A stretch of 64,000 nucleotides of DNA, taken from NCBI RefSeq assembly GCF_011305995.1, contig NZ_CP049910.1:4774001-4838000 (forward strand). The letters are read 5' to 3'. The notes below the pieces were generated by a model. It saw only the letters and a program-made list of their open reading frames with translations. It was not told the origin of the DNA and searched no databases. Source of the stretch: Diaphorobacter sp. HDW4A (GTDB lineage: Bacteria; Pseudomonadota; Gammaproteobacteria; Burkholderiales; Burkholderiaceae_C). The position numbers and the translations under genes are program-made. Numbering within the stretch: the first letter of the stretch is position 1; each line of letters opens with the position of its first letter. Positions 1 through 64,000 of this stretch are shown here, piece after piece.

Positions 1-330
1 AACGACAGCCCTCCTTACCTCAGGGAAGGCCTCACGCACCCATTTGGTCAGCGTTCCACGACCGGGGTAGCCCAGAGCCCTCATCGTGACTGCGATGCAT
101 TGATCGTGGGTGAGGTAGTGCTCGACGGCCGCAGCTTTCTGCGCCTGAGAGAACTTTGGTTCACGGCCTGCATAGCCCATCGGCAGGTCGAGCTTGCGCT
201 GGTACTCGTTGTACCAACCCTTCAAAGAACTCTTCGTTGGGTAGCCCAGTTGCCGGATGGTGGGCCTGACACGCTTGCCCAGCTTGATGTAGAGCTCAGC
301 GGCTCGGATTCGAGCTTCGTAGGAATACAT
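1..330 (-). CDS. Transposase N-terminal part, IS3-family type (partial)
   Basis: An ATG at 330 opens a frame that stays open to the window edge (110 codons). The product begins MYSYEARIRAAELYIKLGKR and contains TIRQLGYPTK and ALGYPGRGTLTKWVRE. These are two successive helix-turn-helix-like modules, as found at the N-terminus of a class of IS3-family transposases. It would bind the element ends. The catalytic DDE core is outside the window. The family assignment rests on recognition of the N-terminal pattern only. Confidence 0.7.
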   Translation of the reverse strand, partial: MYSYEARIRAAELYIKLGKRVRPTIRQLGYPTKSSLKGWYNEYQRKLDLPMGYAGREPKFSQAQKAAAVEHYLTHDQCIAVTMRALGYPGRGTLTKWVREAFPEVRRAVV

Positions 331-365
331 GAACTACTTTCAGGTAGTCCAAGTTTTTGTCCGCA
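1..365 (-). mobile_element. Terminal part of an IS3-like insertion sequence, truncated by the window edge
   Basis: The minus-strand reading frame at 1-330 codes for the N-terminal part of an IS-type transposase. About 35 bases upstream of its start the DNA shows a plausible element end: on the minus strand it begins TGCGGACAAAAACTTGG at 365. IS3-family ends usually begin with TG. The other end lies outside the window, so neither the second inverted repeat nor a target duplication can be checked. Confidence 0.6.
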
Positions 366-485
366 CCCCCCGGTGGGTTAGGTTTACGTGGAAATCAACA
401 CTTGGGGACAAAGCTGCAACAGCACACCTCGTCACTGAGCAGGCCGCTTCAGGGCGCGGAGCGCTGGGTGCGTTCATGGTGACGC

Positions 486-2171
486 TCACATCTTGCTCGG
501 CGCATTGACGCCGAGAATCGCGAGGCCATTGTGCAGCACTCGCGCTGTAGCGGCGACTAGCGCCAAACGGGCTTTCTTGACACTCTCGTCAACAACCAGA
601 ATGCGCTCGGCGTCATAGTAGCTGTGATAGCTGGCGGCCAGTTCGCGCAGGTAGAAAGTGACATCGTGCGGCGCGAAATCCTTCGCCGCTGCGGTCAGCA
701 TGTCGGGGTACTTGGCGAGCAGCAGCATGAGTTCCTGCGCAGCCGGGCTTTCGAGTGCCAAAAGTTCAACGTCGTGCAAGGATGCCACGTCGCCGCCCCA
801 GCTCGCCAACACCGAGCAGATGCGCGCATGCGCGTACTGCACGTAGTACACCGGGTTGTCATTGTTCTTCGTCACTGCGAGGTCGACGTCGAATGTGTAT
901 TCGGTGTCGGGTTTGCGGCTCAGCAGAAAGAAGCGGACCGCGTCGGTGCTGGTCCATTCGATCAGATCCCGCAGCGTGACGTAGCTACCAGCGCGCTTGC
1001 TTATCTTGACCTCCTCCCCACCCTTCATGACGCGTACCATCGTGTGCAGCACATAGTCGGGGTAACTGGCTGGAATGCTTTTGTCCACACCCTGCAGGCC
1101 GGCGCGTACGCGTGCGATGGTTCCGTGGTGGTCAGTCCCCTGGATGTTGACGACCGTGTGGAAGCCCCGCTCCCACTTGGAAACGTGGTAAGCCACGTCG
1201 GGCACGAAATAGGTGTACGTGCCATCGCCCTTCTTCATGACGCGGTCCTTGTCGTCGCCGTAGTCGCTCGACCGAAGCCACAGCGCGCCGTCCTGCTCGT
1301 ACGTTTTGCCGGCGGCCACAAGCTTGAACACGATCGATTCGACTCGTCCGCTAGAGTACAGGCTGGACTCAAGGTAGTAGTTGTCGAAGCGCACTCGAAA
1401 CGCCTGCAGATCGAGATCTTGCTCCCGACGCAGGTAGGCCACGGCGAATTGACGTATGGAGTCAATGTCGTCGACGTCGCCGCTAGCGGTGACCGCGCGG
1501 TCTTCCGATTTCACGGTCTTCTTTGCCTTGAAGTCCTCGGCAATGTCGGCGATATAGTCGCCGTTGTAAGCCGCAGCCTTTTCGCCGCTCGGCCAATCGG
1601 CGTCGCCCGGCTTCAGGCCCCTGGAACGCATTTGCACACTTCTGGCCAGCGTCTGAATCTGAACGCCGGCGTCGTTGTAATAGAACTCGCGGTACACCGC
1701 ATCGCCCTGCGAGGCGCGCAGGTTGCAGATGGCATCACCCAACGCCGCCTGGCGGCCGTGGCCCACATGCAGTGGGCCGGTCGGGTTGGCCGAGACGAAC
1801 TCGACCAGCACCTTTTCGCCGGTGGCCGGCTGGCGACCGTACGCCTCACCAGCGACTAGCACTTCGCGCACCACCTGCTGCTTGGCGGCTGCCTTCAAAC
1901 GGATGTTGAGGAATCCGGGGCCGGCAATCTCGACCGCCTGCACCCACTGCTCGAACGCAGGCTTCGCCAGCAAGGCCGCGCTCAGTTCTTCGGCGAGTTC
2001 GCGCGGCTTGCGGCCGAGCGATTTGGCGAGTTGCATTGCAGCAGTGCTTGCGAAATCGCCGTGCGCCGCCACCTTGGGAGACTCGAACACGCCTTTGGCG
2101 CCAGCGCCGGGCGAGAATGATTCGAGCGTGTTCGCGAGCGCTGCGAGCAGCTCCTGTTTAACCAATAGCAT
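486..2171 (-). CDS. argS: Arginyl-tRNA synthetase
   Basis: Class I aminoacyl-tRNA synthetase that charges tRNA-Arg in the cytoplasm. The 561-residue product has the usual order for the family: an N-terminal additional domain, the HIGH-type motif HVGH at residues 135-138 after SANPTGPL, a central Rossmann catalytic domain, a KMSKS-like segment KISKRAG, and a C-terminal anticodon-binding helical domain ending near [13 protein letters not shown]. The start ATG at 2171 gives full-length family size. It is a housekeeping gene and marks the left chromosomal shoulder of the accessory region. A long open frame on the opposite strand is a codon-bias shadow. Confidence 0.97.
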
Positions 2172-2301
2172 CCGCGAATTTTAACGGGGCAAACCTGAGA
2201 CCGGCGCACCGAGTCACCGAGCATCCGACTTAGGTCGCTAAATATGACTGGTTCCGGCCCGGGGCGGCTGTCACCTTCAACCCCTAAAGGACAAATACGC
2301 A

Positions 2302-2499
2302 ATGAAAGAGTCCCTTTCCCCAAAAGGCGCTCGGCGTCTGTCGCTCCTTCGACACCCACGCGCAAGACAAGATTGCTGCACCGGCCAATGCTGCCGGCAC
2401 GAACTGCAACGCCAAGGCAATGGACAAAACGGTCATCCGCTCGTCGCCGCCTCCAAGTCCAGCTTCGTGAAGAAGTGTGAAGTTGCCGCCAACGGCTGA
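2302..2499 (+). pseudogene. Frameshifted small PsiF-like secreted protein
   Basis: No single frame gives a sensible protein. The C-terminal part NGHPLVAASKSSFVKKCEVA resembles the small PsiF-repeat proteins that end in ...F(M/V)KKCE. The expected preceding block, CNAKAMDK, is present in another frame just upstream (about 2400-2430). One base change in the run around 2428 would join them. The hydrophobic signal peptide expected at the start is also not in frame. I read this as the remnant of a small periplasmic protein of unknown function. An ORF can be forced over it, but it lacks the family's N-terminus. Confidence 0.5.
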
Positions 2500-2869
2500 T
2501 CGCTGCGCGGACGCGAGTTGCGTCACTTGAAAAAAGCCTGCTGTGTTCGTGCTTTCTGCTGCCCGGAGCGGCGTGGCTATCTGCCAATAAATAACGCACG
2601 TAAGGCAGAACGGGATCACCGGAATCAGGTGCGCCTGCACCACCCCCCAACCTGTGCGCTCTACGCATTGCGTCTTTCGCCGCAGTAAGACACAACGGAA
2701 CCAAAATTCACCGTTGCAATCGTATCGGTCCGAGTCGGACTGCCCGCACCAATACCTGATAGCTGCGCTACCTCGACGCCAAGCACGAGCAGGACTACTC
2801 GACAAGTTGACTGGCGCGTTGTACTGACCTGATCGAAGCGGCGACTACTTTCGAGACGAGTCCTCGTGG
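2500..2869. other. Intergenic stretch without supportable gene
   Basis: Both strands carry only short frames with no recognisable motif. Nothing regulatory stands out. It may be further eroded coding DNA. Confidence 0.4.
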
Positions 2870-3364
2870 CTAGGTTCGCGCGTCAGGGAGCGCGACCTCT
2901 GAGAAGTGCTGTCGGATGAAATCCAGTTTGGGATCGATATAGCGACGGCAGAAGGGCCTGTTCGGATCGTTTCGATAGTAGTTCTGGTAACGCTCCTCCG
3001 ACGCCCTGAAACTTCTAAATGGGACAACGAGGGTATGCACCGCCTTGCCAGACTCGATGGCGAAGCGAGCTATCACCAGCTCAGCCTCATGCCGCTGGCT
3101 ATCTTCAAAGATGTAGATCGCACTTCGGTACTTGCCACGGGGGGAGCGGGCCCTGGTAGCAGAATGTGTTCTTAGATGCACCTCGGAAAGCGTTGCCAAG
3201 CCAATAACCGAGGGGTCAAAGGTAACGATCACCCCCTCTGCCCAAGTATCTGCGGGCGCGCCCGCTTGGACAAAACCCTGGTCAACCTGGGCGACTCCGC
3301 GCAACGCTTGGAACACCCCTTCTGTGCACCAATGGCATCCGCCTCCAAAGCCAAGCTTCGCCAT
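2870..3364 (-). CDS. msrA: Peptide methionine-S-sulfoxide reductase MsrA, divergent GCHWCTE subtype
   Basis: The 164-residue product begins MAKLGFGGGCHWCTEGVFQA. This is the MsrA active-site loop with the catalytic cysteine at position 10, but His-Trp-Cys replaces the commoner Phe-Trp-Gly. Downstream it keeps SATRARSPRGKYRSAIYIF (counterpart of the family's RQ.ND.G..YRS block) and the C-terminal NDPNRPFCRRYIDPKLDFIR. That ending is typical of this branch and supplies further cysteines. The enzyme reduces Met-S-sulfoxide in proteins using thioredoxin-type reductant. It sits alone, about 730 bp upstream of grxC in gene order on the minus strand. A canonical msrA lies at 8566-9081. It appears intact, though the family usually has Gln-Asn where this copy has Thr-Arg-Ala. 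Confidence 0.85.
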   Translation of the reverse strand: MAKLGFGGGCHWCTEGVFQALRGVAQVDQGFVQAGAPADTWAEGVIVTFDPSVIGLATLSEVHLRTHSATRARSPRGKYRSAIYIFEDSQRHEAELVIARFAIESGKAVHTLVVPFRSFRASEERYQNYYRNDPNRPFCRRYIDPKLDFIRQHFSEVALPDART

Positions 3365-3699
3365 CTTCAGCTCCCACTCAAAGGCGTAATTTTCGACGTG
3401 GGCCTGCCCAGTTGGACACCACGAATGAGGGGAATGAACCGCGCCGAAACTTGGTCCACTTGGACGTCAGTGCAATGACTCGTGCCTTCACCGATCCTAA
3501 TATCTGAATTGATCGGATAGCTGTTCGTCCTCATGCTCTTCAGAGCATCCGAGGTGGTTATCCCCGCACATTTCGGTGAAATCAAAGAGTGTCGGAACGG
3601 TGCAGCACTGGTTTTTTTCATCGCTAGGACTTTCTCATCATGGCTTACACCGGAGCCAACACCGGATACCACCACGAATGGTGATTCATAGAAAATCAA
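3365..3699. other. Intergenic stretch, no supportable gene
   Basis: A minus-strand frame is open for about 110 codons, but its product shows no motif, no good ribosome site and no similarity I recognise. It lies between msrA and a DUF427 remnant. Confidence 0.4.
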
Positions 3700-4068
3700 C
3701 TACTTCTCGAAAGCTGCATCGAACTCGGCATGCTCCATCTCACTTCCCAAAAATTGATCCCGTAGACGCGCTGGTATTCGAGGTAGTTGGCCCCGGACCG
3801 CGCAAAGAGCACTGGACAGAATCCAGCAGCCGACTAGACCCGAGGTGGGCAGAAAAGCTGGCATCCTGAACGAGGATTTCGCTCTGCCCGCTGGCATCGT
3901 TGACATGAAAAAACCGCGCAGTCCCTTGAGCGGGCAGATAGACGAGTGTTCACACACCTCAAACAGACTTTGGTCAACCGCAGAGGGTGGAAAGTGGTGG
4001 CTTCCATTGACGTCAACTGTCTCATCGCTTGTAGCGATGGCGGTGTTTTTCCAGAATGCTGATACCAA
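3700..4068 (-). pseudogene. Remnant of a DUF427-family protein
   Basis: The frame starts with TTG at 4068 after GGAGGAGG. The first 52 or so codons (AFWKNTAIATSDETVDVNGS ... SSICPLKG) follow the intact DUF427 protein at 36115-36396, which reads TWNGAVIAQSDDTVVVEGNH ... SSCPWKG. After this point the expected Tyr-Tyr and Asp-Ala-Ala-Trp-Tyr-Tyr core is missing and the remaining 65 codons are unlike the family. The family has about 90-95 residues and its function is unknown. I read this as a decayed paralogue with a frameshift or substituted 3' half. Confidence 0.5.
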
Positions 4069-4133
4069 CGAAACCTCCTCCCATATTCATCAATCGACAC
4101 GTGGCGGGCTGGCTGTCGATAGGACTGAATTAC

Positions 4134-4406
4134 TCAATTCGCAGGCGGACTACGATCTAGCAGTTTGTCGAGCATGCCTTTAGCATCGAGCTCGAAAAGG
4201 TCGTCGAAACCACCGACATGCGTGCCGTTGATGAATATCTGCGGCACGGTGTTTCGACCCGACGCTTGCGTCATGGCCTGGCGGTGATCGCGGTCTGCCT
4301 CGATATCGAGCTCTTTCCATTTCACCCCTTTTTCCTTGAGGAGCGTCTTCGCCCGTCGGCAAAACGGGCACCAGCTCGTTGTGTATAGGAGGACATCAGG
4401 TTTCAT
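4134..4406 (-). CDS. grxC: Glutaredoxin, GrxC type
   Basis: The 90-residue product fits class I glutaredoxins. It has TTSWCPFCRRAK near the N-terminus with a CxxC active site, TVPQIFINGTHVGGFDDL with the cis-proline of the thioredoxin fold, and the GG/FDDL glutathione-binding motif. It reduces disulfides and glutathione adducts in the cytoplasm with glutathione as electron source, which ties it to gshB at 12400 and to the GST gene. The start ATG at 4406 is the only good choice. It sits in a run of minus-strand redox genes, but the gaps on each side exceed operon spacing. Confidence 0.93.
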   Translation of the reverse strand: MKPDVLLYTTSWCPFCRRAKTLLKEKGVKWKELDIEADRDHRQAMTQASGRNTVPQIFINGTHVGGFDDLFELDAKGMLDKLLDRSPPAN

Positions 4407-4986
4407 ATTGCGTCTCTGAAAATTGATCTTTGAGGCTGAGCTTGTCGAGTCTCAGTCGAAGGTGAAAAGAAGGCTTGAGCGCTGGGTCCAGAAATTTGAC
4501 TTCGGTACTCTCGCGAACAACACCACTCTGTTGCACTAGCTGATACAGCCGCTGTCCTTAGAAAACACTGCGCCCACTTGGGCCAATTTTCTTGCCGTGG
4601 TATTTGACACGCAATACCTTCAGGCACCACCGTCTATACGGATCAACGCTGACGAGGACACCGAGAGATACGGGTCGAACGCTTTGCTTTCGGCCATTCG
4701 GCGTAGATTCGCTCCATCGCTCCGGCCATCGGGACCCCTCAGTTGTTACTCGTCAAATCTGCCCGCCGCCGCGAATCCGCTTCAACCAGGCGCGCAACAG
4801 GTCGTTCAGGGAGGTCGTCGATCGAGTCTTTGCATCTACCTTTACGATAATGGCTGCGTACATGTTTACTTACCGCCCGGCTTGGGCAGGCTGACGATGT
4901 GCCCGGCGGCCACGACACACTCGGCGGTGCTGGCCGCCACGTGTTGCCTACTATCACCACAGGCCTGATCGGCAACGCCGGACAGT
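4407..4986. other. 580-bp gap with no supportable gene
   Basis: Short open frames occur on both strands, none with a motif or matching start site. The stretch at 4470-4630 on the minus strand reads like degraded coding DNA, but no family could be named. Confidence 0.4.
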
Positions 4987-5394
4987 TCACACGGCAGCAC
5001 TGGCATCGGGCAGCTTGGCAATCACCTTGATCTCGAACTGGAACCCATACAGCCAGGTAACGCCAATAGCTGTGAGTGTGGGGTGCGGAGCATCGCCCCA
5101 GTACTCTCCAACCACTTCCCAGATGGTTTCGAACTTCGACTCGGGATCGACGATGAAAACGGTCACATCGACCACGTCCTTGAACGTACAGCCGGCGACT
5201 GAGAGGATGGCGTTCAGGTTGTCAAACGCAAGCCGGACTTGGGCTTGCAACTCGGGCTCCGGCGAACCATCGGAGCGGCTGCCCACTTGCCCCGAGACGA
5301 AGAGAAAACCGTTGGACCGGATCGCTGGCGAGTACCGGTTCTTTTCATACAGCGACTGGCGCCCGGCGGGAAAAACAACATCACGTTCAGACAT
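4987..5394 (-). CDS. RidA family protein (Rid/YjgF/YER057c)
   Basis: The 135-residue protein has the chorismate-mutase-like Rid fold signatures: RYSPAIRSNGFLFVSGQVG near the N-terminus, VRLAFDNLNAILSVAGCTF in the middle, and DVVDVTVFIVD before the C-terminal PHPTLTAIGV. The conserved Arg of the deaminase Rid motif (usually R-A/V-V-V near the end) is not obvious: the segment reads TAIGVTWLYG. It may therefore belong to a Rid subfamily without classic 2-aminoacrylate deaminase activity. E. coli RidA becomes a chaperone when N-chlorinated, which fits the stress theme. ATG at 5394 follows GGTATTCC with a weak ribosome site. The gene directly abuts an MFS fragment on the other strand. Confidence 0.85.
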   Translation of the reverse strand: MSERDVVFPAGRQSLYEKNRYSPAIRSNGFLFVSGQVGSRSDGSPEPELQAQVRLAFDNLNAILSVAGCTFKDVVDVTVFIVDPESKFETIWEVVGEYWGDAPHPTLTAIGVTWLYGFQFEIKVIAKLPDASAAV

Positions 5395-5423
5395 GGAATA
5401 CCTCTTTTTAGTGGGGATGGACT

Positions 5424-5575
5424 AGCCACCCAAAGCGCCCAATCAAGGTCACCCGTTACCAGAGCGCTCCGATGATCAAGGGATCTATTGATGCGCTGAT
5501 GCGCATGCAGGAGGCAGAGTTGAAGGATGCTCGGTACGAGCGCGGCGCCCTGAGGTGGAGTCACCCTATGCAACT
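5424..5575 (+). pseudogene. C-terminal fragment of an MFS transporter
   Basis: Read in frame, this stretch gives SHPKRPIKVTRYQSAPMIKG then SIDALMRMQEAELKDARYE. The intact MFS transporter at 51452-52732 ends QPKRPLKTKATRCPSTPMIT then GSLDTMIRIQEESQRARY. Similarity continues past the stop of the intact gene at the DNA level (CCCTATGCAAC.TCTTCTACA in both). Only about 50 codons remain, and the 370-codon membrane domain is absent. This is a dispersed duplicate fragment. Confidence 0.75.
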
Positions 5576-6015
5576 TCTTCTACAGTGAGGCCCCGACCGT
5601 TAAATTGCACGGTGTCCCCTGCTTGGGCACCTCCTATCGCGTCGAAGATCGGCGCCATCGTCGAAATGCCCATGAGCTCACGCCCATGGCAGGTGAACTT
5701 GCTCGTTGACACTGCGATCACATAATAGCGGCCAGACAGTTTTACGACAGCGCCTTCGTCAACTGTCGACTTAGGGCCGAAATCAATCATCTTGAGCTTA
5801 TCGAGTTTATCGGCGTAGTCATGGAGTGTGTCATCGAGCGCTTCAGCGAAGTCAGCTGCAACTTCGGCCTGAGCCTGCTCGTCGTTCTCGATCGGTTCGG
5901 TCGCATCAAGCCGGGCGGTCGAGAGATAATTCAGATAGTTGTCGCGAGCGCTATGCAAAGCTGACGTCTGCAGTGAAAGCATAGTTTCACGGATGTCCTC
6001 TTTATTCCAGTTCAT
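5566..6015 (-). CDS. Hypothetical protein with a GreA/GreB C-terminal-like domain
   Basis: With the ATG at 6015 (preceded by AAAGAGG at a good distance; ATG at 6018 is the alternative) the product has 149 residues and begins MNWNKEDIRETMLSLQTSAL. The N-terminal half is acidic and probably helical. The C-terminal half, with GAVVKLSGRYYVIAVSTS, ISTMAPIFDAIGGAQAGDTV and FNGRGLTVEEV, resembles the FKBP-like C-terminal domain of GreA/GreB and Rnk proteins. It lacks the N-terminal coiled coil that enters RNA polymerase's secondary channel, so a transcript-cleavage role should not be assumed. It follows the gene at 6104-6676 by 88 bp and probably shares its transcript. Confidence 0.65.
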   Translation of the reverse strand: MNWNKEDIRETMLSLQTSALHSARDNYLNYLSTARLDATEPIENDEQAQAEVAADFAEALDDTLHDYADKLDKLKMIDFGPKSTVDEGAVVKLSGRYYVIAVSTSKFTCHGRELMGISTMAPIFDAIGGAQAGDTVQFNGRGLTVEEVA

Positions 6016-6103
6016 CATCACCTCTTTTGTTTCGATAGTACAAATGTCCAGTAGGCTGGTCTGTGACCGCCTCGGAGGGTTGCCTCTACGCTCGCCGACC
6101 CCG

Positions 6104-6676
6104 CTATTCATAGCTGATGAAGTCATCTCCCTGATAGGGGACCCTAATCAGCCGAGAATCTCGGATGATGCTAGTGACGAGCCAGACATATGACTGCTCG
6201 GCCGTATCGAAGCCGAGGATGCTGAAGGTTCCACCGAAAGGGCATGCTGGGAAGTCTGGAAAGCCCTCTCGCAGAACGAAACGCTCGGGCTCCCGCTCAA
6301 ACTCGTTCTTGTAGACTTTGCGCAGTCCGTGCTTACTCGGCGCATCCTGGTCACCTGCCGGCGCTGCTTCCCGATGCTCTACAAGCCGTTCAGAAAGTTC
6401 GCGGTCACACATTTCGTCGAACACGTCGAACGCATCGATCAGCAAGCCTTTATGGTTGGTCGCTGGATCGGTGATCGCGTAGATGTTGGAGGAATCTCCG
6501 ACATCATCTCCGCTTTCAAGACGCAACGCCGCGTCGACGCGAATGGTGCGCGAATCGAGGATAGATCCTAGTTCGAGATCAACGAGATTGCCGTTCTGGA
6601 CGCGGTATTCGCGGTCATAGCCTTTGGCGATGAAGGATTGGACGGCTTCTAGAACATCGTTCACGTGGGATGTCAT
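6104..6676 (-). CDS. Hypothetical two-part protein; N-terminal half like small 'phosphoribosylpyrophosphate synthetase' family
   Basis: The chosen start is ATG at 6676, which follows GAAGGGG. An in-frame start at 6709 has no ribosome site. The product has 190 residues. Residues 1-95 (VNDVLEAVQSFIAKGYDREY ... SSNIYAITDPATNHKGLLID) match the pattern of a small family usually annotated, doubtfully, as phosphoribosylpyrophosphate synthetase; it has none of the PRPP-binding motifs. Residues 110-190 (LRKVYKNEFEREPERFVLRE, GTFSILGFDTAEQSYVWLVT, RVPYQGDDFISYE) form a second conserved-looking part I cannot name. It heads a two-gene unit with the GreA-like gene. Confidence 0.65.
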   Translation of the reverse strand: MTSHVNDVLEAVQSFIAKGYDREYRVQNGNLVDLELGSILDSRTIRVDAALRLESGDDVGDSSNIYAITDPATNHKGLLIDAFDVFDEMCDRELSERLVEHREAAPAGDQDAPSKHGLRKVYKNEFEREPERFVLREGFPDFPACPFGGTFSILGFDTAEQSYVWLVTSIIRDSRLIRVPYQGDDFISYE

Positions 6677-6770
6677 GGATGCCCCTTCGCCTCGGGTCGA
6701 GTCGAACAAACTCCCGCACTAGGCGCGTTACCAACAAGGAGATGATGAAGAAAAACGCGACATGCGGTAT

Positions 6771-7739
6771 TCATAGCCACTTGGCCTTTTTGAAACGAGC
6801 GAACAGGAAAACGCTAGACACCGCCATAAGCCCGAGCACGACGAAGTATCCATAGGCCGTATTCAGTCCCAGCATGTTCTTGAAGTTCATGCCGTATATT
6901 GCAGCGATCGTCCCCGGGACTGCCAGTATTGCCGCCCAAGCCGCGAGCTGGCGGGTGATCACACCAATCCTTTGCGCCTCCAGAAGGCTGCTGAACTCAA
7001 AGACCGTGGTCAGGCCCTGAAGGAGGCCGTCGACCATGGACTGCACACGATCGACGTGATCGGCGACATCGTTGAAGAACGGCCTCACTTCGGCACTGAT
7101 GCAGGGAAAATGCCCCCGAACGAGCTTCCTGACAAGTTCAGCCATAGCTCCGAGCGTGCGTTGGAAACGCGTGAGTTCAGATCTCAGTAAAAATATGCGG
7201 GCGACTTCTTCTCGTCCGAGAAAGTCGTCTAACGACCGTCTCTCCATTGCTAGAACGTCATCCTCGATCATTTCGAAGATGGGCAAATACTGGTCAACAA
7301 TACGGTGCAAGATCGCGTGCAGCACGTAGTCGACACCCTTTCCTAAAAGTGCCGGTGAAGCCTCGAGCTGCACCCGAAGGTTGCCAAGGGCTCCAGCGTT
7401 GCCATGACGCACGCTGATGAGATGATTGTGGCCGGTGAAGATCGCCGTTTTTCCATAGCAAATCTGGTCACCGATCAGCTCAGCGGTCTGAGCGACGACG
7501 TATAGCTCATCGTTGTAGGCTTCGAGCTTGGGCGGGCAAAGCGGGTGAATCGCGTTATCGATTGCCAACGGATGCAGGTGATAAGTAGCTTGGAGCGTGT
7601 GAAGTTCGTCGGCGGTGGGCTCGTGAAGTGCGATCCAGCAGAAGCCCGAGCGACTCTTATCCAGCTGGACACGCTCGTTGATCGCGATCTCTCGGATTCG
7701 CTTGCCTTCGTTGTAATAGTGGGCGGCGATGACGCTCAT
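6771..7739 (-). CDS. corA: CorA-family magnesium/divalent cation transporter
   Basis: The 322-residue protein has a large acidic N-terminal cytoplasmic domain, a long helix region (residues about 150-260) and two C-terminal membrane segments. The first ends in YGMNF, the CorA signature that forms the selectivity loop. The second ends KKAKWL. The family transports Mg2+, Co2+, Ni2+ or, in the ZntB branch, Zn2+. The loop after GMN (KNMLGLNTAYG) departs from the usual MPEL, pointing to the wider CorA/ZntB group. ATG at 7739 overlaps the stop of the GST gene by four bases (ATGA), so the two are translationally coupled. Confidence 0.92.
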   Translation of the reverse strand: MSVIAAHYYNEGKRIREIAINERVQLDKSRSGFCWIALHEPTADELHTLQATYHLHPLAIDNAIHPLCPPKLEAYNDELYVVAQTAELIGDQICYGKTAIFTGHNHLISVRHGNAGALGNLRVQLEASPALLGKGVDYVLHAILHRIVDQYLPIFEMIEDDVLAMERRSLDDFLGREEVARIFLLRSELTRFQRTLGAMAELVRKLVRGHFPCISAEVRPFFNDVADHVDRVQSMVDGLLQGLTTVFEFSSLLEAQRIGVITRQLAAWAAILAVPGTIAAIYGMNFKNMLGLNTAYGYFVVLGLMAVSSVFLFARFKKAKWL

Positions 7740-8440
7740 GCCGACCTCGCAGGGATGTGCAGGCCACGCTGAACTGCTGGTTTAGATAGCCCGCGTCCAA
7801 GCCATGCTTGGATATTCGAATAATTGCTGAGACTAAGGATATCCCCAGCTGCGTACGATTCAACCAGCGCATTTACCCAGCCGAGGGTCGCGATGTCCGC
7901 GATCGAATAATCACCGACCATCCAGTTGCGGCCTTCCAGCTGGCGATCCAAGACCCCCAGGAGACGCTTGGATTCGTCGACAAAGCACTGCCGAGGCCGC
8001 TTGTCCTCAAAGTCTTTGCCGCCATATCGCAGGAAGAAACCGAGCTGACCGAACATCGGCCCGATGGCCGACATCTGGAAGAACACCCAGGCCAGGGTCT
8101 TGTAACGGTTGGCGCGCGCATTCGGAATGAGCTGGCCCGTCTTGTCGGCGAGATAGAGAAGGATCGCACCGGATTCCCATACCGCAATGGGCCTACCGTC
8201 AGGGCCCGCCGGATCGATGATCGCCGGTATGCGGCCGTTTGGGTTCAGTGACACGAACGCTGGGTCCTTCGACTCGTTCTTTGAAATATCAATCAGATGG
8301 GGCTCATACGCCAAGCCAGTTTCCTCCAGCATGATCGACACCTTGACACCATTGGGTGTGGGAGCTGCATAAAGTTGCAGACGATCAGGATCTGATGCAG
8401 GCCAGCGCCGCGTGATCGGAAAGGATGAGAGGTCTGGCAT
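7736..8440 (-). CDS. Glutathione S-transferase of the YfcG/YghU type
   Basis: The 234-residue product from ATG at 8440 has an N-terminal thioredoxin fold with TPNGVKVSIMLEETGL. In this group a Thr/Asn replaces the catalytic Ser/Tyr, and the proteins act as glutathione-dependent disulfide oxidoreductases. NPNGRIPAIID carries the cis-proline and WESGAILLYLADKTG binds the glutathione gamma-glutamyl part. The C-terminal helical domain includes WMVGDYSIADIATLGWVNA. It is coupled to corA through an ATGA overlap and lies about 125 bp after msrA on the same strand. A frame extending to 8482 exists, but family alignment starts at MPDLSSFPITRRW. Confidence 0.9.
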   Translation of the reverse strand: MPDLSSFPITRRWPASDPDRLQLYAAPTPNGVKVSIMLEETGLAYEPHLIDISKNESKDPAFVSLNPNGRIPAIIDPAGPDGRPIAVWESGAILLYLADKTGQLIPNARANRYKTLAWVFFQMSAIGPMFGQLGFFLRYGGKDFEDKRPRQCFVDESKRLLGVLDRQLEGRNWMVGDYSIADIATLGWVNALVESYAAGDILSLSNYSNIQAWLGRGLSKPAVQRGLHIPARSA

Positions 8441-8565
8441 GGTTCTGGGATCCTGGTGCTGCTGCAGCGGCGGACTCTGCAATGCCCCACCTCATTGAGG
8501 CTGGGTTCGATAACCGCGTCGTTGGACGATACGGTCACGAAGAGTGATGTAGTTCTGGCTGCAGG

Positions 8566-9081
8566 TTATATAGCGTCAGGATTTTTGCGCTTCGGAAGGA
8601 TCCAGTCGGCACGTGGAAAGTGACAGGTATAGCCGCCAGGACGCTTCTCCAGATAGTCCTGGTGCTCCGGCTCGGCCTCCCAGAAATCGCCGGCCGGCTC
8701 CACCTCGGTGACCACTTTTCCATTCCAAAGCCCGGACGCATCCACATCGGCGATCGTCTCCTCGGCGACGTGCTTCTGCTCCACCCCGAGGTAATAGATG
8801 GCAGACCGGTAGGAGAGACCACGATCATTGCCTTGGCGGTTCTTCGTCGTCGGATCGTGGATCTGGAAAAAAAATTCCAAGATGCTCCGGTAACTCGTCA
8901 ACTCCGAGGCGAAGACAATTTCGATCGCCTCGGCATGCGTGCCGTGGTTGCGATAAGTGGCGTTCGGAACATCGCCCCCGGTGTAGCCCACACGAGTTGA
9001 GATGACGCCGGGTAACTTGCGGATTAGGTCCTGCATTCCCCAGAAACAACCGCCGGCTAGGATGGCTTTTTCGTGATTCAT
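8566..9081 (-). CDS. msrA: Peptide methionine-S-sulfoxide reductase MsrA
   Basis: The canonical form starts [20 protein letters not shown] with the catalytic Cys in GCFWG. It then has [41 protein letters not shown] (the RQ.ND.G motif) and YRSAIYY, plus the C-terminal [20 protein letters not shown]. It reduces the S epimer of protein methionine sulfoxide. The start ATG at 9081 overlaps the last base of the msrB stop codon (TGATG), so MsrA and MsrB are made together. A 60-bp relic of its C-terminal coding sequence sits at 11899-11963. Confidence 0.97.
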
Positions 9082-9524
9082 CAAACGCTCTCCACTTGGT
9101 CGAGATAGGCACCATACCCCTCGACGGCCATCACTTCGCGAGGAATAAAGCGCAAAGATGCAGAGTTGATGCAATAGCGCAGGCCTCCTCGGTCTGCGGG
9201 GCCGTCGTTGAACACGTGGCCTAGGTGGCTGTCGCCATGCGTCGAACGAACTTCGGTGCGCACCATGCCATGCTCGGTGTCGCGTAATTCGTTCACATTC
9301 GCCGGAACGATCGGCTTGGTAAAGCTTGGCCAGCCAGTACCCGAATTGAACTTGTCCGCTGAGGCGAACAGCGGCTCTCCCGACACTATGTCGACATAAA
9401 TGCCAGGCTCCTTGTTGTCGTTGTACTCTCCCGAGAAGGGCCTTTCGGTGCCCGACTTCTGGGTAACCCGACGTTGCTCGGGGGTCAGGCGGTCAAGTGC
9501 TGCTTGCGACTTTTCAAACTTCAT
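9081..9524 (-). CDS. msrB: Peptide methionine-R-sulfoxide reductase MsrB
   Basis: The 147-residue protein carries the SelR-domain signatures [45 protein letters not shown] and the catalytic Cys in [11 protein letters not shown]. The two CxxC zinc ligands of zinc-type MsrB proteins are absent ([15 protein letters not shown]), so this is a zinc-free form. It reduces the R epimer of methionine sulfoxide, complementing the coupled msrA. ATG at 9524 follows AGGAGAAC, a good ribosome site. It is the first gene of the likely unit msrB-msrA-GST-corA and faces an RclR-like regulator across 540 bp. Confidence 0.97.
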
Positions 9525-10066
9525 GAAGTTCTCCTATGCTTAATTAGGGGCTAGGCACACTACGTTCAGCGCATCTTCTTAGTCATCAGAAGTGCCCTCC
9601 CTGAATCACCGGAAACACCCAATACTCATCTGGCGATAGGCGTAGACTGTCTATACGGCAAGAGAACAGTGAAAGCGGTAATCCTCAAGGACTATTGCTG
9701 CAGAACTTGCCTATCGCATCAGCTGCGAGCTTTTGGTTTACAAGACTCAGAACAAGTCCGCCTTTCACGCGGCAAAACGCATTTGTTGATGAAATGAAGC
9801 CTGCGGGATGAGCCAGATCAGTTTTGCGGACGTGGAGCAGAAAGCAGTCGCAGTGTCTCTAGACCATTGTTTCTTGGGTGTCCTCAGAGGTCAACAGGCC
9901 AATGTGTTTCATCGTCCGGCAAAAGAAGCCAAGAAACCTGAAGTGAGCCGCCCGTCTGAGACAGGCTCCGGTCAGAGCGGAACAGCCCGTCGCGGAGGCG
10001 CTGGCGTTTGCGTACCATCGGGATTGCGAGACGCCGCTCGACTTAAATTCACGTGGAGGCAGAAGC
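9525..10066. promoter_or_regulatory. Divergent control region between msrB and an AraC/RclR-like regulator
   Basis: This gap separates the minus-strand msrBA set from the plus-strand regulator, the usual layout for an AraC-type activator and its target. No protein is supportable inside it, although frames are open. I could not mark a definite -35/-10 pair or a repeated regulator site by eye. Confidence 0.4.
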
Positions 10067-11023
10067 TTGAACGAACGACCGTTACTACGAATATCGCCAG
10101 GGGATCTCGAAGGTTTGCTTGGTACTCTCGATGTCAGTTTCGTTGCCCTTACGGAATGCGTGGTGAGCATGGGGTACAGCCTGGAACTGGGCGGTATGAA
10201 CGCGCCTGGGATCCATTACAACGTCGTTGGTACTGGTCGGGCCGTGTTTGGCAATCGCGACCCTATACCGTTGATGCCCCACACGTTGATCATTGTGCCG
10301 CCCAATTCATCGTTTCGAATTGAGGTCGAAGGCAGCATGGGCTTCACAGCTCTGCGCTCCGTCAAGAAGCAGCCGCAGATGACCTCGTCGAGCACCATAC
10401 GCAGATTCTCCGCAGGAGATGGAGATCCTTCCCTAATACTGGTGTGCGGTTACTTTTACGCTACCTACGGCGCCTGCGCCGACCTCTTCGCTGGCTTGAC
10501 GGAGCCCATCTTCGAACAGTTCGACGTTGACGATCACGTCGACACGAAACTCCAGACAGCACTCAGCGAACTCGTCGCACAGGAAGTTGGCAGCGGTGCG
10601 ATGAGTGCGGCTTTGCTAAAACAAGTCATTGTGCTGCTTTTACGGAGGTCGCTCGTCTCCATGAACGCCTGGGTGGAGCGTTTCTCGGTGCTCAAAGATC
10701 CTCTGGTCGCAAAAGCTTTTGCCGAAATGGCCATGCGTCCTGCCGATGATCATTCACTGCAAAGCCTCGCCCACACTGCCTGCCTCAGTCGTTCTGCTTT
10801 CGCCGCTCGATTTACTGAGGCTATCGGAAAGGCTCCGATGCAGGTACTGCGGGAGCTCCGACTGCGGCAAGCGATGTTCCAGCTGAAAGGCAGCGGCCTC
10901 GCCATCGATCTCGTCGCTCGCAATGCTGGATATGCCAGCCGGAGCAGTTTTACAAAGGCATTTCGAAGGACCTATGGAATAGAGCCCTCCGCAGTCCGTC
11001 GCACCGATGCGACGGCAGTTTAG
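10067..11023 (+). CDS. AraC-family regulator with Cupin_6 sensor domain, RclR-like
   Basis: The start is TTG at 10067, placed by GGAGG ten bases upstream; family similarity begins there (LLRISPGDLEGLLGTLDV). Residues 1-190 form a Cupin_6-type sensor. The last 110 residues hold two helix-turn-helix motifs (SLQSLAHTACLSRSAFAARF and IDLVARNAGYASRSSFTKAF). Cys31 (ALTECVVS) and Cys127 (LILVCGYF) align by eye with Cys21 and Cys89 of E. coli RclR, the pair required for sensing hypochlorous acid. It also has Cys137. It is divergent from msrBA and is the likely regulator of that set. A second member is at 44581-45567. Confidence 0.88.
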   Translation: MNERPLLRISPGDLEGLLGTLDVSFVALTECVVSMGYSLELGGMNAPGIHYNVVGTGRAVFGNRDPIPLMPHTLIIVPPNSSFRIEVEGSMGFTALRSVKKQPQMTSSSTIRRFSAGDGDPSLILVCGYFYATYGACADLFAGLTEPIFEQFDVDDHVDTKLQTALSELVAQEVGSGAMSAALLKQVIVLLLRRSLVSMNAWVERFSVLKDPLVAKAFAEMAMRPADDHSLQSLAHTACLSRSAFAARFTEAIGKAPMQVLRELRLRQAMFQLKGSGLAIDLVARNAGYASRSSFTKAFRRTYGIEPSAVRRTDATAV

Positions 11024-11049
11024 CCTGACTCAGGATGTAGCGCCCTGCC

Positions 11050-11553
11050 CTACGCCCGATCACAGGCTTGCTCCATATCGCGCATATGCTTACACAGAGA
11101 AACCGCTTCATCCAATAGGTCCCCCGCGGAAACAACGGACGTCACCACTTCCGACCCGCGTTCAATTGTCTTGTGCACAGGACAGCGTGAGACGACTTCG
11201 AGGAGCTTCTGTTGCTGCTCGTCGCTCAGGCTTCCATCAAGCCGTATTTCTACGCCAAAGGAGTCCGTCGCGTCTAGTCCATTCCGGCGATGCGTGATCT
11301 TCACCCGAATCCGCTCCAGTGGCCACTTCTTGCGGGAAGCATACAAACGCATAGTCATCACCGAACAGGTTCCGAGGGCTGCGCTCAACAAATCGTACGG
11401 GTTGGGACCGGACCCAAGCCCCCCTATGCCTATTGGTTCATCCACGATGAATGTGGAGGAGCCAGCCCGCACTTTCAGCTGAAACGGGCCATTCTTGGTC
11501 TCGTCGATGACGATGGACTCCCCCACCACATCGGGTCGCTGATTCGTAGCCAT
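11050..11553 (-). CDS. OsmC/Ohr-family protein
   Basis: The 167-residue product starts at ATG 11553, nine bases after GGAGGGG; a GTG at 11562 is also in frame. It shows the OsmC fold markers IGGLGSGPNPYDLLSAALGT followed by Cys (CSVMTMRLYA) and, later, VVSRCPVHKTIERG with the second conserved Cys. Family members reduce organic hydroperoxides or act in osmotic/oxidative stress using these cysteines. This YhfA-like subtype with CPVH is less well studied. It is convergent with the AraC regulator at 10067, with 26 bp between stops. A relative is fused to a hydrolase at 57045-58277. Confidence 0.9.
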   Translation of the reverse strand: MATNQRPDVVGESIVIDETKNGPFQLKVRAGSSTFIVDEPIGIGGLGSGPNPYDLLSAALGTCSVMTMRLYASRKKWPLERIRVKITHRRNGLDATDSFGVEIRLDGSLSDEQQQKLLEVVSRCPVHKTIERGSEVVTSVVSAGDLLDEAVSLCKHMRDMEQACDRA

Positions 11554-11898
11554 ATGAAACACCCCTCCAGGCGCCTGAAGTCTCTACTGGTCTAACGATC
11601 GCCAGAAACTGCCGGACGCGGTTACCAGATTGGAGAGCCTTTTCATGCTCACCCCCTACGACGTGGGCGACGCACCCGTAAGGTGCACCCGTGCCAGCAA
11701 CTGAGAATGTACCCCCACCAAGACGTCACTGAATCCGGAAGAAGCGTCCGGCCCGCAGCGCCGAGTGGGGCCCTTCGCGTCGACCGCACGAGTCGCCCCC
11801 CCCCACCGCATTGATCGACCTGAGCAGTTTTCCCAGCAATCGATTTCTGCTTGGGATGTACCCAGCCCGGCCGGGTGGAGTGCCGGGTCGAGCCCATC

Positions 11899-11963
11899 GT
11901 CAGCGCTTGCGATAGTCCTTATGCTCCGGCTCGGCCTCCCAAAAATCACCTGCTACATGCTGT
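11899..11963 (-). pseudogene. C-terminal relic of a third msrA
   Basis: The minus strand reads [19 protein letters not shown] then a stop. This nearly repeats [17 protein letters not shown] of the msrA at 8566-9081. No other part of MsrA could be found nearby. The nucleotide match (TGCTCCGGCTCGGCCTCCC) is strong, so this is a real fragment and not chance. Confidence 0.75.
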
Positions 11964-12399
11964 AAAAAGCGGCCACTATGCTGGGAATGAATTTCAGCCA
12001 GTCATCGAATGAACCTCACTCAATGCTGGCACAACGTGCGTTCTTGAGGTAGGTGCAGTGTCCACATGTGCCCGGACTGGACAAGTCGCGGACCGACTAC
12101 CAGGCACCCCCGTGAAAAAGCGGGCCACGCGCAGCACGACCGGGCGCGAGTCTCTGGAACAGCTGGGAGCCAGTTCTTGTTTCCGGCAATAGGCCTGAAG
12201 TCCGAAAGAAGTGGTCGTTTGATCGATTCATTCGTGGAGTCAACGATCTGGCGTGGACGACCGATGACCTTGCGCCATCATCCATGCAGGGTTATCTCTC
12301 CGTTCCTGGTTAGGCAAGCACGAACGGGAGCGCTGACGCTCGCGAAACCAGGCGAAAGCCTTAACCCGCGCTCATCCGAAGCCGCAAGAGGAACGTCAG
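11964..12399. other. Upstream region of gshB, no supportable gene
   Basis: Together with 11563-11898 this stretch holds only short frames without motifs. A purine-rich GAGGAACGTCAG just before 12400 serves gshB as ribosome site. Confidence 0.4.
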
Positions 12400-13401
12400 A
12401 TGAAGAAGCTTTTGTTTGTCGTCGATCCGCTGGACCAGTTCAAGGTCTACAAGGACACCACTTTCTCAATCATGCGTGAGGCCCAGTGGCGCGGCTACCT
12501 CATAGCGGCATGCCTGCCGCAAGACATTCAGTGGAAGTCAGGCGGTTTTGTCATGGCCACCGTGCAGCAAATCAGCCTGACTGGATCCCAGCCCGGCTGG
12601 TACCGTGTCCACAACACGATGCGAATGGCCCTAAAAGACTTTGACGCTGTCCTCATGCGCAAGGACCCACCATTCAACGCGGAGTACATCTACGCCACCC
12701 ACCTCCTCGAACAAGCTGAACGGGAGGACGGCAACGTAGTGAACAGACCGCGGGCACTTCGCGACCATCCGGAGAAGCTCGCAATCATGGAGTTTCCTGA
12801 GCTCGTACCGCCAACGCTGGTTACACGCAATGCGGCGTCCGTGCGGGACTTCCACGCGGAGCATGGCGACATCATTCTCAAGCCGCTTGATGGAATGGGT
12901 GGCAAAGGCATCTTCCGTGTCGGAAAAGACGCGCTGAATCTCGGCGTCATCATCGAGACGCTAAACAAGGATGGTGCCGAAACCATCATGGTCCAGCGCT
13001 TTGTGCCGCAGATCGTCGACGGCGACAAGCGCATCCTCATAATTAACGGCGAGCCCGTGCCCTTTGTCTTGGCCCGCATTCCGCAGGGCACTGAAGTGCG
13101 CGGCAATTTGGCTGTTGGGGGCAAAGGTGTGGCGCAGCCCTTGACGCCGCGCAATCGTGAAATCGCCGAAACTATCGGACGAGTGCTTGCGCCCCGCGGA
13201 CTCCTACTCATTGGGCTTGATGTAATTGGTGATTCCGTCACTGAGATCAATGTCACCAGTCCTACCGGCTTTCAAGAAATCACCGACCAAACCGGCTTCA
13301 ACGTCCCGGCGCTCTTCGTTGACGCATTGGAGCGGACCACACGTACAACGAACGATGAACCCCTGCAGCGCCCGCAGTGGTCCACGGCGCACATCAATTA
13401 A
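12400..13401 (+). CDS. gshB: Glutathione synthetase
   Basis: The 333-residue ATP-grasp enzyme joins gamma-glutamylcysteine and glycine. The N-terminal substrate domain starts MKKLLFVVDPLDQFKVYKDT, with the family's VMDPI..I.P.KDT pattern. Then come MRKDPPFNAEYIYATHLLEQ, the central ATP-grasp part HGDIILKPLDGMGGKGIFRV, RFVPQIVDGDKRILIINGEP, and the C-terminal metal-binding EINVTSPTGFQEI. Length and motif order match proteobacterial GshB. Glutathione made here would feed grxC and the GST. No gshA is in the window. A burdened promoter region with decayed DNA precedes it, so its expression signals may be recent. Confidence 0.96.
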   Translation: MKKLLFVVDPLDQFKVYKDTTFSIMREAQWRGYLIAACLPQDIQWKSGGFVMATVQQISLTGSQPGWYRVHNTMRMALKDFDAVLMRKDPPFNAEYIYATHLLEQAEREDGNVVNRPRALRDHPEKLAIMEFPELVPPTLVTRNAASVRDFHAEHGDIILKPLDGMGGKGIFRVGKDALNLGVIIETLNKDGAETIMVQRFVPQIVDGDKRILIINGEPVPFVLARIPQGTEVRGNLAVGGKGVAQPLTPRNREIAETIGRVLAPRGLLLIGLDVIGDSVTEINVTSPTGFQEITDQTGFNVPALFVDALERTTRTTNDEPLQRPQWSTAHIN

Positions 13402-13522
13402 TCCTTCAACTTTTGGGCTCGGATATGTTCGAAAAGTTGCACGTAATTTGCCATCCAAACGTTTCGCTGAGCATCTGAGAGATGCGAAAGTCCGTTCGAC
13501 ATCAACACAACAGGTGTATTCA

Positions 13523-14530
13523 ATGAAAGCAATTGGCTATCGGGTCCCGGGAAACATCGATCGCGAAGATTCTTTCGTCGATATCGAACTGCCGCAGCCA
13601 AAGCCTGCGGGGCGCGACATCCTTGTCGAGGTCAAGGCAGTGTCGGTCAATCCGGTCGACTACAAGGTGCGCCAAGGCACTGCACCCCTGAACGAAGAGT
13701 GGAAAGTCGTGGGCTACGACGCGGCCGGTATCGTTACGGAGGTAGGTCCGGAGACGCAATTTTTCAAGCCGGGCGACGAAGTCTTCTACGCGGGCTCGAT
13801 AGACCGCTCGGGAACAAATGCGCAGTTCCACCTGGTCGACGAGCGCATTGTGGGGTCCAAACCGCGCACATTGGGTTTCGCCGAGGCGGCTGCAATGCCG
13901 TTGACATCCATCACTGCATGGGAGGCGTTGTTTGATCGCCTCGACGTTCGGCGTGAGGTGCCTGGTGCCGCACGCGCTATCGTGATCGTCGGGGGCGCTG
14001 GTGGGGTCGGTTCGATGGCAGTACAGCTCGCACGCTACCTGACCGATCTCACAGTGGTCGCCACGGCTTCAAGGCCTGAGACGTCGGCTTGGGCCAGTCA
14101 AATGGGTGCCCATCACGTGATCGATCACAGCAAGCCTCTAGCCGCCCAAGTTGCGGCATTGAACATCGGCGCACCCAGCTTCGTGTTCTCCACCACGCAG
14201 ACCAACCGCCATGCCAGCGAGATCGCGGAGCTCATTGCGCCGCAGGGGCGCTTCGCTCTTATCGACGGGTTGGCCGATGCTGGCTTGTTCATGCGCAAAT
14301 CGGTTTCGATCCACTGGGAGTTGATGTTCACGCGACCGCTGTTCAAGACGGCGGACATCGATGGGCAGCACACGCTCCTCAACGAAGTTGCACGTCTGGT
14401 GGACGAGGGCGTACTGCGCACCACCATGACCGAGCGGTTCGCGCCTCTCAACGCGGCCAATCTTAAGCGCGTGCACAAGCTCGTGGAGACCGGCACAACC
14501 CGCGGAAAGTACGTACTGGAGGGATTCTGA
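13523..14530 (+). CDS. Zinc-type alcohol dehydrogenase-like / quinone oxidoreductase (MDR superfamily)
   Basis: The frame is open from 13226, inside gshB, but the family N-terminus MKAIGYRVPGNIDREDSFVD begins at ATG 13523. The 335-residue product has the GroES-like N-terminal part (GYDAAGIVTEVGP, PGDEVFYAG) and a Rossmann NADPH-binding part with VGGAGGVGSMAVQLAR. No zinc-ligand cysteines are evident, so it belongs to the zinc-free quinone-oxidoreductase branch often called zinc-binding alcohol dehydrogenase. Such enzymes reduce reactive quinones or enones with NADPH. The stop codon overlaps the start of the DUF1330 gene by one base (TGATG). Confidence 0.9.
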   Translation: MKAIGYRVPGNIDREDSFVDIELPQPKPAGRDILVEVKAVSVNPVDYKVRQGTAPLNEEWKVVGYDAAGIVTEVGPETQFFKPGDEVFYAGSIDRSGTNAQFHLVDERIVGSKPRTLGFAEAAAMPLTSITAWEALFDRLDVRREVPGAARAIVIVGGAGGVGSMAVQLARYLTDLTVVATASRPETSAWASQMGAHHVIDHSKPLAAQVAALNIGAPSFVFSTTQTNRHASEIAELIAPQGRFALIDGLADAGLFMRKSVSIHWELMFTRPLFKTADIDGQHTLLNEVARLVDEGVLRTTMTERFAPLNAANLKRVHKLVETGTTRGKYVLEGF

Positions 14531-14868
14531 TGAGCAATACAAGTAATGCAATTAGCCCCCCGAAGGCTTACGTGATTTTCATCAAAGAAAGCATCCACGA
14601 CGAAGTCGAGATGGGGCGCTACAAGGCGGCGGTCGGCGCGAGCTTCAAGGGCCACTCTCCCAGCTTTCTTGCGGCTTACGGCGCTCTGGAGGTCTTGGAG
14701 GGCGCGCCCGCGGAGGGAGTGGTCCTCATTGAGTTCCCGGACATGGAGAAAGCGCGCGCGTGGTATCACAGTCCAGCCTATCAGGAAGCGGCGCGGCATC
14801 GATTCGCCGGTGCCGTTTACCGCGGACTGATCGTTGAAGGAACTGCTCCACCTGAGACGAAACCATGA
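14530..14868 (+). CDS. DUF1330 domain protein
   Basis: The 112-residue product has the ferredoxin-like dimeric alpha/beta barrel markers of DUF1330: KAYVIFIKESIHDEVEMGRY near the start, AYGALEVLEG in the middle, and VLIEFPDMEKARAWYHSPAY towards the end. The family's function is unknown. It is often found in detoxification operons, as here behind the oxidoreductase with a one-base overlap. The start ATG at 14530 is fixed by this coupling. Confidence 0.88.
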   Translation: MSNTSNAISPPKAYVIFIKESIHDEVEMGRYKAAVGASFKGHSPSFLAAYGALEVLEGAPAEGVVLIEFPDMEKARAWYHSPAYQEAARHRFAGAVYRGLIVEGTAPPETKP

Positions 14869-14943
14869 AGCTGTTCCTTGCCGCCTGAGCATGGCTGACT
14901 GCCGAAGCGCACATAGGTGCGCCGGCCGCAAACCTGAGCTACC

Positions 14944-15130
14944 CCTTACGACGCCCGCCAGCGCTTCGCAGCGAGCGCTGATGCGCTCATCGAAGCTGCC
15001 CGCGTGGCATCCAAGGCTATCAGCATCGAAGTCGCCATCGCCGTCACTGATCCCAGCGGCCACCTGGTAGCAGGATCAGGACGCAGCCGAGGTGGCGTTG
15101 CGCACGCTGGGTTTCGAAGTCCAGGGCTGA
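14944..15130 (+). pseudogene. HbpS/GlcG-like (DUF336) protein remnant with internal deletion
   Basis: The frame from 14944 reads ADALIEAARVASKAISIEVA then IAVTDPSGHLVAGSG. This is the conserved core of the HbpS/GlcG family (A.A.A......V.VAVVD..GHLVA). The expected middle block (R.DGA and the GG.P...G..VGAIGVSG segment) is absent. In another frame a typical family C-terminus follows at once (QDQDAAEVALRTLGFEVQG, stop at 15128). A deletion of roughly 60 codons with frame change explains this. There is no credible start codon. Confidence 0.5.
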
Positions 15131-15261
15131 TTCTGCCGCCCAGCTGAGTTGCGATCCGCCACTTCGCCAACTGCACGCTCATTCGCGAAAGGATTTGTGC
15201 CCAACATCGTGCCTCGTGCGCTTCCTTTTCTGTCAGGTTGTACAGGAAAGAAATTGCATCT

Positions 15262-16800
15262 TCAAACGGTCTTCGTCATGTACCCCATCCAAGGCCAATA
15301 GGTCAGCGCGAAGACAACCAGAAGCGCGGTGGCCACCAATGTGATGACGAAGCCGGTGCGAATGAAGTCACGCGCGTCGAACGTGCCTGTGCCGTAGGCA
15401 ATCATGTTCTGCGGCGCGTTCACCGGAAGGATGAATCCAAAGCTCACGACGAACTGCAACAACATCGTCATCCCGATCAAGTTGATGCCCGGCGTTTGCA
15501 CGGCCAACAGTACGCTCATGATGATGGGAATCATCGTCGAGGCGAGTGCCGTGGCGCTGGCAAAGCCGAGGTGGATGACGATCAAGAACAGCGACAGCAG
15601 CATCAGGATGACGAAGGCGCTGGCGTGTTGCAGACCAAGGTTCTGCACAATCAGGCTGGCGAGCCACCCGGCCGCATTTGTCCTCAGCAACGCGCTTCCC
15701 ACGCTGATGCCGACCGCGAACAGCACGACCGTGCCCCACGGAAATCCCTGCTGCGATTCTTTCCAGTCCATCACCCCCAGGCGAGGCAGAAGCATCAAGG
15801 CAATCGCGGCGATGGTTGTGGACGACGTATCGAAGTCGTGCAGCACCTTCTCGGTCGCCCAAAAGCCCAGCAGCACCAGGACGATCACCAGAAGCTTCCA
15901 CTCTCTAGCAGTCGTCTTACCGATCGCGTCCAGCTGCTTTCGTATGGTCGCCTGCCCGCCCTCGATCTCCTTCATCTCCGGTTTCATCATGCGGGTCATG
16001 ATGAAGTAGACCGCGACGCTCATCAGTGCGGAGAACGGCGCCCCGGCAATGAACCACTCCATCCATGTGATCGTGGCCTGGAACTGTTTTTCGATGAAGC
16101 CGATGGCCACCAAGTTCTGCGCCGCCGCGGTCTTGATGCCGATGTTCCAGACGCTGGCCGTCTGCGCGGCGGCGATCACCAGCAGGCCCGCGAATCGACT
16201 GCGCTTGTCCACCTTGAAGGCAAGGATGAAGCCCATCATGATGGGCACCAGGCAAGCCACCCGCGCCGTTGTACTGGGCACGATGAACGACAGCAGGAAG
16301 CCCACGACCATGGCGCCGATCACGATGTGGTTGGTACGCGCATCGACTTTGGTGAGCACGAGCAGCGCAATGCGCCGGTCAAGCCCCGTGGCCGTCATGG
16401 CGGCGGCGATGAAGCAGGCTGCCGCGACCAATGCCACGGCACTGTTTGAGAAGCCCGACAGTGCCAGGCCCAGCGCCGCGCCGGTCCCCATGTCACCGCT
16501 GGCTGGCTTCGCGGCATCGGGGACCGCAGCCAGAAGGAAGATCATCAATGCGCCGACTACCACGGCGCTCACCGCATAGTCCAGCGCCTCGGTCATCCAG
16601 ACGATCACGGCGAAGGCCAGTACCGCCAGCATGACCTGGCCGGCCGCGGGTAACCCCGGCGCAGCCGGCATCCATAGCACGGCCAACAAGGCGGCGGTTG
16701 CAAGCACGAGGCCGGCCGTCTTGATGTTGTGCCGTTTCGAAGAGGGCGGCACGGAAGGCACCTGTGTCTCAAGAGGAACGGCATTCACGGGCTGATTCAT
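15262..16800 (-). CDS. DASS (SLC13) family anion:Na+ symporter
   Basis: The 512-residue membrane protein has 11-13 hydrophobic segments separated by one long polar loop near residue 270. Two pseudo-repeat substrate motifs are visible: SFIVPSTTARVACLVPIMMG (the SNT-type helix tip, here STT) and SFGFILPVNAPQNMIAYGTG. Family members import di- and tricarboxylates or sulfate with Na+ across the inner membrane; the substrate cannot be told from sequence alone. ATG at 16800 follows GGAAAATC. It stands alone between the HbpS remnant and cbpM. A long opposite-strand frame is a shadow of the strong codon bias. Confidence 0.92.
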   Translation of the reverse strand: MNQPVNAVPLETQVPSVPPSSKRHNIKTAGLVLATAALLAVLWMPAAPGLPAAGQVMLAVLAFAVIVWMTEALDYAVSAVVVGALMIFLLAAVPDAAKPASGDMGTGAALGLALSGFSNSAVALVAAACFIAAAMTATGLDRRIALLVLTKVDARTNHIVIGAMVVGFLLSFIVPSTTARVACLVPIMMGFILAFKVDKRSRFAGLLVIAAAQTASVWNIGIKTAAAQNLVAIGFIEKQFQATITWMEWFIAGAPFSALMSVAVYFIMTRMMKPEMKEIEGGQATIRKQLDAIGKTTAREWKLLVIVLVLLGFWATEKVLHDFDTSSTTIAAIALMLLPRLGVMDWKESQQGFPWGTVVLFAVGISVGSALLRTNAAGWLASLIVQNLGLQHASAFVILMLLSLFLIVIHLGFASATALASTMIPIIMSVLLAVQTPGINLIGMTMLLQFVVSFGFILPVNAPQNMIAYGTGTFDARDFIRTGFVITLVATALLVVFALTYWPWMGYMTKTV

Positions 16801-16878
16801 GAGATTTTCCTTGTCCGTTCTGGCGATGAGCGACGGCTCCCTGTAAGTCAGCGCCTCGCCTCGCCACCGTGGAGACGT

Positions 16879-17175
16879 TCAGCGCATTTCCAATTGCTTA
16901 CGCAAACGTGCCACTTCTTCAATCAAGTCCGCCGTAAGGGCCGCCAGCTGTGGATCTGCGTCAAAGCAGGTCTCCAGGTGCGCAACCCGCCGGGCGCGCA
17001 CCAATGTGAAGCTGTCGAAGCGCCATCCTTCAGACTCCAAGTGGACCTGCAGCACGCCTGCCTCAACCCGTTGCTGCAGCCAAAGCACCTCTACGCCGCA
17101 GGCCCGCGCCGCCTCCTCCACTGAGAACGCCGCGTCGCTCAACACTTCTGCATCGTGTATAGGTCTCATGTTCAC
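16879..17175 (-). CDS. cbpM: Chaperone modulator CbpM
   Basis: The 98-residue product resembles MerR-type winged-helix domains, with FSVEEAARACGVEVLWLQQR near the start and a terminal helix DLIEEVARLRKQLEM. CbpM binds the J-domain of CbpA and blocks its co-chaperone and DNA-binding activities. It follows cbpA directly on the minus strand. The ATG at 17175 overlaps the cbpA stop by four bases (ATGA), the standard arrangement for this pair, which makes the identification secure despite the low sequence complexity. Confidence 0.92.
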   Translation of the reverse strand: MNMRPIHDAEVLSDAAFSVEEAARACGVEVLWLQQRVEAGVLQVHLESEGWRFDSFTLVRARRVAHLETCFDADPQLAALTADLIEEVARLRKQLEMR

Positions 17176-18116
17176 GCTCCTGCGACTGTCCGCGCATCGA
17201 ATCCGGGAAATGCCTGCGCCAAAGCCGAGTACGCGGCGCGCTGTCCGTCGGTGACAGCGGCCGGTAAGACGACTTCCAGCACCAGATAGAGGTCGCCGGG
17301 TTCCGATGCGGGGATGCCGCGGCCCTTCAGGCGAAGCTTTCTACCAGGCGTCCAGCCTCCGGGCACTGTTACCTCCACTGCGTCGTCCGCAGGCATTCGC
17401 ACCTGCACCGACGCCCCAAGCGCTGCTTCCCACGGAGACAGCGATAGGCGACCGTGTACGTCCTTACCGTCGACACGCCACTGTGTGTTTGCGCGGATCG
17501 CCACTTCCAACAGTAGGTCGCCCGGTGGGCCGCCGTTGACGCCGGGATTGCCCTGTCCGGCCAACCGGATGTGCTGACCCTCCCTTACTCCCTTCGGAAT
17601 ACGAACTTCCAGCTGGCGTTGCTCGTGTCTCGGATGGCCTAGATCGTCAATACGTACTGCGTCCACGGCCAGCACGCGCTGCGCTCCAAGGTAGGTATCC
17701 AGCAGTTCGAGTTCAATGCGTGCGTGTCGTACCTCACCCGGGATCGGTCCTTCAGGGCGACGCGCCCCGCCGGAGCGCGTACGGGTAGCGCGCCCAAACA
17801 GCTCCTCAAAGAAGTCACTGTGCTTCGCGTCTCCACCAACGGAAGAAAAGTCAAAGCCTTGTTGCCAGTCGGGTGGAGGCCCAAACTCGCGACCGCTTTG
17901 CGGCTGCTCTGAAAGCTGATCGTACGCGGCGCGCTTTTCTGGGTCTGAAAGAACCGCGTTGGCCTCGTTCACCTCCGCCATCCGTGCAGACGCATCTGTT
18001 TCCTTGCTGACGTCGGGGTGGAACTTGCGCGCGAGCTTGCGAAACGCCTTTTTTATATCCCCTGGCGTGGCCGTCTTCTCCACGCCGAGCGTCTTGTAGT
18101 AGTCCTTGTACTCCAT
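17172..18116 (-). CDS. cbpA: Curved-DNA-binding J-domain chaperone CbpA
   Basis: The 314-residue product starts at ATG 18116 (MEYKDYYKTLGVEKTATPGD). The N-terminal J-domain has the HPD motif in ARKFHPDVSKE. A glycine/polar linker follows, without the zinc-finger of DnaJ. Two C-terminal beta domains include VRIPKGVREGQHIRLAGQGN and VTVPGGWTPGRKLRLKGRGI. It is a DnaK co-chaperone and nucleoid protein. It is coupled to cbpM by an ATGA overlap. A broken copy of the first ~50 codons, with the DNA upstream of the gene, exists at 26912-26958 plus 35419-35525, split by a transposon. Confidence 0.95.
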   Translation of the reverse strand: MEYKDYYKTLGVEKTATPGDIKKAFRKLARKFHPDVSKETDASARMAEVNEANAVLSDPEKRAAYDQLSEQPQSGREFGPPPDWQQGFDFSSVGGDAKHSDFFEELFGRATRTRSGGARRPEGPIPGEVRHARIELELLDTYLGAQRVLAVDAVRIDDLGHPRHEQRQLEVRIPKGVREGQHIRLAGQGNPGVNGGPPGDLLLEVAIRANTQWRVDGKDVHGRLSLSPWEAALGASVQVRMPADDAVEVTVPGGWTPGRKLRLKGRGIPASEPGDLYLVLEVVLPAAVTDGQRAAYSALAQAFPGFDARTVAGA

Positions 18117-18880
18117 GCTGACCACCCAGCTACCGTCGGTACTCAGCGGGAATCGGATCCACGCTCAGTTTCAAACTAGTGTCGCGCTCTACCTGCCCGA
18201 CTCGCTCCGCACTGAGCAACAGCTCAATTGCCAACGTAGGCAGACGCTTGCAGAAAAAAACTTGGCTGCTACGTCTATACCGATGAAGCTTCACCCTCTC
18301 TAAAGGGCTCTTCAATCGAAGTCTCATTGAACGCACGCCCTCCGTGCTGCCGGCGGCGTGCAACAAAGGACACGTCGCAACTTGACTGTCTCGAAAGGCG
18401 CCAAGGTGGCCGCCCGCGCCCATTAACAGCATTTGCATACGGAGTCTCCATTCAACTTGCTGCCGACACGATGGCCCTCGGCGGGTGCTTAGCCTCGTGC
18501 CTCTTGGCAAGCAAGAAGAGAGAACTCGCCGCTCCGGTAGGAAGCGTTTTCCGCACCACTCCGAAATAGGGTTCGGGAGCAAGCGCTGGGGCACTGTACG
18601 GCGCTCGGCGTGTTTGATAGTCCGGAATACATTTCCTATCGTCGCCGCGAGGATGGTCCGGTACTCAGAGGCTTTCTCCAGATGGAAAACCCTCAACGGA
18701 CTACTAAGGTCAAGCTGCTCAAACTTGGAGGGGCCGGGGTAGACATTCAAGCAAAGGCAGCGCGGACGTTAAAGACATCGTCAAAGTAGGCACCTCGTCT
18801 GTCGGAGGCGGAGCACATTCCAGCGAACGCCGACGTCCGCTCCATCTTCATTGGCGACCTGACGCCCGCCAACATGCATA
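18117..18880. repeat. Upstream flank of cbpA, duplicated in degenerate form at 35526-36080
   Basis: No gene is convincing here. The segment matches 35526-36080 in the same order: TACTCAGCGGGAATCGGATC ..., TCCATTCAACTTG.CTGCCGAC ..., AGTCCGGAATACAT.TCCTA and CCAGCGAACGC near the end. A plus-strand peptide stretch, FDSPEYISYRRREDGPVLRG, is partly kept in both copies (DSPEYISYRRR), so an unidentified protein may once have been coded here. Frameshifts and stops now break every frame. Confidence 0.7.
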
Positions 18881-19229
18881 CTGTGGCCAACCAAGTGATT
18901 TGCCATGGGATGCTGCTCCAAATTGATTACCCTGTCGCCAATGAATAGGCCTGGGCCTGTCCGTGACGGCGCGCGGTCGGCAGGTGCGGTGCGCTGAGGC
19001 CATCTCGAACAGCATCATGAACACGTCGGAATCGGACAGCTCATTTGCATCATGGTAGTGGCCCCGGCCCCGCCTGATTCCATTCCCACAGACGCTCCCA
19101 GTTCGTTCCTTGTTTAACAACTATCCAGAAGTTGAGGCAAAAGCGTTGAGCACCTCTCCGCGAAAGCGCGTAAGCTTGCGATGACGCATGACTGGGCGGC
19201 GACAGGGAGCCATTCACAATCAGACCGCA
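18881..19229. other. Gap before the uracil-DNA glycosylase gene
   Basis: No motif-bearing frame was seen. The sequence continues the degraded flank of cbpA, and the last 40 bases are leader to the glycosylase. Confidence 0.4.
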
Positions 19230-19877
19230 ATGTCTACTCAACGTCTCTTTGCGAACGACTCTCCCTTGCCTACGACGCCGCTTCGCCGCTCTTCGGCTAG
19301 TCGCGTTGACGCTCTTCTGAGTGAGATTCAGGCGTGCCGCGTCTGCGAGGCGCATCTCCCCCTGGGTCCTCGACCCATTGTGAGAATCTCACCGTCCGCT
19401 CGCATCCTGATGGTTGGTCAAGCACCAGGGCTTAAGGTTCATGAAAGCGGGATCCCGTGGAACGACGCCAGCGGAAAACGGCTGCGGGAGTGGCTGGGGG
19501 TCGAGGAATCGGTGTTCTATGACCCGCGACGGTTCGCGATCGTGCCGATGAGCCTGTGCTATCCCGGTCGAGGCCACAGCGGAGACTTGCCGCCACGTCC
19601 CGAGTGTGCGCCTCTTTGGCATGAACGCATCCTCTCCTCGCTGCCACACATTCGACTGACTATCCTCATCGGGCAGTACGCTCTGGCGAAATACCTCGGT
19701 GAACGCAGGCAGACGACCCTCACTGAGACAGTCGCCGCATGGAAGTCGTATGCGCCACAGTTCATCACGCTGCCTCACCCGTCGCCGCGCAACCAGAACT
19801 GGCTAAAGCAGAATCCTTGGTTCGACAGGGAAATTGTGCCGATGCTTCGCAAGCACGTGGCAGATGCGCTAGCGTAG
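19230..19877 (+). CDS. Uracil-DNA glycosylase family protein
   Basis: The chosen start is ATG 19230; an in-frame ATG at 19188 is possible. The 215-residue product has CRVCEAHLPLGPRPIVRISP, then GQAPGLKVHESGIPWNDASG, which matches motif 1 of the UDG superfamily (GEAPG...G.PF.G..G). The C-terminal FITLPHPSPRNQNWLKQNP matches motif 2 (HPS). The cysteine pair at the start hints at part of the iron-sulfur site seen in family 4 enzymes, but the full four-cysteine set is not visible. It would remove uracil or related damage from DNA. It has no operon partner on its strand. Confidence 0.85.
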   Translation: MSTQRLFANDSPLPTTPLRRSSASRVDALLSEIQACRVCEAHLPLGPRPIVRISPSARILMVGQAPGLKVHESGIPWNDASGKRLREWLGVEESVFYDPRRFAIVPMSLCYPGRGHSGDLPPRPECAPLWHERILSSLPHIRLTILIGQYALAKYLGERRQTTLTETVAAWKSYAPQFITLPHPSPRNQNWLKQNPWFDREIVPMLRKHVADALA

Positions 19878-19997
19878 GCCGACTTCGGCTGCTTCCGGTC
19901 TGAGCGCCTAGACTTACCACCAGTTTGCGCATCGACCGTAAGCGTCCGGGCACCCCACCCTGATCTACCGCTGGAAGTCGCAGAGGTGGAGTGACCC

Positions 19998-20222
19998 CTA
20001 CGTTTTGGAGCCGCAGCAAGCTTCGTCGCCACCGGCCTGGATTGGAGGGCACGGCACCGAACCGAACGAGCAGAACACACAACAATGGCCCGGTTTTGGG
20101 CGCAAGACCGTGTGGCAACTTTCGCACTCGTAGAACCATTGGCACGCGTCCGTCGGCATTGTTTCGTTCTTGGCATGCCCACACTCAGGGCACGTCAGAA
20201 CAGAGTCCAAGATCAAATCCAT
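19998..20222 (-). CDS. GDCCVxC-type small cysteine-rich protein of mercury loci
   Basis: The 74-residue product starts MDLILDSVLTCPECGHAKNE and has ECESCHTVLRPKPGHCCVFC. The two CxxC pairs make a likely zinc ribbon. The second part corresponds to the GDCCVxC motif of small proteins found next to merT and merP, here with His in place of Asp. The C-terminus is again cysteine-rich (CPPIQAGGDEACCGS). Its role is not established; binding or passing on of Hg(II) is plausible. Its ATG overlaps the merP stop by one base (TAATG), so it belongs to the mer operon. Confidence 0.82.
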   Translation of the reverse strand: MDLILDSVLTCPECGHAKNETMPTDACQWFYECESCHTVLRPKPGHCCVFCSFGSVPCPPIQAGGDEACCGSKT

Positions 20223-20506
20223 TACGGCTTTGCCGGGGCAACAGATGACGGGAATCCAGCTTCCGTGGTGGCCTTGGTCAGCACGTCCACCTTGACCTTG
20301 GTGTCATCAAAGACCACCGTGGTCTCTCGTTTGGCCAGGTTGGATTTGACGCCAATGACTCCGTCGATCTGGGTCAGTGCCTTCTTCACCGTGATGGGGC
20401 AAGTGGCACAACTCATGCCGGGCACCGACAGAGTGACGCTTTGTTGGGCAGCCCAGCCGGGCGTCAGCAGCAAGAGTGCTGCAGTGGTCATGATCAACCG
20501 CTTCAT
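20222..20506 (-). CDS. merP: Periplasmic mercury-binding protein MerP
   Basis: From ATG at 20506, after GAAAGG, the 94-residue product has a signal peptide (MKRLIMTTAALLLLTPGWAA) and a heavy-metal-associated domain with the metal motif GMSCATC. It has the beta-alpha-beta-beta-alpha-beta length of the family. MerP binds Hg(II) in the periplasm and hands it to MerT. It lies 14 bp after merT and is coupled to the GDCCVxC gene. The gene looks intact. Confidence 0.95.
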   Translation of the reverse strand: MKRLIMTTAALLLLTPGWAAQQSVTLSVPGMSCATCPITVKKALTQIDGVIGVKSNLAKRETTVVFDDTKVKVDVLTKATTEAGFPSSVAPAKP

Positions 20507-20520
20507 GTCGGAGCCTTTCA

Positions 20521-20895
20521 TCAGTAGAACCAGTGGGCGAACAGGGGGAACACCAGCGCGGCCACCAGCAACAGGGTCACCAGGGCAAACAGCACCTTGT
20601 AGGAGAGGCTGACCATCGGCCGCTGACATACCTGTCCCGCTTCACAGGCCACAACCGGGCGCCATATCCGGCGCGCCGCAAAGATCAAGGCGATAGTGGC
20701 TGCACCAATGAACAGTGGTTGGTACGGCTCCAGCAGCGTCAACGTGCTGATCCATGCTCCAGAGATGCCCAGCATGATCAGCACCAGAGGGCCAAGGCAG
20801 CAGGCGGACGCAAGGAGCGCGGACAGGCCACCCGCGATCAAGGCCTTTCCACCGCCAGTGGCACGGGCAGAAATGTCTGTAGATTTTGTTGACAT
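20521..20895 (-). CDS. merT: Mercuric transport membrane protein MerT
   Basis: The 124-residue protein has three membrane segments. The first contains the vicinal pair Cys32-Cys33 ([10 protein letters not shown]), which takes Hg(II) from MerP. The cytoplasmic loop holds a second pair, Cys84 and Cys90 (CEAGQVC), which normally passes the ion to mercuric reductase. ATG at 20895 is 42 bp from the divergent merR and lies right behind the operator. No merA follows in this operon, so imported mercury has no obvious reductase here. Confidence 0.95.
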
Positions 20896-20937
20896 GGCTT
20901 AAGCTTAGTCCCGTACATTGGTACGGAGTCAAGCACC
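20896..20937 (-). promoter_or_regulatory. mer operator/promoter between merR and merT
   Basis: On the minus strand the gap reads TTGACTCCGTACC..., with a dyad GACTCCGTAC / GTACGGGAC centred near 20919. TTGACT serves as -35 and TAAGCTTA as -10, with a spacer of about 19 bases. The long spacer and the dyad between the boxes are the hallmark of MerR-controlled promoters, in which the regulator untwists the DNA when it binds metal. Confidence 0.9.
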
Positions 20938-21375
20938 ATGAGCCTTCCTCTTCCGCATGCCCACCCCGGCTTGACCATTGGTGATCTGGCCAAGGCGGCC
21001 GGTGTCAATGTAGAGACCATACGGTTCTACCAACGCAAGGAGCTGATGCCCGAGCCAGAACGGCCCCAGGGCAGCATTCGGCGATATGACCAGAATGACC
21101 TATCGCGATTGCATTTCATCAAGACTGCGAAGCGGCTGGGGTTCAGCCTGGATGAGACCGCGCAGTTGCTGCAACTCGACGATGGTGCGAGCTGCGCTCA
21201 AGCCCGTACACACGCAGAGTCCAAGCTCGCCGAAGTTCAACTCAAGCTTGCAGACCTGCACCGAATGGAAGCCGTACTCTCTGAACTGATCGATCTCTGC
21301 AGTTCTGGGAGAGGCAAAGTCCGTTGCCCGCTGATTGCGGCAATGGAGAGGCAGTCGCCTCCGCTACAGATTTGA
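20938..21375 (+). CDS. merR: Mercury-responsive regulator MerR
   Basis: The 145-residue product has the winged helix-turn-helix ([20 protein letters not shown]) and a long dimerisation helix. The three Hg-binding cysteines are all present: Cys86, Cys121 and Cys130 (GASCAQ, DLCSSG, VRCPLI). It represses merTP without mercury and activates them with it. Its stop codon lies within 12 bases of the IS66 transposase stop on the other strand. The last residues ([10 protein letters not shown]) could therefore come from the junction and not from the original gene; the functional core is complete. Confidence 0.94.
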
Positions 21376-22953
21376 AGCAGTGGTGGACTGCCAGCGATGT
21401 GGCAAAAGATCATGGATGCGGCTGGCGCGCTGCATGGGCAGACGTGCCATCACATCGCGCAGGTAGGCGTAGGGGTCATGCCCGTTCATGCGCGCTGACT
21501 GGATCAAGCTCATGACGGCGGCGGCGCGTTGGCCCGCGCGCAGGCTGCCAGCGAAGAGCCAGTTGTTGCGACCAATGGCAATGGGCCGGATCTGGTTCTC
21601 GATCCAGTTGTTGTCCAAAGGCAGTTGCCCATCGTCGACGAACCGGGTCAACGCCACCCAGCGCCGCAGGCTGTAGTCCAGCGCCTTGGCGCTCGCTGAA
21701 CCTTCGGGCACCTTCTGGCGTTGCAGCAGCATCCACTGGTGCAAGGCATCGAGCAGCGGCTTCGTTTGTTGTTGCCGGATGGCCCGGCGCTGATCGGCGC
21801 TGAGCTCCTTGACCTCGCGCTCGATTTCGTAGACCCGACCGAACTGCTGCAGCGCGAACTCGGCGATCTGGCTCTGGTTAGCTGCATGCAGATCGAAGAA
21901 CTTGCGCCGCGCGTGCGCCAGGCAACCGACCTCGGTCACGCCGCTGGCGATCAAGGCTTTGTAGCCGCTGAAGTCGTCACAGGTGAGGCTGCCTCTCCAG
22001 TCGCCCAGGAAGCGCCGGGCATGTTCGCCCGAGCGTGATTCGCAGAAGTCGTAGACGATCACCTTGGTGTTCTCGAAGGCACCCGTGGCATAGGCCCAGA
22101 GGTAGGCCCGGTGCGTCTTTCCGTTGCCCGGCTTGAGCATGGACACCGGCGTCTCATCGGCATGCAGCACGCGGTGCTGCAGCAGCTCGTTTCTCATGGC
22201 ATCCACAAGTGGCTGCAACTGCACGCCACACGCGCCCACCCACTGAGCGAGCGTGGAACGCGGGATCGCGAGACCAGCTCGACCAAAGATCGCTTCCTGG
22301 CGGTACAGCGGAAGGTGATCGGCGTACTTGGCCACCAGCACCTGCGCCAGCAGCCCGGTGGTGGGGATGCCCTTGTCGATGATGTGCGGATCGACGGGGA
22401 CTTGGGTGAGCGTCTCGCACTTCGCACAAGCCCACTTGCCCCGGATGTGGCGCTCGACGCTGAAGACGCCAGGCACATAGTCCAGCTTCTCGGCCACGTC
22501 CTCGCCCACGCGCTTCATCTGGCAACCGCAGGCACAGGTGGTCGAGTCGGGCTCGTGGCGGATCTCGCGCCGCGGCAGGTTGGCTGGCAGCGGCGCGCGC
22601 TTGGGAACCTTCTTCTCTTCAACCTTGGCGGGCGCCTGCGCTTCTTGCAGCGCATCGATCTCGGTGGCCACGGCTGCCAGGTCGGCCTCGATCTCGTCTT
22701 CGAGCAGGCTCTTCTGTTCGGGGTTGAAGCGTTCGGATTGAGCTGCGAACTTCATGCGCTTCAAGAGCGCGTTCTCGTGCGTGAGTTTGTCCAGCAACGC
22801 GCTCTGGTGGCGCAGCTGCGTCATGAGGCGCGTGGTCAGCTCACGCAGCTCTTCTGCGCTCAGGCTCTGCAGGGATTGAGGCTCGACCACCATGGGCATC
22901 CACTGTGCCAGCACTGGCACACGCGCACCATTGGCGCATGCCCCAATTGGCAA
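21364..22953 (-). CDS. tnpC: IS66-family transposase TnpC
   Basis: The 529-residue transposase of the DDE type has an N-terminal helix and coiled coil ([20 protein letters not shown]). A zinc-ribbon-like CACGCQMKR and CAKCETL region follows, then the catalytic core with [27 protein letters not shown] and [20 protein letters not shown]. The C-terminus [13 protein letters not shown] differs from LPHRWQPTDI of the other copies, and its last codons probably come from the junction with merR. The start is uncertain: ATG 22953 gives the full frame and ATG 22899 is close to where family similarity begins. Confidence 0.92.
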
Positions 22954-22974
22954 GCACCGGTCTGCGCTTCAGAG

Positions 22975-23307
22975 TCAGACCACGGTGATGACACCACCGT
23001 TGCCAAGGCGCTGCCAGGGCAGGCCCAGCACCAGCGCATCGAACTGGGCTCGGGTGAGCGAGGCGGTGCTTGCCGCATCACGCGGCCAGACGAACTTGCC
23101 GCTGTTGAGGCGACGCGCTGCCAGCCACACACCGATGCCGTCGTGCACCAGCACCTTCATGCGGTTGGCGCGTCGATTGGCGAACAGGTAGGCGTGGTGC
23201 GGGCGCGCTGCGCCGAAGACCGACACCACGCGAGCCAGCGCCGTCTCGGTGCCCGATCTCATGTCCAGCGGCTCAGTGGCCAGCCACAGCGCATCAACCC
23301 GGATCAC
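22975..23307 (-). CDS. tnpB: IS66-family accessory protein TnpB
   Basis: The 110-residue protein contains PLDMRSGTETALARVVSVFG, HHAYLFANRRANRMKVLVHD and LPWQRLGNGG, the IS66 Orf2 pattern. It starts with GTG at 23307 overlapping the tnpA stop (GTGA), as ATG does in the other copies. It is needed for IS66 transposition, but its biochemical role is unclear. Confidence 0.9.
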   Translation of the reverse strand: MIRVDALWLATEPLDMRSGTETALARVVSVFGAARPHHAYLFANRRANRMKVLVHDGIGVWLAARRLNSGKFVWPRDAASTASLTRAQFDALVLGLPWQRLGNGGVITVV

Positions 23308-23654
23308 TTGAGCAGCTCTCGCATCCACACGGCGCACTGGTCGGCCGCATCCAATGGCCAGGTCACCGAGACGGTGGTGGCGCCACGGCGCAGCTCGATG
23401 CGGATGTCTGGTGCAAGTGCAGGCCCTGGTGAACATGCCGCTGGCGGCAGCGGCACTGGAACGAATGCGGGGGCCTGGAGTGCAGGCAGCGCGCCACCCG
23501 CTTCGCGGCGCCACTTGTGAACGACGTTGGCGTTGATGCCGTACGACAAGGCAATGCTGGCCACCGATGCACCCGGCTCGGCGCACTGAGCAATGATCTG
23601 CTGCTTGAGCTCGGCGCTGTGCCGCCGGCGGGTCTTCTTCTTGGCTTCATTCAT
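23304..23654 (-). CDS. tnpA: IS66-family accessory protein TnpA (helix-turn-helix)
   Basis: From ATG 23654 the product (116 residues) begins MNEAKKKTRRRHSAELKQQI. A helix-turn-helix follows (GASVASIALSYGINANVVHK). The proline/alanine-rich middle and the end PDIRIELRRGATTVSVTWPL are typical of IS66 Orf1 proteins. It likely binds the element ends. Confidence 0.9.
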   Translation of the reverse strand: MNEAKKKTRRRHSAELKQQIIAQCAEPGASVASIALSYGINANVVHKWRREAGGALPALQAPAFVPVPLPPAACSPGPALAPDIRIELRRGATTVSVTWPLDAADQCAVWMRELLK

Positions 23655-23873
23655 GGTGTCCACCTAAATCTTTGGTGGACACCATCGTTGCCGCTTAGAC
23701 CAATCCCTTCAAGGGTGGGATGACCGTGCGCTTACCATCGACCCTCAGTTCCTCGCGAAGCGACTTCTTACGAGGGGTTCGCGGACGAAGTGCTCCATGA
23801 AACGGACTGCCGTAGACACATCTGTTCGCTTACTTAAGGACACTCGGCTACTCGTCCTAACGGAGCCACTCGC

Positions 23874-24112
23874 ATGAGCTTTAGGGACAGATGTTGGTAC
23901 ACGCTGCGCTGCGCACATGTGACTCGAGCGAAACGCTTGGCGTTTCCGACGAGGGAGTCTGCTGGAGCGGTGCGCATTGGGATACCAGTGCGGACTTTCT
24001 GCGTTTCGACACCGCATGGATCGGCGGGGGCCACTTGGAGCCCGAGCTGGCGCACGCCATTTGCAAGGACTGCGGCCACCCTGCCCAAGTCATTCAGCGC
24101 TACCCCTTGTGA
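23874..24112 (+). pseudogene. Frameshifted copy of the small four-cysteine protein at 43071-43307
   Basis: The start reads MSFRDRCWYTLRCA and then loses frame. One missing base near 23913 restores CDSSETLGVSDEGVCWSGAH and ...GGGHLEPELAHAICKDCGHP, which parallel the intact 78-residue protein at 43071 throughout. DNA similarity extends about 80 bp upstream of both starts (GTTCGCGGACG.). Both copies lie beside an egtB copy on the other strand, so this is half of a duplicated block. Confidence 0.8.
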
Positions 24113-24168
24113 TCATCAGGCTGAACTCGGTGCCGCACGGTGTGCCCCTCCTCTGTTTCATCCAGGTA

Positions 24169-25437
24169 TCAACACTCCATGTCTCGCGCGAGGCGCAGCC
24201 CACTAAATTGCCACCTGGTCGCGGGCGGGAAGAAATTGCGATAGGTGAGGCGCGTGTGGCCGCGTGGGGTGGCCACGCTTCCACCGCGGAGAACAACTTG
24301 GCCGACCATGAACTTCCCGTTGTACTCACCGATAGCTCCAGGCCACGGCCTGAATCCTGGATACGGATCAAAAGAAGAGCGCGTCCACTGCCAGACATGA
24401 CCTGTGAGCTGTCGAATCTCCGGCAACCGTGCCGCTGATTCCCATTCAGCCTCTGTAGGCAGTCGCGCACCACTCCAAAGGGCAAAAGCAGCAGCCTCAT
24501 AGAAACTAAGCTGACTCACTGGAGCTCCCAGATCCATCGGTTGGACTCCGGTCAGCCCGAACACCTGCCACTCCTCGGCCGGCGCGCAGGAGTCTCTGGG
24601 CGCAATCCAGTAGGCGGGCACTTGCCAGCTATTGGACTGAACCAACGCCCAGCCCTCGGACAGCCACAAGGCGGGAGTTTTATAGCCGCCGTCGGCGATG
24701 AAGTCGACGTACTCTGAGCAAGTGACCAAGCGGTCTGTGATTTGAAACGGCGCCAGCCAGCAACGATGTTGCGGGGTTTCGTTGTCGAACGCAAAGGTTC
24801 CGCCTGCGTGGCCGACTCCCACCAACCCGCTCGGTCCATCTAGCCATTTAACCTGTGAAGGAGCATGAAGGCGAAGCGGCCCTTCTCCGGAGGCTCGAAG
24901 TGCCGGGAGCATCGGATTGCAAGAGAGCAGGTGTAAGGCATCCGCAACAATGAGTTCTTGATGCTGCTGCTCATGCTGCAGACCAAGAACAATCAGCGGC
25001 CCCACAGACTTGAGGCTTTCGTTGTCGGCGTCCTCGATGAGCCGAAGGACTGCGGCATCGACGTGCTCACGATACCGGTGCACTTCATACAGTGCTGGGC
25101 GTGTGAGCAGCCCTCGCTGGGCCCTCGGATGGCGACTTCCCAGGGACTCGTAGTACGAATTGAACAGGTGCAGATAAGACGCGTTGAAGGGCTCGCATGA
25201 AGTGTGCGGCAACAGGACTACGGCCTCGAAGAACCACGTCGTATGCGCCAGGTGCCACTTCGTCGGACTCGCATCTGCCATTGACTGTACGCACTGGTCC
25301 TCCACGCTCAGGGGACTCGCTGCAGCCAGACTGGCTGCGCGAACCTCTGCAAAATGGTTCGCAAGAGCTGCGCGATCTGTCGTGTCAGGAATGAGAGGAC
25401 TCGCGGGAGACGACGCGCGAAGTAGATTCCTGGTCAT
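24169..25437 (-). CDS. egtB: Ergothioneine biosynthesis protein EgtB (iron-dependent sulfoxide synthase)
   Basis: The start ATG 25437 matches the start kept in the broken copy at 44041 (MTRNL.R). The 422-residue product has an N-terminal DinB-like helical domain carrying the iron ligands in SPTKWHLAHTTWFFE and the H..QH.E motif HEQQHQELIVADALH. A C-terminal formylglycine-generating-enzyme-like (C-type lectin) domain includes RLPTEAEWESAAR, HVWQWTRSSFDPYPGF and YRNFFPPATRWQFSGLRLA. It joins a cysteine-derived thiol to hercynine using O2. It is 230 bp downstream of egtD on the same strand. EgtC and EgtE genes are not in the window. Confidence 0.95.
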   Translation of the reverse strand: MTRNLLRASSPASPLIPDTTDRAALANHFAEVRAASLAAASPLSVEDQCVQSMADASPTKWHLAHTTWFFEAVVLLPHTSCEPFNASYLHLFNSYYESLGSRHPRAQRGLLTRPALYEVHRYREHVDAAVLRLIEDADNESLKSVGPLIVLGLQHEQQHQELIVADALHLLSCNPMLPALRASGEGPLRLHAPSQVKWLDGPSGLVGVGHAGGTFAFDNETPQHRCWLAPFQITDRLVTCSEYVDFIADGGYKTPALWLSEGWALVQSNSWQVPAYWIAPRDSCAPAEEWQVFGLTGVQPMDLGAPVSQLSFYEAAAFALWSGARLPTEAEWESAARLPEIRQLTGHVWQWTRSSFDPYPGFRPWPGAIGEYNGKFMVGQVVLRGGSVATPRGHTRLTYRNFFPPATRWQFSGLRLARDMEC

Positions 25438-25667
25438 GAGCCCGGGGTCCTTTTTCATGAGCATGCCCGTCGTTCAGAGCAGCCACGTGGTTGAGAAAAC
25501 ATCGACAGAGCGCCAGGCGAACCGCCTCTCGTTCACTATTCTTACCGCGCATTGGCCCCGGTCGTACTGGGCAGGCCCCTCATGTGAGCCGCTGACTTCG
25601 TCGTCGCTGGGGGGCAGAGGGAGCGAGTTAGCCGTCGCTGAAGCACCGAAACTAGGCGGCGCACGTA

Positions 25668-26669
25668 TCAGTCGGCGCCGTATTCTTGAGCGCTGTCGAT
25701 CTGGACACGTTGCGCGGAGAGAACTGCAAAGTATCCGTCCGGGTCAGTCCAAAAGCCGGTCGTGTTCCATCCTCCCGCCCTCAGCAGCAGGCGAATGTCC
25801 CGGACGGTGTACTTGTAGCTGTTCTCTGTATGAATGGTTTCGCCCTCCCGCATGGAGAAGCTGCAATCGGCTACGCGAAACTGCACGTCGTATCGCGCGC
25901 GGAGATGCATCTCAATCCGGGATAGCCCCTCATTCCACCGCACCTCGTGCTTGAAGGCAGACACCGGGATGTCGCCGACGAGTTCCCGGTTGATGCGGTG
26001 AATCAGATTGAGGTTGAACCTGGCAGTGACCCCCTGCGGGTCGTCATATGCAGGCAGGAGGATTGCCTCGTCCTTCAGCAGGTCGACTCCCAGGAGCAGA
26101 GTGGAATCAGGACCAAGGGAGTCGCCAAACGTCCGAAGGAGATCGACAGCGGCCGCTTCGCTCAGGTTGCCGAGGGTAGAGCCCGGGAAAAAGCCAACGC
26201 CACCTCGCTGCAGGACCGTAAGCGGCAGCTCCATCGGACGCAGAAAGTCCCCCTCGACAGGCCGCATGGGAATATGCGGGAATTGGGCCTGTAGAGACGC
26301 AATGGATTCGCGCAGGAACTCTCCGGAGATGTCGATGGCAATGTACTCCGAGACCAAGGCATGACCAAGCAGCACGGAAGTCTTGGTGGCGGAGCCCGCA
26401 CCGAACTCAACGAGCACCCTGTTGTGCCCCAGGAGTGGCGCGATCTCGCGGATGTACGTCGACAGAATCGTACGCTCGCAACGAGTTGGGTAGTACTGCG
26501 GCAACCGAGTGATATCCTCGAACAGCTTTGAGCCTTCCTGGTCGTAGAACCAGCGCGGAGGAATGGCTTTGTTAAGCCTTCCCAATCCACTAAGTACATC
26601 AAGCAGAAACCCGGGACAGGACTTGGCTGCGGGCGCTACTGTGAGCGCAGAGAAGGAGGGGTTTCTCAT
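25668..26669 (-). CDS. egtD: L-histidine N-alpha-methyltransferase EgtD
   Basis: The 333-residue SAM-dependent enzyme trimethylates histidine to hercynine, the first step of ergothioneine synthesis. Family features: LGRLNKAIPPRWFYDQEGSK near the start, EFGAGSATKTSVLL (SAM site), YIAIDISGEFL, GFFPGSTLGNLS and LLGVDLLKDEAILLPAYDD. The family N-terminus fits ATG 26669. The frame stays open for 70 more codons upstream to 26879, but that part is unlike EgtD. It likely forms a two-gene unit with egtB. Confidence 0.95.
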   Translation of the reverse strand: MRNPSFSALTVAPAAKSCPGFLLDVLSGLGRLNKAIPPRWFYDQEGSKLFEDITRLPQYYPTRCERTILSTYIREIAPLLGHNRVLVEFGAGSATKTSVLLGHALVSEYIAIDISGEFLRESIASLQAQFPHIPMRPVEGDFLRPMELPLTVLQRGGVGFFPGSTLGNLSEAAAVDLLRTFGDSLGPDSTLLLGVDLLKDEAILLPAYDDPQGVTARFNLNLIHRINRELVGDIPVSAFKHEVRWNEGLSRIEMHLRARYDVQFRVADCSFSMREGETIHTENSYKYTVRDIRLLLRAGGWNTTGFWTDPDGYFAVLSAQRVQIDSAQEYGAD

Positions 26670-26911
26670 CAAATGGAAAGGCAAATACTTTCGCACTCCA
26701 ACATCATCCAGTCGATGCGTCTGAAGGTGCGCGAATGGCTCCATAAGCGGAGGAAAGGCGAAGGCTACAGCCACCGTGTCGCCATGCCATTGTTTTCCGA
26801 TGACCCCACCCGGGTCAACCTGCCAATGCGTTCGGTCGTCCGACAAAATGAGCCAGGAAACCTGAAGTGGGTCGTTCAATGGATGCGCGGCTGATCAAGA
26901 TATTCAAGTTG
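26670..26911. other. Leader region of egtD, open but unidentified
   Basis: The minus-strand frame of egtD continues without stop for 70 codons here, giving a peptide with no motif I know. A strong start for it is missing, so it is more likely leader DNA or a relic than an N-terminal extension. Confidence 0.35.
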
Positions 26912-26958
26912 CCGACGTTCACCTTCGCCATTTGTTCAGACGCATCCGTGTGCTTGCT
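26912..26958 (-). pseudogene. cbpA fragment, transposon-split (left piece)
   Basis: The minus strand reads SKHTDASEQMAKVN, matching SKETDASARMAEVN of intact cbpA just after the HPD motif. It ends exactly at the left end of the Tn3-family element. The continuation (towards the cbpA start) is at 35419-35525. Removing the transposon and one TTGCT copy joins the two pieces in register with cbpA. Confidence 0.8.
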
Positions 26959-26996
26959 GGGGTCGTCTCAGAAAACGGAAAGAATCGTACGCTAAG
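26959..26996 (+). repeat. Left 38-bp terminal inverted repeat of the Tn3-family element
   Basis: It starts GGGGTCGTCTCAGAAAACGG and ends CGTACGCTAAG. The tnpA stop codon lies inside it. It matches the right end at 35381-35418 with only a few differences. Confidence 0.95.
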
Positions 26997-29958
26997 CCGG
27001 CTGCAGCGGTCGTAGCGGCCTGAACTTGCCCGCGCCGATCTTGGCGCTGCTGCGCCAGAGGTAATCGCCGGTCAGGTTGATGTGCTCCCAGCCCAGCGGT
27101 GACAGGTACTGCAACAGGCTGTCATCGATGACTTGGCCGTGGCTACGCAGGGCGTTCGCCGCCCGCTCCAGATAGACCGTGTTCCACAACACGATGGCCA
27201 CCGTCACCAGGTTGAGGCCGCTGGCCCGGTAGCGTTGCTGCTCGAAACTGCGATCGCGGATTTCGCCCAGCCGGTTGAAGAACACGGCGCGGGCCAGCGC
27301 GTTGCGGGCCTCGCCCTTGTTCAAGCCGGCATGCACGCGGCGGCGCAGCTCGACGCTTTGCAGCCAGTCCAGGATGAATAGCGTGCGCTCGATGCGGCCC
27401 AGTTCGCGCAGGGCGACCGCCAAGCCGTTCTGGCGCGGGTAGCTGCCGAGCTTCCTGAGCATCAGCGATGCCGTCACTGTGCCCTGCTTGATGGAAGTGG
27501 CCAGCCGCAGGATTTCGTCCCAATGGGCACGGACGTGCTTGATGTTGAGCGTGCTGCCGATCATGGGCTTCAGCGCCTCATAGGCAGCATCGCCCTTCGG
27601 GATGTAGAGCTTGGTGTCGCCAAGGTCGCGGATGCGCGGCGCGAAGCGAAAGCCCAGCAGGTGCATCAGCGCGAAGACGTGATCGGTGAAGCCAGCCGTA
27701 TCAGTGTAGTGCTCCTCGATGCGCAGGTCGGATTCGTGGTACAGCAGGCCGTCGAGCACGTAGGTCGAGTCGCGCACACCGACGTTGACGACCTTCGTGT
27801 GGAACGGCGCGTACTGGTCGGAGATGTGGGTGTAGAACGTCCGCCCTGGACTGCTGCCGTATTTCGGGTTGATGTGGCCGGTACTCTCGGCCTTGCTGCC
27901 GGCGCGGAAGTTCTGACCGTCTGACGACGAGGTAGTCCCGTCACCCCAGTGCTCGGCGAAGGGATGCCGGAACTGAGCATTGACCAGCTCCGCCAGCGCC
28001 GTCGAATAGGTTTCATCGCGGATGTGCCAGGCCTGCAGCCAGGCCAGCTTGGCGTAGGTCGTGCCGGGGCAGGATTCTGCCATCTTGGTCAGGCCGAGGT
28101 TGATTGCGTCGGCCAGTATCGTGGTCAGAAGCAGGTTCCTGTCTTTGGCTAGTTCGCCCGACTTGAGGTGCGTGAAGTGTCGGGTGAAGCCCGTCCACTG
28201 GTCCACTTCCAGCAGCAGTTCGGTGATCTTGACGTGCGGCAGGATCACCGCCATCTGGTCGATCAGGGCCTGCGCGGTGTCGGGCACCGCCGCATCCAGC
28301 GGCGTGATCTTCAGACCCGACCCCGTGATGATGGCGTCCGGCAGTTCGTTGGCCAGTGCCATGCTGTTGACCGTGGCGAGCTGCGTTTCCAGCAGCGTGA
28401 GCCGGTCATGCAGGTACTGGTCGCAGTCGGTGGCCACGGCCAGCGGCAAATCGCTGGCCTGCTTGAGGCTGGCGAATCTCGCGGGCGGCACCAGGTAGTC
28501 CTCGAAGTCCTTGAACTGACGCGAGCCTTCTACCCAGATGTCGCCGGAGCGCAGCGAGTTCTTCAATTCCGACAGCGCGCACAACTCGTAGTAGCGCCGG
28601 TCGATGCCGGTGTCGGTCATCACCAGCTTCTGCCAGCGCGGCTTGATGAAGTCGGTCGGCGCATCGGCGGGCACCTTGCGGGCGTTGTCGCTGTTCATGC
28701 CGCGCAGCACCTCGATGGCGCCAAGCATATCCTTGGCGGCAGGCGCGGCTCGCAGCTTGAGCACGGCGAGGAACTCCGGCGCATAGCGGCGCAGCGTGGC
28801 GTAGCGCTCGCCGATGCGGTGCAGGAAATCGAAGTCCTCGGGCTGCGCGAGCCGCTGCGCCTCGGTGACGCTCTCGGTGAAAGCGTCCCACGACATGACC
28901 GCCTCGATGGCGGCGAACGGATCGCTGCCCGCCTGTTTGGCCTCGATCAGCGCCCGGCCGATGCGGCCGAACAGGCGCACCTTGGCGTTGATCGCCTTGC
29001 CCGATGCCTGAAACTGTTGTTGATGCTTGTTCTTGGCGGCGTTGAACAGCTTGCCCAGGATGCGATCGTGCAGGTCGATGATTTCGTCGGTGACGGTGGC
29101 CATGCCCTCGATGGCGAGCGCCACCAAGGTGGCGTAGCGGCGCTGCGGCTCGAACTTGGCGAGGTCGGCGGGCGTCATCTGGGCGCCCTCGCGAGCGATC
29201 TTCAGCAAGCGGTTCTGGTGTACCAGGCGCTCAATACCGGAAGGCAGATCGAGCGCCTGCCATGCCTTGAGGCGTCCGATGTGTTCCAGCATGTGCCGCG
29301 AGTTCGGCTTGGCCGGTGACTGGCGCAGCCAGGCCAGCCAGGTCGCCTTGCCGTTCTCGCGGCGCTTGAGCAGATCGTCGAGGCGGCGCCGATGCGCGTC
29401 CGACAGCGGTTCGGCCAAGGTGTCGTAGATGCGCCGGTTGGCGCGGGTGACCGCCTCGGCGCAGACGCGCTCGATCACATCGAGTGTCGGCAAGATGATG
29501 TGTTGGTGCCGCAGGGAGTCGAGGACGCTGCCGGCCAGCACGATGCCCTTGTCGGTCTGCAAGGCCAGTGCGGTAGTGGCATGAACAGCCTGGCGATAGT
29601 GCCCCAAGCCGAACGGCTCCATGCCCAGGTACGCCCGCAGTTCGAGCAGGTGTTCGCGCCGGGTCTCCTCCCGTTCGGAATATTGCGGCCAACATGCCGG
29701 ATCGAGTCGCAGGTGCCGTCCGATCCATTGCAGCAGGGGCCTCGGCACCTCAGCGTCTGGTAGCAGGCCCTGACCGGGGAAGCGCAGCAAACACAACTGC
29801 ACCGCGACACCCAGGCGGTTGGCCTCACCGCGCCGCTGGCGGATCAGTGACAGGTCGGATTCGCTGAAGGTGTAGTGTCGGATGAGTTCGTCTTGTGTAT
29901 CGGGCAACGCCAGCAAGCTTTCGCGCTCGGCAGCGGACAGGATCGAACGGCGAGGCAT
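26992..29958 (-). CDS. tnpA: Tn3-family transposase TnpA
   Basis: The 988-residue DDE transposase has the length of the Tn21 group. The N-terminus [20 protein letters not shown] is typical. The central part includes the conserved [17 protein letters not shown]. The C-terminal DDE_Tnp_Tn3 domain shows [38 protein letters not shown] (first catalytic Asp), [11 protein letters not shown] and [18 protein letters not shown] [20 protein letters not shown]. The end LNLTGDYLW..s is intact. It binds the 38-bp ends and catalyses replicative transposition to cointegrates. It starts 2 bp after tnpR on the same strand. Long plus-strand frames over it are shadows. Confidence 0.97.
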
Positions 29959-29960
29959 GG

Positions 29961-30518
29961 TCAGGTTTCTCGCATGTACTGGTAAAGCGTTTCGCGGCTG
30001 ATGCCGAACTCACGGGCGAGCTTGGCTTTCTGCTCGCCCGCCGCGATGCGCCGTTTCAGTTCCTCGATCTTTTCACCGCTCAGAGACTTCTTGCGCCCCC
30101 GATAGGCCCCGCGCTGCTTGGCGAGCGCGATCCCCTCGCGCTGCCGCTCGCGGATGAGCGCCCGCTCGAACTCGGCGAACGCCCCCATCACCGACAGCAT
30201 GAGGTTCGCCATTGGCGAATCCTCGCCGGTGAAGGTCAGGTGCTCCTTGACGAACTCGATGCGCACGCCGCGCTGGGTAAGGCCCTGCACCAAGCGGCGC
30301 AGGTCGTCGAGGTTGCGCGCGAGACGGTCCATGCTGTGCACGACCACCGTATCGCCTTCGCGCACGAACCCGAGCAGCGCGTCGAGCTGCGGGCGCTGCG
30401 TGTCCTTGCCCGAGGCCTTGTCGGTGAACACCTTGTCCGCATGGACCTGTTCAAGTTGCCGTTCTGGGTTCTGGTCGAAGCTGCTGACGCGGACGTAGCC
30501 GATGCGCTGACCGTGCAA
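29961..30518 (-). CDS. tnpR: Tn3-family resolvase TnpR (serine recombinase)
   Basis: The 185-residue protein begins [20 protein letters not shown] with the catalytic serine in VSS. It has the resolvase core motifs [20 protein letters not shown] and [20 protein letters not shown], and a C-terminal helix-turn-helix [19 protein letters not shown]. It resolves cointegrates at the res site just upstream. It is followed by tnpA after 2 bp, the Tn21 layout. Confidence 0.96.
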
Positions 30519-30720
30519 GGTGCCCTCCTGAGGGTAATGTGTCAGGAAGAAATCTATGACCCTTGACGGCGTGTGTCAATAAATTACGAAGGCAATGCTA
30601 TTCTGACGCTATTGCCCCGAACGGTCTGACGCCCAGTTAGGGTATAGCTCATTCTGACAGCCATCGAAGAAAGCGATTAACCAACTTGCCAAAATTAACC
30701 AAATAGGTCATTATTCGCTT
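30519..30720. promoter_or_regulatory. Probable res site and divergent tnpR / mqsRA promoters
   Basis: The 200-bp gap is much richer in A and T than its surroundings and lies between tnpR (minus) and mqsR (plus). That is where res recombination sites sit in this transposon group. TGTCA-type short repeats occur (GTGTCAGG, GTGTCAAT, TCTGACGC, TCTGACAG). The stretch ACCAAATAGGT just before mqsR is a near palindrome and could be a MqsA operator. Individual subsites cannot be fixed by eye. Confidence 0.6.
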
Positions 30721-31017
30721 ATGGAGAAAGGCACTCCCCACTGCAAGCTGCCCGTCGTCAAAGCCATGATCGAGGCGGGCAAGGTCCGTTCAACCCTGTC
30801 GGCGCTGGCGGGCGGGGCGGCATTGGGATTTGACTTCGAGGGAATCGTCAGCGTGGTTAAAGCACTGACCCCGGCGGATTTCTACAAGAGCATGACGACA
30901 CACGCCGATCACCGGGTTTGGCAGGATGTGTACCGACCGGCCACATCCGCTGGCGAGGTCTACCTGAAACTCACGGTGATTGACGACGTGCTCATCGTGT
31001 CCTTCAAGGAGCTGTGA
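30721..31017 (+). CDS. mqsR: Toxin MqsR (type II, ribosome-independent mRNA interferase)
   Basis: The 98-residue product follows E. coli MqsR along its length: MEKGTPHCKLPVVKAMIEAG, LGFDFEGIVSVVKALTPADF, YKSMTTHADHRVWQDVYRP, and the end YLKLTVIDDVLIVSFKEL. MqsR cleaves mRNA at GCU-type sites and stops translation. It precedes and overlaps the mqsA region, toxin first, as in E. coli. Its place between the resolvase and passenger genes fits toxin-antitoxin pairs known from other Tn3 transposons. Confidence 0.95.
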   Translation: MEKGTPHCKLPVVKAMIEAGKVRSTLSALAGGAALGFDFEGIVSVVKALTPADFYKSMTTHADHRVWQDVYRPATSAGEVYLKLTVIDDVLIVSFKEL

Positions 31018-31019
31018 AC

Positions 31020-31421
31020 ATGAAATGTCCATCTTGCGCGGCGGCCGAACTGGTGCGTGACACCCGCGACCTGCCGTATACCTACAAGGGCGAAACGACC
31101 CTCATTCCGGCGGTGACCGGTGACTTCTGCCCGGCCTGCGGCGAGGCCGTCCTCGATGTGGCCGAATCGACGCGCACCAGCGCGGCGATGCTGGAATTCA
31201 ACAAGCAGGTGAATGCCTCGATTGTCGATCCGGGCTTCATCGCCAGTGTTCGCAAGAAGCTCGCTCTCGACCAGCGCGAGGCGGCCGAAATATTCGGCGG
31301 TGGGGTCAATGCCTTCTCGCGGTACGAGAACGGCAAGACTAAACCGCCGCTGGCCTTGGTGAAACTGCTCAAGGTGCTGGACCGTCACCCTGATCTGCTC
31401 AATGAGGTCCGAGCCGCGTAG
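31020..31421 (+). CDS. mqsA: Antitoxin MqsA with zinc ribbon and HTH
   Basis: From ATG 31020 (a GTG at 31014 overlapping the mqsR stop is also in frame) the 133-residue protein begins MKCPSCAAAELVRDTRDLPY. It has a second CxxC in DFCPACGEAVLD. These four cysteines form the zinc domain that covers MqsR. The C-terminal Xre-like helix-turn-helix (LDQREAAEIFGGGVNAFSRY, then ENGKTKPPLALVKLLKVLD) binds the operon's promoter. Together with mqsR it forms a complete addiction module that may stabilise the transposon. Confidence 0.95.
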   Translation: MKCPSCAAAELVRDTRDLPYTYKGETTLIPAVTGDFCPACGEAVLDVAESTRTSAAMLEFNKQVNASIVDPGFIASVRKKLALDQREAAEIFGGGVNAFSRYENGKTKPPLALVKLLKVLDRHPDLLNEVRAA

Positions 31422-31754
31422 AGCGCGAATTGCTGGAAGCATATTCGCTCCCACAATTTCGTCTAGCCATGTGACCGGATGCGGCCATCAATGGACGTTC
31501 ACGGCCGCCGATCGCACGTCAGGAAAAGGCTGGGAGCAGACATTCGAGTTTGACTGCCGGTGGCTCCTTCGAAGCGCCGCAACCGGTCGTTGGACCAATC
31601 TGCCCGGCCAAACGGATTCGTCCGCTTTCCCAATACTTGGCGGCACTACAGAATGTGCCGCGAGCGCGGCTAGCAATGGCGCCGACGTCAAAGAGTACAG
31701 TGTCAGCGGACTCGAAAGTACTGAGGGTGCCGGTCCACGCAAGACCGTCGACGT
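31422..31754. other. Gap between mqsA and the hydrolase gene inside the transposon
   Basis: Open frames exist on both strands but none has a motif or start signal. The base composition is similar to the passenger genes. Confidence 0.4.
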
Positions 31755-33503
31755 TCAGCCGTCCACGGTCTCCTCGCCGCCATCCTTGGACAGCTCTTCG
31801 GCCCGGCGCTCATCCAGGTGGCGCTGCAGGCGGGCCACGTCTTCGGGCGACCAGTCGTCGATGCCGGTGACTTCCAGCCAGGCGTTGATGTAGTGCGATG
31901 GCGCGTAGACGTGGCCGAAACCCATTGGTGCGCTCATCGACAGCGAAGTATCCATTGCCATCTGCATCATCGTCACGACCGGATACCAGCGCATCGCCGG
32001 GGATACGTCCGGCGGGCGCGGGGCATCGAGCAGTTCCGGTTCGCGGAAGAAGCCGTGACGGTCGAAGAACGTCACCGCGTCGCTGCCGTACTGCAGGTAG
32101 ACCACGCGCATCGGGCCCCACGGCGTGCCGGGCGGGGTGGAGCTGCCGTCCTGGTTCATGAAGCGGACGAACGAGCCGTCCTGGAACTGCGGCAGCCACA
32201 CCGGCGAACCGGGATTGCGCGAGCGGGTCAGCCCGGCCCACTTGCTGGCGGCGAACGGAGGTCCGCTCCAGACCGCGCCATCGAATGGTTCGCCGAGCAG
32301 CTCGAACATCTCGAACGAGCGTTCCGAATTGAGCGCGCCCAGGCTCAGGCCGTGCAGGTACAGCTTCGGCCGCCGCTCGGGCGGCAGCGTGCGCCAGTAG
32401 CCGTAGACCTCGCGGAACAGTGCGCGCGCGGTGACCCCGCCTGTGTCCGGATCCAGGAACAGCGTCAGCGGACTGGACAGGTACGAGTACTGCACCGCGA
32501 CGCTGGCCACATCGCCGCGGTAGAGATATTCGATGCCGTCGATGCCGGACGGGTCGACCCAACCGGTGCCGGTCGGAGTGATGATGATCAGCGCCTTGCG
32601 CTCGAAGCCGCCGACGCGCTTGAGTTCTTCCAGCGCCAGCTGGGCGCGCTCTTCGGGCGTGTCGCCGGTGGGCAGGCCCGCGTACACGCGCAGCGGCGCC
32701 TTGGCGCCGGGACCGGCGTAGGCGGCGAGTTCGTCGGCGGTGGGGCGGGCATCGACGTAGCGCCGGCCCATGCGCCCGAGCTGGTTCCAGGCCACTAGCG
32801 ACTGCGCGCTGCCGGGGCTGTCCCATTCGGTCGGCGGCGGCATGTCGGGCGGGATCAGTGCATCGGCCTGGCGATAGGAGGCGTCCAGGGTGTCCAGCAA
32901 CGAGGACAGGATCACGCCGTTGACCAGGCCCACCAGCAGCAGCACGCCGGCGATCGCACCGACCACGTGCGCGATCCGTCGCGGCACCTTGCGGGTGACC
33001 AGGCGCATCACCGCCTTGATGATCATCAGCGCGATGCGGCCCAGCACGACCAGCAGCAGCGCCACGACCGCCGCACCCGCGAGTACGCCCAGGATGCGCG
33101 ATGGACCGGCGGGAGCCAGGTGCATCAGTTCGCGGACGATGTTTTCCCAATGCTGGCTGCGCCAAAGCGCGAGCGCGGCGATGACCGCGCAGGCGACGAC
33201 CGCGATACGGCGGCGACGCGGCTGTCCCGCCGGCCCGGGGAGCGGCAGCTCCAGGTATCCCCACAGCCAGCGCAGCAGCACGCCCAGGCCGTAGCCGGCG
33301 GCCAGGCACATGCCCGACAGCACCGCCTGCGCGACCGTGATCCGTGGCGTGAGGCTGGGCGTGAGCGAGGCGGCGAAGAACAACGTCCCCAGCACGAGCC
33401 CGGTATTGCCAAGGCGCGCCAGCAGCGAACGCCGGAGCCGGGTGAACCAGCCATCGGATGTAGTACCGGAAGCGAGTGCAGCGTCGTCGTCCTGTCGCAT
33501 CAA
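31755..33503 (-). CDS. Membrane-anchored alpha/beta-hydrolase-fold protein (Abhydrolase_9 type)
   Basis: The 582-residue protein has an N-terminal domain with about five hydrophobic segments (residues 25-215, including LGTLFFAASLTPSLTPR). A cytoplasmic or periplasmic alpha/beta-hydrolase domain follows. The nucleophile elbow appears as LHGLSLGALNSERSFEM (G-L-S-L-G), with candidate His in the C-terminal GFGHVYAPSHYINAWLEVTG. This layout is that of the PF15420/PF10081 family, whose physiological substrate is not known. It is convergent with mqsA and is a passenger gene of the transposon. G+C-rich codon use is more extreme than in most neighbours, suggesting a different donor. Confidence 0.85.
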   Translation of the reverse strand: MMRQDDDAALASGTTSDGWFTRLRRSLLARLGNTGLVLGTLFFAASLTPSLTPRITVAQAVLSGMCLAAGYGLGVLLRWLWGYLELPLPGPAGQPRRRRIAVVACAVIAALALWRSQHWENIVRELMHLAPAGPSRILGVLAGAAVVALLLVVLGRIALMIIKAVMRLVTRKVPRRIAHVVGAIAGVLLLVGLVNGVILSSLLDTLDASYRQADALIPPDMPPPTEWDSPGSAQSLVAWNQLGRMGRRYVDARPTADELAAYAGPGAKAPLRVYAGLPTGDTPEERAQLALEELKRVGGFERKALIIITPTGTGWVDPSGIDGIEYLYRGDVASVAVQYSYLSSPLTLFLDPDTGGVTARALFREVYGYWRTLPPERRPKLYLHGLSLGALNSERSFEMFELLGEPFDGAVWSGPPFAASKWAGLTRSRNPGSPVWLPQFQDGSFVRFMNQDGSSTPPGTPWGPMRVVYLQYGSDAVTFFDRHGFFREPELLDAPRPPDVSPAMRWYPVVTMMQMAMDTSLSMSAPMGFGHVYAPSHYINAWLEVTGIDDWSPEDVARLQRHLDERRAEELSKDGGEETVDG

Positions 33504-33912
33504 GTATCCCCTGCGAGTGGTCCCCTTGGGCCAATATACCGGACACGGATAGGCGTTTTAACCGCATGAGGCCAAGTATTTTCGAATGCCGGTTCCTGCC
33601 TCTGCTTGGTATCAGCTCGGAATCGAGAGATCGAGGGATGCGAGTGACGAGTCTGGCAGCGCGCTCAATGACAGCATTGAACTGGAACCCCGAAGCTCGC
33701 ACTACGCTGGCGACTGACCGCAAGTGCAGCTAGTACGGTCATTGAGGCGAAAAAGCCAAACGGCCGCAGTGGGTCGTCAAGAGACCGTCGCGACCACATG
33801 ACAGACGCCTGGCGTACGATTTTCTCCGTTTCGTGAGCTGGCCCCTCTTTGTACCTGCCCCTGCCAATTCTCGGGTCATGATCTGAGCCCCATGTCTTCT
33901 CACTCGAAAATC
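33504..33912. other. Intergenic region between two passenger genes; holds a degenerate third transposon end
   Basis: There is no supportable gene. The notable content is a 38-bp relic of a terminal inverted repeat at 33808-33845, listed separately. Confidence 0.5.
33808..33845 (-). repeat. Degenerate third copy of the Tn3-family terminal repeat
   Basis: Aligned base by base with the right end at 35381-35418, 30 of 38 positions agree, including CGTACGATTTT and TGGCCCC-type termini. It has the same orientation as the right end. It would delimit a shorter element, 26959-33845, without the racemase and DUF3592 genes. Confidence 0.85.
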
Positions 33913-34638
33913 ATGAAAACCATCGGTCTCCTCGGCGGCATGAGCTGGGAATCCACTGTTCCCTATTACCGCCAGATCAATGAAGCCGTGAAGGTCCGAC
34001 TCGGCGGGTTGCATTCGGCGAAGGTCGTGCTCAACAGCGTCGATTTCGCCGAGATCGAGCGCCTGCAGCACCGTGGCGATTGGGATTCGGCCGGCGCCGT
34101 GCTCGCCGACGCCGCCCGGGCGCTCGAGCGTGCCGGCGCGGATTTCCTCGTGCTGTGTACGAATACCATGCACAAGGTCGCGCCTGCCATCGAGTCGGCC
34201 GTGACGATTCCGCTGCTTCACATTGCCGACCCGACGGCGGCCGCGATACGCACGGCCGGCTTGTCCCGCATCGGTCTGCTCGGCACACGCTTCACGATGG
34301 AGCAGGATTTCTACCGTGGCCGCCTGGTCGAGCAGCATGGCATCAACGTGCTGACACCCGAGGCCGACGACCGCGAGCTCGTGCACCGGGTGATCTACGA
34401 GGAGCTCTGTCTGGGGCGCATCGAAGCGCGTTCGCGCCAGGCCTATCGCGACGTGATGCAGCGCCTGGTCGAGCGCGGCGCAGAAGGCATCATCCTGGGC
34501 TGCACCGAAATTTCGATGCTGGTGGGCGAGGAGGACGCAAGCGTTCCGCTGTTCGACACGACGGCGGTTCACGCCGCCGCCGCGGCACAACTGGCGTTGG
34601 CGGCTATCGATTCCGCTTCGCTTCGAGCGCACATGTAA
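33913..34638 (+). CDS. Aspartate/glutamate racemase family protein
   Basis: The product from ATG 33913 (241 residues; ATG 33892 adds seven) begins MKTIGLLGGMSWESTVPYYR, the family start. It has the two catalytic cysteines in LVLCTNTMHKVAP and EGIILGCTEISMLVG, each followed by Thr. These act as the two acid/base residues of PLP-independent amino acid racemases. The substrate could be Asp, Glu or another amino acid (YgeA-like broad racemases share this start). Its stop overlaps the next gene's ATG by one base (TAATG). It is a passenger in the outer part of the transposon. Confidence 0.9.
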   Translation: MKTIGLLGGMSWESTVPYYRQINEAVKVRLGGLHSAKVVLNSVDFAEIERLQHRGDWDSAGAVLADAARALERAGADFLVLCTNTMHKVAPAIESAVTIPLLHIADPTAAAIRTAGLSRIGLLGTRFTMEQDFYRGRLVEQHGINVLTPEADDRELVHRVIYEELCLGRIEARSRQAYRDVMQRLVERGAEGIILGCTEISMLVGEEDASVPLFDTTAVHAAAAAQLALAAIDSASLRAHM

Positions 34639-35135
34639 TGTCCGCCGGCTTGCAGAGAACGCCACCCCGTTCATTGCTGTTTGCCGTTTGGTTGCTGCTC
34701 GGTGCTCCAGTCCTGTACTACGGCGCGGAGTCGATCCAAGGCGCCCGAGATACCCTGGACTCAAGGCATTGGCCACACGTCACGGGCACCATCGTCAAGC
34801 ACGAAACCCGCGGAAGGAGGTATTGTTCCGTACCCGTCATCCACTACACATACGTGGTGCGCGACAACGCTTTTGAGTCGAGCGCAAGGGTGCCAGGAGT
34901 GGAACAGTGCTTTCGATCCGAGGTCGCGAGCCGCGTAGCAAACAGCTACCCGCCCGGCAGTTCTGTGCGCGTCTACTATGACCCGCAGTCTCCACAGAAT
35001 GCGGCACTGTTACCTGGATACATGACTCGCAGTGCATGGGAGGGTGTCGTTTTCTTTCCCATGTTCTTCCTGGGTTGGCTGTATTGGGGGTCGCTCTTGC
35101 TTAAAGGTCTTCGCAGTGCCCCAAAAGTGGCCTAA
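34638..35135 (+). CDS. DUF3592 membrane protein
   Basis: The 165-residue product begins MSAGLQRTPPRSLLFAVWLL. It has one membrane segment near each end and a beta-rich extracytoplasmic middle with WPHVTGTIVKHETRG, HYTYVVRDNAFESS and YPPGSSVRVYYDPQSPQNAA. These are typical of DUF3592. Function unknown. It is translationally coupled to the racemase gene, so the two probably act in the same process or simply moved together. Confidence 0.85.
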   Translation: MSAGLQRTPPRSLLFAVWLLLGAPVLYYGAESIQGARDTLDSRHWPHVTGTIVKHETRGRRYCSVPVIHYTYVVRDNAFESSARVPGVEQCFRSEVASRVANSYPPGSSVRVYYDPQSPQNAALLPGYMTRSAWEGVVFFPMFFLGWLYWGSLLLKGLRSAPKVA

Positions 35136-35380
35136 GTCGAACGGTTAGACGCCACGCCGAGCAGACGACGATTTCCGACCCGGGACGTCGCGCGCGCACC
35201 GAACTCCTCGTGGCGTCGGGTCATACGCCCGCTCTGGATAGGCGACCGATCTGCAGCTTCGTCAGCACGACAGACGCCGTATCCGGCGAACGCCGAAAAC
35301 ATGCCGTGGGCGCCATCGTCGGCAGTACCTCGCCGGGCAGACGCAGTCTTGCTCTGCTTCACTTGAAGTCCGTCGCTCGC
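35136..35380. other. Right-end non-coding part of the transposon
   Basis: No gene is visible between the DUF3592 gene and the right terminal repeat. Confidence 0.5.
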
Positions 35381-35418
35381 CTTAACGTACGATTTTTTCC
35401 GTTTTCTGAGACGGCCCC
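35381..35418 (-). repeat. Right 38-bp terminal inverted repeat of the Tn3-family element
   Basis: Read inward from 35418 on the minus strand it begins GGGGCCGTCTCAGAAAACGG and ends GTTAAG. It is followed by TTGCT, the second copy of the target duplication. Confidence 0.95.
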
Positions 35419-35525
35419 TTGCTGAATCCGGGGTGAAACTAGCGCGCCAGCTTGCGAAATGCCATCTATATCTCCTATGTAGGGGTCGTCTTCTCCACGC
35501 AGAGCATCCTGTAGTAGTCCTTGTT
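35419..35525 (-). pseudogene. cbpA fragment, transposon-split (right piece)
   Basis: The DNA follows the 5' end of intact cbpA (about 18005-18116): TTGCTGA..TCGGGGTG, AGCTTGCGAAA.GCC, GTCGTCTTCTCCACGC and TGTAGTAGTCCTTGT. The minus-strand frame is broken and the start codon is lost. Together with 26912-26958 it represents about the first 50 codons of a second cbpA. Confidence 0.8.
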
Positions 35526-36080
35526 AGCGTCAGTACTCAGCGGGAATCGGATCCACGCTCAGTTTCAAACAAAGGAAACGCTGCAACCTGACTGCGCCAG
35601 GCGGTCGCCCAAATAGACGCCAAAGCCACCCGCCCACCGATTTCGCATAGTGAGTCTCCTTTCAACTTGCGCTGCCGACAGGATGGTCTTCGAGGTGCTC
35701 ACTTTAAGCCTCTGGCCGGCAAAAAGAGAACACTCGGCGCTCCGGCAGAAGCGTTTGCTGCACTACGCCGAAACTTGGTCCCAGAAGCGACCGCTGGGGC
35801 GCTGTATAGCGCGCGGCGTGTCCGATAGTCCGGAATACATCTCCTATCGTCGCCGCGGGGCCAAAGGCTCGCTCAGTTCCAGCGAAAAGTCATTCCGGGA
35901 GATACATTGGAAAGGGCCGACGTAAACAGGGTCACACGAGCAGCCCGAGCAGTGGGACGCGCAAGGATCGGCATCGAAAAGAAAAGGCCAGCGAACGCAC
36001 AAGTCCGCTCCAGCCTCATTGCCGTCAAAGAACAGGCCTGCAAGCATGCGCCGTCACAGTTTGGCGCTCGGGCCGATCTG
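35526..36080. repeat. Degenerate duplicate of the cbpA upstream flank (18117-18880)
   Basis: The order of similar blocks is the same as at 18117-18880, with some deletions: TACTCAGCGGGAATCGGATC at 35533, the TTCAACTTG.GCTGCCGAC block near 35665, GATAGTCCGGAATACATCTC near 35825, and CCAGCGAACGCA near 35990. No gene is intact in it. Confidence 0.75.
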
Positions 36081-36114
36081 AACATCTACCTGAATTCGCA
36101 CTGGAGATATTGAC

Positions 36115-36396
36115 ATGAAAGCCACATGGAACGGCGCAGTGATTGCGCAGAGCGACGACACGGTGGTCGTAGAGGGGAATCACTACTTTCCCGACAGTTC
36201 GCTCAACCGCGAATATGTCACCTCGAGCGATCACAAGAGCAGTTGCCCTTGGAAAGGCCAAGCGAGCTATTACTCGCTCATCGTGAACGGCGAGACGAAT
36301 CGGGATGCAGCCTGGTACTACGCCAACCCAAAGCCGGGGGCAGAAATGGTGAAAGATAGAGTCGCCTTCTGGAAAGGTGTGAAGGTCGAAGCATAG
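36115..36396 (+). CDS. DUF427 domain protein
   Basis: The 93-residue product begins MKATWNGAVIAQSDDTVVVE and contains NHYFPDSSLNREYVTSSDHK, SCPWKGQASYYSL, DAAWYYANPKPGAEMVKDRV and AFWKGVKVE. This is the complete short DUF427 form, predicted to be a small beta-tent fold. Function unknown. ATG 36115 follows GGAGATATTGAC, a good ribosome site. A decayed relative lies at 3700-4068. No operon partner is evident. Confidence 0.92.
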   Translation: MKATWNGAVIAQSDDTVVVEGNHYFPDSSLNREYVTSSDHKSSCPWKGQASYYSLIVNGETNRDAAWYYANPKPGAEMVKDRVAFWKGVKVEA

Positions 36397-36581
36397 GATA
36401 GTCAACACGCCAGAAGCTTGAGTTGAAAACTTCGGCGAACACAAACTCTCCACGGTTTTCACCAAAGTGCATGGTGCAGCGAGTCGACTTTTGTAAGGAG
36501 GGTTGCTGCACTCGCTAGGCGGATGAAGAAGCCGAAGGGCTAAACCTCACCTCGAAGAGAACGAAGAATTCTTTCGGCCTC

Positions 36582-36842
36582 CTAGGGCTTGAGCCCAAGA
36601 ACAAAGTAGCAGCCCACGCTCGGCAGCAGATCAGAGAAATTTGAGGGTGCCTCCACTTCAATGATCACATTCTTCGCTTCCCACGAGGGGCGTTCTGAGT
36701 TGATGCTCGGCAGTTTACTTCCGACGAACTTCGCCTCTTGAACGCCAACGATAGCGCGTGCTTAGTCGATGGAAATAGTTGTCACTGGCTCCGACTGGCT
36801 ATTCTGTCGAGGTACGTCCTTTGCGAACCACATGACATACAT
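36582..36842 (-). pseudogene. Possible small hypothetical gene interrupted by a stop codon
   Basis: An ATG at 36842 opens 26 codons, then TAA (36762-36764), then the same frame continues for 59 codons (AKFVGSKLPSINSERPSWEA, NVIIEVEAPSNFSDLLPSVG, CYFVLGLKP) to TAG. The second part looks protein-like in composition, but I recognise no family. The IS3 element starts 15 bp upstream of this ATG and may have removed its promoter. Confidence 0.35.
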
Positions 36843-36885
36843 ACCCTTACAGAAAATGGACTTCACCCGGTTCCGTAGACATATT

Positions 36886-37746
36886 TCAACTTCCGTTTCG
36901 GAGTTGTTCGAATGCCAGCGGACTCAGTTGGTCTAGGTGACTGTGCCGACGGATTCGATTGTAAAAACCTTCGATGTAGTCAAACACATCTGACTTGGCG
37001 TCTTGCCTGGTGGCATAGATCTGGCGTTTGATTCTCTCGTTCTTCAAGCTGCTGAAGAAGGACTCTGCTACTGCATTGTCCCAACAGTTTCCACGCCGGC
37101 TCATACTAGGCACCAATTGGTTGTCCTTGCACCAGCGGGCGAAGTCGTCACTGCCAAACTGACTTCCTTGGTCGGAATGGATCATCACTGGGCCCGTTGG
37201 GCGCCTGCGCCACACAGCCATCGTGAGCGCATCCAACACCAACTCTGTCGCCATGCTGGAGTTCATCGACCAGCCGACCACCATGCGCGAGTACAGGTCA
37301 ATAACGGCCGTCAGGTACAACCAGCCCTCATGGGTTCGGATATAGGTAATGTCGGTGACCCAGACTTGGTTCGGTAGCGTGACCGTGAACTCACGTTGCA
37401 ACCGGTTCGGTGCGGCAGTCGCAGGAAGGCCAACCCGGTAGCGTGGCCGCTTGTAACCACGCACTGAGCGCAGTTGGGCCTGGCGCATCAGGCGTGCTAC
37501 ACGTTTTTGACCGCATGTCACACCTTCCTCTCGCAAGTCCCGCAGGATGCGTGGGCTTCCATAAATTCCATGGCTGTCGTCAAAGAACTGCCGGATGCTG
37601 GCCAGCAAGACATCGTCGGCCAAAGCGCGTTTGGACTTTGGATTGGCCTTCCAGGCGTAATAGCCACTGCGCTGTACGCGCAGAACGCGGCACATGCTGC
37701 TGAGTCGGAACTGGCCTTTGTGTTCGGCCATGAATGCGTACTTCAC
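36886..37746 (-). CDS. IS3-family transposase OrfB (integrase core)
   Basis: The 286-residue product has an HTH_21-type segment (DDSHGIYGSPRILRDLREEG) and an rve integrase core with the DDE residues in VWVTDITYIRTHEGWLY, MIHSDQGSQFGSDDF and NAVAESFFSSLKNERI. It is normally made as an OrfAB fusion by -1 frameshifting in the A-rich stretch AAAAAAG near 37780. The C-terminal IRRHSHLDQLSPLAFE is typical. Confidence 0.95.
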   Translation of the reverse strand: MKYAFMAEHKGQFRLSSMCRVLRVQRSGYYAWKANPKSKRALADDVLLASIRQFFDDSHGIYGSPRILRDLREEGVTCGQKRVARLMRQAQLRSVRGYKRPRYRVGLPATAAPNRLQREFTVTLPNQVWVTDITYIRTHEGWLYLTAVIDLYSRMVVGWSMNSSMATELVLDALTMAVWRRRPTGPVMIHSDQGSQFGSDDFARWCKDNQLVPSMSRRGNCWDNAVAESFFSSLKNERIKRQIYATRQDAKSDVFDYIEGFYNRIRRHSHLDQLSPLAFEQLRNGS

Positions 37747-38024
37747 CCGGACAGCTTGGCAAAGTACGTTGCGGCCTTTTTTAGGATGTCACGCTCCTCA
37801 TTGGCCCTTTTGAGCTCCGCTTTTAGCCGGGATACCTCAGCCTTGAGTTGGCTTGTTTCTACACCTCCTGCGCTCGATTGCTCTTTGGCAAGCCGCACCC
37901 ACAGGTACAGGCTTTTGTCCGACATGCCCAATCGCTTGGCTACATCCACTACCCCATGACCGCGCTCGGTCACCTGCTTGACGGCTTCCGCCTTGAATTC
38001 AGCCGGGTATCTCACTCTCTTCAT
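37743..38024 (-). CDS. IS3-family OrfA (helix-turn-helix)
   Basis: The 93-residue protein has a helix-turn-helix (GHGVVDVAKRLGMSDKSLYL) followed by a leucine-zipper-like coil (LKAEVSRLKAELKRANEERD) and ends KKAATYFAKLSG. It overlaps orfB by four bases and shares the slippery A-run with it. Confidence 0.93.
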   Translation of the reverse strand: MKRVRYPAEFKAEAVKQVTERGHGVVDVAKRLGMSDKSLYLWVRLAKEQSSAGGVETSQLKAEVSRLKAELKRANEERDILKKAATYFAKLSG

Positions 38025-38192
38025 TTCTCACTCTCCAGTTCAATTTCGACCTTGATAGGTGTCTATTGAACCGGGTGAAGTCCAAAATCTTGAGCGCGAA
38101 ATCAAAGAAGTCGAGAGGAAAACCTCTCCACCCCCAAGTCCTCTCACTAGCAAACACCTATGTCGGACATCTCCGGGGCCACTAAAGGAGGC

Positions 38193-38858
38193 CTAGAGCC
38201 CAGATGCCTTTCGCTGTAAACCATCTAATGCGGTGAGAAGACCGCCCATATCCATCCGATGAGTTTCGTCAGCATTTATTTCGGCGTATACGATCGTCTG
38301 CTGCCGATCGATGAGGAAGCGCGCGGGTAGCGGCAGCACCCATCCACCTTCCCCATTGAACTTCTCAAGGTCTACGTTCATGGCCAGATACAGCTTCCTC
38401 AGTTCGGTCGGGACTTGCCAGTCCACGCCGAAGTGAGCCGCAACATGACCACCAGCATCCTGCAGTATCGAGAAATCAAGCCTTTGCCTTCGGATGCGCT
38501 CGCGGCTGAAAACAGGCAACTGAGGAGAAACGGCATACACCGATGCTCCAAGCAGCTTAAAGCGCGCGACAACCCGCTGTAAGGCGTTCAACTCCTTCTT
38601 GCACCAAGGACACCAGTCGCCGCGATAGAAAACCACGACCGCTGGTCCATCGAGAAGCCTTTCAGAGAGGGAGACAACCTGACTGGACTCGTCCGGGAGG
38701 GAAAAAGCTGGTGCACGGCTGGGGGCCTGCAATGCCCTGGTCGCACGATCGCTGGAGGCGGATTCTTCCATCACTCTGAGCATCAAAAATAACGCATCCG
38801 AGCGTGTCCCCACCTCCAAGTGGGCTCGCAATGCGTCGAGATTCTGCGGCAAAGACAT
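38193..38858 (-). CDS. Peroxiredoxin-like (AhpC/TSA superfamily) protein
   Basis: The 221-residue product has a helical N-terminal extension of about 45 residues. A thioredoxin-fold domain follows with APAFSLPDESSQVVSLSERL and VVVFYRGDWCPWCKKELNAL. The CPWC motif replaces the single peroxidatic Cys of classical AhpC and resembles thioredoxin-like peroxiredoxins often annotated AhpC/TSA. The end is SVYAVSPQLPV ... PARFLIDRQQTIVYAEINAD. It likely reduces peroxides or protein disulfides in the cytoplasm. It lies 109 bp from the IS3 element and is not in an operon. Confidence 0.87.
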   Translation of the reverse strand: MSLPQNLDALRAHLEVGTRSDALFLMLRVMEESASSDRATRALQAPSRAPAFSLPDESSQVVSLSERLLDGPAVVVFYRGDWCPWCKKELNALQRVVARFKLLGASVYAVSPQLPVFSRERIRRQRLDFSILQDAGGHVAAHFGVDWQVPTELRKLYLAMNVDLEKFNGEGGWVLPLPARFLIDRQQTIVYAEINADETHRMDMGGLLTALDGLQRKASGL

Positions 38859-39030
38859 CTAGGGCTGGGCCAGCCGCGATCTATGCGAAAACCGCAAGAA
38901 GAGAGCGAACTGAGTTTTACACTCATTCTGGCACGTCAGGGCGTATGAGCACCAACCAGCTACCCGTGAATTTTGCACAACGCACTGGCGGCTGACTCTG
39001 CGTGGGCATGGGCATGGGTATGACGTACGG

Positions 39031-39942
39031 CTACTTAGAACTTAGCTGGACATCCGGAGGGTCTCGCTCGATCTCTGAAATGATGAACTCAGTCAAGGCC
39101 CGTGCAGAAGGCTTCGCTTGACGTCCAACAGCATAGACCGCATTCAATTCAACATCACCTAAGTCCCACTCTTCCAGGACGCGAACTAGCGAACCCTCCC
39201 AAAGCTCTTGTGCACAACTAAGGGAGCTGGTTATGACGATGCCCATGCCCGCAACTGCTGCGGCGATACACCCTTCGCTAGTGGAGACGATCAAGCGGCT
39301 ATCGACCTTGACGGAGGAAATCTGGCTTCCTTTGCGCAATGTCACGCCGGAGCCACTGCCGGAAGGACCAGCGAACACTTGGAAGTTAGCGAGGTCGGCC
39401 GGACACTCCGGGCGCCCGACCGCCGAGAGGAAGCCCGAAGATGCGGCGGCAACCCGTGGCCAAGAGTGAACCCTCCGGGCGACCGCGGAGGAGTCTTCAA
39501 GAACGCCGAAGCGCAAGGCCACATCAATACCCTCCGCGACGAGATCCAGCCGTTGGTCGTCCGAGAGCAGGTTGACTCGAAGGCGTGGATGAGCCGACAT
39601 GAAATTCGGCAGCCGGGGAATTAGTACGCGCTGAGAAAAGCTCGATGAGGCCCCTATCCTCAGCATTCCACTAAGAACACCAGATCCTCTTACTGCGTCA
39701 GTCGCCTCATCCAATGCTTTCAACACGATTTCAACTCGAGCGAAATAGTCAGTGCCAGCTTCTGTGAGCGTCACGGCCCGCGGGGTACGAGCAAACAGCG
39801 CCACGCCAAGCTCCTTCTCCAGTCCGGCTATCGCGCGAGACACGGTCGGCTGAGAAACACCCCGCTCACGGGCAGCTACGGAGAAGCTACGCGTTCTAGC
39901 AACCCGTATGAACAGGTTCATTGCGTCAAAACGATCCGTCAT
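39031..39942 (-). CDS. LysR-family transcriptional regulator
   Basis: The 303-residue product has the LysR winged helix-turn-helix at residues 1-65 (MNLFIRVARTRSFSVAARER, VSQPTVSRAIAGLEKELGVA) and a periplasmic-binding-fold effector domain (LRIGASSSFSQRVLIPRLPN ... GIVITSSLSC). It belongs to the branch with ARTPRAVTLTEAG. Targets are unknown: the gene behind it on the same strand is the peroxiredoxin, and no divergent gene remains, only an AraC relic 450 bp upstream. Confidence 0.93.
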   Translation of the reverse strand: MTDRFDAMNLFIRVARTRSFSVAARERGVSQPTVSRAIAGLEKELGVALFARTPRAVTLTEAGTDYFARVEIVLKALDEATDAVRGSGVLSGMLRIGASSSFSQRVLIPRLPNFMSAHPRLRVNLLSDDQRLDLVAEGIDVALRFGVLEDSSAVARRVHSWPRVAAASSGFLSAVGRPECPADLANFQVFAGPSGSGSGVTLRKGSQISSVKVDSRLIVSTSEGCIAAAVAGMGIVITSSLSCAQELWEGSLVRVLEEWDLGDVELNAVYAVGRQAKPSARALTEFIISEIERDPPDVQLSSK

Positions 39943-40389
39943 CTACTTCAATGGCCTTTAAGCTACTTGCTGGGAATTCACCAGAAAGACGTTCTGCGCC
40001 TCTCCGGATCGTTGAACACGCTGAGCGCTCATGGCACTCGCGTGTGGCACCCCTAGTGCCCCCCGCGGCTATTCGTCTTCTGCATTCCTTCCGGAGATAG
40101 GTATGCTGAAACCGAATCTGTTGTATTGATCCATGTCCAGACCACTGCGCAAGTCTTGCGTCGGCTACTGGTCACCAATGGGATTCTCGTCAAGCGAATC
40201 GCTCGAGCGTCCAGAAAACGTGTCAATGAGTCCTTGACTAAAGCACCACCCTCCTGGGCGCCGAATTAAATGCGCGCAGGTGGGTCACTTCGAAGTGACT
40301 TCGAGCTTTTCCAGCTTCGATTTCAACGTTTTTAAAGGGACGATGGGCAAACGCCAGTGGGTCTTTTGTCGTGACTTGCGCGTCGGAAT
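39943..40389. other. Gap upstream of the LysR gene
   Basis: No gene is supportable. The short minus-strand frame near 40240-40390 continues the AraC relic out of frame. Confidence 0.4.
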
Positions 40390-40525
40390 TCATCATTGGA
40401 GCAACTTGGAATCGGAACGAAAAGTGCCAAATGCTCATTCCGAAGCATTGAGCCAAGTCCACAAGTGCGAGCGTCTGGTCCAGATGCGCATCCATGTAGC
40501 GGTCTGGTCGCCGAAGCTCCCCTGA
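40390..40525 (-). pseudogene. Fragment of an AraC-family regulator DNA-binding domain
   Basis: The minus strand reads RPDRYMDAHLDQTLALVDLA then QCFGMSIWHFSFRFQ. This is the first helix-turn-helix of an AraC C-terminal domain (..I.YI..HLDQPLSL.DLA...GMS..HFSR.F). The second helix-turn-helix does not follow in any frame. It is too short to function. Confidence 0.65.
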
Positions 40526-40846
40526 GGGCACCGAAGCTATTTGGCTGTATGACTTGGGCGTCTTTCACGATGGACGCGGCCACTCGGCCATGGTCTTTGG
40601 TGGACGCTGAAGAAGGCGCGCCTAACCAAAGTGGACTGAGTGATGGTGGAGCTGAGGTGCTCGGAGCGGCAGCCGCTTTCGAGCTTTTAGTCGTCGCTAT
40701 CTTGGTGTTCTGGAAGGTCTGCTCAGGGCTTTGAAGCAGACTTCAGCAACGCCGGGTCTCCCACCGATCAGCGGTCAGCTGAGCGGCGACGCCACCAATA
40801 CCTGCAAAGCTTTACGCTACACAAGCCTCAGGATTTGCGGGTGATT
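40526..40846. other. Gap without supportable gene, downstream of azoR
   Basis: Only motif-free short frames are visible. Confidence 0.4.
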
Positions 40847-41464
40847 TCAACTGCTAGCAGCGCGGGCGATCTGCGGCTCGAGCGCAGCGAGGAATCCATC
40901 CATCGTCTGCTCGTGCAGGTCGACAGCTTTAGCCCCGCCACCCGCCACCACAGTGACGTCTCCGATGCCGATAACGCCAAGGATGAGCCGAAGGTACTGC
41001 GTCGCGATGTCGCGATCCCGGATTGGCGATCCCTCGGCGTAGATGCCGCCTGAGGCCATCAGCAGGGTCGCCTTCTTGCCTTCGAGAAGACCCTTGCCGT
41101 CGAATCCGAGCGTCACGCCCTTGCGCACGATATGGTCCACCCACGCCTTGAGCGAGGCCGGGACGTTGTAGTTGTAGACCGGCGTTGAGATGACAAGGTA
41201 ATCGGCCACGAGCAGTTCGGCGACCAATTCATCGGACAGCCGGAGCTGTTCCCTCATTGCTTGCGTTTGATCTGCGGGTGACGTGAAGTACGCCTGCAGC
41301 CAGGGCGCCGTGACGAACGAGAGTCCGGAGTCGACGAGATCTCGATGCACGATGTGTCCTCCCGGATTGGCTGCGCGCCATGCCGTGAGGAAGCGTTGGG
41401 TCATTTGACGCGAGACAGACTGCCCGCCACGCGGGCTGGTCTCAACAACGAGAAGCTGGGTCAT
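40847..41464 (-). CDS. azoR: FMN-dependent NADH-azoreductase / quinone reductase
   Basis: The 205-residue flavodoxin-like protein starts at ATG 41464 ([20 protein letters not shown]). SPR.G.S.S is the FMN phosphate site. It has [20 protein letters not shown] and [10 protein letters not shown], both typical of AzoR. The enzyme reduces quinones and azo compounds by two electrons with NADH and protects against thiol-reactive quinones. It is divergent from a LysR gene 186 bp away, which likely controls it. Confidence 0.93.
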
Positions 41465-41624
41465 CAGAGGTTTCTTTCTTTCGGAGTAGTTGAGCGATAC
41501 GCCAGCTGCCAATGAATGGGCTGCAAAAGCTTCAGCATCTAGCAAGCTTCGAGACAACCAGCGGAGTCAATGACAGGAATTTAGGGTCAAAGATGCCTCT
41601 ATGGAAGAGATAAAAAGAAGATAC

Positions 41625-41649
41625 TTTCCATCTGTTTTGGAGATGAAAA
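41625..41649. promoter_or_regulatory. Inverted repeat just upstream of the LysR gene, candidate operator
   Basis: TTTCCATCT and AGATGAAAA form a dyad with a 7-base centre and one mismatch. It lies in the azoR/LysR divergent promoter region directly before ATG 41650, so the regulator could bind it to control itself and azoR. Confidence 0.4.
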
Positions 41650-42546
41650 ATGATCGGTAGTCTCACCCTCGACCAATTGCGCGTCCTCGTGACCATCGCG
41701 GACTCGGGCAGTTTTTCAGCTGCCGGTCGCGAACTCAGGCGCGCGCAGTCGGCTATCAGTCAAGCTGTCGCCAATCTTGAGGTGATTCAGGGTGTCGAGC
41801 TGTTCGATCGCCGAAGCCACCGCCCCCGCCTGACGCAAGTGGGTCGGGTGCTGGTAGACCAGGCGCGGTTGGTGCTCGCAAGCGCTGCTCGCTTCGAAGG
41901 CGTTGCGGCTAGCACGCGGGCGGGTGTGGAGCCAGAGTTGACAATCGCGATTGATCCTTTGGTGCCAACTGGACCGCTAATTAACAGCCTGCGCGCGCTG
42001 AGCGAGACATTTCCCAATCTCCCGGTGCACTTTTCCACCGAAGGGCTGGGCGGCTCATTGCGGCGGCTTCGCGATGGATCAGCGGCATTTGCCCTGTGCT
42101 TGCTGCTCCCTGGCGTTCCTGAGGACATCGCCGCCTATCCTTTACTGCGCGTTTCCATGCGCGCGGTTGTCTCGCCCGGTCACCCTCTCGCCTTATTGGG
42201 GCGTCCAGCGACCGAGGGTGACCTCGCGCCGCACATCCAATTGGTCTTGTCCGATCCAGTCGACCCGGGCGGGGCAAGCTACGGCTTAGCCGGCACCCGA
42301 CATTGGCGATTCGTTGATCTCGGTCGTCGCTTCGATTTCCTGTTAGCGGGTTTCGGTTGGTGCCGCATGCCAGAGCACCTGGTGGCGACGTCGATAGTGG
42401 CCGAGGCACTGACTGCGATTGAGATTCACGATGATCCGACACCTCCAGAAGGCCTGAAGATCTACGCAGCGCACCGACGTGATCGTGCGCTCGGCGTAGC
42501 GGGACGATGGCTGCGCGACGAGTTGCGTCGTAGCCTCGTCTCTTAA
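41650..42546 (+). CDS. LysR-family transcriptional regulator, divergent from azoR
   Basis: The 298-residue protein has the LysR helix-turn-helix (LTLDQLRVLVTIADSGSFSA, AQSAISQAVANLEVIQGVEL) and the effector domain (PELTIAIDPLVPTGPLINSL ... GWCRMPEHLVATSIVAEALT). The divergent layout with azoR, a shared 185-bp control region and a dyad near its start point to azoR as its target. The effector is unknown; a quinone or electrophile is plausible. Confidence 0.93.
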   Translation: MIGSLTLDQLRVLVTIADSGSFSAAGRELRRAQSAISQAVANLEVIQGVELFDRRSHRPRLTQVGRVLVDQARLVLASAARFEGVAASTRAGVEPELTIAIDPLVPTGPLINSLRALSETFPNLPVHFSTEGLGGSLRRLRDGSAAFALCLLLPGVPEDIAAYPLLRVSMRAVVSPGHPLALLGRPATEGDLAPHIQLVLSDPVDPGGASYGLAGTRHWRFVDLGRRFDFLLAGFGWCRMPEHLVATSIVAEALTAIEIHDDPTPPEGLKIYAAHRRDRALGVAGRWLRDELRRSLVS

Positions 42547-43070
42547 TCTAGCGGGGCACCTCTGAAAGCAGCCCTCCGCCAACGCTTGCTCCTGGCCGGT
42601 TGCGAAAGTCCAGCTGGCCGCGCACCTTCCCGGTCAACCTACATTGCAACTAAGCGACGTAGAGTCGATGCCGTCTGGCTGGACCTTGCGCATGTTCAAG
42701 AGAGCCGATCCGGGTACCCAGGTCCCGCCGTACCCGCGGTCCAAGAAAAACCGGACTAAGTGTCCAGCGGCGACCGAAGTACGCAACTCATTACGCAAAG
42801 CCCGATCGGGTCAGGGCCTCGTCACAAGAAAAGCAGCAAGCCCGCTCCACGAGTTTTATCGTCACCGGCTTGCTAAGCGATTCGCGCTATTAGCCAAGCG
42901 CTGAGGGAGAGGGAGCACCTGGCTCGCAGTGTCGTTTCGAGAAGGTGCCATTCTCAGCACCTTAAGCAAGTTCGCGGACGCTATGCGTTATCAATCGGAC
43001 TGCAGAGGACTTGCTTATGACGATTCGTGTCGACACTTACTGGACTCGATCAAAGAAGAGCGAATGACGC
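42547..43070. other. Gap; its last 100 bp are similar to 23790-23873
   Basis: No gene is visible in the first 400 bp. The segment before 43071 (GTTCGCGGACG.TATGCG ... CGGACTGC) resembles the DNA before the frameshifted four-cysteine gene at 23874, marking the edge of the duplicated block. Confidence 0.5.
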
Positions 43071-43307
43071 ATGAGTTTCAAAGACAGATGCTGGTACACG
43101 CTGCGCTGCAGCAGATGCGATTCGACCGAGTCGCTCGCTGTGTCGGATCAGGGAGTCAGCTGGAGCGGCGCAGACTGGGAGGCAGGCGCGCCCTTCTCTA
43201 AATTCGAAACCGAATGGACCGGCGGAGGCCACATGGAGCCCGAACTGGCAAGGGTTGCGTGCAGGGAATGCGGAGATGCGGCTCAAGTCGTCCAGCGCTA
43301 TCCGTAG
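43071..43307 (+). CDS. Small four-cysteine (zinc-ribbon-like) protein of unknown function
   Basis: The 78-residue product is MSFKDRCWYTLRCSRCDSTE ... GGGHMEPELARVACRECGDA .... Two pairs, CSRC near the start and CREC near the end, suggest a zinc ribbon closed around a Trp-rich middle (SWSGADWEAGAPFS). I do not recognise a named family. ATG 43071 is confirmed by the start of the broken copy at 23874, and both copies sit next to an egtB copy. The conservation between the copies, including WYTLRC and GGGH.EPELA, argues that it was once under selection. Confidence 0.7.
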   Translation: MSFKDRCWYTLRCSRCDSTESLAVSDQGVSWSGADWEAGAPFSKFETEWTGGGHMEPELARVACRECGDAAQVVQRYP

Positions 43308-43524
43308 CGTGCGCCGGTAGATGTCTTGGACGGGCCACTCCCAACGATTCAACTTATGGGTACGCCCTGCCCGTGTCACTCACCCTCATCCTCCCCGCGC
43401 AGCTCAGGTCAATATGTCTGTCGCGAGCAAGTCGCAGTTCGGTGAACTGCCACCTGCAAGCGAGAGGGAGAAAGTTGCATACGTGATATTGGTGTGCGCG
43501 CAGGGTTGGCTCGATTCTCACTTG
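43308..43524. other. Short spacer between the four-cysteine gene and the egtB relic
   Basis: No gene is seen. Part of it may be the eroded 3' half of egtB. Confidence 0.35.
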
Positions 43525-44041
43525 CACGAAAACACAAGGAGGGCGTCAGTGGCAATGCGCTCCTGGTGCTGCTGCTAAAGTTGCAAGCCAAGAATGATCA
43601 GCGGCCCAATTGACTTCAAAGTGTCCCTGTCGACTCTCTCCAGGGCCTGCAAGACTGCTGCATCAATATGCTCGCAGTATCGGTGCACTTCCGGCAAGCC
43701 CGGACGAATGAGCAATCCACGTTGCTGGGCCCGTAGATGTCGGCGCCCCAGTGATTCGGAATGGATTTGAAAAGGTGCAAGTAGAACGAATCGAACGGGA
43801 CGCTCGGCGTATATGGCATGAGCACCACAGCCTCGAAGAACCGGGTCGTGTGTGCCAAATGCCACTTTGTCGGGCTTGCATCCGACGCGGACTGCAAACG
43901 CCCTTCCGTGCTGAGAGAGATCGCCAGAGCCAGGCTCGCAGCGCGCACATCCGCAAAGTACTTCGCAAAGGCTAAGCGGTCGGTCGCAAGGGGGACTAGA
44001 AAGTCTGCAGAACGCAGCGTACGAGGAAGATTTCTGGTCAC
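43525..44041 (-). pseudogene. egtB: Truncated and frameshifted second egtB
   Basis: The frame from ATG 44041 reads MTRNLPRTLRSADFLVPLAT ... SPTKWHLAHTTRFFEAVVLM, parallel to the intact egtB. A frameshift near 43760 moves the continuation (RRHLRAQQRGLLIRPGLPEV, then HRYCEHIDAAVL ... GPLIILGLQL) to another frame. A stop then replaces the HE of the HEQQHQE iron motif (L-stop-QQHQERIATDAL). The C-terminal sulfatase-like domain is absent. Active-site loss makes it non-functional. Confidence 0.88.
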
Positions 44042-44148
44042 GGGAGTCTAGTGCAACTCGCGATGCGTGCGTACGATGGACTGCTGCGTGGAGCCAGTAC
44101 TACGGAGTCACGAACGTCGTCTTTCCGACCTGAAGAAGGAGCTCACAC

Positions 44149-44470
44149 ATGGTGACCAGAGGCTTTACCGGCCGCGGCGTTGACCCCATGACCGCTGCGG
44201 GGCTGCCTCCAGGACATCACGTTACTCAGGGCTTTCCTGTCCTGTCGGCCACTGCGACTCCAGATGTTGCTTTGAGCGAGTGGGAGTTCACGCTGAAGGA
44301 GGGGTCGCGGCGCATCGCCACCTAGTCATGGCTCGAATTCAATCAGGTCCCACGTACTGTTTGGAACGGCGATATCCACTGCGTCACCTCGTGGTCGAAG
44401 TTCGGCACAACTTGGGAAGGAGTATCTATTGATGACATATTGGTCGCTGCGGGCGTTGGGGAACTCAGCG
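44149..44470 (+). pseudogene. Broken copy of the molybdopterin oxidoreductase at 62836-63444
   Basis: The plus strand reads MVTRGFTGRGVD, GFPVLSATATPDVALSEWEF, then a TAG after SRRIAT. It continues with FNQVPRTVWNGDIHCVTSWS and KFGTTWEGVSIDDILVAAGV. The intact paralogue has MVTRNFTGRRPT, VALPRTVWQGDIHCVTTWSK and FDTRWEGVTIDDLLADAGI. The Moco cysteine region (HCVT) is kept but lies behind the stop, and the C-terminal half is missing. Confidence 0.85.
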
Positions 44471-44580
44471 TTTCCGATAGCCTTCTCTCAGGAGCCGCTC
44501 CAGCCAGTCATTGCGCGTAAGCTAAACGGGATTTATGCAATTGCGCTCCCTAGAGGTATCTGATGGCTAACTGGATCTGC

Positions 44581-45567
44581 TCAACATGTTCGGCTCTCGC
44601 TCGGGTCCTCAGTCTGAAATGCGGGATACGGAGCAATTCCCGACCGGAGTAGCGCTTGGCACCGGTATTCCCTCGGGTCCATGCCATATGCCTTGCGGAA
44701 CGCGCGGATGAAACCACTGTTGTTTGCGTAACCAGCGGCTTGGCCAATCTGCCCAATGGAGACGCCTGTGACCCGGAGCTGCTGGGCGGCTTGTCGCATG
44801 CGCAAATCTCTGAGCACACTCATGGGCGCTCGGCCAACCAATTCGAAGAAGCGCGCCATGAAGGTTGATCGGCTTAGGCACGCAGTCCTTGCCAGGCTGT
44901 CCACAGTGTGCCTAGCCCCGGGCTTTGCCGTCATTTCGGCGAATGCCTTGGAGATCCTATGGTCCCTCAGAATCGCAAATCGCTCGACCCAGGGGTGAGG
45001 CGAAGTCAACGAGCGACGCAGAAGCAGCACCAAGGTCTGCTTCATGAGCAATGAGGTCATTGCGACACTGCCGGGTTGCTTTCCCTGTAGCTCGACGAGC
45101 GCATGACTCAACTTGGCTGGGAGCTCGTCACCATCCGAAAATCGCTCCACAATTGGCGTGGATAGGCCGCCAAACATGTCAACAACGTCCCCAAATGCGG
45201 CGTGGAAATGGCCACACAGAACACGCGCGCTTCCCGCCAGCATGGCCCGGTTTTCTCGCACCATTCGAAATTGAGAATGTTCGCTGCTGATAGGCGGGAC
45301 GACTACAAGGGTATGTTGGGAAATCGCGATCGACAGGCCATTTGAAGTTGTGAGGGACCCAGTCCCCCACATTCCGTAGTACAGGCGAGTCATACCGTCG
45401 TTCCCTGGCTCGAACCGTCGGTCCCCCTTCAATGTGCATTCTTCAAGAATGACATGGCGTACTTCGAGCGTGCCGACGAGGGTATCCAAATCGGCCGGTG
45501 AGATGCGCAAGATAGGGCTATCGACCTTAGCCACGGAGAAGCTTGGCTCCCCACTCTCGGTGCTCAT
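44581..45567 (-). CDS. AraC-family regulator with Cupin_6 sensor domain, RclR-like (second copy)
   Basis: From ATG 45567 the 328-residue protein has a Cupin_6-type sensor (PILRISPADLDTLVGTLEVR) and a C-terminal AraC domain (VDSLARTACLSRSTFMARFF, IGQIGQAAGYANNSGFIRAF). Cys44 (VILEECTLKG) and Cys118 (ARVLCGHFHA) correspond to Cys31 and Cys127 of the paralogue at 10067. They also correspond by eye to the redox cysteines of RclR. An in-frame extension to 45777 lacks family features. It may have controlled the genes around it, many of which are now broken. An IS66 insertion lies about 390 bp upstream. Confidence 0.88.
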   Translation of the reverse strand: MSTESGEPSFSVAKVDSPILRISPADLDTLVGTLEVRHVILEECTLKGDRRFEPGNDGMTRLYYGMWGTGSLTTSNGLSIAISQHTLVVVPPISSEHSQFRMVRENRAMLAGSARVLCGHFHAAFGDVVDMFGGLSTPIVERFSDGDELPAKLSHALVELQGKQPGSVAMTSLLMKQTLVLLLRRSLTSPHPWVERFAILRDHRISKAFAEMTAKPGARHTVDSLARTACLSRSTFMARFFELVGRAPMSVLRDLRMRQAAQQLRVTGVSIGQIGQAAGYANNSGFIRAFRKAYGMDPREYRCQALLRSGIAPYPAFQTEDPSESRTC

Positions 45568-45946
45568 CAGCTCAGACTGGGTGAAGTCGTTGCTTTGCGC
45601 CACAGTATCTCCTACCGTGCGACTCGGTCCGAACGTATTCCTCCCTGACTTTCGCCGCTTCGACCCAAGCTTGGGCAACTGTGCGTAGCGGCTTCGTCCG
45701 ACCAGAAAGACGGCATGCGGCATTGCTTCCCGCAGGCGTCGTGCGAGAGCCGTCGAACGACCAGTCGACCCCTCCACCCTCCATGGTTGCTGTCACGTAA
45801 ATAGCGCCATCCAAAATACAGACCTCCTTATGCAAATCCCAAACGCGCTTTCGGAGAAGGCGCTAACTCTCGGGGACAGGTGGCTGCGCCCCGAGTTCCA
45901 GCACGGGATGTCGCTGGCGCCAGACACTTTTCCGGCCGCTTCACCG
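45568..45946. other. Upstream region of the AraC gene; short unidentified frame
   Basis: A plus-strand frame from about 45831 (MQIPNALSEKALTLGDRWLR ...) runs into the IS66 insertion point. Across the excised element it would continue for a few more codons (PRFPMPRTSTINT) before a stop. No family is recognised, so it is recorded only as a possibility. Confidence 0.35.
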
Positions 45947-45954
45947 GATGCTCC
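45947..45954. repeat. 8-bp target duplication GATGCTCC, left copy
   Basis: It directly precedes the IS66 end and is repeated exactly at 48544-48551. Confidence 0.95.
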
Positions 45955-46024
45955 GTATCCGTCCGGCCAACCCATCTACCCCGAATGAGCAATTGCAAGC
46001 ACCATCGTGTCCACGTAAACCATC

Positions 46025-46582
46025 GTGCACACCATGTCTCAAGAGATTCCCCATTCGCGCTCCTGTGTCCCCCGCACGCGCCGGGTCTACAGCGCGCAAT
46101 TCAAGGCTGAACTGATCGCTGCGTGCCAGCAGCCCGGCGCATCAATTGCCGCCACAGCGCGTGAACATGGCATGAATGCCAACGTGCTGCATCGCTGGCT
46201 CAAGGAGCATCGTCTGGGCCAGCACCAGAGCGCCTGCGATACCGCGCATGCTGATGCGTCCGGCATCGCCCCACACTGCGCCGATGCAGCGGCTGAGCCA
46301 ATGGCCAATGCACAGGCTGTTTGTGCCCCAGCGCATCAGGCTCATCCGGTGCCGTCCAACCCCGTGCCCGCCTTCATCGCGGTGGCGCTGGGCTCGCCGG
46401 TGATGGGGCCTCAGGCAGCGGGTGTACAAGCTGCCCCAAGTGCTGCATCGGCAGCTTGCTCATCAGACATCCGCATCGAGTGCTGTCATCACGGCACCCT
46501 CGTGACGGTCAATTGGCCGCTGGCCGCTGCTGGCGAGTGTTCCCGCGCATTGCAGGGTTTGTTGCAGGTGCTGCGGCAATGA
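46025..46582 (+). CDS. tnpA: IS66-family accessory protein TnpA
   Basis: The product has about 185 residues from GTG 46025, or 182 from ATG 46034 (MSQEIPHSRSCVPRTRRVYS). It has the IS66 Orf1 helix-turn-helix GASIAATAREHGMNANVLHR, an alanine/proline-rich middle, and the terminal SDIRIECCHHGTLVTVNWPL. Its stop overlaps the tnpB start (ATGA). Confidence 0.92.
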   Translation: MHTMSQEIPHSRSCVPRTRRVYSAQFKAELIAACQQPGASIAATAREHGMNANVLHRWLKEHRLGQHQSACDTAHADASGIAPHCADAAAEPMANAQAVCAPAHQAHPVPSNPVPAFIAVALGSPVMGPQAAGVQAAPSAASAACSSDIRIECCHHGTLVTVNWPLAAAGECSRALQGLLQVLRQ

Positions 46583-46911
46583 TCCGTATCGACGCTGCCT
46601 GGCTTGCCACGGCCCCGCTGGACATGCGCGCCGGCACCGACACGGCGCTGGCCCGCGTAGTCGCCGTCTTCGGCGCCGCCCACCCTCACCATGCCTACCT
46701 GTTCGCCAACAGACGCGCCAACCGCATCAAGGTGCTGGTGCACGACGGCATAGGCATCTGGCTGGCCGCTCGCCGCCTGCACCAGGGCAAGTTCGTCTGG
46801 CCGACGCCAGGCGATGAGCAGTGGCAGTTGGAGCCTGTCCAGCTTGACGCCCTGGTGCTGGGCCTACCCTGGCAACGCATGGGAAACGCCGGCATTATCA
46901 CCATGGTCTGA
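46579..46911 (+). CDS. tnpB: IS66-family accessory protein TnpB
   Basis: The 110-residue product MIRIDAAWLATAPLDMRAGT ... HHAYLFANRRANRIKVLVHD ... LPWQRMGNAG is a standard IS66 Orf2. It is coupled to tnpA by a four-base overlap. Confidence 0.93.
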   Translation: MIRIDAAWLATAPLDMRAGTDTALARVVAVFGAAHPHHAYLFANRRANRIKVLVHDGIGIWLAARRLHQGKFVWPTPGDEQWQLEPVQLDALVLGLPWQRMGNAGIITMV

Positions 46912-46955
46912 AGCCGGCGCGCAATCGGTGGATCTGCGCATGGCAGCGCAGTGCC

Positions 46956-48491
46956 ATGCTTGGCACACTGCCTGTCATGTTGATGCAGCCGCAATTCCTG
47001 GATGATCTGAGCGCCGAGCAGCTGCGCGAGATGACCACGCGGCTGCTCACAGAACTACGCCACAGCCAGGCGCTCAACGCCAAGCTCACCCACGAGAATG
47101 CGCTCTTGAAACGCATGAAGTTCGCCGCACAGTCCGAGCGCTTCAACGCCGAGCAGCGCAGCTTGCTCGAAGACGAGATCGAGGCCGACTTGGCGGCTGT
47201 CTGCTTGGAGATCGAGCAGCTGCAGCCTGCGGCCGCTGCCCCGCAAGCCAAACAACAGCCCAAACGCCAGCCGCTGCCGGCCAATCTGCCGCGCCGCGAG
47301 ATCCGCCACGAGCCCGATTCGACCACCTGCCAGTGCGGCTGTCAGATGAAACGCATCGGCGAAGACGTGGCCGAAAAGCTCGACTATGTGCCCGGCGTGT
47401 TCACGGTGGAGCGTCACATCCGTGGCAAGTGGGCCTGCGCCCAATGCGAGACCATCACCCAGGCGCCGGTTGAAGCGCATGTGATCGACAAAGGCATCCC
47501 CACCACCGGCCTGCTGGCCCAGGTGCTGGTGGCCAAATACGCGGACCACTTGCCGCTGTACCGTCAGGAAAGCATCTTTGCGCGCGCCGGTCTGGCCATT
47601 CCTCGCTCGACTCTGGCGCAGTGGGTAGGCACCTGCGGCGTGCGGCTGCAGCCGCTAGTCGATGCGCTCAAGGCGGAAATACTCGGCCACCGTGTGCTGC
47701 ACGCCGACGAGACGCCAGTGCAAATGCTCAAACCTGGCAAGGGAGCGACGCATCGCGCCTACCTGTGGGCCTACGCGCCAGGGGCGTTCGAAGACATGAA
47801 AGCCGTGGTGTATGACTTCTGCGAGTCCAGGGCTGGCGAGCATGCCCGCAACTTCCTGGGCGACTGGAAGGGGGCACTGGTTTGCGACGACTTCGCCGGC
47901 TACAAGGCCCTGATTGCCAGTGGCGTGACCGAGGTGGGCTGCCTGGCGCATGCCCGGCGCAAACTCTTTGACCTCCATGCGGCGAACAAAAGCCAGCTTG
48001 CCGGGTTCGCGCTGGAGCAATTCGCCAAGGTCTATGACATCGAGCGCGAGGTCAAGGAACTGAACGCCGATCAACGCAAAGCCATTCGTCAGCAGCACAC
48101 CAAGCCGATCCTGGATGCGTTGCACCAGTGGATGACATTGCAGCGGCAGAAACTGCCCGATAGCTCAGCAACGGCCAAGGCCCTGGATTACAGCCTCAGG
48201 CGCTGGACGGCGTTGACACGCTTCGTCGATGACGGGCAACTGCCCGTGGACAACAACTGGATCGAGAACCAGATCCGGCCCATTGCCATTGGCAGAGCCA
48301 ATTGGCTGTTCGCCGGCAGCCTGCGCGCGGGCCAGCGGGCGGCGGCGGTGATGAGCCTGGTGCAGTCGGCGCGCATGAACGGGCATGACCCCTATGCCTA
48401 CCTCCAGGACGTGCTCACAAGGCTGCCCACGCACAAGGCCAGCCGTATCGACGAGCTCTTGCCGCACCGCTGGCAGCCCACTGACATCTGA
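46956..48491 (+). CDS. tnpC: IS66-family transposase TnpC
   Basis: The 511-residue DDE transposase has an N-terminal coil (LSAEQLREMTTRLLTELRHS) and a zinc-ribbon-like CQCGCQMKR and CAQCETI part. The catalytic motifs are [27 protein letters not shown] and [20 protein letters not shown]. The C-terminus LPHRWQPTDI lies 52 bp from the element end. Confidence 0.95.
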   Translation: MLGTLPVMLMQPQFLDDLSAEQLREMTTRLLTELRHSQALNAKLTHENALLKRMKFAAQSERFNAEQRSLLEDEIEADLAAVCLEIEQLQPAAAAPQAKQQPKRQPLPANLPRREIRHEPDSTTCQCGCQMKRIGEDVAEKLDYVPGVFTVERHIRGKWACAQCETITQAPVEAHVIDKGIPTTGLLAQVLVAKYADHLPLYRQESIFARAGLAIPRSTLAQWVGTCGVRLQPLVDALKAEILGHRVLHADETPVQMLKPGKGATHRAYLWAYAPGAFEDMKAVVYDFCESRAGEHARNFLGDWKGALVCDDFAGYKALIASGVTEVGCLAHARRKLFDLHAANKSQLAGFALEQFAKVYDIEREVKELNADQRKAIRQQHTKPILDALHQWMTLQRQKLPDSSATAKALDYSLRRWTALTRFVDDGQLPVDNNWIENQIRPIAIGRANWLFAGSLRAGQRAAAVMSLVQSARMNGHDPYAYLQDVLTRLPTHKASRIDELLPHRWQPTDI

Positions 48492-48543
48492 TCGTCAGCA
48501 ATGGTCGCCATCGGCGGTCAACATGGGTTTGCCGTGCGCTTAC

Positions 48544-48551
48544 GATGCTCC
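48544..48551. repeat. 8-bp target duplication GATGCTCC, right copy
   Basis: Exact match to 45947-45954. Confidence 0.95.
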
Positions 48552-49179
48552 CAGATTCCCTATGCCTCGAACATCCACTATCAACACATAGAAGCTATGC
48601 AGCAGCTGCATGAACAAGAGGGCTAACCTATCTCGCCTCCGAGTACTTCCCGCGTATCGGAGGATGTGCTTCTGTGGAGCAGGATGGCTTCAGGCACTCT
48701 GGACTGCCGGCTTGGACGTCCAGGAAGTGTGCCCAGGCGTCCAAAAATCTGCACAAAGCTTCGTACCTCCGTTCTGTTTTCGATGAAGTTCCCTTAGCAT
48801 TCGAGCCTTATGGTTGGCTTTTCGAGCCGCCATCGAGGGCCGAATATGGCGCGTGAGCGGTGCACGCGAGATAGCAGATACGGTGACCCACCACCACCGC
48901 GCCAAGCGACCTCATCCCGGCTGCGCTGGTTGGCGGTGAAGACACCTAACGTCCGCGCTTTGGCGACCGAGTCTAAGGAGGTTGCGCTCTCGGCAAAGCT
49001 TTCAGAAAACATGCCGCGCGCTCGTTTGTGGGACTTGAACCACGCCTATCGCCTCTACGTCGGGGCTGCTACCGGCCATACTCAAGTGCACTACTGAAAT
49101 GGAGCTGAACGAGCGTGTTGAGGGCACGCTAAAAATCATGCGTTTCGACACTGGCTGCAAACTAAGAGGAGGCCGATTT
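48552..49179. other. 630-bp gap between IS66 copy A and the DedA-rhodanese gene
   Basis: Motif-free frames only. AGAGGAGG at 49165-49172 is the ribosome site of the next gene. Confidence 0.4.
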
Positions 49180-50145
49180 TTGGAGTTCATCATCCAGTTG
49201 CTCACAGAGCACGGCTTGATAGTCGTGTTCTTGAACGTGTTCGCATCGCAGCTGGGGCTTCCACTGCCAATGGTCCCGTTGCTGATAGTCATGGCGGCGC
49301 GCAGTGTGACCGATGATGTCGCCGTCGGCCCCCTGTTCGGCGTTGCGTTCGGGGCCTGCCTGATAGCGGACCTTATTTGCTACACGGCTGGTCGGCGCTA
49401 TGGCAGCCGTGTGTTGCACACCGCATGTCGGCTGTCCCTGTCGCCAGACTCTTGCGTAAGTCAAACCCAGTCGCTCTTCTCGCGCTGGGGCGTGTGGACG
49501 TTGGTTGTGGCGAAGTTCATTCCCGGATTAGGACTCTTCGCCACTGCGCTTTCGGGGCAAAGCCGTGTGCCACTGCAAAGGTTCGTTTTTCTCGACGCGC
49601 TCGGTGTCGCTTTTTTCATCGGTACTTTCATTTGGCTGGGCCGCGCCTTTCATTCAGCGATTGACAGCCTACTCAACACGCTTTCAAGTTATGGCAAGGT
49701 CGGCCTAGCGTCTGTTTTCGTCGCGCTACTCTTCTTTTTGGCATTCCGCCTCGCACGTAGGCACCTGCTGATTCGGGCATTGCGTATGACGCGAATCTCT
49801 GTACCGGAGTTCAAGCGATTGCTCGAGAGTGACACACCTTACGTGGTCTACGACGTACGGGCAGCTGCCAGCCGTGAGCGCGACGGCACTATTCCCGGAG
49901 CGCTGCCTTGGTCGCTAGACGACACCCAGCGACCAGAGGCAGTGGCTTCGCCTGACACTCAGGTCATCGTCTACTGCGACTGTCCAACCGAATACTCAGC
50001 TGCAAAGGTAGCGCGCCACCTGCAACGAGCAGGCTTCACCCGTGTCCGCCCCTTACACGGTGGAATCGAAGCTTGGATTGCGGCCGGCCACCACCTCGAA
50101 CGCCCTACTTTCCGCTCCGATTCGGCGAAGGTTCGCTGCTCCTGA
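49180..50145 (+). CDS. DedA-family membrane protein fused to a rhodanese domain
   Basis: The start is TTG 49180 (LEFIIQLLTEHGLIVVFLNV), set by AGAGGAGG eight bases upstream; the frame is open from 49099. The 321-residue product has a DedA/SNARE-associated domain with five or so membrane segments (SQLGLPLPMVPLLIVMAARS, FSRWGVWTLVVAKFIPGLGL, the conserved FIPG). A C-terminal rhodanese domain follows (YVVYDVRAAASRERDGTIPG, with active Cys in IVYCDCPTEYSAAKVARHLQ). Such fusions are known and sometimes carry the label GlpE. The membrane part may act as a lipid or ion carrier; the rhodanese part handles sulfane sulfur. Confidence 0.88.
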   Translation: MEFIIQLLTEHGLIVVFLNVFASQLGLPLPMVPLLIVMAARSVTDDVAVGPLFGVAFGACLIADLICYTAGRRYGSRVLHTACRLSLSPDSCVSQTQSLFSRWGVWTLVVAKFIPGLGLFATALSGQSRVPLQRFVFLDALGVAFFIGTFIWLGRAFHSAIDSLLNTLSSYGKVGLASVFVALLFFLAFRLARRHLLIRALRMTRISVPEFKRLLESDTPYVVYDVRAAASRERDGTIPGALPWSLDDTQRPEAVASPDTQVIVYCDCPTEYSAAKVARHLQRAGFTRVRPLHGGIEAWIAAGHHLERPTFRSDSAKVRCS

Positions 50146-50382
50146 AGCGGGTGGCCGAGCACACCATGTATTTACAGGCCCGGCCGCCAGCGACACGCCT
50201 GACCTCGACAGTCGCTGTGCGATATTGGCTTCTGCGACGGGCCGCTCATCGCCGAGCCATGGCAAGTGCGGAAAAGCAGAAAGTTCTTGATGATGGGCGT
50301 GCCCCCCGCACGAACCCATTGCACAGGCCAGTGGAGATGCTGCGTCCAATCCCACTTACAACTTTTGAGAGGCGCTGATTTA
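50146..50382. other. Spacer between the DedA-rhodanese gene and a small frame
   Basis: No motif-bearing frame. Confidence 0.35.
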
Positions 50383-50487
50383 ATGGGTCAAGACTTGAAA
50401 ACAAAGGGTGAAATCAAGGTCGGAGATTTTCCGGCCTTCACGACGCTCGACCAACTATCGGGCTTCTTCATCGGAGTAGGAGGATAG
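50383..50487 (+). CDS. Possible 34-residue peptide before the thioredoxin-like gene
   Basis: ATG 50383 follows GAGAGGCGC. The peptide MGQDLKTKGEIKVGDFPAFT ... is hydrophilic and then hydrophobic and ends one base before the ATG of the next gene. It resembles the first lines of a redoxin domain (VGD.FP.FT), so it may be a relic of another thioredoxin-like protein. Coding status is uncertain. Confidence 0.35.
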   Translation: MGQDLKTKGEIKVGDFPAFTTLDQLSGFFIGVGG

Positions 50488-50488
50488 G

Positions 50489-50962
50489 ATGAGCTTATTT
50501 GAACGACAAGCGCCTGAGTTGCGGGTGCAGAGATGGATTGGCGAGGATGGAGGAATCAGCGTCGCACCGCTCAAGCTGTCTGATTTGGGGACTGGTCCAA
50601 AGATTTTGTTCGCCTTCCAGCACTGGTGCCGCGGCTGCCATGCGCATGGGTTTCCAACGCTCCAAAGATTGCATGGTGCACTGAGCTCCAAGGGCGTAGG
50701 TTTCGCTGTGATTCAGACCGTTTTCGAAGGAGCGCATGAGAACACCTTTGACAAGTTGCGGGTGAACCAGCTTAAGTACGAGCTTCCCGTCCCTTACGGT
50801 CATGACGAGCCACCGACCGGTGCAACGCTTCCCACCTTTATGGAAGACTACCGCACGCGAGGAACGCCTTGGTTCACGGTTATCGACGCAGACGGCCTTA
50901 TCGTGTTCTCGGACTTCAATCTTGACGCGGACCTGCTTGTGAAGGAACTTGAGCAAGCGTAG
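50489..50962 (+). CDS. Thioredoxin-like (TlpA/redoxin type) protein
   Basis: AGGAGGATAGG directly before ATG 50489 is a strong ribosome site. The 157-residue protein has a thioredoxin fold with the active site in FAFQHWCRGCHAHGFPTLQR (CRGC), TLPTFMEDYRTRGTPWFTVI with the cis-proline, and DADGLIVFSDFNLD. It has no signal peptide, so a cytoplasmic disulfide reductase or peroxiredoxin-like role is likely. It follows the DedA-rhodanese gene on the same strand. Confidence 0.82.
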   Translation: MSLFERQAPELRVQRWIGEDGGISVAPLKLSDLGTGPKILFAFQHWCRGCHAHGFPTLQRLHGALSSKGVGFAVIQTVFEGAHENTFDKLRVNQLKYELPVPYGHDEPPTGATLPTFMEDYRTRGTPWFTVIDADGLIVFSDFNLDADLLVKELEQA

Positions 50963-51074
50963 CTAATGCGGCGTTCATCCATCCTGATTACTGCCCCTCT
51001 CGTGTCAATCTCTATAGGACGAGGAGGCGGCGTCCATACGCTGCCCATCCTCACAGCGCCTCGATCGTCGGATA

Positions 51075-51455
51075 ATGCGTCGCTTCAGAACATCGCGACT
51101 AAAGCGCTCTACCCGGGGCGACACGTGCGCAATATCAAAGACAGCGACCTACCGCATTGGTGGAAAGGCGAAGTCGGAGTCTCGCGCAATCGAATTGTGC
51201 ATATCGGGCGTCTCTCGCTTGTTCCTGGACTACAAGCCCGAACTTGGTCCACGTTTCTTCGACACGAAAGAAGCATTACCCCTGGTCAACGAACCGATCC
51301 GTGCGGGGGATGTGATGACTTTCAACGGCTTCATCGTCAAGGTGCCTGTCGCCTTCGGTGTTCGCGACTACGACGCGGCCGTAATCTGGTGCGAAGTATT
51401 CGAACAGTTCGTCAGTGCGGCAGAGTACCAACCCTCACATCAGGCTAGGAAATGA
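51075..51455 (+). CDS. Hypothetical protein upstream of an MFS transporter
   Basis: The 126-residue product from ATG 51075 has a basic N-terminal third (MRRFRTSRLKRSTRGD...) unlike the rest. The rest, SGVSRLFLDYKPELGPRFFD ... AFGVRDYDAAVIWCEVFEQF, looks like a compact domain. A different frame just upstream (ALYPGRHVRNIKDSDLPHWW) looks protein-like too, so a frameshift may have cut the true N-terminus. No family recognised. The stop overlaps the MFS start by four bases (ATGA), so the two were expressed together. Confidence 0.5.
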   Translation: MRRFRTSRLKRSTRGDTCAISKTATYRIGGKAKSESRAIELCISGVSRLFLDYKPELGPRFFDTKEALPLVNEPIRAGDVMTFNGFIVKVPVAFGVRDYDAAVIWCEVFEQFVSAAEYQPSHQARK

Positions 51456-52732
51456 GCCAGGCAATTGATACCGTAAGGTTAGTGTGTAAACGGGGACTCG
51501 TTCTCGCACCAGTAGCGGCGTTGCTGCTAAGCGTCGCCGCGCTGCTGCTGGGCAATGGTTTGTTGGGTACGCTCTTGATCGTAAGAGCCGGCCAGGAGGG
51601 TTTCTCGAGCGGCGCGATCAGCGCGATGATGACCTTCTACTTCGCGGGGTTCACAGTAGGCGCGTTCGTATTGCCGCGGATCATTGTTTCTGTAGGGCAC
51701 GTCAGGACCTTCGCTGGATTTGCGGCTATCGCTTCAATGACCACCCTTCTCCATGTAACATTCATAGAGCCGATTGCTTGGATGCCGCTTCGCATGGTTA
51801 CCGGCCTCGCCTATGCGGGCATGATCCTCGCAACGGAGAGCTGGCTCAATGCGCACGCAGTGCCATCCACGCGCGGGCAGCTCCTGTCAATTTTCGGTGT
51901 CGTCTCAATGGGTTCTTGGGCAACGGGGCAAGCGCTTCTCAACATTGCCGCGCCCGCAAGCGTAACTTTGTTCCTCGTCGTGTCGCTGTTGATATCCGCT
52001 GCGGTTGTTCCGATCACGTTGCTGCCAAGCCATCCTCCTGCCGAGGTGGAACAGGAACCGGTCGCGCTCAAGGACGTCGTCCTCGTATCACCTCTCGCTG
52101 CGGTTGGCGTTTTCTTAACCGGCCTGGCTATCGGCGGTTTCTGGGGCATGGGCCCGAACTTCGCCCAGAGGATCGGACTTGATGTGGGCGGTATATCGGC
52201 CTTCATGGCTGCGGTTCTGGGTGGGACACTTGCATTGCAATGGCCACTCGGCTGGCTTTCGGATCGAGTGTCTCGAAACCTTGCCATTGCGTGTGCTGCC
52301 CTTGCGTCTGCAGCCGCTGCCATCGGCGTAGCGCTGGCGGCGGGAGCACCTCTTCCATTGCTCCTCACGGCGGGTGCGCTCTTCGGCGGCTTTGGCATCC
52401 CGATCTACTCGTTGTGTCTCGCCGCCGCAAACGACGACCTTCCGGCCGGTCGGCGACTCGGCACCGCACGAGGGCTTCTTCTGCTCAATGGGGTCGGGAC
52501 AGCCGCAGGACCCCTTATCGGGGGAGCTGCGATGAATATCGTCGGCCCTGGTGGATTATTCCTTTGCGCATCTGTGTTGCTCGCTATCCTAGGGGTGATG
52601 GCCCTCGCACGTGGGCAGCCAAAACGCCCGCTCAAGACCAAGGCCACCCGCTGTCCGAGCACGCCGATGATCACGGGATCTCTCGATACGATGATACGAA
52701 TCCAGGAGGAGTCTCAGCGCGCTCGGTACTAG
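51452..52732 (+). CDS. Major facilitator superfamily transporter (YcaD-like)
   Basis: The 426-residue protein has 12 predicted membrane segments. It has the YcaD-type features LLGNGLLGTLLIVRAGQEGF, YFAGFTVGAFVLPRIIVSVG in the loop 2-3 region, TGLAYAGMILATESWLNAHA, and PLGWLSDRVSRN in the second half (the MFS loop motif). Substrate unknown. It is coupled to the hypothetical gene at 51075. The last 50 codons are duplicated in degenerate form at 5424-5575, beside the RidA gene. Confidence 0.92.
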   Translation: MSQAIDTVRLVCKRGLVLAPVAALLLSVAALLLGNGLLGTLLIVRAGQEGFSSGAISAMMTFYFAGFTVGAFVLPRIIVSVGHVRTFAGFAAIASMTTLLHVTFIEPIAWMPLRMVTGLAYAGMILATESWLNAHAVPSTRGQLLSIFGVVSMGSWATGQALLNIAAPASVTLFLVVSLLISAAVVPITLLPSHPPAEVEQEPVALKDVVLVSPLAAVGVFLTGLAIGGFWGMGPNFAQRIGLDVGGISAFMAAVLGGTLALQWPLGWLSDRVSRNLAIACAALASAAAAIGVALAAGAPLPLLLTAGALFGGFGIPIYSLCLAAANDDLPAGRRLGTARGLLLLNGVGTAAGPLIGGAAMNIVGPGGLFLCASVLLAILGVMALARGQPKRPLKTKATRCPSTPMITGSLDTMIRIQEESQRARY

Positions 52733-52974
52733 CGCGGCGACTGAGGCAGAGGCGCCCTATGCAACGTCTTCTACAAAACCCGAAGCAGCCCGCCAACCGT
52801 CCGCTCCACAGGCCTCATCGACGCGTCGTTTTAATGCCTACATCTGGTCGGCCAGATGCAAGCCTCGCGACCTAGGTTTTCCGCGAAGGCGCCTGCGCCA
52901 CTTGGCTGGTGACATCCGGGCATAGTAGTTGGACGGAGTGTCGACATAGCGGGCCGCTCATATATAAGTGTCCC
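52733..52974. other. Spacer downstream of the MFS gene
   Basis: The first 45 bp still match DNA after the MFS fragment at 5530-5575 (CCCTATGCAACGTCTTCTACA). The rest holds no gene. Confidence 0.45.
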
Positions 52975-53736
52975 ATGGCCGAATCCATCCTCCTCACCGC
53001 CGCCCGAGTTTCTACTTTCGATGGCGACAAGCTGCTGACCGGCGCCAGCGGATTTTTCTTCCTACGCGACGAACGACTTTTCTTCGTCACCAGCCGGCAC
53101 GTCGTCGTTGACGCGCCCACCAAGCATTTTCCAAACCGACTCGAAATCGAGCTGCACACCGATGCCGTCGACCTGACCCAAGCGAGCGTCTTGTCGGTCT
53201 GGCTCTACGTAGACGGCAAGAGCATGTGGCGTCAGGGAAGCGACACAGGCGGCGAGATCGACGTGGCGACCATCGAGCTGGACCGTGCGGCCCTTCCGCC
53301 TTCGGTGGCGATGCACACTTTCACGCCGGCTCACTTGCAGAGCATGCTGGACGAGGTCGAAGTCGGCAGTGCGCTGCTGGTAGTGGGCTATCCGCTGGGC
53401 TTTCACGACGTGATTTATCACCTGCCGGTGGTGCGTCATGCGGTAATCGCATCTTCCTTTGGCGTTCGATTCCAAGGCAAGGGCTACTTTTTGACGGATG
53501 CGCGCACCCACCGTGGGACCAGCGGCGCAGCCGTGGTGATGCGTGCCCCCGGCACCAATCCGGCGCTGCCCTGGAAACTGCTGGGCGTGCACTCCTCGCG
53601 TTTGGACATGAACACACGTGACCTGGCGCTGGACGAGTCGCTGGGTCTCAACTGCGCCTGGTACGCCGACATCCTGCTCACGCTCACGGCGGATGTACCC
53701 GCTCCCTCTGCGTTGCAACCCCAACCAATTGCCTGA
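52975..53736 (+). CDS. Stand-alone trypsin-like serine peptidase
   Basis: The product from ATG 52975 (253 residues) begins MAESILLTAARVSTFDGDKL. A chymotrypsin-fold catalytic triad is visible: His42 (FVTSRHVVVDA), Asp96 (GEIDVATIEL) and Ser183 (HRGTSGAAVVM). There is no signal peptide, membrane segment or PDZ domain, so it differs from DegP/HtrA proteins and likely acts in the cytoplasm. Stand-alone trypsin-like proteins of this size occur in accessory and defence regions; its target is unknown. It directly abuts the remaining part of an AraC gene, whose N-terminus it seems to have replaced. Confidence 0.85.
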   Translation: MAESILLTAARVSTFDGDKLLTGASGFFFLRDERLFFVTSRHVVVDAPTKHFPNRLEIELHTDAVDLTQASVLSVWLYVDGKSMWRQGSDTGGEIDVATIELDRAALPPSVAMHTFTPAHLQSMLDEVEVGSALLVVGYPLGFHDVIYHLPVVRHAVIASSFGVRFQGKGYFLTDARTHRGTSGAAVVMRAPGTNPALPWKLLGVHSSRLDMNTRDLALDESLGLNCAWYADILLTLTADVPAPSALQPQPIA

Positions 53737-53805
53737 GATCGTCAACCCCTACCTGGCTCTGGCGCTTGATCTGGACACAGCCGTGGTGTCGGATCTTGTT
53801 TTGAG
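53729..53805 (+). pseudogene. AraC-family regulator remnant, left piece (interrupted by IS66)
   Basis: The plus strand reads NPYLALALDLDTAVVSDLV, a typical stretch of the AraC_N sensor domain. It runs to the IS66 boundary and continues in register at 56395 once the element and one GTTTTGAG copy are removed (DLVLSAPEGSPTAFYTGDN). The N-terminal part of the gene is missing. Confidence 0.75.
53798..53805. repeat. 8-bp target duplication GTTTTGAG, left copy
   Basis: Repeated exactly at 56395-56402. Confidence 0.95.
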
Positions 53806-53857
53806 GTAAGCGCACGGCAAACCCATGTTGACCGCCGATGGCGACCATTGCTGACGA

Positions 53858-55393
53858 TCAGATGTCAGTGGGCTGCCAGCGGTGCGGCAAGAGCTCGTCG
53901 ATACGGCTGGCCTTGTGCGTGGGCAGCCTTGTGAGCACGTCCTGGAGGTAGGCATAGGGGTCATGCCCGTTCATGCGCGCCGACTGCACCAGGCTCATCA
54001 CCGCCGCCGCCCGCTGGCCCGCGCGCAGGCTGCCGGCGAACAGCCAATTGGCTCTGCCAATGGCAATGGGCCGGATCTGGTTCTCGATCCAGTTGTTGTC
54101 CACGGGCAGTTGCCCGTCATCGACGAAGCGTGTCAACGCCGTCCAGCGCCTGAGGCTGTAATCCAGGGCCTTGGCCGTTGCTGAGCTATCGGGCAGTTTC
54201 TGCCGCTGCAATGTCATCCACTGGTGCAACGCATCCAGGATCGGCTTGGTGTGCTGCTGACGAATGGCTTTGCGTTGATCGGCGTTCAGTTCCTTGACCT
54301 CGCGCTCGATGTCATAGACCTTGGCGAATTGCTCCAGCGCGAACCCGGCAAGCTGGCTTTTGTTCGCCGCATGGAGGTCAAAGAGTTTGCGCCGGGCATG
54401 CGCCAGGCAGCCCACCTCGGTCACGCCACTGGCAATCAGGGCCTTGTAGCCGGCGAAGTCGTCGCAAACCAGTGCCCCCTTCCAGTCGCCCAGGAAGTTG
54501 CGGGCATGCTCGCCAGCCCTGGACTCGCAGAAGTCATACACCACGGCTTTCATGTCTTCGAACGCCCCTGGCGCGTAGGCCCACAGGTAGGCGCGATGCG
54601 TCGCTCCCTTGCCAGGTTTGAGCATTTGCACTGGCGTCTCGTCGGCGTGCAGCACACGGTGGCCGAGTATTTCCGCCTTGAGCGCATCGACTAGCGGCTG
54701 CAGCCGCACGCCGCAGGTGCCTACCCACTGCGCCAGAGTCGAGCGAGGAATGGCCAGACCGGCGCGCGCAAAGATGCTTTCCTGACGGTACAGCGGCAAG
54801 TGGTCCGCGTATTTGGCCACCAGCACCTGGGCCAGCAGGCCGGTGGTGGGGATGCCTTTGTCGATCACATGCGCTTCAACCGGCGCCTGGGTGATGGTCT
54901 CGCATTGGGCGCAGGCCCACTTGCCACGGATGTGACGCTCCACCGTGAACACGCCGGGCACATAGTCGAGCTTTTCGGCCACGTCTTCGCCGATGCGTTT
55001 CATCTGACAGCCGCACTGGCAGGTGGTCGAATCGGGCTCGTGGCGGATCTCGCGGCGCGGCAGATTGGCCGGCAGCGGCTGGCGTTTGGGCTGTTGTTTG
55101 GCTTGCGGGGCAGCGGCCGCAGGCTGCAGCTGCTCGATCTCCAAGCAGACAGCCGCCAAGTCGGCCTCGATCTCGTCTTCGAGCAAGCTGCGCTGCTCGG
55201 CGTTGAAGCGCTCGGACTGTGCGGCGAACTTCATGCGTTTCAAGAGCGCATTCTCGTGGGTGAGCTTGGCGTTGAGCGCCTGGCTGTGGCGTAGTTCTGT
55301 GAGCAGCCGCGTGGTCATCTCGCGCAGCTGCTCGGCGCTCAGATCATCCAGGAATTGCGGCTGCATCAACATGACAGGCAGTGTGCCAAGCAT
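53858..55393 (-). CDS. tnpC: IS66-family transposase TnpC
   Basis: The 511-residue product has the same sequence as the copy at 46956-48491, including [27 protein letters not shown] and [17 protein letters not shown]. Confidence 0.95.
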   Translation of the reverse strand: MLGTLPVMLMQPQFLDDLSAEQLREMTTRLLTELRHSQALNAKLTHENALLKRMKFAAQSERFNAEQRSLLEDEIEADLAAVCLEIEQLQPAAAAPQAKQQPKRQPLPANLPRREIRHEPDSTTCQCGCQMKRIGEDVAEKLDYVPGVFTVERHIRGKWACAQCETITQAPVEAHVIDKGIPTTGLLAQVLVAKYADHLPLYRQESIFARAGLAIPRSTLAQWVGTCGVRLQPLVDALKAEILGHRVLHADETPVQMLKPGKGATHRAYLWAYAPGAFEDMKAVVYDFCESRAGEHARNFLGDWKGALVCDDFAGYKALIASGVTEVGCLAHARRKLFDLHAANKSQLAGFALEQFAKVYDIEREVKELNADQRKAIRQQHTKPILDALHQWMTLQRQKLPDSSATAKALDYSLRRWTALTRFVDDGQLPVDNNWIENQIRPIAIGRANWLFAGSLRAGQRAAAVMSLVQSARMNGHDPYAYLQDVLTRLPTHKASRIDELLPHRWQPTDI

Positions 55394-55437
55394 GGCACTG
55401 CGCTGCCATGCGCAGATCCACCGATTGCGCGCCGGCT

Positions 55438-55770
55438 TCAGACCATGGTGATAATGCCGGCGTTTCCCATGCGTTGCCAGGGTAGGCCCAGCACCAGGGC
55501 GTCAAGCTGGACAGGCTCCAACTGCCACTGCTCATCGCCTGGCGTCGGCCAGACGAACTTGCCCTGGTGCAGGCGGCGAGCGGCCAGCCAGATGCCTATG
55601 CCGTCGTGCACCAGCACCTTGATGCGGTTGGCGCGTCTGTTGGCGAACAGGTAGGCATGGTGAGGGTGGGCGGCGCCGAAGACGGCGACTACGCGGGCCA
55701 GCGCCGTGTCGGTGCCGGCGCGCATGTCCAGCGGGGCCGTGGCAAGCCAGGCAGCGTCGATACGGATCAT
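55438..55770 (-). CDS. tnpB: IS66-family accessory protein TnpB
   Basis: Same 110-residue product as at 46579-46911. Its ATG overlaps the tnpA stop. Confidence 0.93.
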   Translation of the reverse strand: MIRIDAAWLATAPLDMRAGTDTALARVVAVFGAAHPHHAYLFANRRANRIKVLVHDGIGIWLAARRLHQGKFVWPTPGDEQWQLEPVQLDALVLGLPWQRMGNAGIITMV

Positions 55771-56324
55771 TGCCGCAGCACCTGCAACAAACCCTGCAAT
55801 GCGCGGGAACACTCGCCAGCAGCGGCCAGCGGCCAATTGACCGTCACGAGGGTGCCGTGATGACAGCACTCGATGCGGATGTCTGATGAGCAAGCTGCCG
55901 ATGCAGCACTTGGGGCAGCTTGTACACCCGCTGCCTGAGGCCCCATCACCGGCGAGCCCAGCGCCACCGCGATGAAGGCGGGCACGGGGTTGGACGGCAC
56001 CGGATGAGCCTGATGCGCTGGGGCACAAACAGCCTGTGCATTGGCCATTGGCTCAGCCGCTGCATCGGCGCAGTGTGGGGCGATGCCGGACGCATCAGCA
56101 TGCGCGGTATCGCAGGCGCTCTGGTGCTGGCCCAGACGATGCTCCTTGAGCCAGCGATGCAGCACGTTGGCATTCATGCCATGTTCACGCGCTGTGGCGG
56201 CAATTGATGCGCCGGGCTGCTGGCACGCAGCGATCAGTTCAGCCTTGAATTGCGCGCTGTAGACCCGGCGCGTGCGGGGGACACAGGAGCGCGAATGGGG
56301 AATCTCTTGAGACATGGTGTGCAC
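55767..56324 (-). CDS. tnpA: IS66-family accessory protein TnpA
   Basis: Same product as at 46025-46582, from GTG 56324 or ATG 56315. It is an IS66 Orf1 helix-turn-helix protein. Confidence 0.92.
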   Translation of the reverse strand: MHTMSQEIPHSRSCVPRTRRVYSAQFKAELIAACQQPGASIAATAREHGMNANVLHRWLKEHRLGQHQSACDTAHADASGIAPHCADAAAEPMANAQAVCAPAHQAHPVPSNPVPAFIAVALGSPVMGPQAAGVQAAPSAASAACSSDIRIECCHHGTLVTVNWPLAAAGECSRALQGLLQVLRQ

Positions 56325-56394
56325 GATGGTTTACGTGGACACGATGGTGCTTGCAATTGCTCATTCGGGGTAGATGGGTTGGCCGGACGGATAC

Positions 56395-56402
56395 GTTTTG
56401 AG
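56395..56402. repeat. 8-bp target duplication GTTTTGAG, right copy
   Basis: Exact match to 53798-53805. Confidence 0.95.
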
Positions 56403-56930
56403 CGCGCCTGAAGGTAGTCCAACAGCCTTCTACACTGGCGATAACCTGCGGGATGCCTTGCGTCGACTCGTGCGTCTGCTAGACCGCCCGGAATCATTCG
56501 CGGTGCTCAAAGAAAATTTTTGATTCGAGATATTCACCATTAGCTGCTGCTGGATCGCGAAGGACCGGCTATTCGGGATCTAGGCCTGCACGACAGCAAC
56601 GCGCGACGCATCGCCCGCGCTGTTGCAATCTTACGTGCCGACCACACACAATCAGCAAAAATTTGAACTGCCTGGCGGCAGCGGCCGGAATGATCCGCTC
56701 GGCATTTCACCCACATTCTCGTACGATTACTTCGTAGTCGCCGCTGCAGTTCCAGATGCACCTCCGCTTGATGGAGGAGCGCCGCTTGATCCTGTCCAAG
56801 GGAAAGAGGTTGAGTGAAGTGGCTTTCGAAGTGGGATACGAGAGTGCCTCGCACTTCCGCCGCGAATAGCCCGCATGTATGGTCAGCCACCCACCATGGA
56901 TAAACGAGCGGCGTCTTGTTGCGGTGAACA
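56395..56930 (+). pseudogene. AraC-family regulator remnant, right piece
   Basis: Starting in register with 53729-53805 it reads DALRRLVRLLDRPESFAVLK. Frame changes follow with DSNARRIARAVAILRADH, a first helix-turn-helix broken by stops (LAAAAGMIRSAFH), and MEERRLILSKGKRLSEVAFE then VGYESASHFRRE. A missing base there creates TAG in place of the conserved Tyr, and PACMVSH/ARMYGQPPTMDK follows in the next frame. It is the DNA-binding half of an AraC_N-type regulator with several lesions, so it was probably dead before or soon after the IS66 insertion. Confidence 0.85.
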
Positions 56931-57044
56931 ACCAGCTAAAGGGACTAGCGTTCAGCCCCTACTGACGTCCGTCTAAAGTCAAAGTCAATCCCGTTTCGCG
57001 GGCCCCTCAGCACTATTTTTTCCACGGCTGGGTAACCTAAATCC

Positions 57045-58277
57045 CTAGGATAGGCGCGTCTGGATCTCAACCTCAGAGGTGAGCGTGCGGTGCACGGGGC
57101 ATTTGTCGGCGATCTCCAGCAAACGCGCCCGTTGCGGCTCATCGAGTGGCCCCGCGAGTTCGACCGTCCGCCCGATTCGGTCAATCTTGCCTTCCTTGGT
57201 CTCACATTCCGCACAGTCTGCAGCGTGGATCTTGGCGTGAGTCAAAGTGACGCGGACGTCCTCTAGGGGCCATTTCTTATGGCGGGCGTAAAGGCGCAAC
57301 GTCATCGCAGTGCAAGCTCCAAGCGCACCGAGCAGAAGGTCATATGGACCCAAGCCGAGATCGTCACCGCCCACTCCCACTGGTTCGTCACTCACCAGCG
57401 TGTGGCGCCCTGCCTCAACGTTGACGGCAAAGTTGCCTGAACGGTCGCTGACTCGCACAACGCCCACTGGCAGAGACTCCGCTCCGGGTGTCGACGCCAC
57501 CTCGCTTGAAGGGGCGGGAGCAGGCAAATACCGCTTAGCCCAGGCAGCGATGAGGCCTGCGGCGTACGTGGCATCGCTCTGACTGTTGAGCAGGTGGTCG
57601 GCATCGTCGAGCGATACGAAAGATTTGGGGTGCAGCGCCTGTTCGAAGATTCGGCGTGCGTTGTCTACTCCAACGATCGTGTCGCTAGGCGCGTGCAGCA
57701 CAAGCAAAGGCCGATGCAACGCATGGATTCGCTCGGCCTGAGGCTGGGAGGCTACGTCGTCTAGAAATTCCCGCCGCAACGTGAACTCACGGCCCGAAAG
57801 CGTTACACGGGCCTCTCCGTTGGACTCGATGAGAGCCAGCCCCCCGCCAAAATGCCGCGTAACGTGTGCCGGCTCGAAGGGCGCGCCGAGCGTCACCACA
57901 GCACGCGCATCGGCAATGCGGTGTGCAGCGGCCAGAACGGCTGCGCCGCCGAGCGAATGCCCGATGAGGAGCGCTGGCGTTCCATGCTCACTTCGCAGCC
58001 AGTCGGCCGCCGCGACTAGATCGCCGACGTTTGAACTGAAATGGGTGTTCGCGAAGTCACCGCCGCTGCCACCCAACCCTGTGAAATCGAAGCGAAGCAC
58101 GCCGAACCCGGCCTCTACCAACGCACGCGAAATATAGGCGGCCGCTTTCGAGTCTTTGGAGCACGTGAAACAGTGTGCGAAGACAGCCCACGCTCTTGGC
58201 AAAGTGTTTGGTTTATCAAGCCGTGCAGCCAGCAAATGGCCGAGGCTCCCGGGAAATTCAACTTTAAGGCTAGTCAT
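57045..58277 (-). CDS. Bifunctional alpha/beta hydrolase - OsmC protein
   Basis: The 410-residue fusion has an N-terminal alpha/beta hydrolase (residues 1-255): [20 protein letters not shown] (oxyanion part), [20 protein letters not shown], nucleophile elbow [13 protein letters not shown], and the acid and His in [20 protein letters not shown] and DDADHLL. The C-terminal OsmC domain has [20 protein letters not shown] and [11 protein letters not shown], with both family cysteines. The fusion is a recognised protein type of unknown physiological substrate. Its OsmC half resembles the separate protein at 11050-11553. Confidence 0.93.
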
Positions 58278-58558
58278 GTTTCACTGAAGTTGATACGCAT
58301 GCAAGACAGCAATCGAGGTCGCTGCGACTCCAAGATTCGAACACGAAATCTATTCACACGCCAGCGTGTACTACAGACTCGATGAAGGACTTGATTGCCC
58401 CAGCCAAATATGACACCGTGCGCTTCGCCTTCCCTGAAATTTCGACATGCGTACACTGAAAGCTCGTCTGCACATCTGGCATGGAAGTTTGGCGCCAAGA
58501 CTGCAAAGCAAAGGTCGGCCGAGCCGCACATCTTGGTCGTTACTTCTAGAATGAACGG

Positions 58559-60415
58559 ATGACTTCTTCCGTTGACAAAGATCCCACCAAACCAAGCAAT
58601 TTTCTGCGCAACGTCATCGAAAACGACCTTGAACTAGGCGTCTATGCAGCGCGCAAATGGGGGGGCAGTCCCGGCGACGCGCAACACCATGCGCAAGGCA
58701 TGCTAGACCCCGCCAAGGTCCGCACTCGCTTCCCGCCTGAACCCAACGGCTACCTGCATATCGGGCATGCCAAGAGCATCTGGCTTAACTTCGAGCTCGC
58801 CAAGAAATACTGTGGCGTGTGTCACCTGCGCTTCGATGACACCAACCCGGAGAAAGAAGAGCAGGAATACGTCGATAGCATCCGCGACGCGGTGAAGTGG
58901 CTGGGCTACGAAACCTGCCTGGCTGACAGCCCCGTGGCTCCCGGCACCCTCCAGCCGCACGAATACTTCGCCAGCGACTACTTTGACTTCATGTACCGCG
59001 CGGCCGAGTACCTGATCATCGCCGGGCTCGCCTACGTGGAGGAGCAGACGCCCGAGCAAATGCGCGCCGCGCGCGGGGACTTCAACACGCCCGGAACTGA
59101 CAGCCCGTTCCGTACCCGCAGCCCCGACGAGAACCTGGCGCGCTTCCGCCAGATGCGAGACGGCGAGCTCGTAGACGGTGCCGCCATCCTTCGCGCGAAG
59201 ATTGACATGGCCAATCCCAATATAAACCTGCGCGACCCTGCGCTCTACCGCATCCGCCGGGCGACGCACCACAACACAGGCGACAAATGGTGCATCTATC
59301 CGATGTACACCTTTGCACATCCGATTGAGGATGCGTTGGAGCAGATCACCCATTCGATCGCCACATTGGAGTTCGAAGACCAGAGACCGTTCTACGACTG
59401 GTTGCTTTACCGTTTGGCAGAAGGCGGGTTGATCGCCAGCCCGCATCCGCGCCAGTATGAATTCGCGCGGCTCAATGTGACGCACATGGTCACCAGCAAG
59501 CGCAAGCTGCGCCAGCTGGTCGAAGACGGGCACGTCGATGGCTGGGACGACCCACGGATGCCAACCCTCGCAGGCCTCCGCCGGCGCGGCTACACGCCCG
59601 AAGCGCTCAGGCTCTTCTGCGAACGCAGCGGCGTGACGAAGTCCGGCGGCTGGATCGACTACGCGAGCCTCGAAGCGACCCTCCGCGACACGCTCGACCC
59701 CATCGCCCCGCGCGCGATGGCCGTGCTCGACCCGGTCAAGCTCGTCATCACCAACTGGGCCGAGCTGATGGGCAGCGACGCCTCACTGGACGACTGCACC
59801 GCCCCCGTAAACCCGCGCGACCCCGAAGGCGGCATGCGCCGCTTCAAGATCGGCCGCGAGGTGTGGATCGAACGCACCGACTACGAAGATGTGCAGCCGA
59901 AGGGCTTCTTCCGACTGTTCCCCGGCAACAAGGTGCGCCTGAAATACGGTCACACCATCGTGTGCACGGGCGCCACGCGTGACGCTGACGGCAAGCTGGT
60001 CGAAGTGCAGGCCACGCTGATGCCCGATACAAAGAGCGGCACGCCAGGCGCGGATGCGGTAAAGGTGAAGGGCAACATTACCTGGGTCGCCGTAGCCGAT
60101 GCGGTACCGGTCGAGGTGCGCTTGTATGAACGGCTGTTTACCACGGAGCAACCGGGCAGCGGGGAGTTGCTGGATGAGCTGAATAAGGCGAGCCTCGTGA
60201 CATGCTCGGCCTTCGCGGAGCCGTCATTGGCTCTAGCGAAGGTTGGCGGTGCGGGGTTTCAGTTTGAGCGGCACGGGTACTTTGTGCTGGATGCAAAAGC
60301 GTCCCATGATGGAAAGCTTGTGTTCAATCGGGCTGCTGGGATGCGAGACAGCCAGGGGAAAATAGGGCAGCATATGGTTAGTAGCCCCGTGAAAAGTTCA
60401 CACCCACCGGAATGA
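58559..60415 (+). CDS. glnS: Glutaminyl-tRNA synthetase
   Basis: The 618-residue class I enzyme has FLRNVIENDLELG, then the HIGH motif in EPNGYLHIGHAKSIWLNFEL, DTNPEKEEQEYVDSI, RIRRATHHNTGDKWCIYPMY, the KMSKS-like VTSKRKLRQLVEDGHVDGWD and the two-part anticodon-binding beta-barrel domain. It charges tRNA-Gln. It is slightly longer than the E. coli enzyme, as is common in this group. The last 38 bases overlap the end of the convergent dehydrogenase gene. It marks the right chromosomal shoulder of the accessory region. Confidence 0.97.
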   Translation: MTSSVDKDPTKPSNFLRNVIENDLELGVYAARKWGGSPGDAQHHAQGMLDPAKVRTRFPPEPNGYLHIGHAKSIWLNFELAKKYCGVCHLRFDDTNPEKEEQEYVDSIRDAVKWLGYETCLADSPVAPGTLQPHEYFASDYFDFMYRAAEYLIIAGLAYVEEQTPEQMRAARGDFNTPGTDSPFRTRSPDENLARFRQMRDGELVDGAAILRAKIDMANPNINLRDPALYRIRRATHHNTGDKWCIYPMYTFAHPIEDALEQITHSIATLEFEDQRPFYDWLLYRLAEGGLIASPHPRQYEFARLNVTHMVTSKRKLRQLVEDGHVDGWDDPRMPTLAGLRRRGYTPEALRLFCERSGVTKSGGWIDYASLEATLRDTLDPIAPRAMAVLDPVKLVITNWAELMGSDASLDDCTAPVNPRDPEGGMRRFKIGREVWIERTDYEDVQPKGFFRLFPGNKVRLKYGHTIVCTGATRDADGKLVEVQATLMPDTKSGTPGADAVKVKGNITWVAVADAVPVEVRLYERLFTTEQPGSGELLDELNKASLVTCSAFAEPSLALAKVGGAGFQFERHGYFVLDAKASHDGKLVFNRAAGMRDSQGKIGQHMVSSPVKSSHPPE

Positions 60416-61325
60416 TTCCGTCTTCCATGTAACGCCGGATATTGTTTGCCACGATCGCCGAAGCGGATTCCCGGGCTGTTGGGGCTGAACAGTGGGGAAG
60501 TACAGTGACGGAGGGGTGCCCCCAGTGCCATTCCGTGCTTGGCAAAGGCTCCACTTCAAAGACGTCGAGCACCGCATGCCGGAGACGACCGCTGTCCAGT
60601 GCCGCTTTCAAATCAGCGTCATTCACAATCGCCCCGCGGGAAAAATTGATCAGTGCAGCTCTGTCGCGCAACAGAGAAAACGCCTCTGCGCCGAGAAGGC
60701 CGCGTGTTTGCGGCGTCAGGGGCAACAAACACACCAAGATGTCGGTCTTCTGCAGCATCGCGCTTAAGCCGCTCTGCCCCGTGAAGCTTTCTATCCCTGG
60801 GATCTGATTGAGGCTTTGGCTCCAACCGCAGACACGAAATCCGGCGTCTGACAATTGCCTTGCAGCGGCACTACCCAAGGCACCCAAACCCAGTACGCTG
60901 ACGGTTCTGCTCTCAGCGCGCACGTACTCCTGAGCCTGCCATTGCCGCTGCGCCTGTTGCCTCGCATAAGCTGGCATATCCCGATGCAGGTAGAGGGTGT
61001 ACGCCAACACTGCCTCCGCCATAGTGCGCGCAAGTTGGGGGTCGACCAGGCGAACGATAGGCAACGAGGTTTCGCCCAGATCGGCCACCAGTTTTTCAAC
61101 TCCCGCCCATACGCTATGGACCCACCGTAACTGCGGTAACCTTTGGAGGTCCGCAGGATCTGGATTGGCCAAGATAGCAACGGTACAACGCTGTCTGCTT
61201 TCCGTATCCATTTCACTCAGCGCGACTATGCTTTGCTCAGGCATGGCGAGCGAGAGCGCATGAACCCAGGCAGCCGTATGTACGTAGTCTGCAGGTGCAA
61301 TGAACGCTATGGGTGTGTGATTCAT
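60378..61325 (-). CDS. D-2-hydroxyacid dehydrogenase, GhrA-like glyoxylate/hydroxypyruvate reductase
   Basis: The 315-residue protein shows the NAD(P)-binding SVLGLGALGSAAARQLSDAG, ILVCLLPLTPQTRGLLGAEA, the substrate Arg in INFSRGAIVNDADLKAALD, HAVLDVFEVEPLPSTEWHWG and the C-terminal catalytic His in VTVLPHCSAPT. This order is that of the GhrA branch. It reduces glyoxylate or related 2-oxoacids. It follows the VOC gene with a four-base overlap and converges on glnS with a 38-bp overlap of coding ends. Confidence 0.92.
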   Translation of the reverse strand: MNHTPIAFIAPADYVHTAAWVHALSLAMPEQSIVALSEMDTESRQRCTVAILANPDPADLQRLPQLRWVHSVWAGVEKLVADLGETSLPIVRLVDPQLARTMAEAVLAYTLYLHRDMPAYARQQAQRQWQAQEYVRAESRTVSVLGLGALGSAAARQLSDAGFRVCGWSQSLNQIPGIESFTGQSGLSAMLQKTDILVCLLPLTPQTRGLLGAEAFSLLRDRAALINFSRGAIVNDADLKAALDSGRLRHAVLDVFEVEPLPSTEWHWGHPSVTVLPHCSAPTARESASAIVANNIRRYMEDGIIPVGVNFSRGY

Positions 61326-61735
61326 GTTGCGTATAGACTCTGTAGTTGGGCAAAACCTTTGATCTCGATGGGATTGCCAGAGGGGTCGAGAAAAAACATC
61401 GTGGCCTGTTCACCGGGCTCGCCGACAAAACGCAGCGTGGGTGCAAGCACAAAGTTGAGGTTTCGCTGGACCAAACGGTCGGCCAAGGCCTGCCAGTCCG
61501 TCATGCTTAGGATGACACCGAAATGCGGCATCGGCACCATATGGTCACCTACATGACCCGTGACGCTGGTGGCAAAGGGCTCACCCAAATGCAGGGATAG
61601 CTGATGCCCGTAGAACTCAAAATCCACCCATGTTGCCGTGCTGCGTCCTTCCTTGCACCCAAGCGTTGTGCCATAGAAATCGCGCGACTTTTCCAGATCA
61701 CGCACGTGGAATGCCAGATGAAAGTAAGCTTGCAC
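61322..61735 (-). CDS. VOC-superfamily glyoxalase/dioxygenase-like protein
   Basis: The start GTG 61735 is chosen because AAGAGGGGG lies six bases upstream and family similarity (AYFHLAFHVRDLEKSRDFYG) begins there; the frame is open to 61780. The 137-residue product has metal-ligand positions His (FHLAFHV), His in GDHMVPMPHFGVIL and Glu in PSGNPIEIKG. The type resembles VOC proteins annotated dioxygenase. It shares an ATGA overlap with the dehydrogenase gene, forming a two-gene operon. Confidence 0.88.
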   Translation of the reverse strand: MQAYFHLAFHVRDLEKSRDFYGTTLGCKEGRSTATWVDFEFYGHQLSLHLGEPFATSVTGHVGDHMVPMPHFGVILSMTDWQALADRLVQRNLNFVLAPTLRFVGEPGEQATMFFLDPSGNPIEIKGFAQLQSLYAT

Positions 61736-61780
61736 AGTGCCCCCTCTTAGTGGTTGCTTAACAGATTGCCCAACCGCCAA

Positions 61781-61840
61781 TGCATGAATACTATGTTCGC
61801 CTCTTCAAAAGAGAAAACCTATAGTTTTTCTTGCCTAAAA
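61781..61840. other. Short divergent promoter region
   Basis: An A/T-richer stretch between the VOC gene and the LysR relic that once faced it. A LysR gene divergent from its targets would be expected here. Confidence 0.4.
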
Positions 61841-62045
61841 CGAAGTTTTTTACGGATATAGGCTATCTGCGCCGTCTGATCACGGTCGTCGAGCATGGCT
61901 GTATCGCCGATGCGGCGCGCGCGGGAAACTTTACCGCCGCAGCCGTCAGCCAATACATCAGGCCTGGGAGCGCGAACTTCGTCTGACGCTGGTAACGAAA
62001 CTTCCTTTCTGCTACGTGTCCGGCCTGCCTGCAAAATCCTGCTAA
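61841..62045 (+). pseudogene. N-terminal relic of a LysR-family regulator
   Basis: The plus strand reads DIGYLRRLITVVEHGCIADA then ARAGNFTAAAVSQYIR. This is the first half of a LysR helix-turn-helix. Then a frame change occurs, WERELRLTLVTKL follows (the expected LE.EL...L..R), and a stop soon ends it. The effector domain is replaced by the 3' end of the flavin reductase gene on the other strand. Confidence 0.75.
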
Positions 62046-62047
62046 GT

Positions 62048-62836
62048 TCAGGCGCCCCCGTACCGCTCCGTCTTAATGTGGGCTGCGGGGACGCCGGCAT
62101 CGACCAGTCCGTTAGCAACGGCTTCGACGAACCGATTGGCGCCGCATACATAAACATGGCGAGGCGTGTGGACCCAGCGGGCAAGGACGTTTGCGATGGC
62201 TGCAGCATCAAGCCGCCGCCCCAGGTCGGTCGGCCGCGGTGGTGGCTCGCGCGTGGTCACCGCTATGAAGGTGAAGTCGGGCCGTGCTGCTTCGAGTTCA
62301 AGCAACTCGGCATGAAAGGGTAGGTCGGCCGGAGTGCGTGCGGAGCAGACCAACAGCACGGGCATAGGCACCGGTGGCAGTTCGGCCATGGCCCCCGTCG
62401 GCGCCACTACCTCTGCGGGGTCCGCGGCCCATGCGCGCACCATTGCCATCAACGGCGCGATGCCCGAGCCGCCCGCTATCAACAACAACGGCCCGCCATC
62501 GGCGGGTCCCCAGACGAAATGTCCACCGAGCGGCCCACGCACTTCGATACTCTCGCCCACCTCCGCGATGTCATGGAAAAAAGGGGACACCTCGCCATCC
62601 TGGAGCTTCTCGATGATGATCTCGACGTTGTCAGCGCGAGGCGCCGATGCAATGGAATAGCTGCGTTGCGCGGCATAACCATCGGGCGCGGTCAGTCGCA
62701 CATCGATGTGTTGACCCGCACGGCGCGACGCCAGTGCCGACACATCGAGAAAGAAACTCTTGATGCGCGGTGTGAGCTGCGAGATGCGCTCGATCTTCGC
62801 GTTGCGCCACGGACCTTGATGCTCGTTGGGCAACAT
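62048..62836 (-). CDS. FAD/NAD(P)-binding oxidoreductase (ferredoxin-reductase type) partner of a molybdoenzyme
   Basis: The 262-residue protein starts at ATG 62836, overlapping the stop of the preceding gene by one base (TGATG). It has the FNR-type FAD motif AAQRSYSIASAPRAD (RxYS), a GEVSPFFHDIAEVGESIEVR segment, the NAD-binding LLLIAGGSGIAPLMAMVRAW, PVLLVCSARTPADLPFHAEL and HVYVCGANRFVEAVANGLVD. There is no iron-sulfur domain. It probably passes electrons from NAD(P)H to the molybdoenzyme encoded just before it. Confidence 0.92.
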   Translation of the reverse strand: MLPNEHQGPWRNAKIERISQLTPRIKSFFLDVSALASRRAGQHIDVRLTAPDGYAAQRSYSIASAPRADNVEIIIEKLQDGEVSPFFHDIAEVGESIEVRGPLGGHFVWGPADGGPLLLIAGGSGIAPLMAMVRAWAADPAEVVAPTGAMAELPPVPMPVLLVCSARTPADLPFHAELLELEAARPDFTFIAVTTREPPPRPTDLGRRLDAAAIANVLARWVHTPRHVYVCGANRFVEAVANGLVDAGVPAAHIKTERYGGA

Positions 62837-63444
62837 CAAGAATCGTCCGAATAACGTTGTTGCCGCCAAGGATCGCCGTACATGTGATATCCGCGCAGCT
62901 CCCAGAATCCGGCTTCATCGCGCGCGGTGAATTTGAGACCCTTGATCCACTTCGCGCTCTTCCAGAAGTACAGGTGCGGCACCAGCAAGCGGGCCGGGCC
63001 GCCATGTTCGGGCGCCAATGGCTGGCCGTCGAAATGAGTCGCTACCATGGCGCGGCCGCCGAGCAAATCGGCAACCGGCACGTTGGTGTCGTAGTCGTCT
63101 AGCGACAGCGCCAGTAGCCAGGGCGTGGGAGCTGCAATGCCGGCGTCGGCAAGCAGGTCGTCGATGGTCACACCTTCCCAGCGTGTGTCGAACTTCGACC
63201 AGGTCGTGACGCAATGGATATCACCTTGCCACACGGTGCGCGGAAGCGCCACGAACTCGTCCCAGCTCCAGCTTTTCATGGGCCGCGGGCCATTGCTCAG
63301 CGTGAATCGCCAAGAAGCCATGTCGATGCGAGGCGTCGGCCCTTTTGAGAGCACCGGAAAGCCTTCGGTTTCGAACTGGCCTGGCGGCAAGCGGTTGGCA
63401 ACGGCTGCCGTGGGCCTTCGCCCGGTGAAATTGCGTGTGACCAT
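62836..63444 (-). CDS. Cytoplasmic sulfite-oxidase-fold molybdopterin oxidoreductase
   Basis: From ATG 63444 the 202-residue product (MVTRNFTGRRPT...) has no Tat or Sec signal. The Moco-binding cysteine is probably Cys78 in VWQGDIHCVTTWSKFDTRWE. Other family parts are TIDDLLADAGI, RAMVATHFDGQPLAPEHGGP (the ..G.PL...HG.P loop), RLLVPHLYFWKSAKWIKGLK and GFWELRGYHMYGDPWRQQRY. The fold is that of MsrP/YedY and sulfite oxidases. The substrate is unknown; sulfite or methionine sulfoxide are candidates. It is coupled to its likely reductase. A broken paralogue lies at 44149. Confidence 0.92.
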   Translation of the reverse strand: MVTRNFTGRRPTAAVANRLPPGQFETEGFPVLSKGPTPRIDMASWRFTLSNGPRPMKSWSWDEFVALPRTVWQGDIHCVTTWSKFDTRWEGVTIDDLLADAGIAAPTPWLLALSLDDYDTNVPVADLLGGRAMVATHFDGQPLAPEHGGPARLLVPHLYFWKSAKWIKGLKFTARDEAGFWELRGYHMYGDPWRQQRYSDDS

Positions 63445-63766
63445 GTTGAGGACTCCTGCGTCGTGCTGCTTAAGGACAAGGCTACGTTCTTTGCCCAATA
63501 TTGCGTGGCTAATTGGTCCGTTGTGTCATTGAGGGGCCCGCGCCTTGCCCGGAGCGCTGGACCCGCGCCTAGTTTGGCCGCTCAGTAAGTCGCGCGACAT
63601 AGTCGGCCAAGATCACACAGTCTCAAGGGTCAGCGAAGCCTACATCAACTCGATCGTATATAGGGCTATCCGCTCTGGAATGTGACGGTAATCAACTATA
63701 GGGGTGCTGGTGCTACCGATAGTCCGACTTTTTGCACCCTTCGTCCTAACCTTTGGAGTGCCTAGC
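63445..63766. other. Intergenic region upstream of the molybdoenzyme gene
   Basis: No gene is seen. It should contain the promoters of the molybdoenzyme pair and of the plus-strand frame at 63767. Confidence 0.4.
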
Positions 63767-64000
63767 ATGGCCAAACCCCTCACCCCGAATTACCCCTTGT
63801 TCGCCCATATGCTGTGCTTCGCCCTCACAGCGACGATGGGATGTGGCAAGGCTGCCTTCATCTGTGGCGCCGGTGTGATTTTCGGATCGCGCGCCACGAA
63901 GCGGCACCGCCGGTGCTGCGGGTCCCATGCGCGGATCAGCCGACGGACTCGTGCAACTTGCGTCGCCATCACAGCCTGCCCCGTACCTCGTCGAGCCGTT
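63767..64000 (+). CDS. Incomplete reading frame at the window edge, secreted or lipoprotein-like start
   Basis: ATG 63767 opens a frame that runs off the window (78 codons). The start MAKPLTPNYPLFAHMLCFAL then TATMGCGK resembles a signal peptide ending near a cysteine. That could be a lipoprotein such as an efflux adaptor, but the residue pattern before the Cys is not ideal. The following Arg/Cys-rich stretch (KRHRRCCGSHARISRRTR) looks out of frame, so a frameshift is possible. Confidence 0.35.
   Translation, partial: MAKPLTPNYPLFAHMLCFALTATMGCGKAAFICGAGVIFGSRATKRHRRCCGSHARISRRTRATCVAITACPVPRRAV

Follow-up and report, generated by a model that had tools for sequence, protein, structure and literature searches.

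Two AraC-family regulators and a divergent msrB operon

The window analysed here, a 64,000-base stretch of the Diaphorobacter sp. HDW4A genome (contig NZ_CP049910.1, positions 4,774,001 to 4,838,000), encodes AraC1 and AraC2, newly found members of a known regulator family on an oxidant-defence island. AraC1 (10067..11023, plus strand) is a protein of 318 amino acids with a Cupin_6 sensor half, and its frame is open from a TTG start that is preceded by GGAGG. AraC2 (44581..45567, minus strand) has 328 amino acids, also in an open frame, and is 43% identical to AraC1 over 309 alignment columns. Pfam places HTH_18 and HTH_AraC at the C-terminus of both proteins, and the Cupin_6 model (PF12852) matches AraC1 with 35.6 bits against a cut-off of 26.7. 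For AraC2 Pfam lists only the HTH models and no Cupin_6; that it too has a cupin half is inferred from how it aligns with AraC1. A search of the genome gave 12 matches, of which only AraC1 and AraC2 cover almost the full length; none of the remaining 10 starts before residue 147.

AraC1 is divergent from msrB (9081..9524, minus strand), the first gene of a head-to-tail series that continues on the same strand with msrA (8566..9081), whose start codon overlaps the msrB stop, a glutathione S-transferase (GST) gene (7736..8482), and a corA-like transporter gene (6771..7739) that shares 4 bases with the GST gene. The gaps between these four genes measure about 0, 83 and -4 bases, and the four are close enough for one transcript, together with the two small overlapping genes next in line (5566..6709, minus strand), which have no assigned function and whose relatives follow corA on the plasmids opened. 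A RidA gene, a glutaredoxin gene, a second msrA and argS come next, after 171 to 769 bases.

The divergent layout recurs in four loci of named genomes (L016, L017, L019 and pOS401, which is L020). The operon itself varies: in A. soli only 25% of corA is matched and no RidA or glutaredoxin match is listed, and Hydrogenophaga has an alcohol-dehydrogenase gene between msrA and the GST gene. The A. soli locus (L016) matches the window in 14 genes, 13 of them at 99-100% identity. Its exceptions are gshB, 82% identical over 66% of its length, and the partly covered corA, and this divergence suggests recombination or deletion inside the island.

The msrB-AraC1 intergenic region (9525..10066, 542 bases) was aligned in five sequences, from the window, A. 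soli (identical to the window), Hydrogenophaga, pOS401 and Diaphorobacter. These make four distinct sequences, and the MsrB proteins of the four distinct loci differ from that of the window by 7-12%. Against a background of 52% invariant columns over the whole region, a block on the plus strand at 9625..9651 (CTCATCTGGCGATAGGCGTAGACTGTC), a candidate operator or promoter element, has 21 of its 27 columns invariant, and a second putative element (9794..9822, plus strand) has 17-18 of every 20; stretches by the AraC1 start are conserved as well as these two blocks. Between 9500 and 10100 there are one promoter-like site (mean of 0.3 in shuffles) and two terminator-like sites (mean of 0.5). We infer that AraC1 controls the msrB operon, which in our judgement is probable.

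The conserved blocks were also scanned, with mismatches allowed, over the window and 16 related loci, where each full block matched only its own intergenic region. The best other partial match, 14 of 16 bases at window position 18430, lies inside an ORF (18130-18750). Between the AraC1 and AraC2 intergenic regions the best match is 12 of 14 bases, their conserved blocks are unlike, and a search for repeats in the two regions, run without a control, gave no convincing operator.

An earlier sequence-only reading had assigned the Cupin_6-AraC layout to both regulators, which Pfam confirms for AraC1 and the alignment to AraC1 suggests for AraC2. It had also described msrBA-GST-corA as divergent from AraC1, and this is borne out, with a conserved intergenic region between them. 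Its further proposal, that the regulators control other stress genes nearby, lacks support: in the sequence scanned the conserved blocks recur at no other island promoter, so an island-wide regulon is unsupported, and in the window the next gene upstream of AraC2 is a transposase gene.

An oxidant-defence island between two IS1071 copies

Two IS1071 copies (C1:4763782-4766694 and C1:4843513-4846425), both on the minus strand and 100% and 99.9% identical to the pOS401 transposase protein, bound an island of about 82 kb (C1:4763782-4846425), and the window lies between them. Two near-identical copies in the same orientation flank the cargo as in IS1071 composite elements, from which the island differs in that its cargo is oxidant defence; by its boundaries alone it is a candidate composite. 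The island holds three of the four msrA genes and two of the three msrB genes of the genome. Apart from the msrB-msrA-GST-corA series with its two small genes, the RidA-family gene, the glutaredoxin gene, the second msrA and argS, the cargo includes an OsmC-family gene adjoining AraC1 (11050..11562, minus strand), the glutathione synthetase gene gshB (12400..13401, plus strand), the ergothioneine synthesis genes egtB and egtD (24169..26879, minus strand), and dnaJ-like, peroxiredoxin-like and azoreductase-like genes. An abhydrolase-OsmC fusion, glnS and a sulfite-oxidase-like gene with its reductase complete the list. The surroundings of AraC1 and AraC2 are an oxidant-defence island with mobile boundaries.

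Just outside the window are two more methionine sulfoxide reductase genes, a third msrA and the second msrB, and a gene for an FAD disulfide oxidoreductase (L021), which carries the annotation rclA on pOS401. In NCBIfam the L021 protein scores 297 of 740 bits for the RclA model and 513 for an FAD oxidoreductase. The pOS401 annotation as an RclA equivalog was ruled out by 31% identity to E. coli RclA and by scores of 297 and 300 of 740 bits. No match to E. coli RclB or RclC is listed in L020-L022 at E<=1e-8, where RclB is short and could be missed. DUF417 and chlorite dismutase were each absent from the Pfam matches of the 50 window ORFs scanned.

Chlorite dismutase neighbourhoods have been described as horizontally spread clusters that tie methionine sulfoxide reductases and quinone-reductase-like enzymes to reactive-chlorine defence (PMC9751292). 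The island resembles them in having methionine sulfoxide reductases in a horizontally spread defence cluster, and differs in that no chlorite dismutase was recognised among the window ORFs scanned and in its AraC regulators, of which that paper makes no mention. In the open-licence PMC literature, no paper was found that joins IS1071 with methionine sulfoxide reductase, with or without hypochlorite, or that joins a genomic island with rclA and msrP; Cupin_6 appears together with AraC in one unrelated paper.

AraC2 has an orthologue (82% identity) in a congener (L031), where it is divergent from an MsrP-like/sulfite-oxidase gene and a reductase. With the transposase gene as the next gene upstream, no divergent partner of AraC2 is left in the window. 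A 34-base block upstream of AraC2 (45807..45840, minus strand) is identical at 31 of 34 positions to the AraC2-MsrP-like intergenic region of L031, and the intergenic region that carries the block is 61% identical overall to its L031 counterpart. A broken piece of an MsrP/sulfite-oxidase-like gene lies beside the AraC2 3' end (44146..44460, plus strand), and a sulfite-oxidase/MsrP-like gene with its flavin reductase is found at 62048..63498 (minus strand). The broken piece is 56% identical over 105 residues to the intact copy of the window. The name MsrP was rejected: NCBIfam gives only a sulfite-oxidase-like domain, and the SoxC model scores 41.7 of 420 bits. AraC2 may be a diverged paralogue of AraC1 whose target probably is, or used to be, a sulfite-oxidase/MsrP-like gene, and this partner would have been lost from upstream of AraC2 in this genome. 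Plasmids gave no near match to the stretch 38000-46000, and searching them with the AraC2 protein gave seven records, all below 60% identity.

Cysteines at the RclR positions

E. coli RclR has been reported to be activated by oxidation of Cys21 and Cys89 (PMC7464077). In several alignments the Cys21 column also holds AraC1 Cys31 (codon 10157..10159, plus strand) and AraC2 Cys44 (45436..45438, minus strand), and the Cys89 column holds AraC1 Cys127, part of a V-C-G motif (10445..10447, plus strand), and AraC2 Cys118 (45214..45216, minus strand); these codon positions are computed, that of Cys31 from the start codon. The placement of the four cysteines proposed from the sequence alone is the one that alignment with RclR gives, with all four at equivalent positions. 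Further cysteines occur at residues 137 and 239 of AraC1 and 230, 303 and 328 of AraC2. In the predicted structure of AraC1 (mean pLDDT 79.4, pTM 0.58), Cys31 lies in strand 21-34 and Cys127 in strand 121-134.

A 53-row alignment of AraC1, AraC2 and RclR proteins shows no variation at either cysteine. In a larger set of 123 rows, made up of AraC1, AraC2, RclR and 120 listed relatives out of 1612 relatives of AraC1, Cys is present in 122 rows in the first column and in all 123 in the second. Judged by these alignments, the match with RclR is not chance, and this positional equivalence keeps thiol sensing plausible, though it does not show it.

The pair is not confined to these proteins. It was looked for in 38 further Cupin_6-AraC proteins, of which 30 came from 23 of 80 Pseudomonadota genomes and 8 from plasmid records. 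Cys stands in the Cys89 column of 36 of them and in the Cys21 column of 19. These 19 all carry both cysteines, and 17 members without the first cysteine keep the second. For the 30 genome-derived proteins alone the counts are 28 and 12. In a relative from M. nodulans Met replaces Cys31, and the neighbourhood still contains nitroreductase, CMD, GST and DUF417 genes. Since either side of the deepest split in the tree has proteins with the pair, the pair would be an old or recurrent family feature and not an RclR mark. It is common in the family and by itself diagnostic neither of RclR nor of bleach sensing.

Neighbourhoods of the Cupin_6-AraC family

Gene neighbourhoods of up to 8 kb on each side were compared between 30 Cupin_6-AraC loci and 28 control stretches from the same contigs, two of the loci being without a control region. 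The loci represent 30 of the 35 Cupin_6 matches that 23 of 80 genomes gave at E<=1e-10, mostly the best-scoring ones, so they lean to typical members. The library of defence genes was built from the window, the E. coli rcl genes, pOS401 and three plasmid loci (L033, L036 and L039), and the 30 loci lie outside it. In the same test the AraC1 family itself reached 14 of 15 loci, a count inflated by library self-matches and not taken as evidence.

Oxidant- or electrophile-defence genes were found in 16 of the 30 loci, which are not independent, several coming from one family of genomes, and in two of the 28 controls (Fisher p=1.6e-4). CMD (AhpD-like) genes were present within 8 kb of 10 of the 30 loci and none of the 28 controls (p=8e-4). 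Loci with both cysteines had defence genes in 7 of 12 cases, and the rest in 9 of 18 (Fisher p=0.72); for CMD genes alone the counts were 6 of 12 and 4 of 18 (p=0.14). Defence against oxidants or electrophiles therefore seems to be habitual at Cupin_6-AraC loci, and in this small sample the cysteine pair gives no detectable prediction of oxidant context.

The frequency of CMD genes near these loci recalls P. aeruginosa RclR-RclX, where an AraC-family oxidant regulator has been described together with a defence gene (PMC7950407, PMC7464077). AhpD-like CMD genes lie near many of the Cupin_6-AraC relatives sampled here, and rclX is itself described as AhpD-like, whereas AraC1 faces msrB; the two systems are likened by description.

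At E<=1e-45 relatives of AraC1 were found in five of 399 genomes of the family sample (its own genome included, and one, G003, having the AraC2 type), in one of 369 genomes of the class sample (its own), and in three of 398 genomes of the phylum sample (its own included). A protein search of plasmids at E<=1e-30 found an AraC1 relative in 11 of 72,556 records, with only pOS401 above 60% identity. The company of these relatives varies. Within the DNA covered, an msr-type match is present in 6 of 15 AraC1-family loci and absent from nine, the search library including some of these loci. In Mesorhizobium the neighbours of a relative (50% identity) include msrA, msrB and peroxiredoxin-like, OsmC and sulfite-oxidase-like genes, and in L034 and L036 the relatives have CMD, GST, nitroreductase and DUF417 genes nearby.

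The msrB-corA stretch matches 358 plasmid records, 110 of them over at least 80% of its length, and 340 of the 358 are 80-90% identical to it at the DNA level. Among the plasmid hosts Klebsiella, Citrobacter, Enterobacter, Pseudomonas, Acinetobacter and Aeromonas come first, and the stretch is widespread on plasmids of Enterobacterales and of the last three genera. Publication has already been made of the order msrB-msrA-corA next to blaNDM-1, in an account given without a functional study (PMC12210851), and such plasmid msrB-msrA-GST-corA clusters share their gene order with the operon divergent from AraC1. They differ in what precedes msrB, which is a LysR gene, not an AraC gene, in the three plasmids opened besides pOS401 (L072, L073 and L074). 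This LysR gene matches 158 plasmid records. In the same three plasmids LysR, MarR, DUF417 and OsmC genes accompany msrB-msrA-GST-corA.

Proposed role of AraC1 and alternatives

We prefer the reading that AraC1 is a local regulator of a mobile msr operon that responds to thiol-reactive oxidants or electrophiles, an explanation to which, taken whole, we give an even chance. The cupin-like half of AraC1 would sense, most likely, through the conserved Cys31/Cys127 pair. Its signal would be an oxidant or electrophile that reacts with thiols, such as hypochlorous acid, chloramines, hypothiocyanite or quinone-type compounds. Once one cysteine or both had been oxidised or modified, the AraC-type DNA-binding half would activate the msrB promoter. 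That the sensor is cysteine-based is, in our judgement, evenly balanced. Hypochlorous acid is one candidate signal, and we judge it unlikely to be the main one. Because both regulators have the matching cysteines and lie on an island rich in oxidation-repair genes, they probably both sense oxidants or similar reactive chemicals.

The alternative that survives best, unlikely as we consider it, is that AraC1 regulates quinone or aldehyde detoxification as a ligand-binding Cupin_6 protein, with an organic electrophile or metabolite bound in the cupin pocket and cysteines of structural role, and that it was recruited to msr by island shuffling. NADP-dependent zinc-type oxidoreductase genes lie near AraC1 relatives in seven loci (L027, L028, L030, L032, L033, L036 and L037), and in L027 and L028, from two genomes of the same family, the relatives are divergent from this gene and not from msrB. 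The 17 proteins that keep the second cysteine without the first would also suit a structural role. However, neither cysteine varies among the AraC1, AraC2 and RclR rows, and the locus on the island is made of oxidant-repair, not catabolic, genes.

A narrower form of the preferred reading, in which AraC1 and AraC2 are strict RclR-like hypochlorite sensors that run an island-wide reactive-chlorine regulon, is improbable. AraC1 shares with E. coli RclR (NF040475) a C-terminal AraC-type HTH, a cupin-like N-terminal half and cysteines in equivalent columns, and RclR is divergent from a stress gene (rclA) as AraC1 is from msrB. RclR is also the best NCBIfam model for both AraC1 and AraC2, and msr, ergothioneine, glutathione and RidA-family genes are all present on the island. 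But the scores of the two proteins for this model are 77.3 and 80.0 bits against a cut-off of 400, and AraC1 is 22-26% identical to five RclR rows and 34 residues longer, with a neighbouring operon that is not the same. In a maximum-likelihood tree of 60 rows with a midpoint root, AraC1 and AraC2 fall in a clade with 100/100 support apart from RclR, which groups with six other proteins carrying both cysteines (97/94). By score and by tree neither AraC1 nor AraC2 is RclR, the island has no RclA equivalog, and no operator was found that the two regulators' intergenic regions share with its other genes. The label of RclR-like, which the sequence-only reading had hung on the cysteines, loses its footing with the wider family alignment: the pair is widespread, spans the deepest tree split and predicts no context. 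Of that reading the sequence-level observation and the divergent msr operon stand, the surroundings are an oxidant-defence island, and the RclR-type chlorine regulon is an over-interpretation.

It is similarly improbable that AraC1 is a hitch-hiker controlling itself or a lost gene, with the msr operon under its own or a distant regulator: the LysR gene beside msr on three plasmids, the single plasmid (pOS401) with an AraC1 match above 60% among 358 records with msrB-corA, and the lack of a divergent partner for AraC2 in the window fit this, but across four distinct loci with diverged MsrB proteins the intergenic region can still be aligned and its blocks are well kept.

If AraC1 is a thiol switch as preferred here, an oxidant-repair operon that matches hundreds of plasmid records would have its own mobile sensor in some hosts, and the chemistry of RclR would extend to a second clade. 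A more general possibility, tentative and rather doubtful, is that Cupin_6-AraC regulators are a class of thiol-based oxidant switches, with RclR as one branch, and that AraC1 is a sensor of a second branch captured by the IS1071 island. Were this true, environmental bacteria would gain a transferable methionine-repair regulon with its own sensor. The family survey itself offers a testable generality, namely that defence genes are commoner at Cupin_6-AraC loci than in controls.

Other features of the island

The transmissible locus of stress tolerance (tLST) has ClpK, FtsH and small heat-shock proteins as cargo. The window was considered as such a heat-resistance island and this was ruled out, the candidate ORF (26992-29958) being a Tn3 transposase gene. 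Two large ORFs (637 and 345 amino acids) at 31810-34776, near a Tn3-type transposase and a resolvase, have no Pfam match at E<=1e-4, the ORF at 31810-33723 among them.

The island also has extra arginyl- and glutaminyl-tRNA synthetase-like genes (486-2171 and 58559-60415), and argS accompanies msr genes on pOS401 and on a Comamonas aquatica plasmid as well. Pfam confirms IS66-type elements at 21364-23586 and at 53858-55393 (element 53858-56324). A third IS66-type element (46025-48491) appears from its mirrored ORF lengths to be an inverted twin of 53858-56324, and these two surround a cluster of VTT-rhodanese, TSA-like, MFS and protease-like genes.
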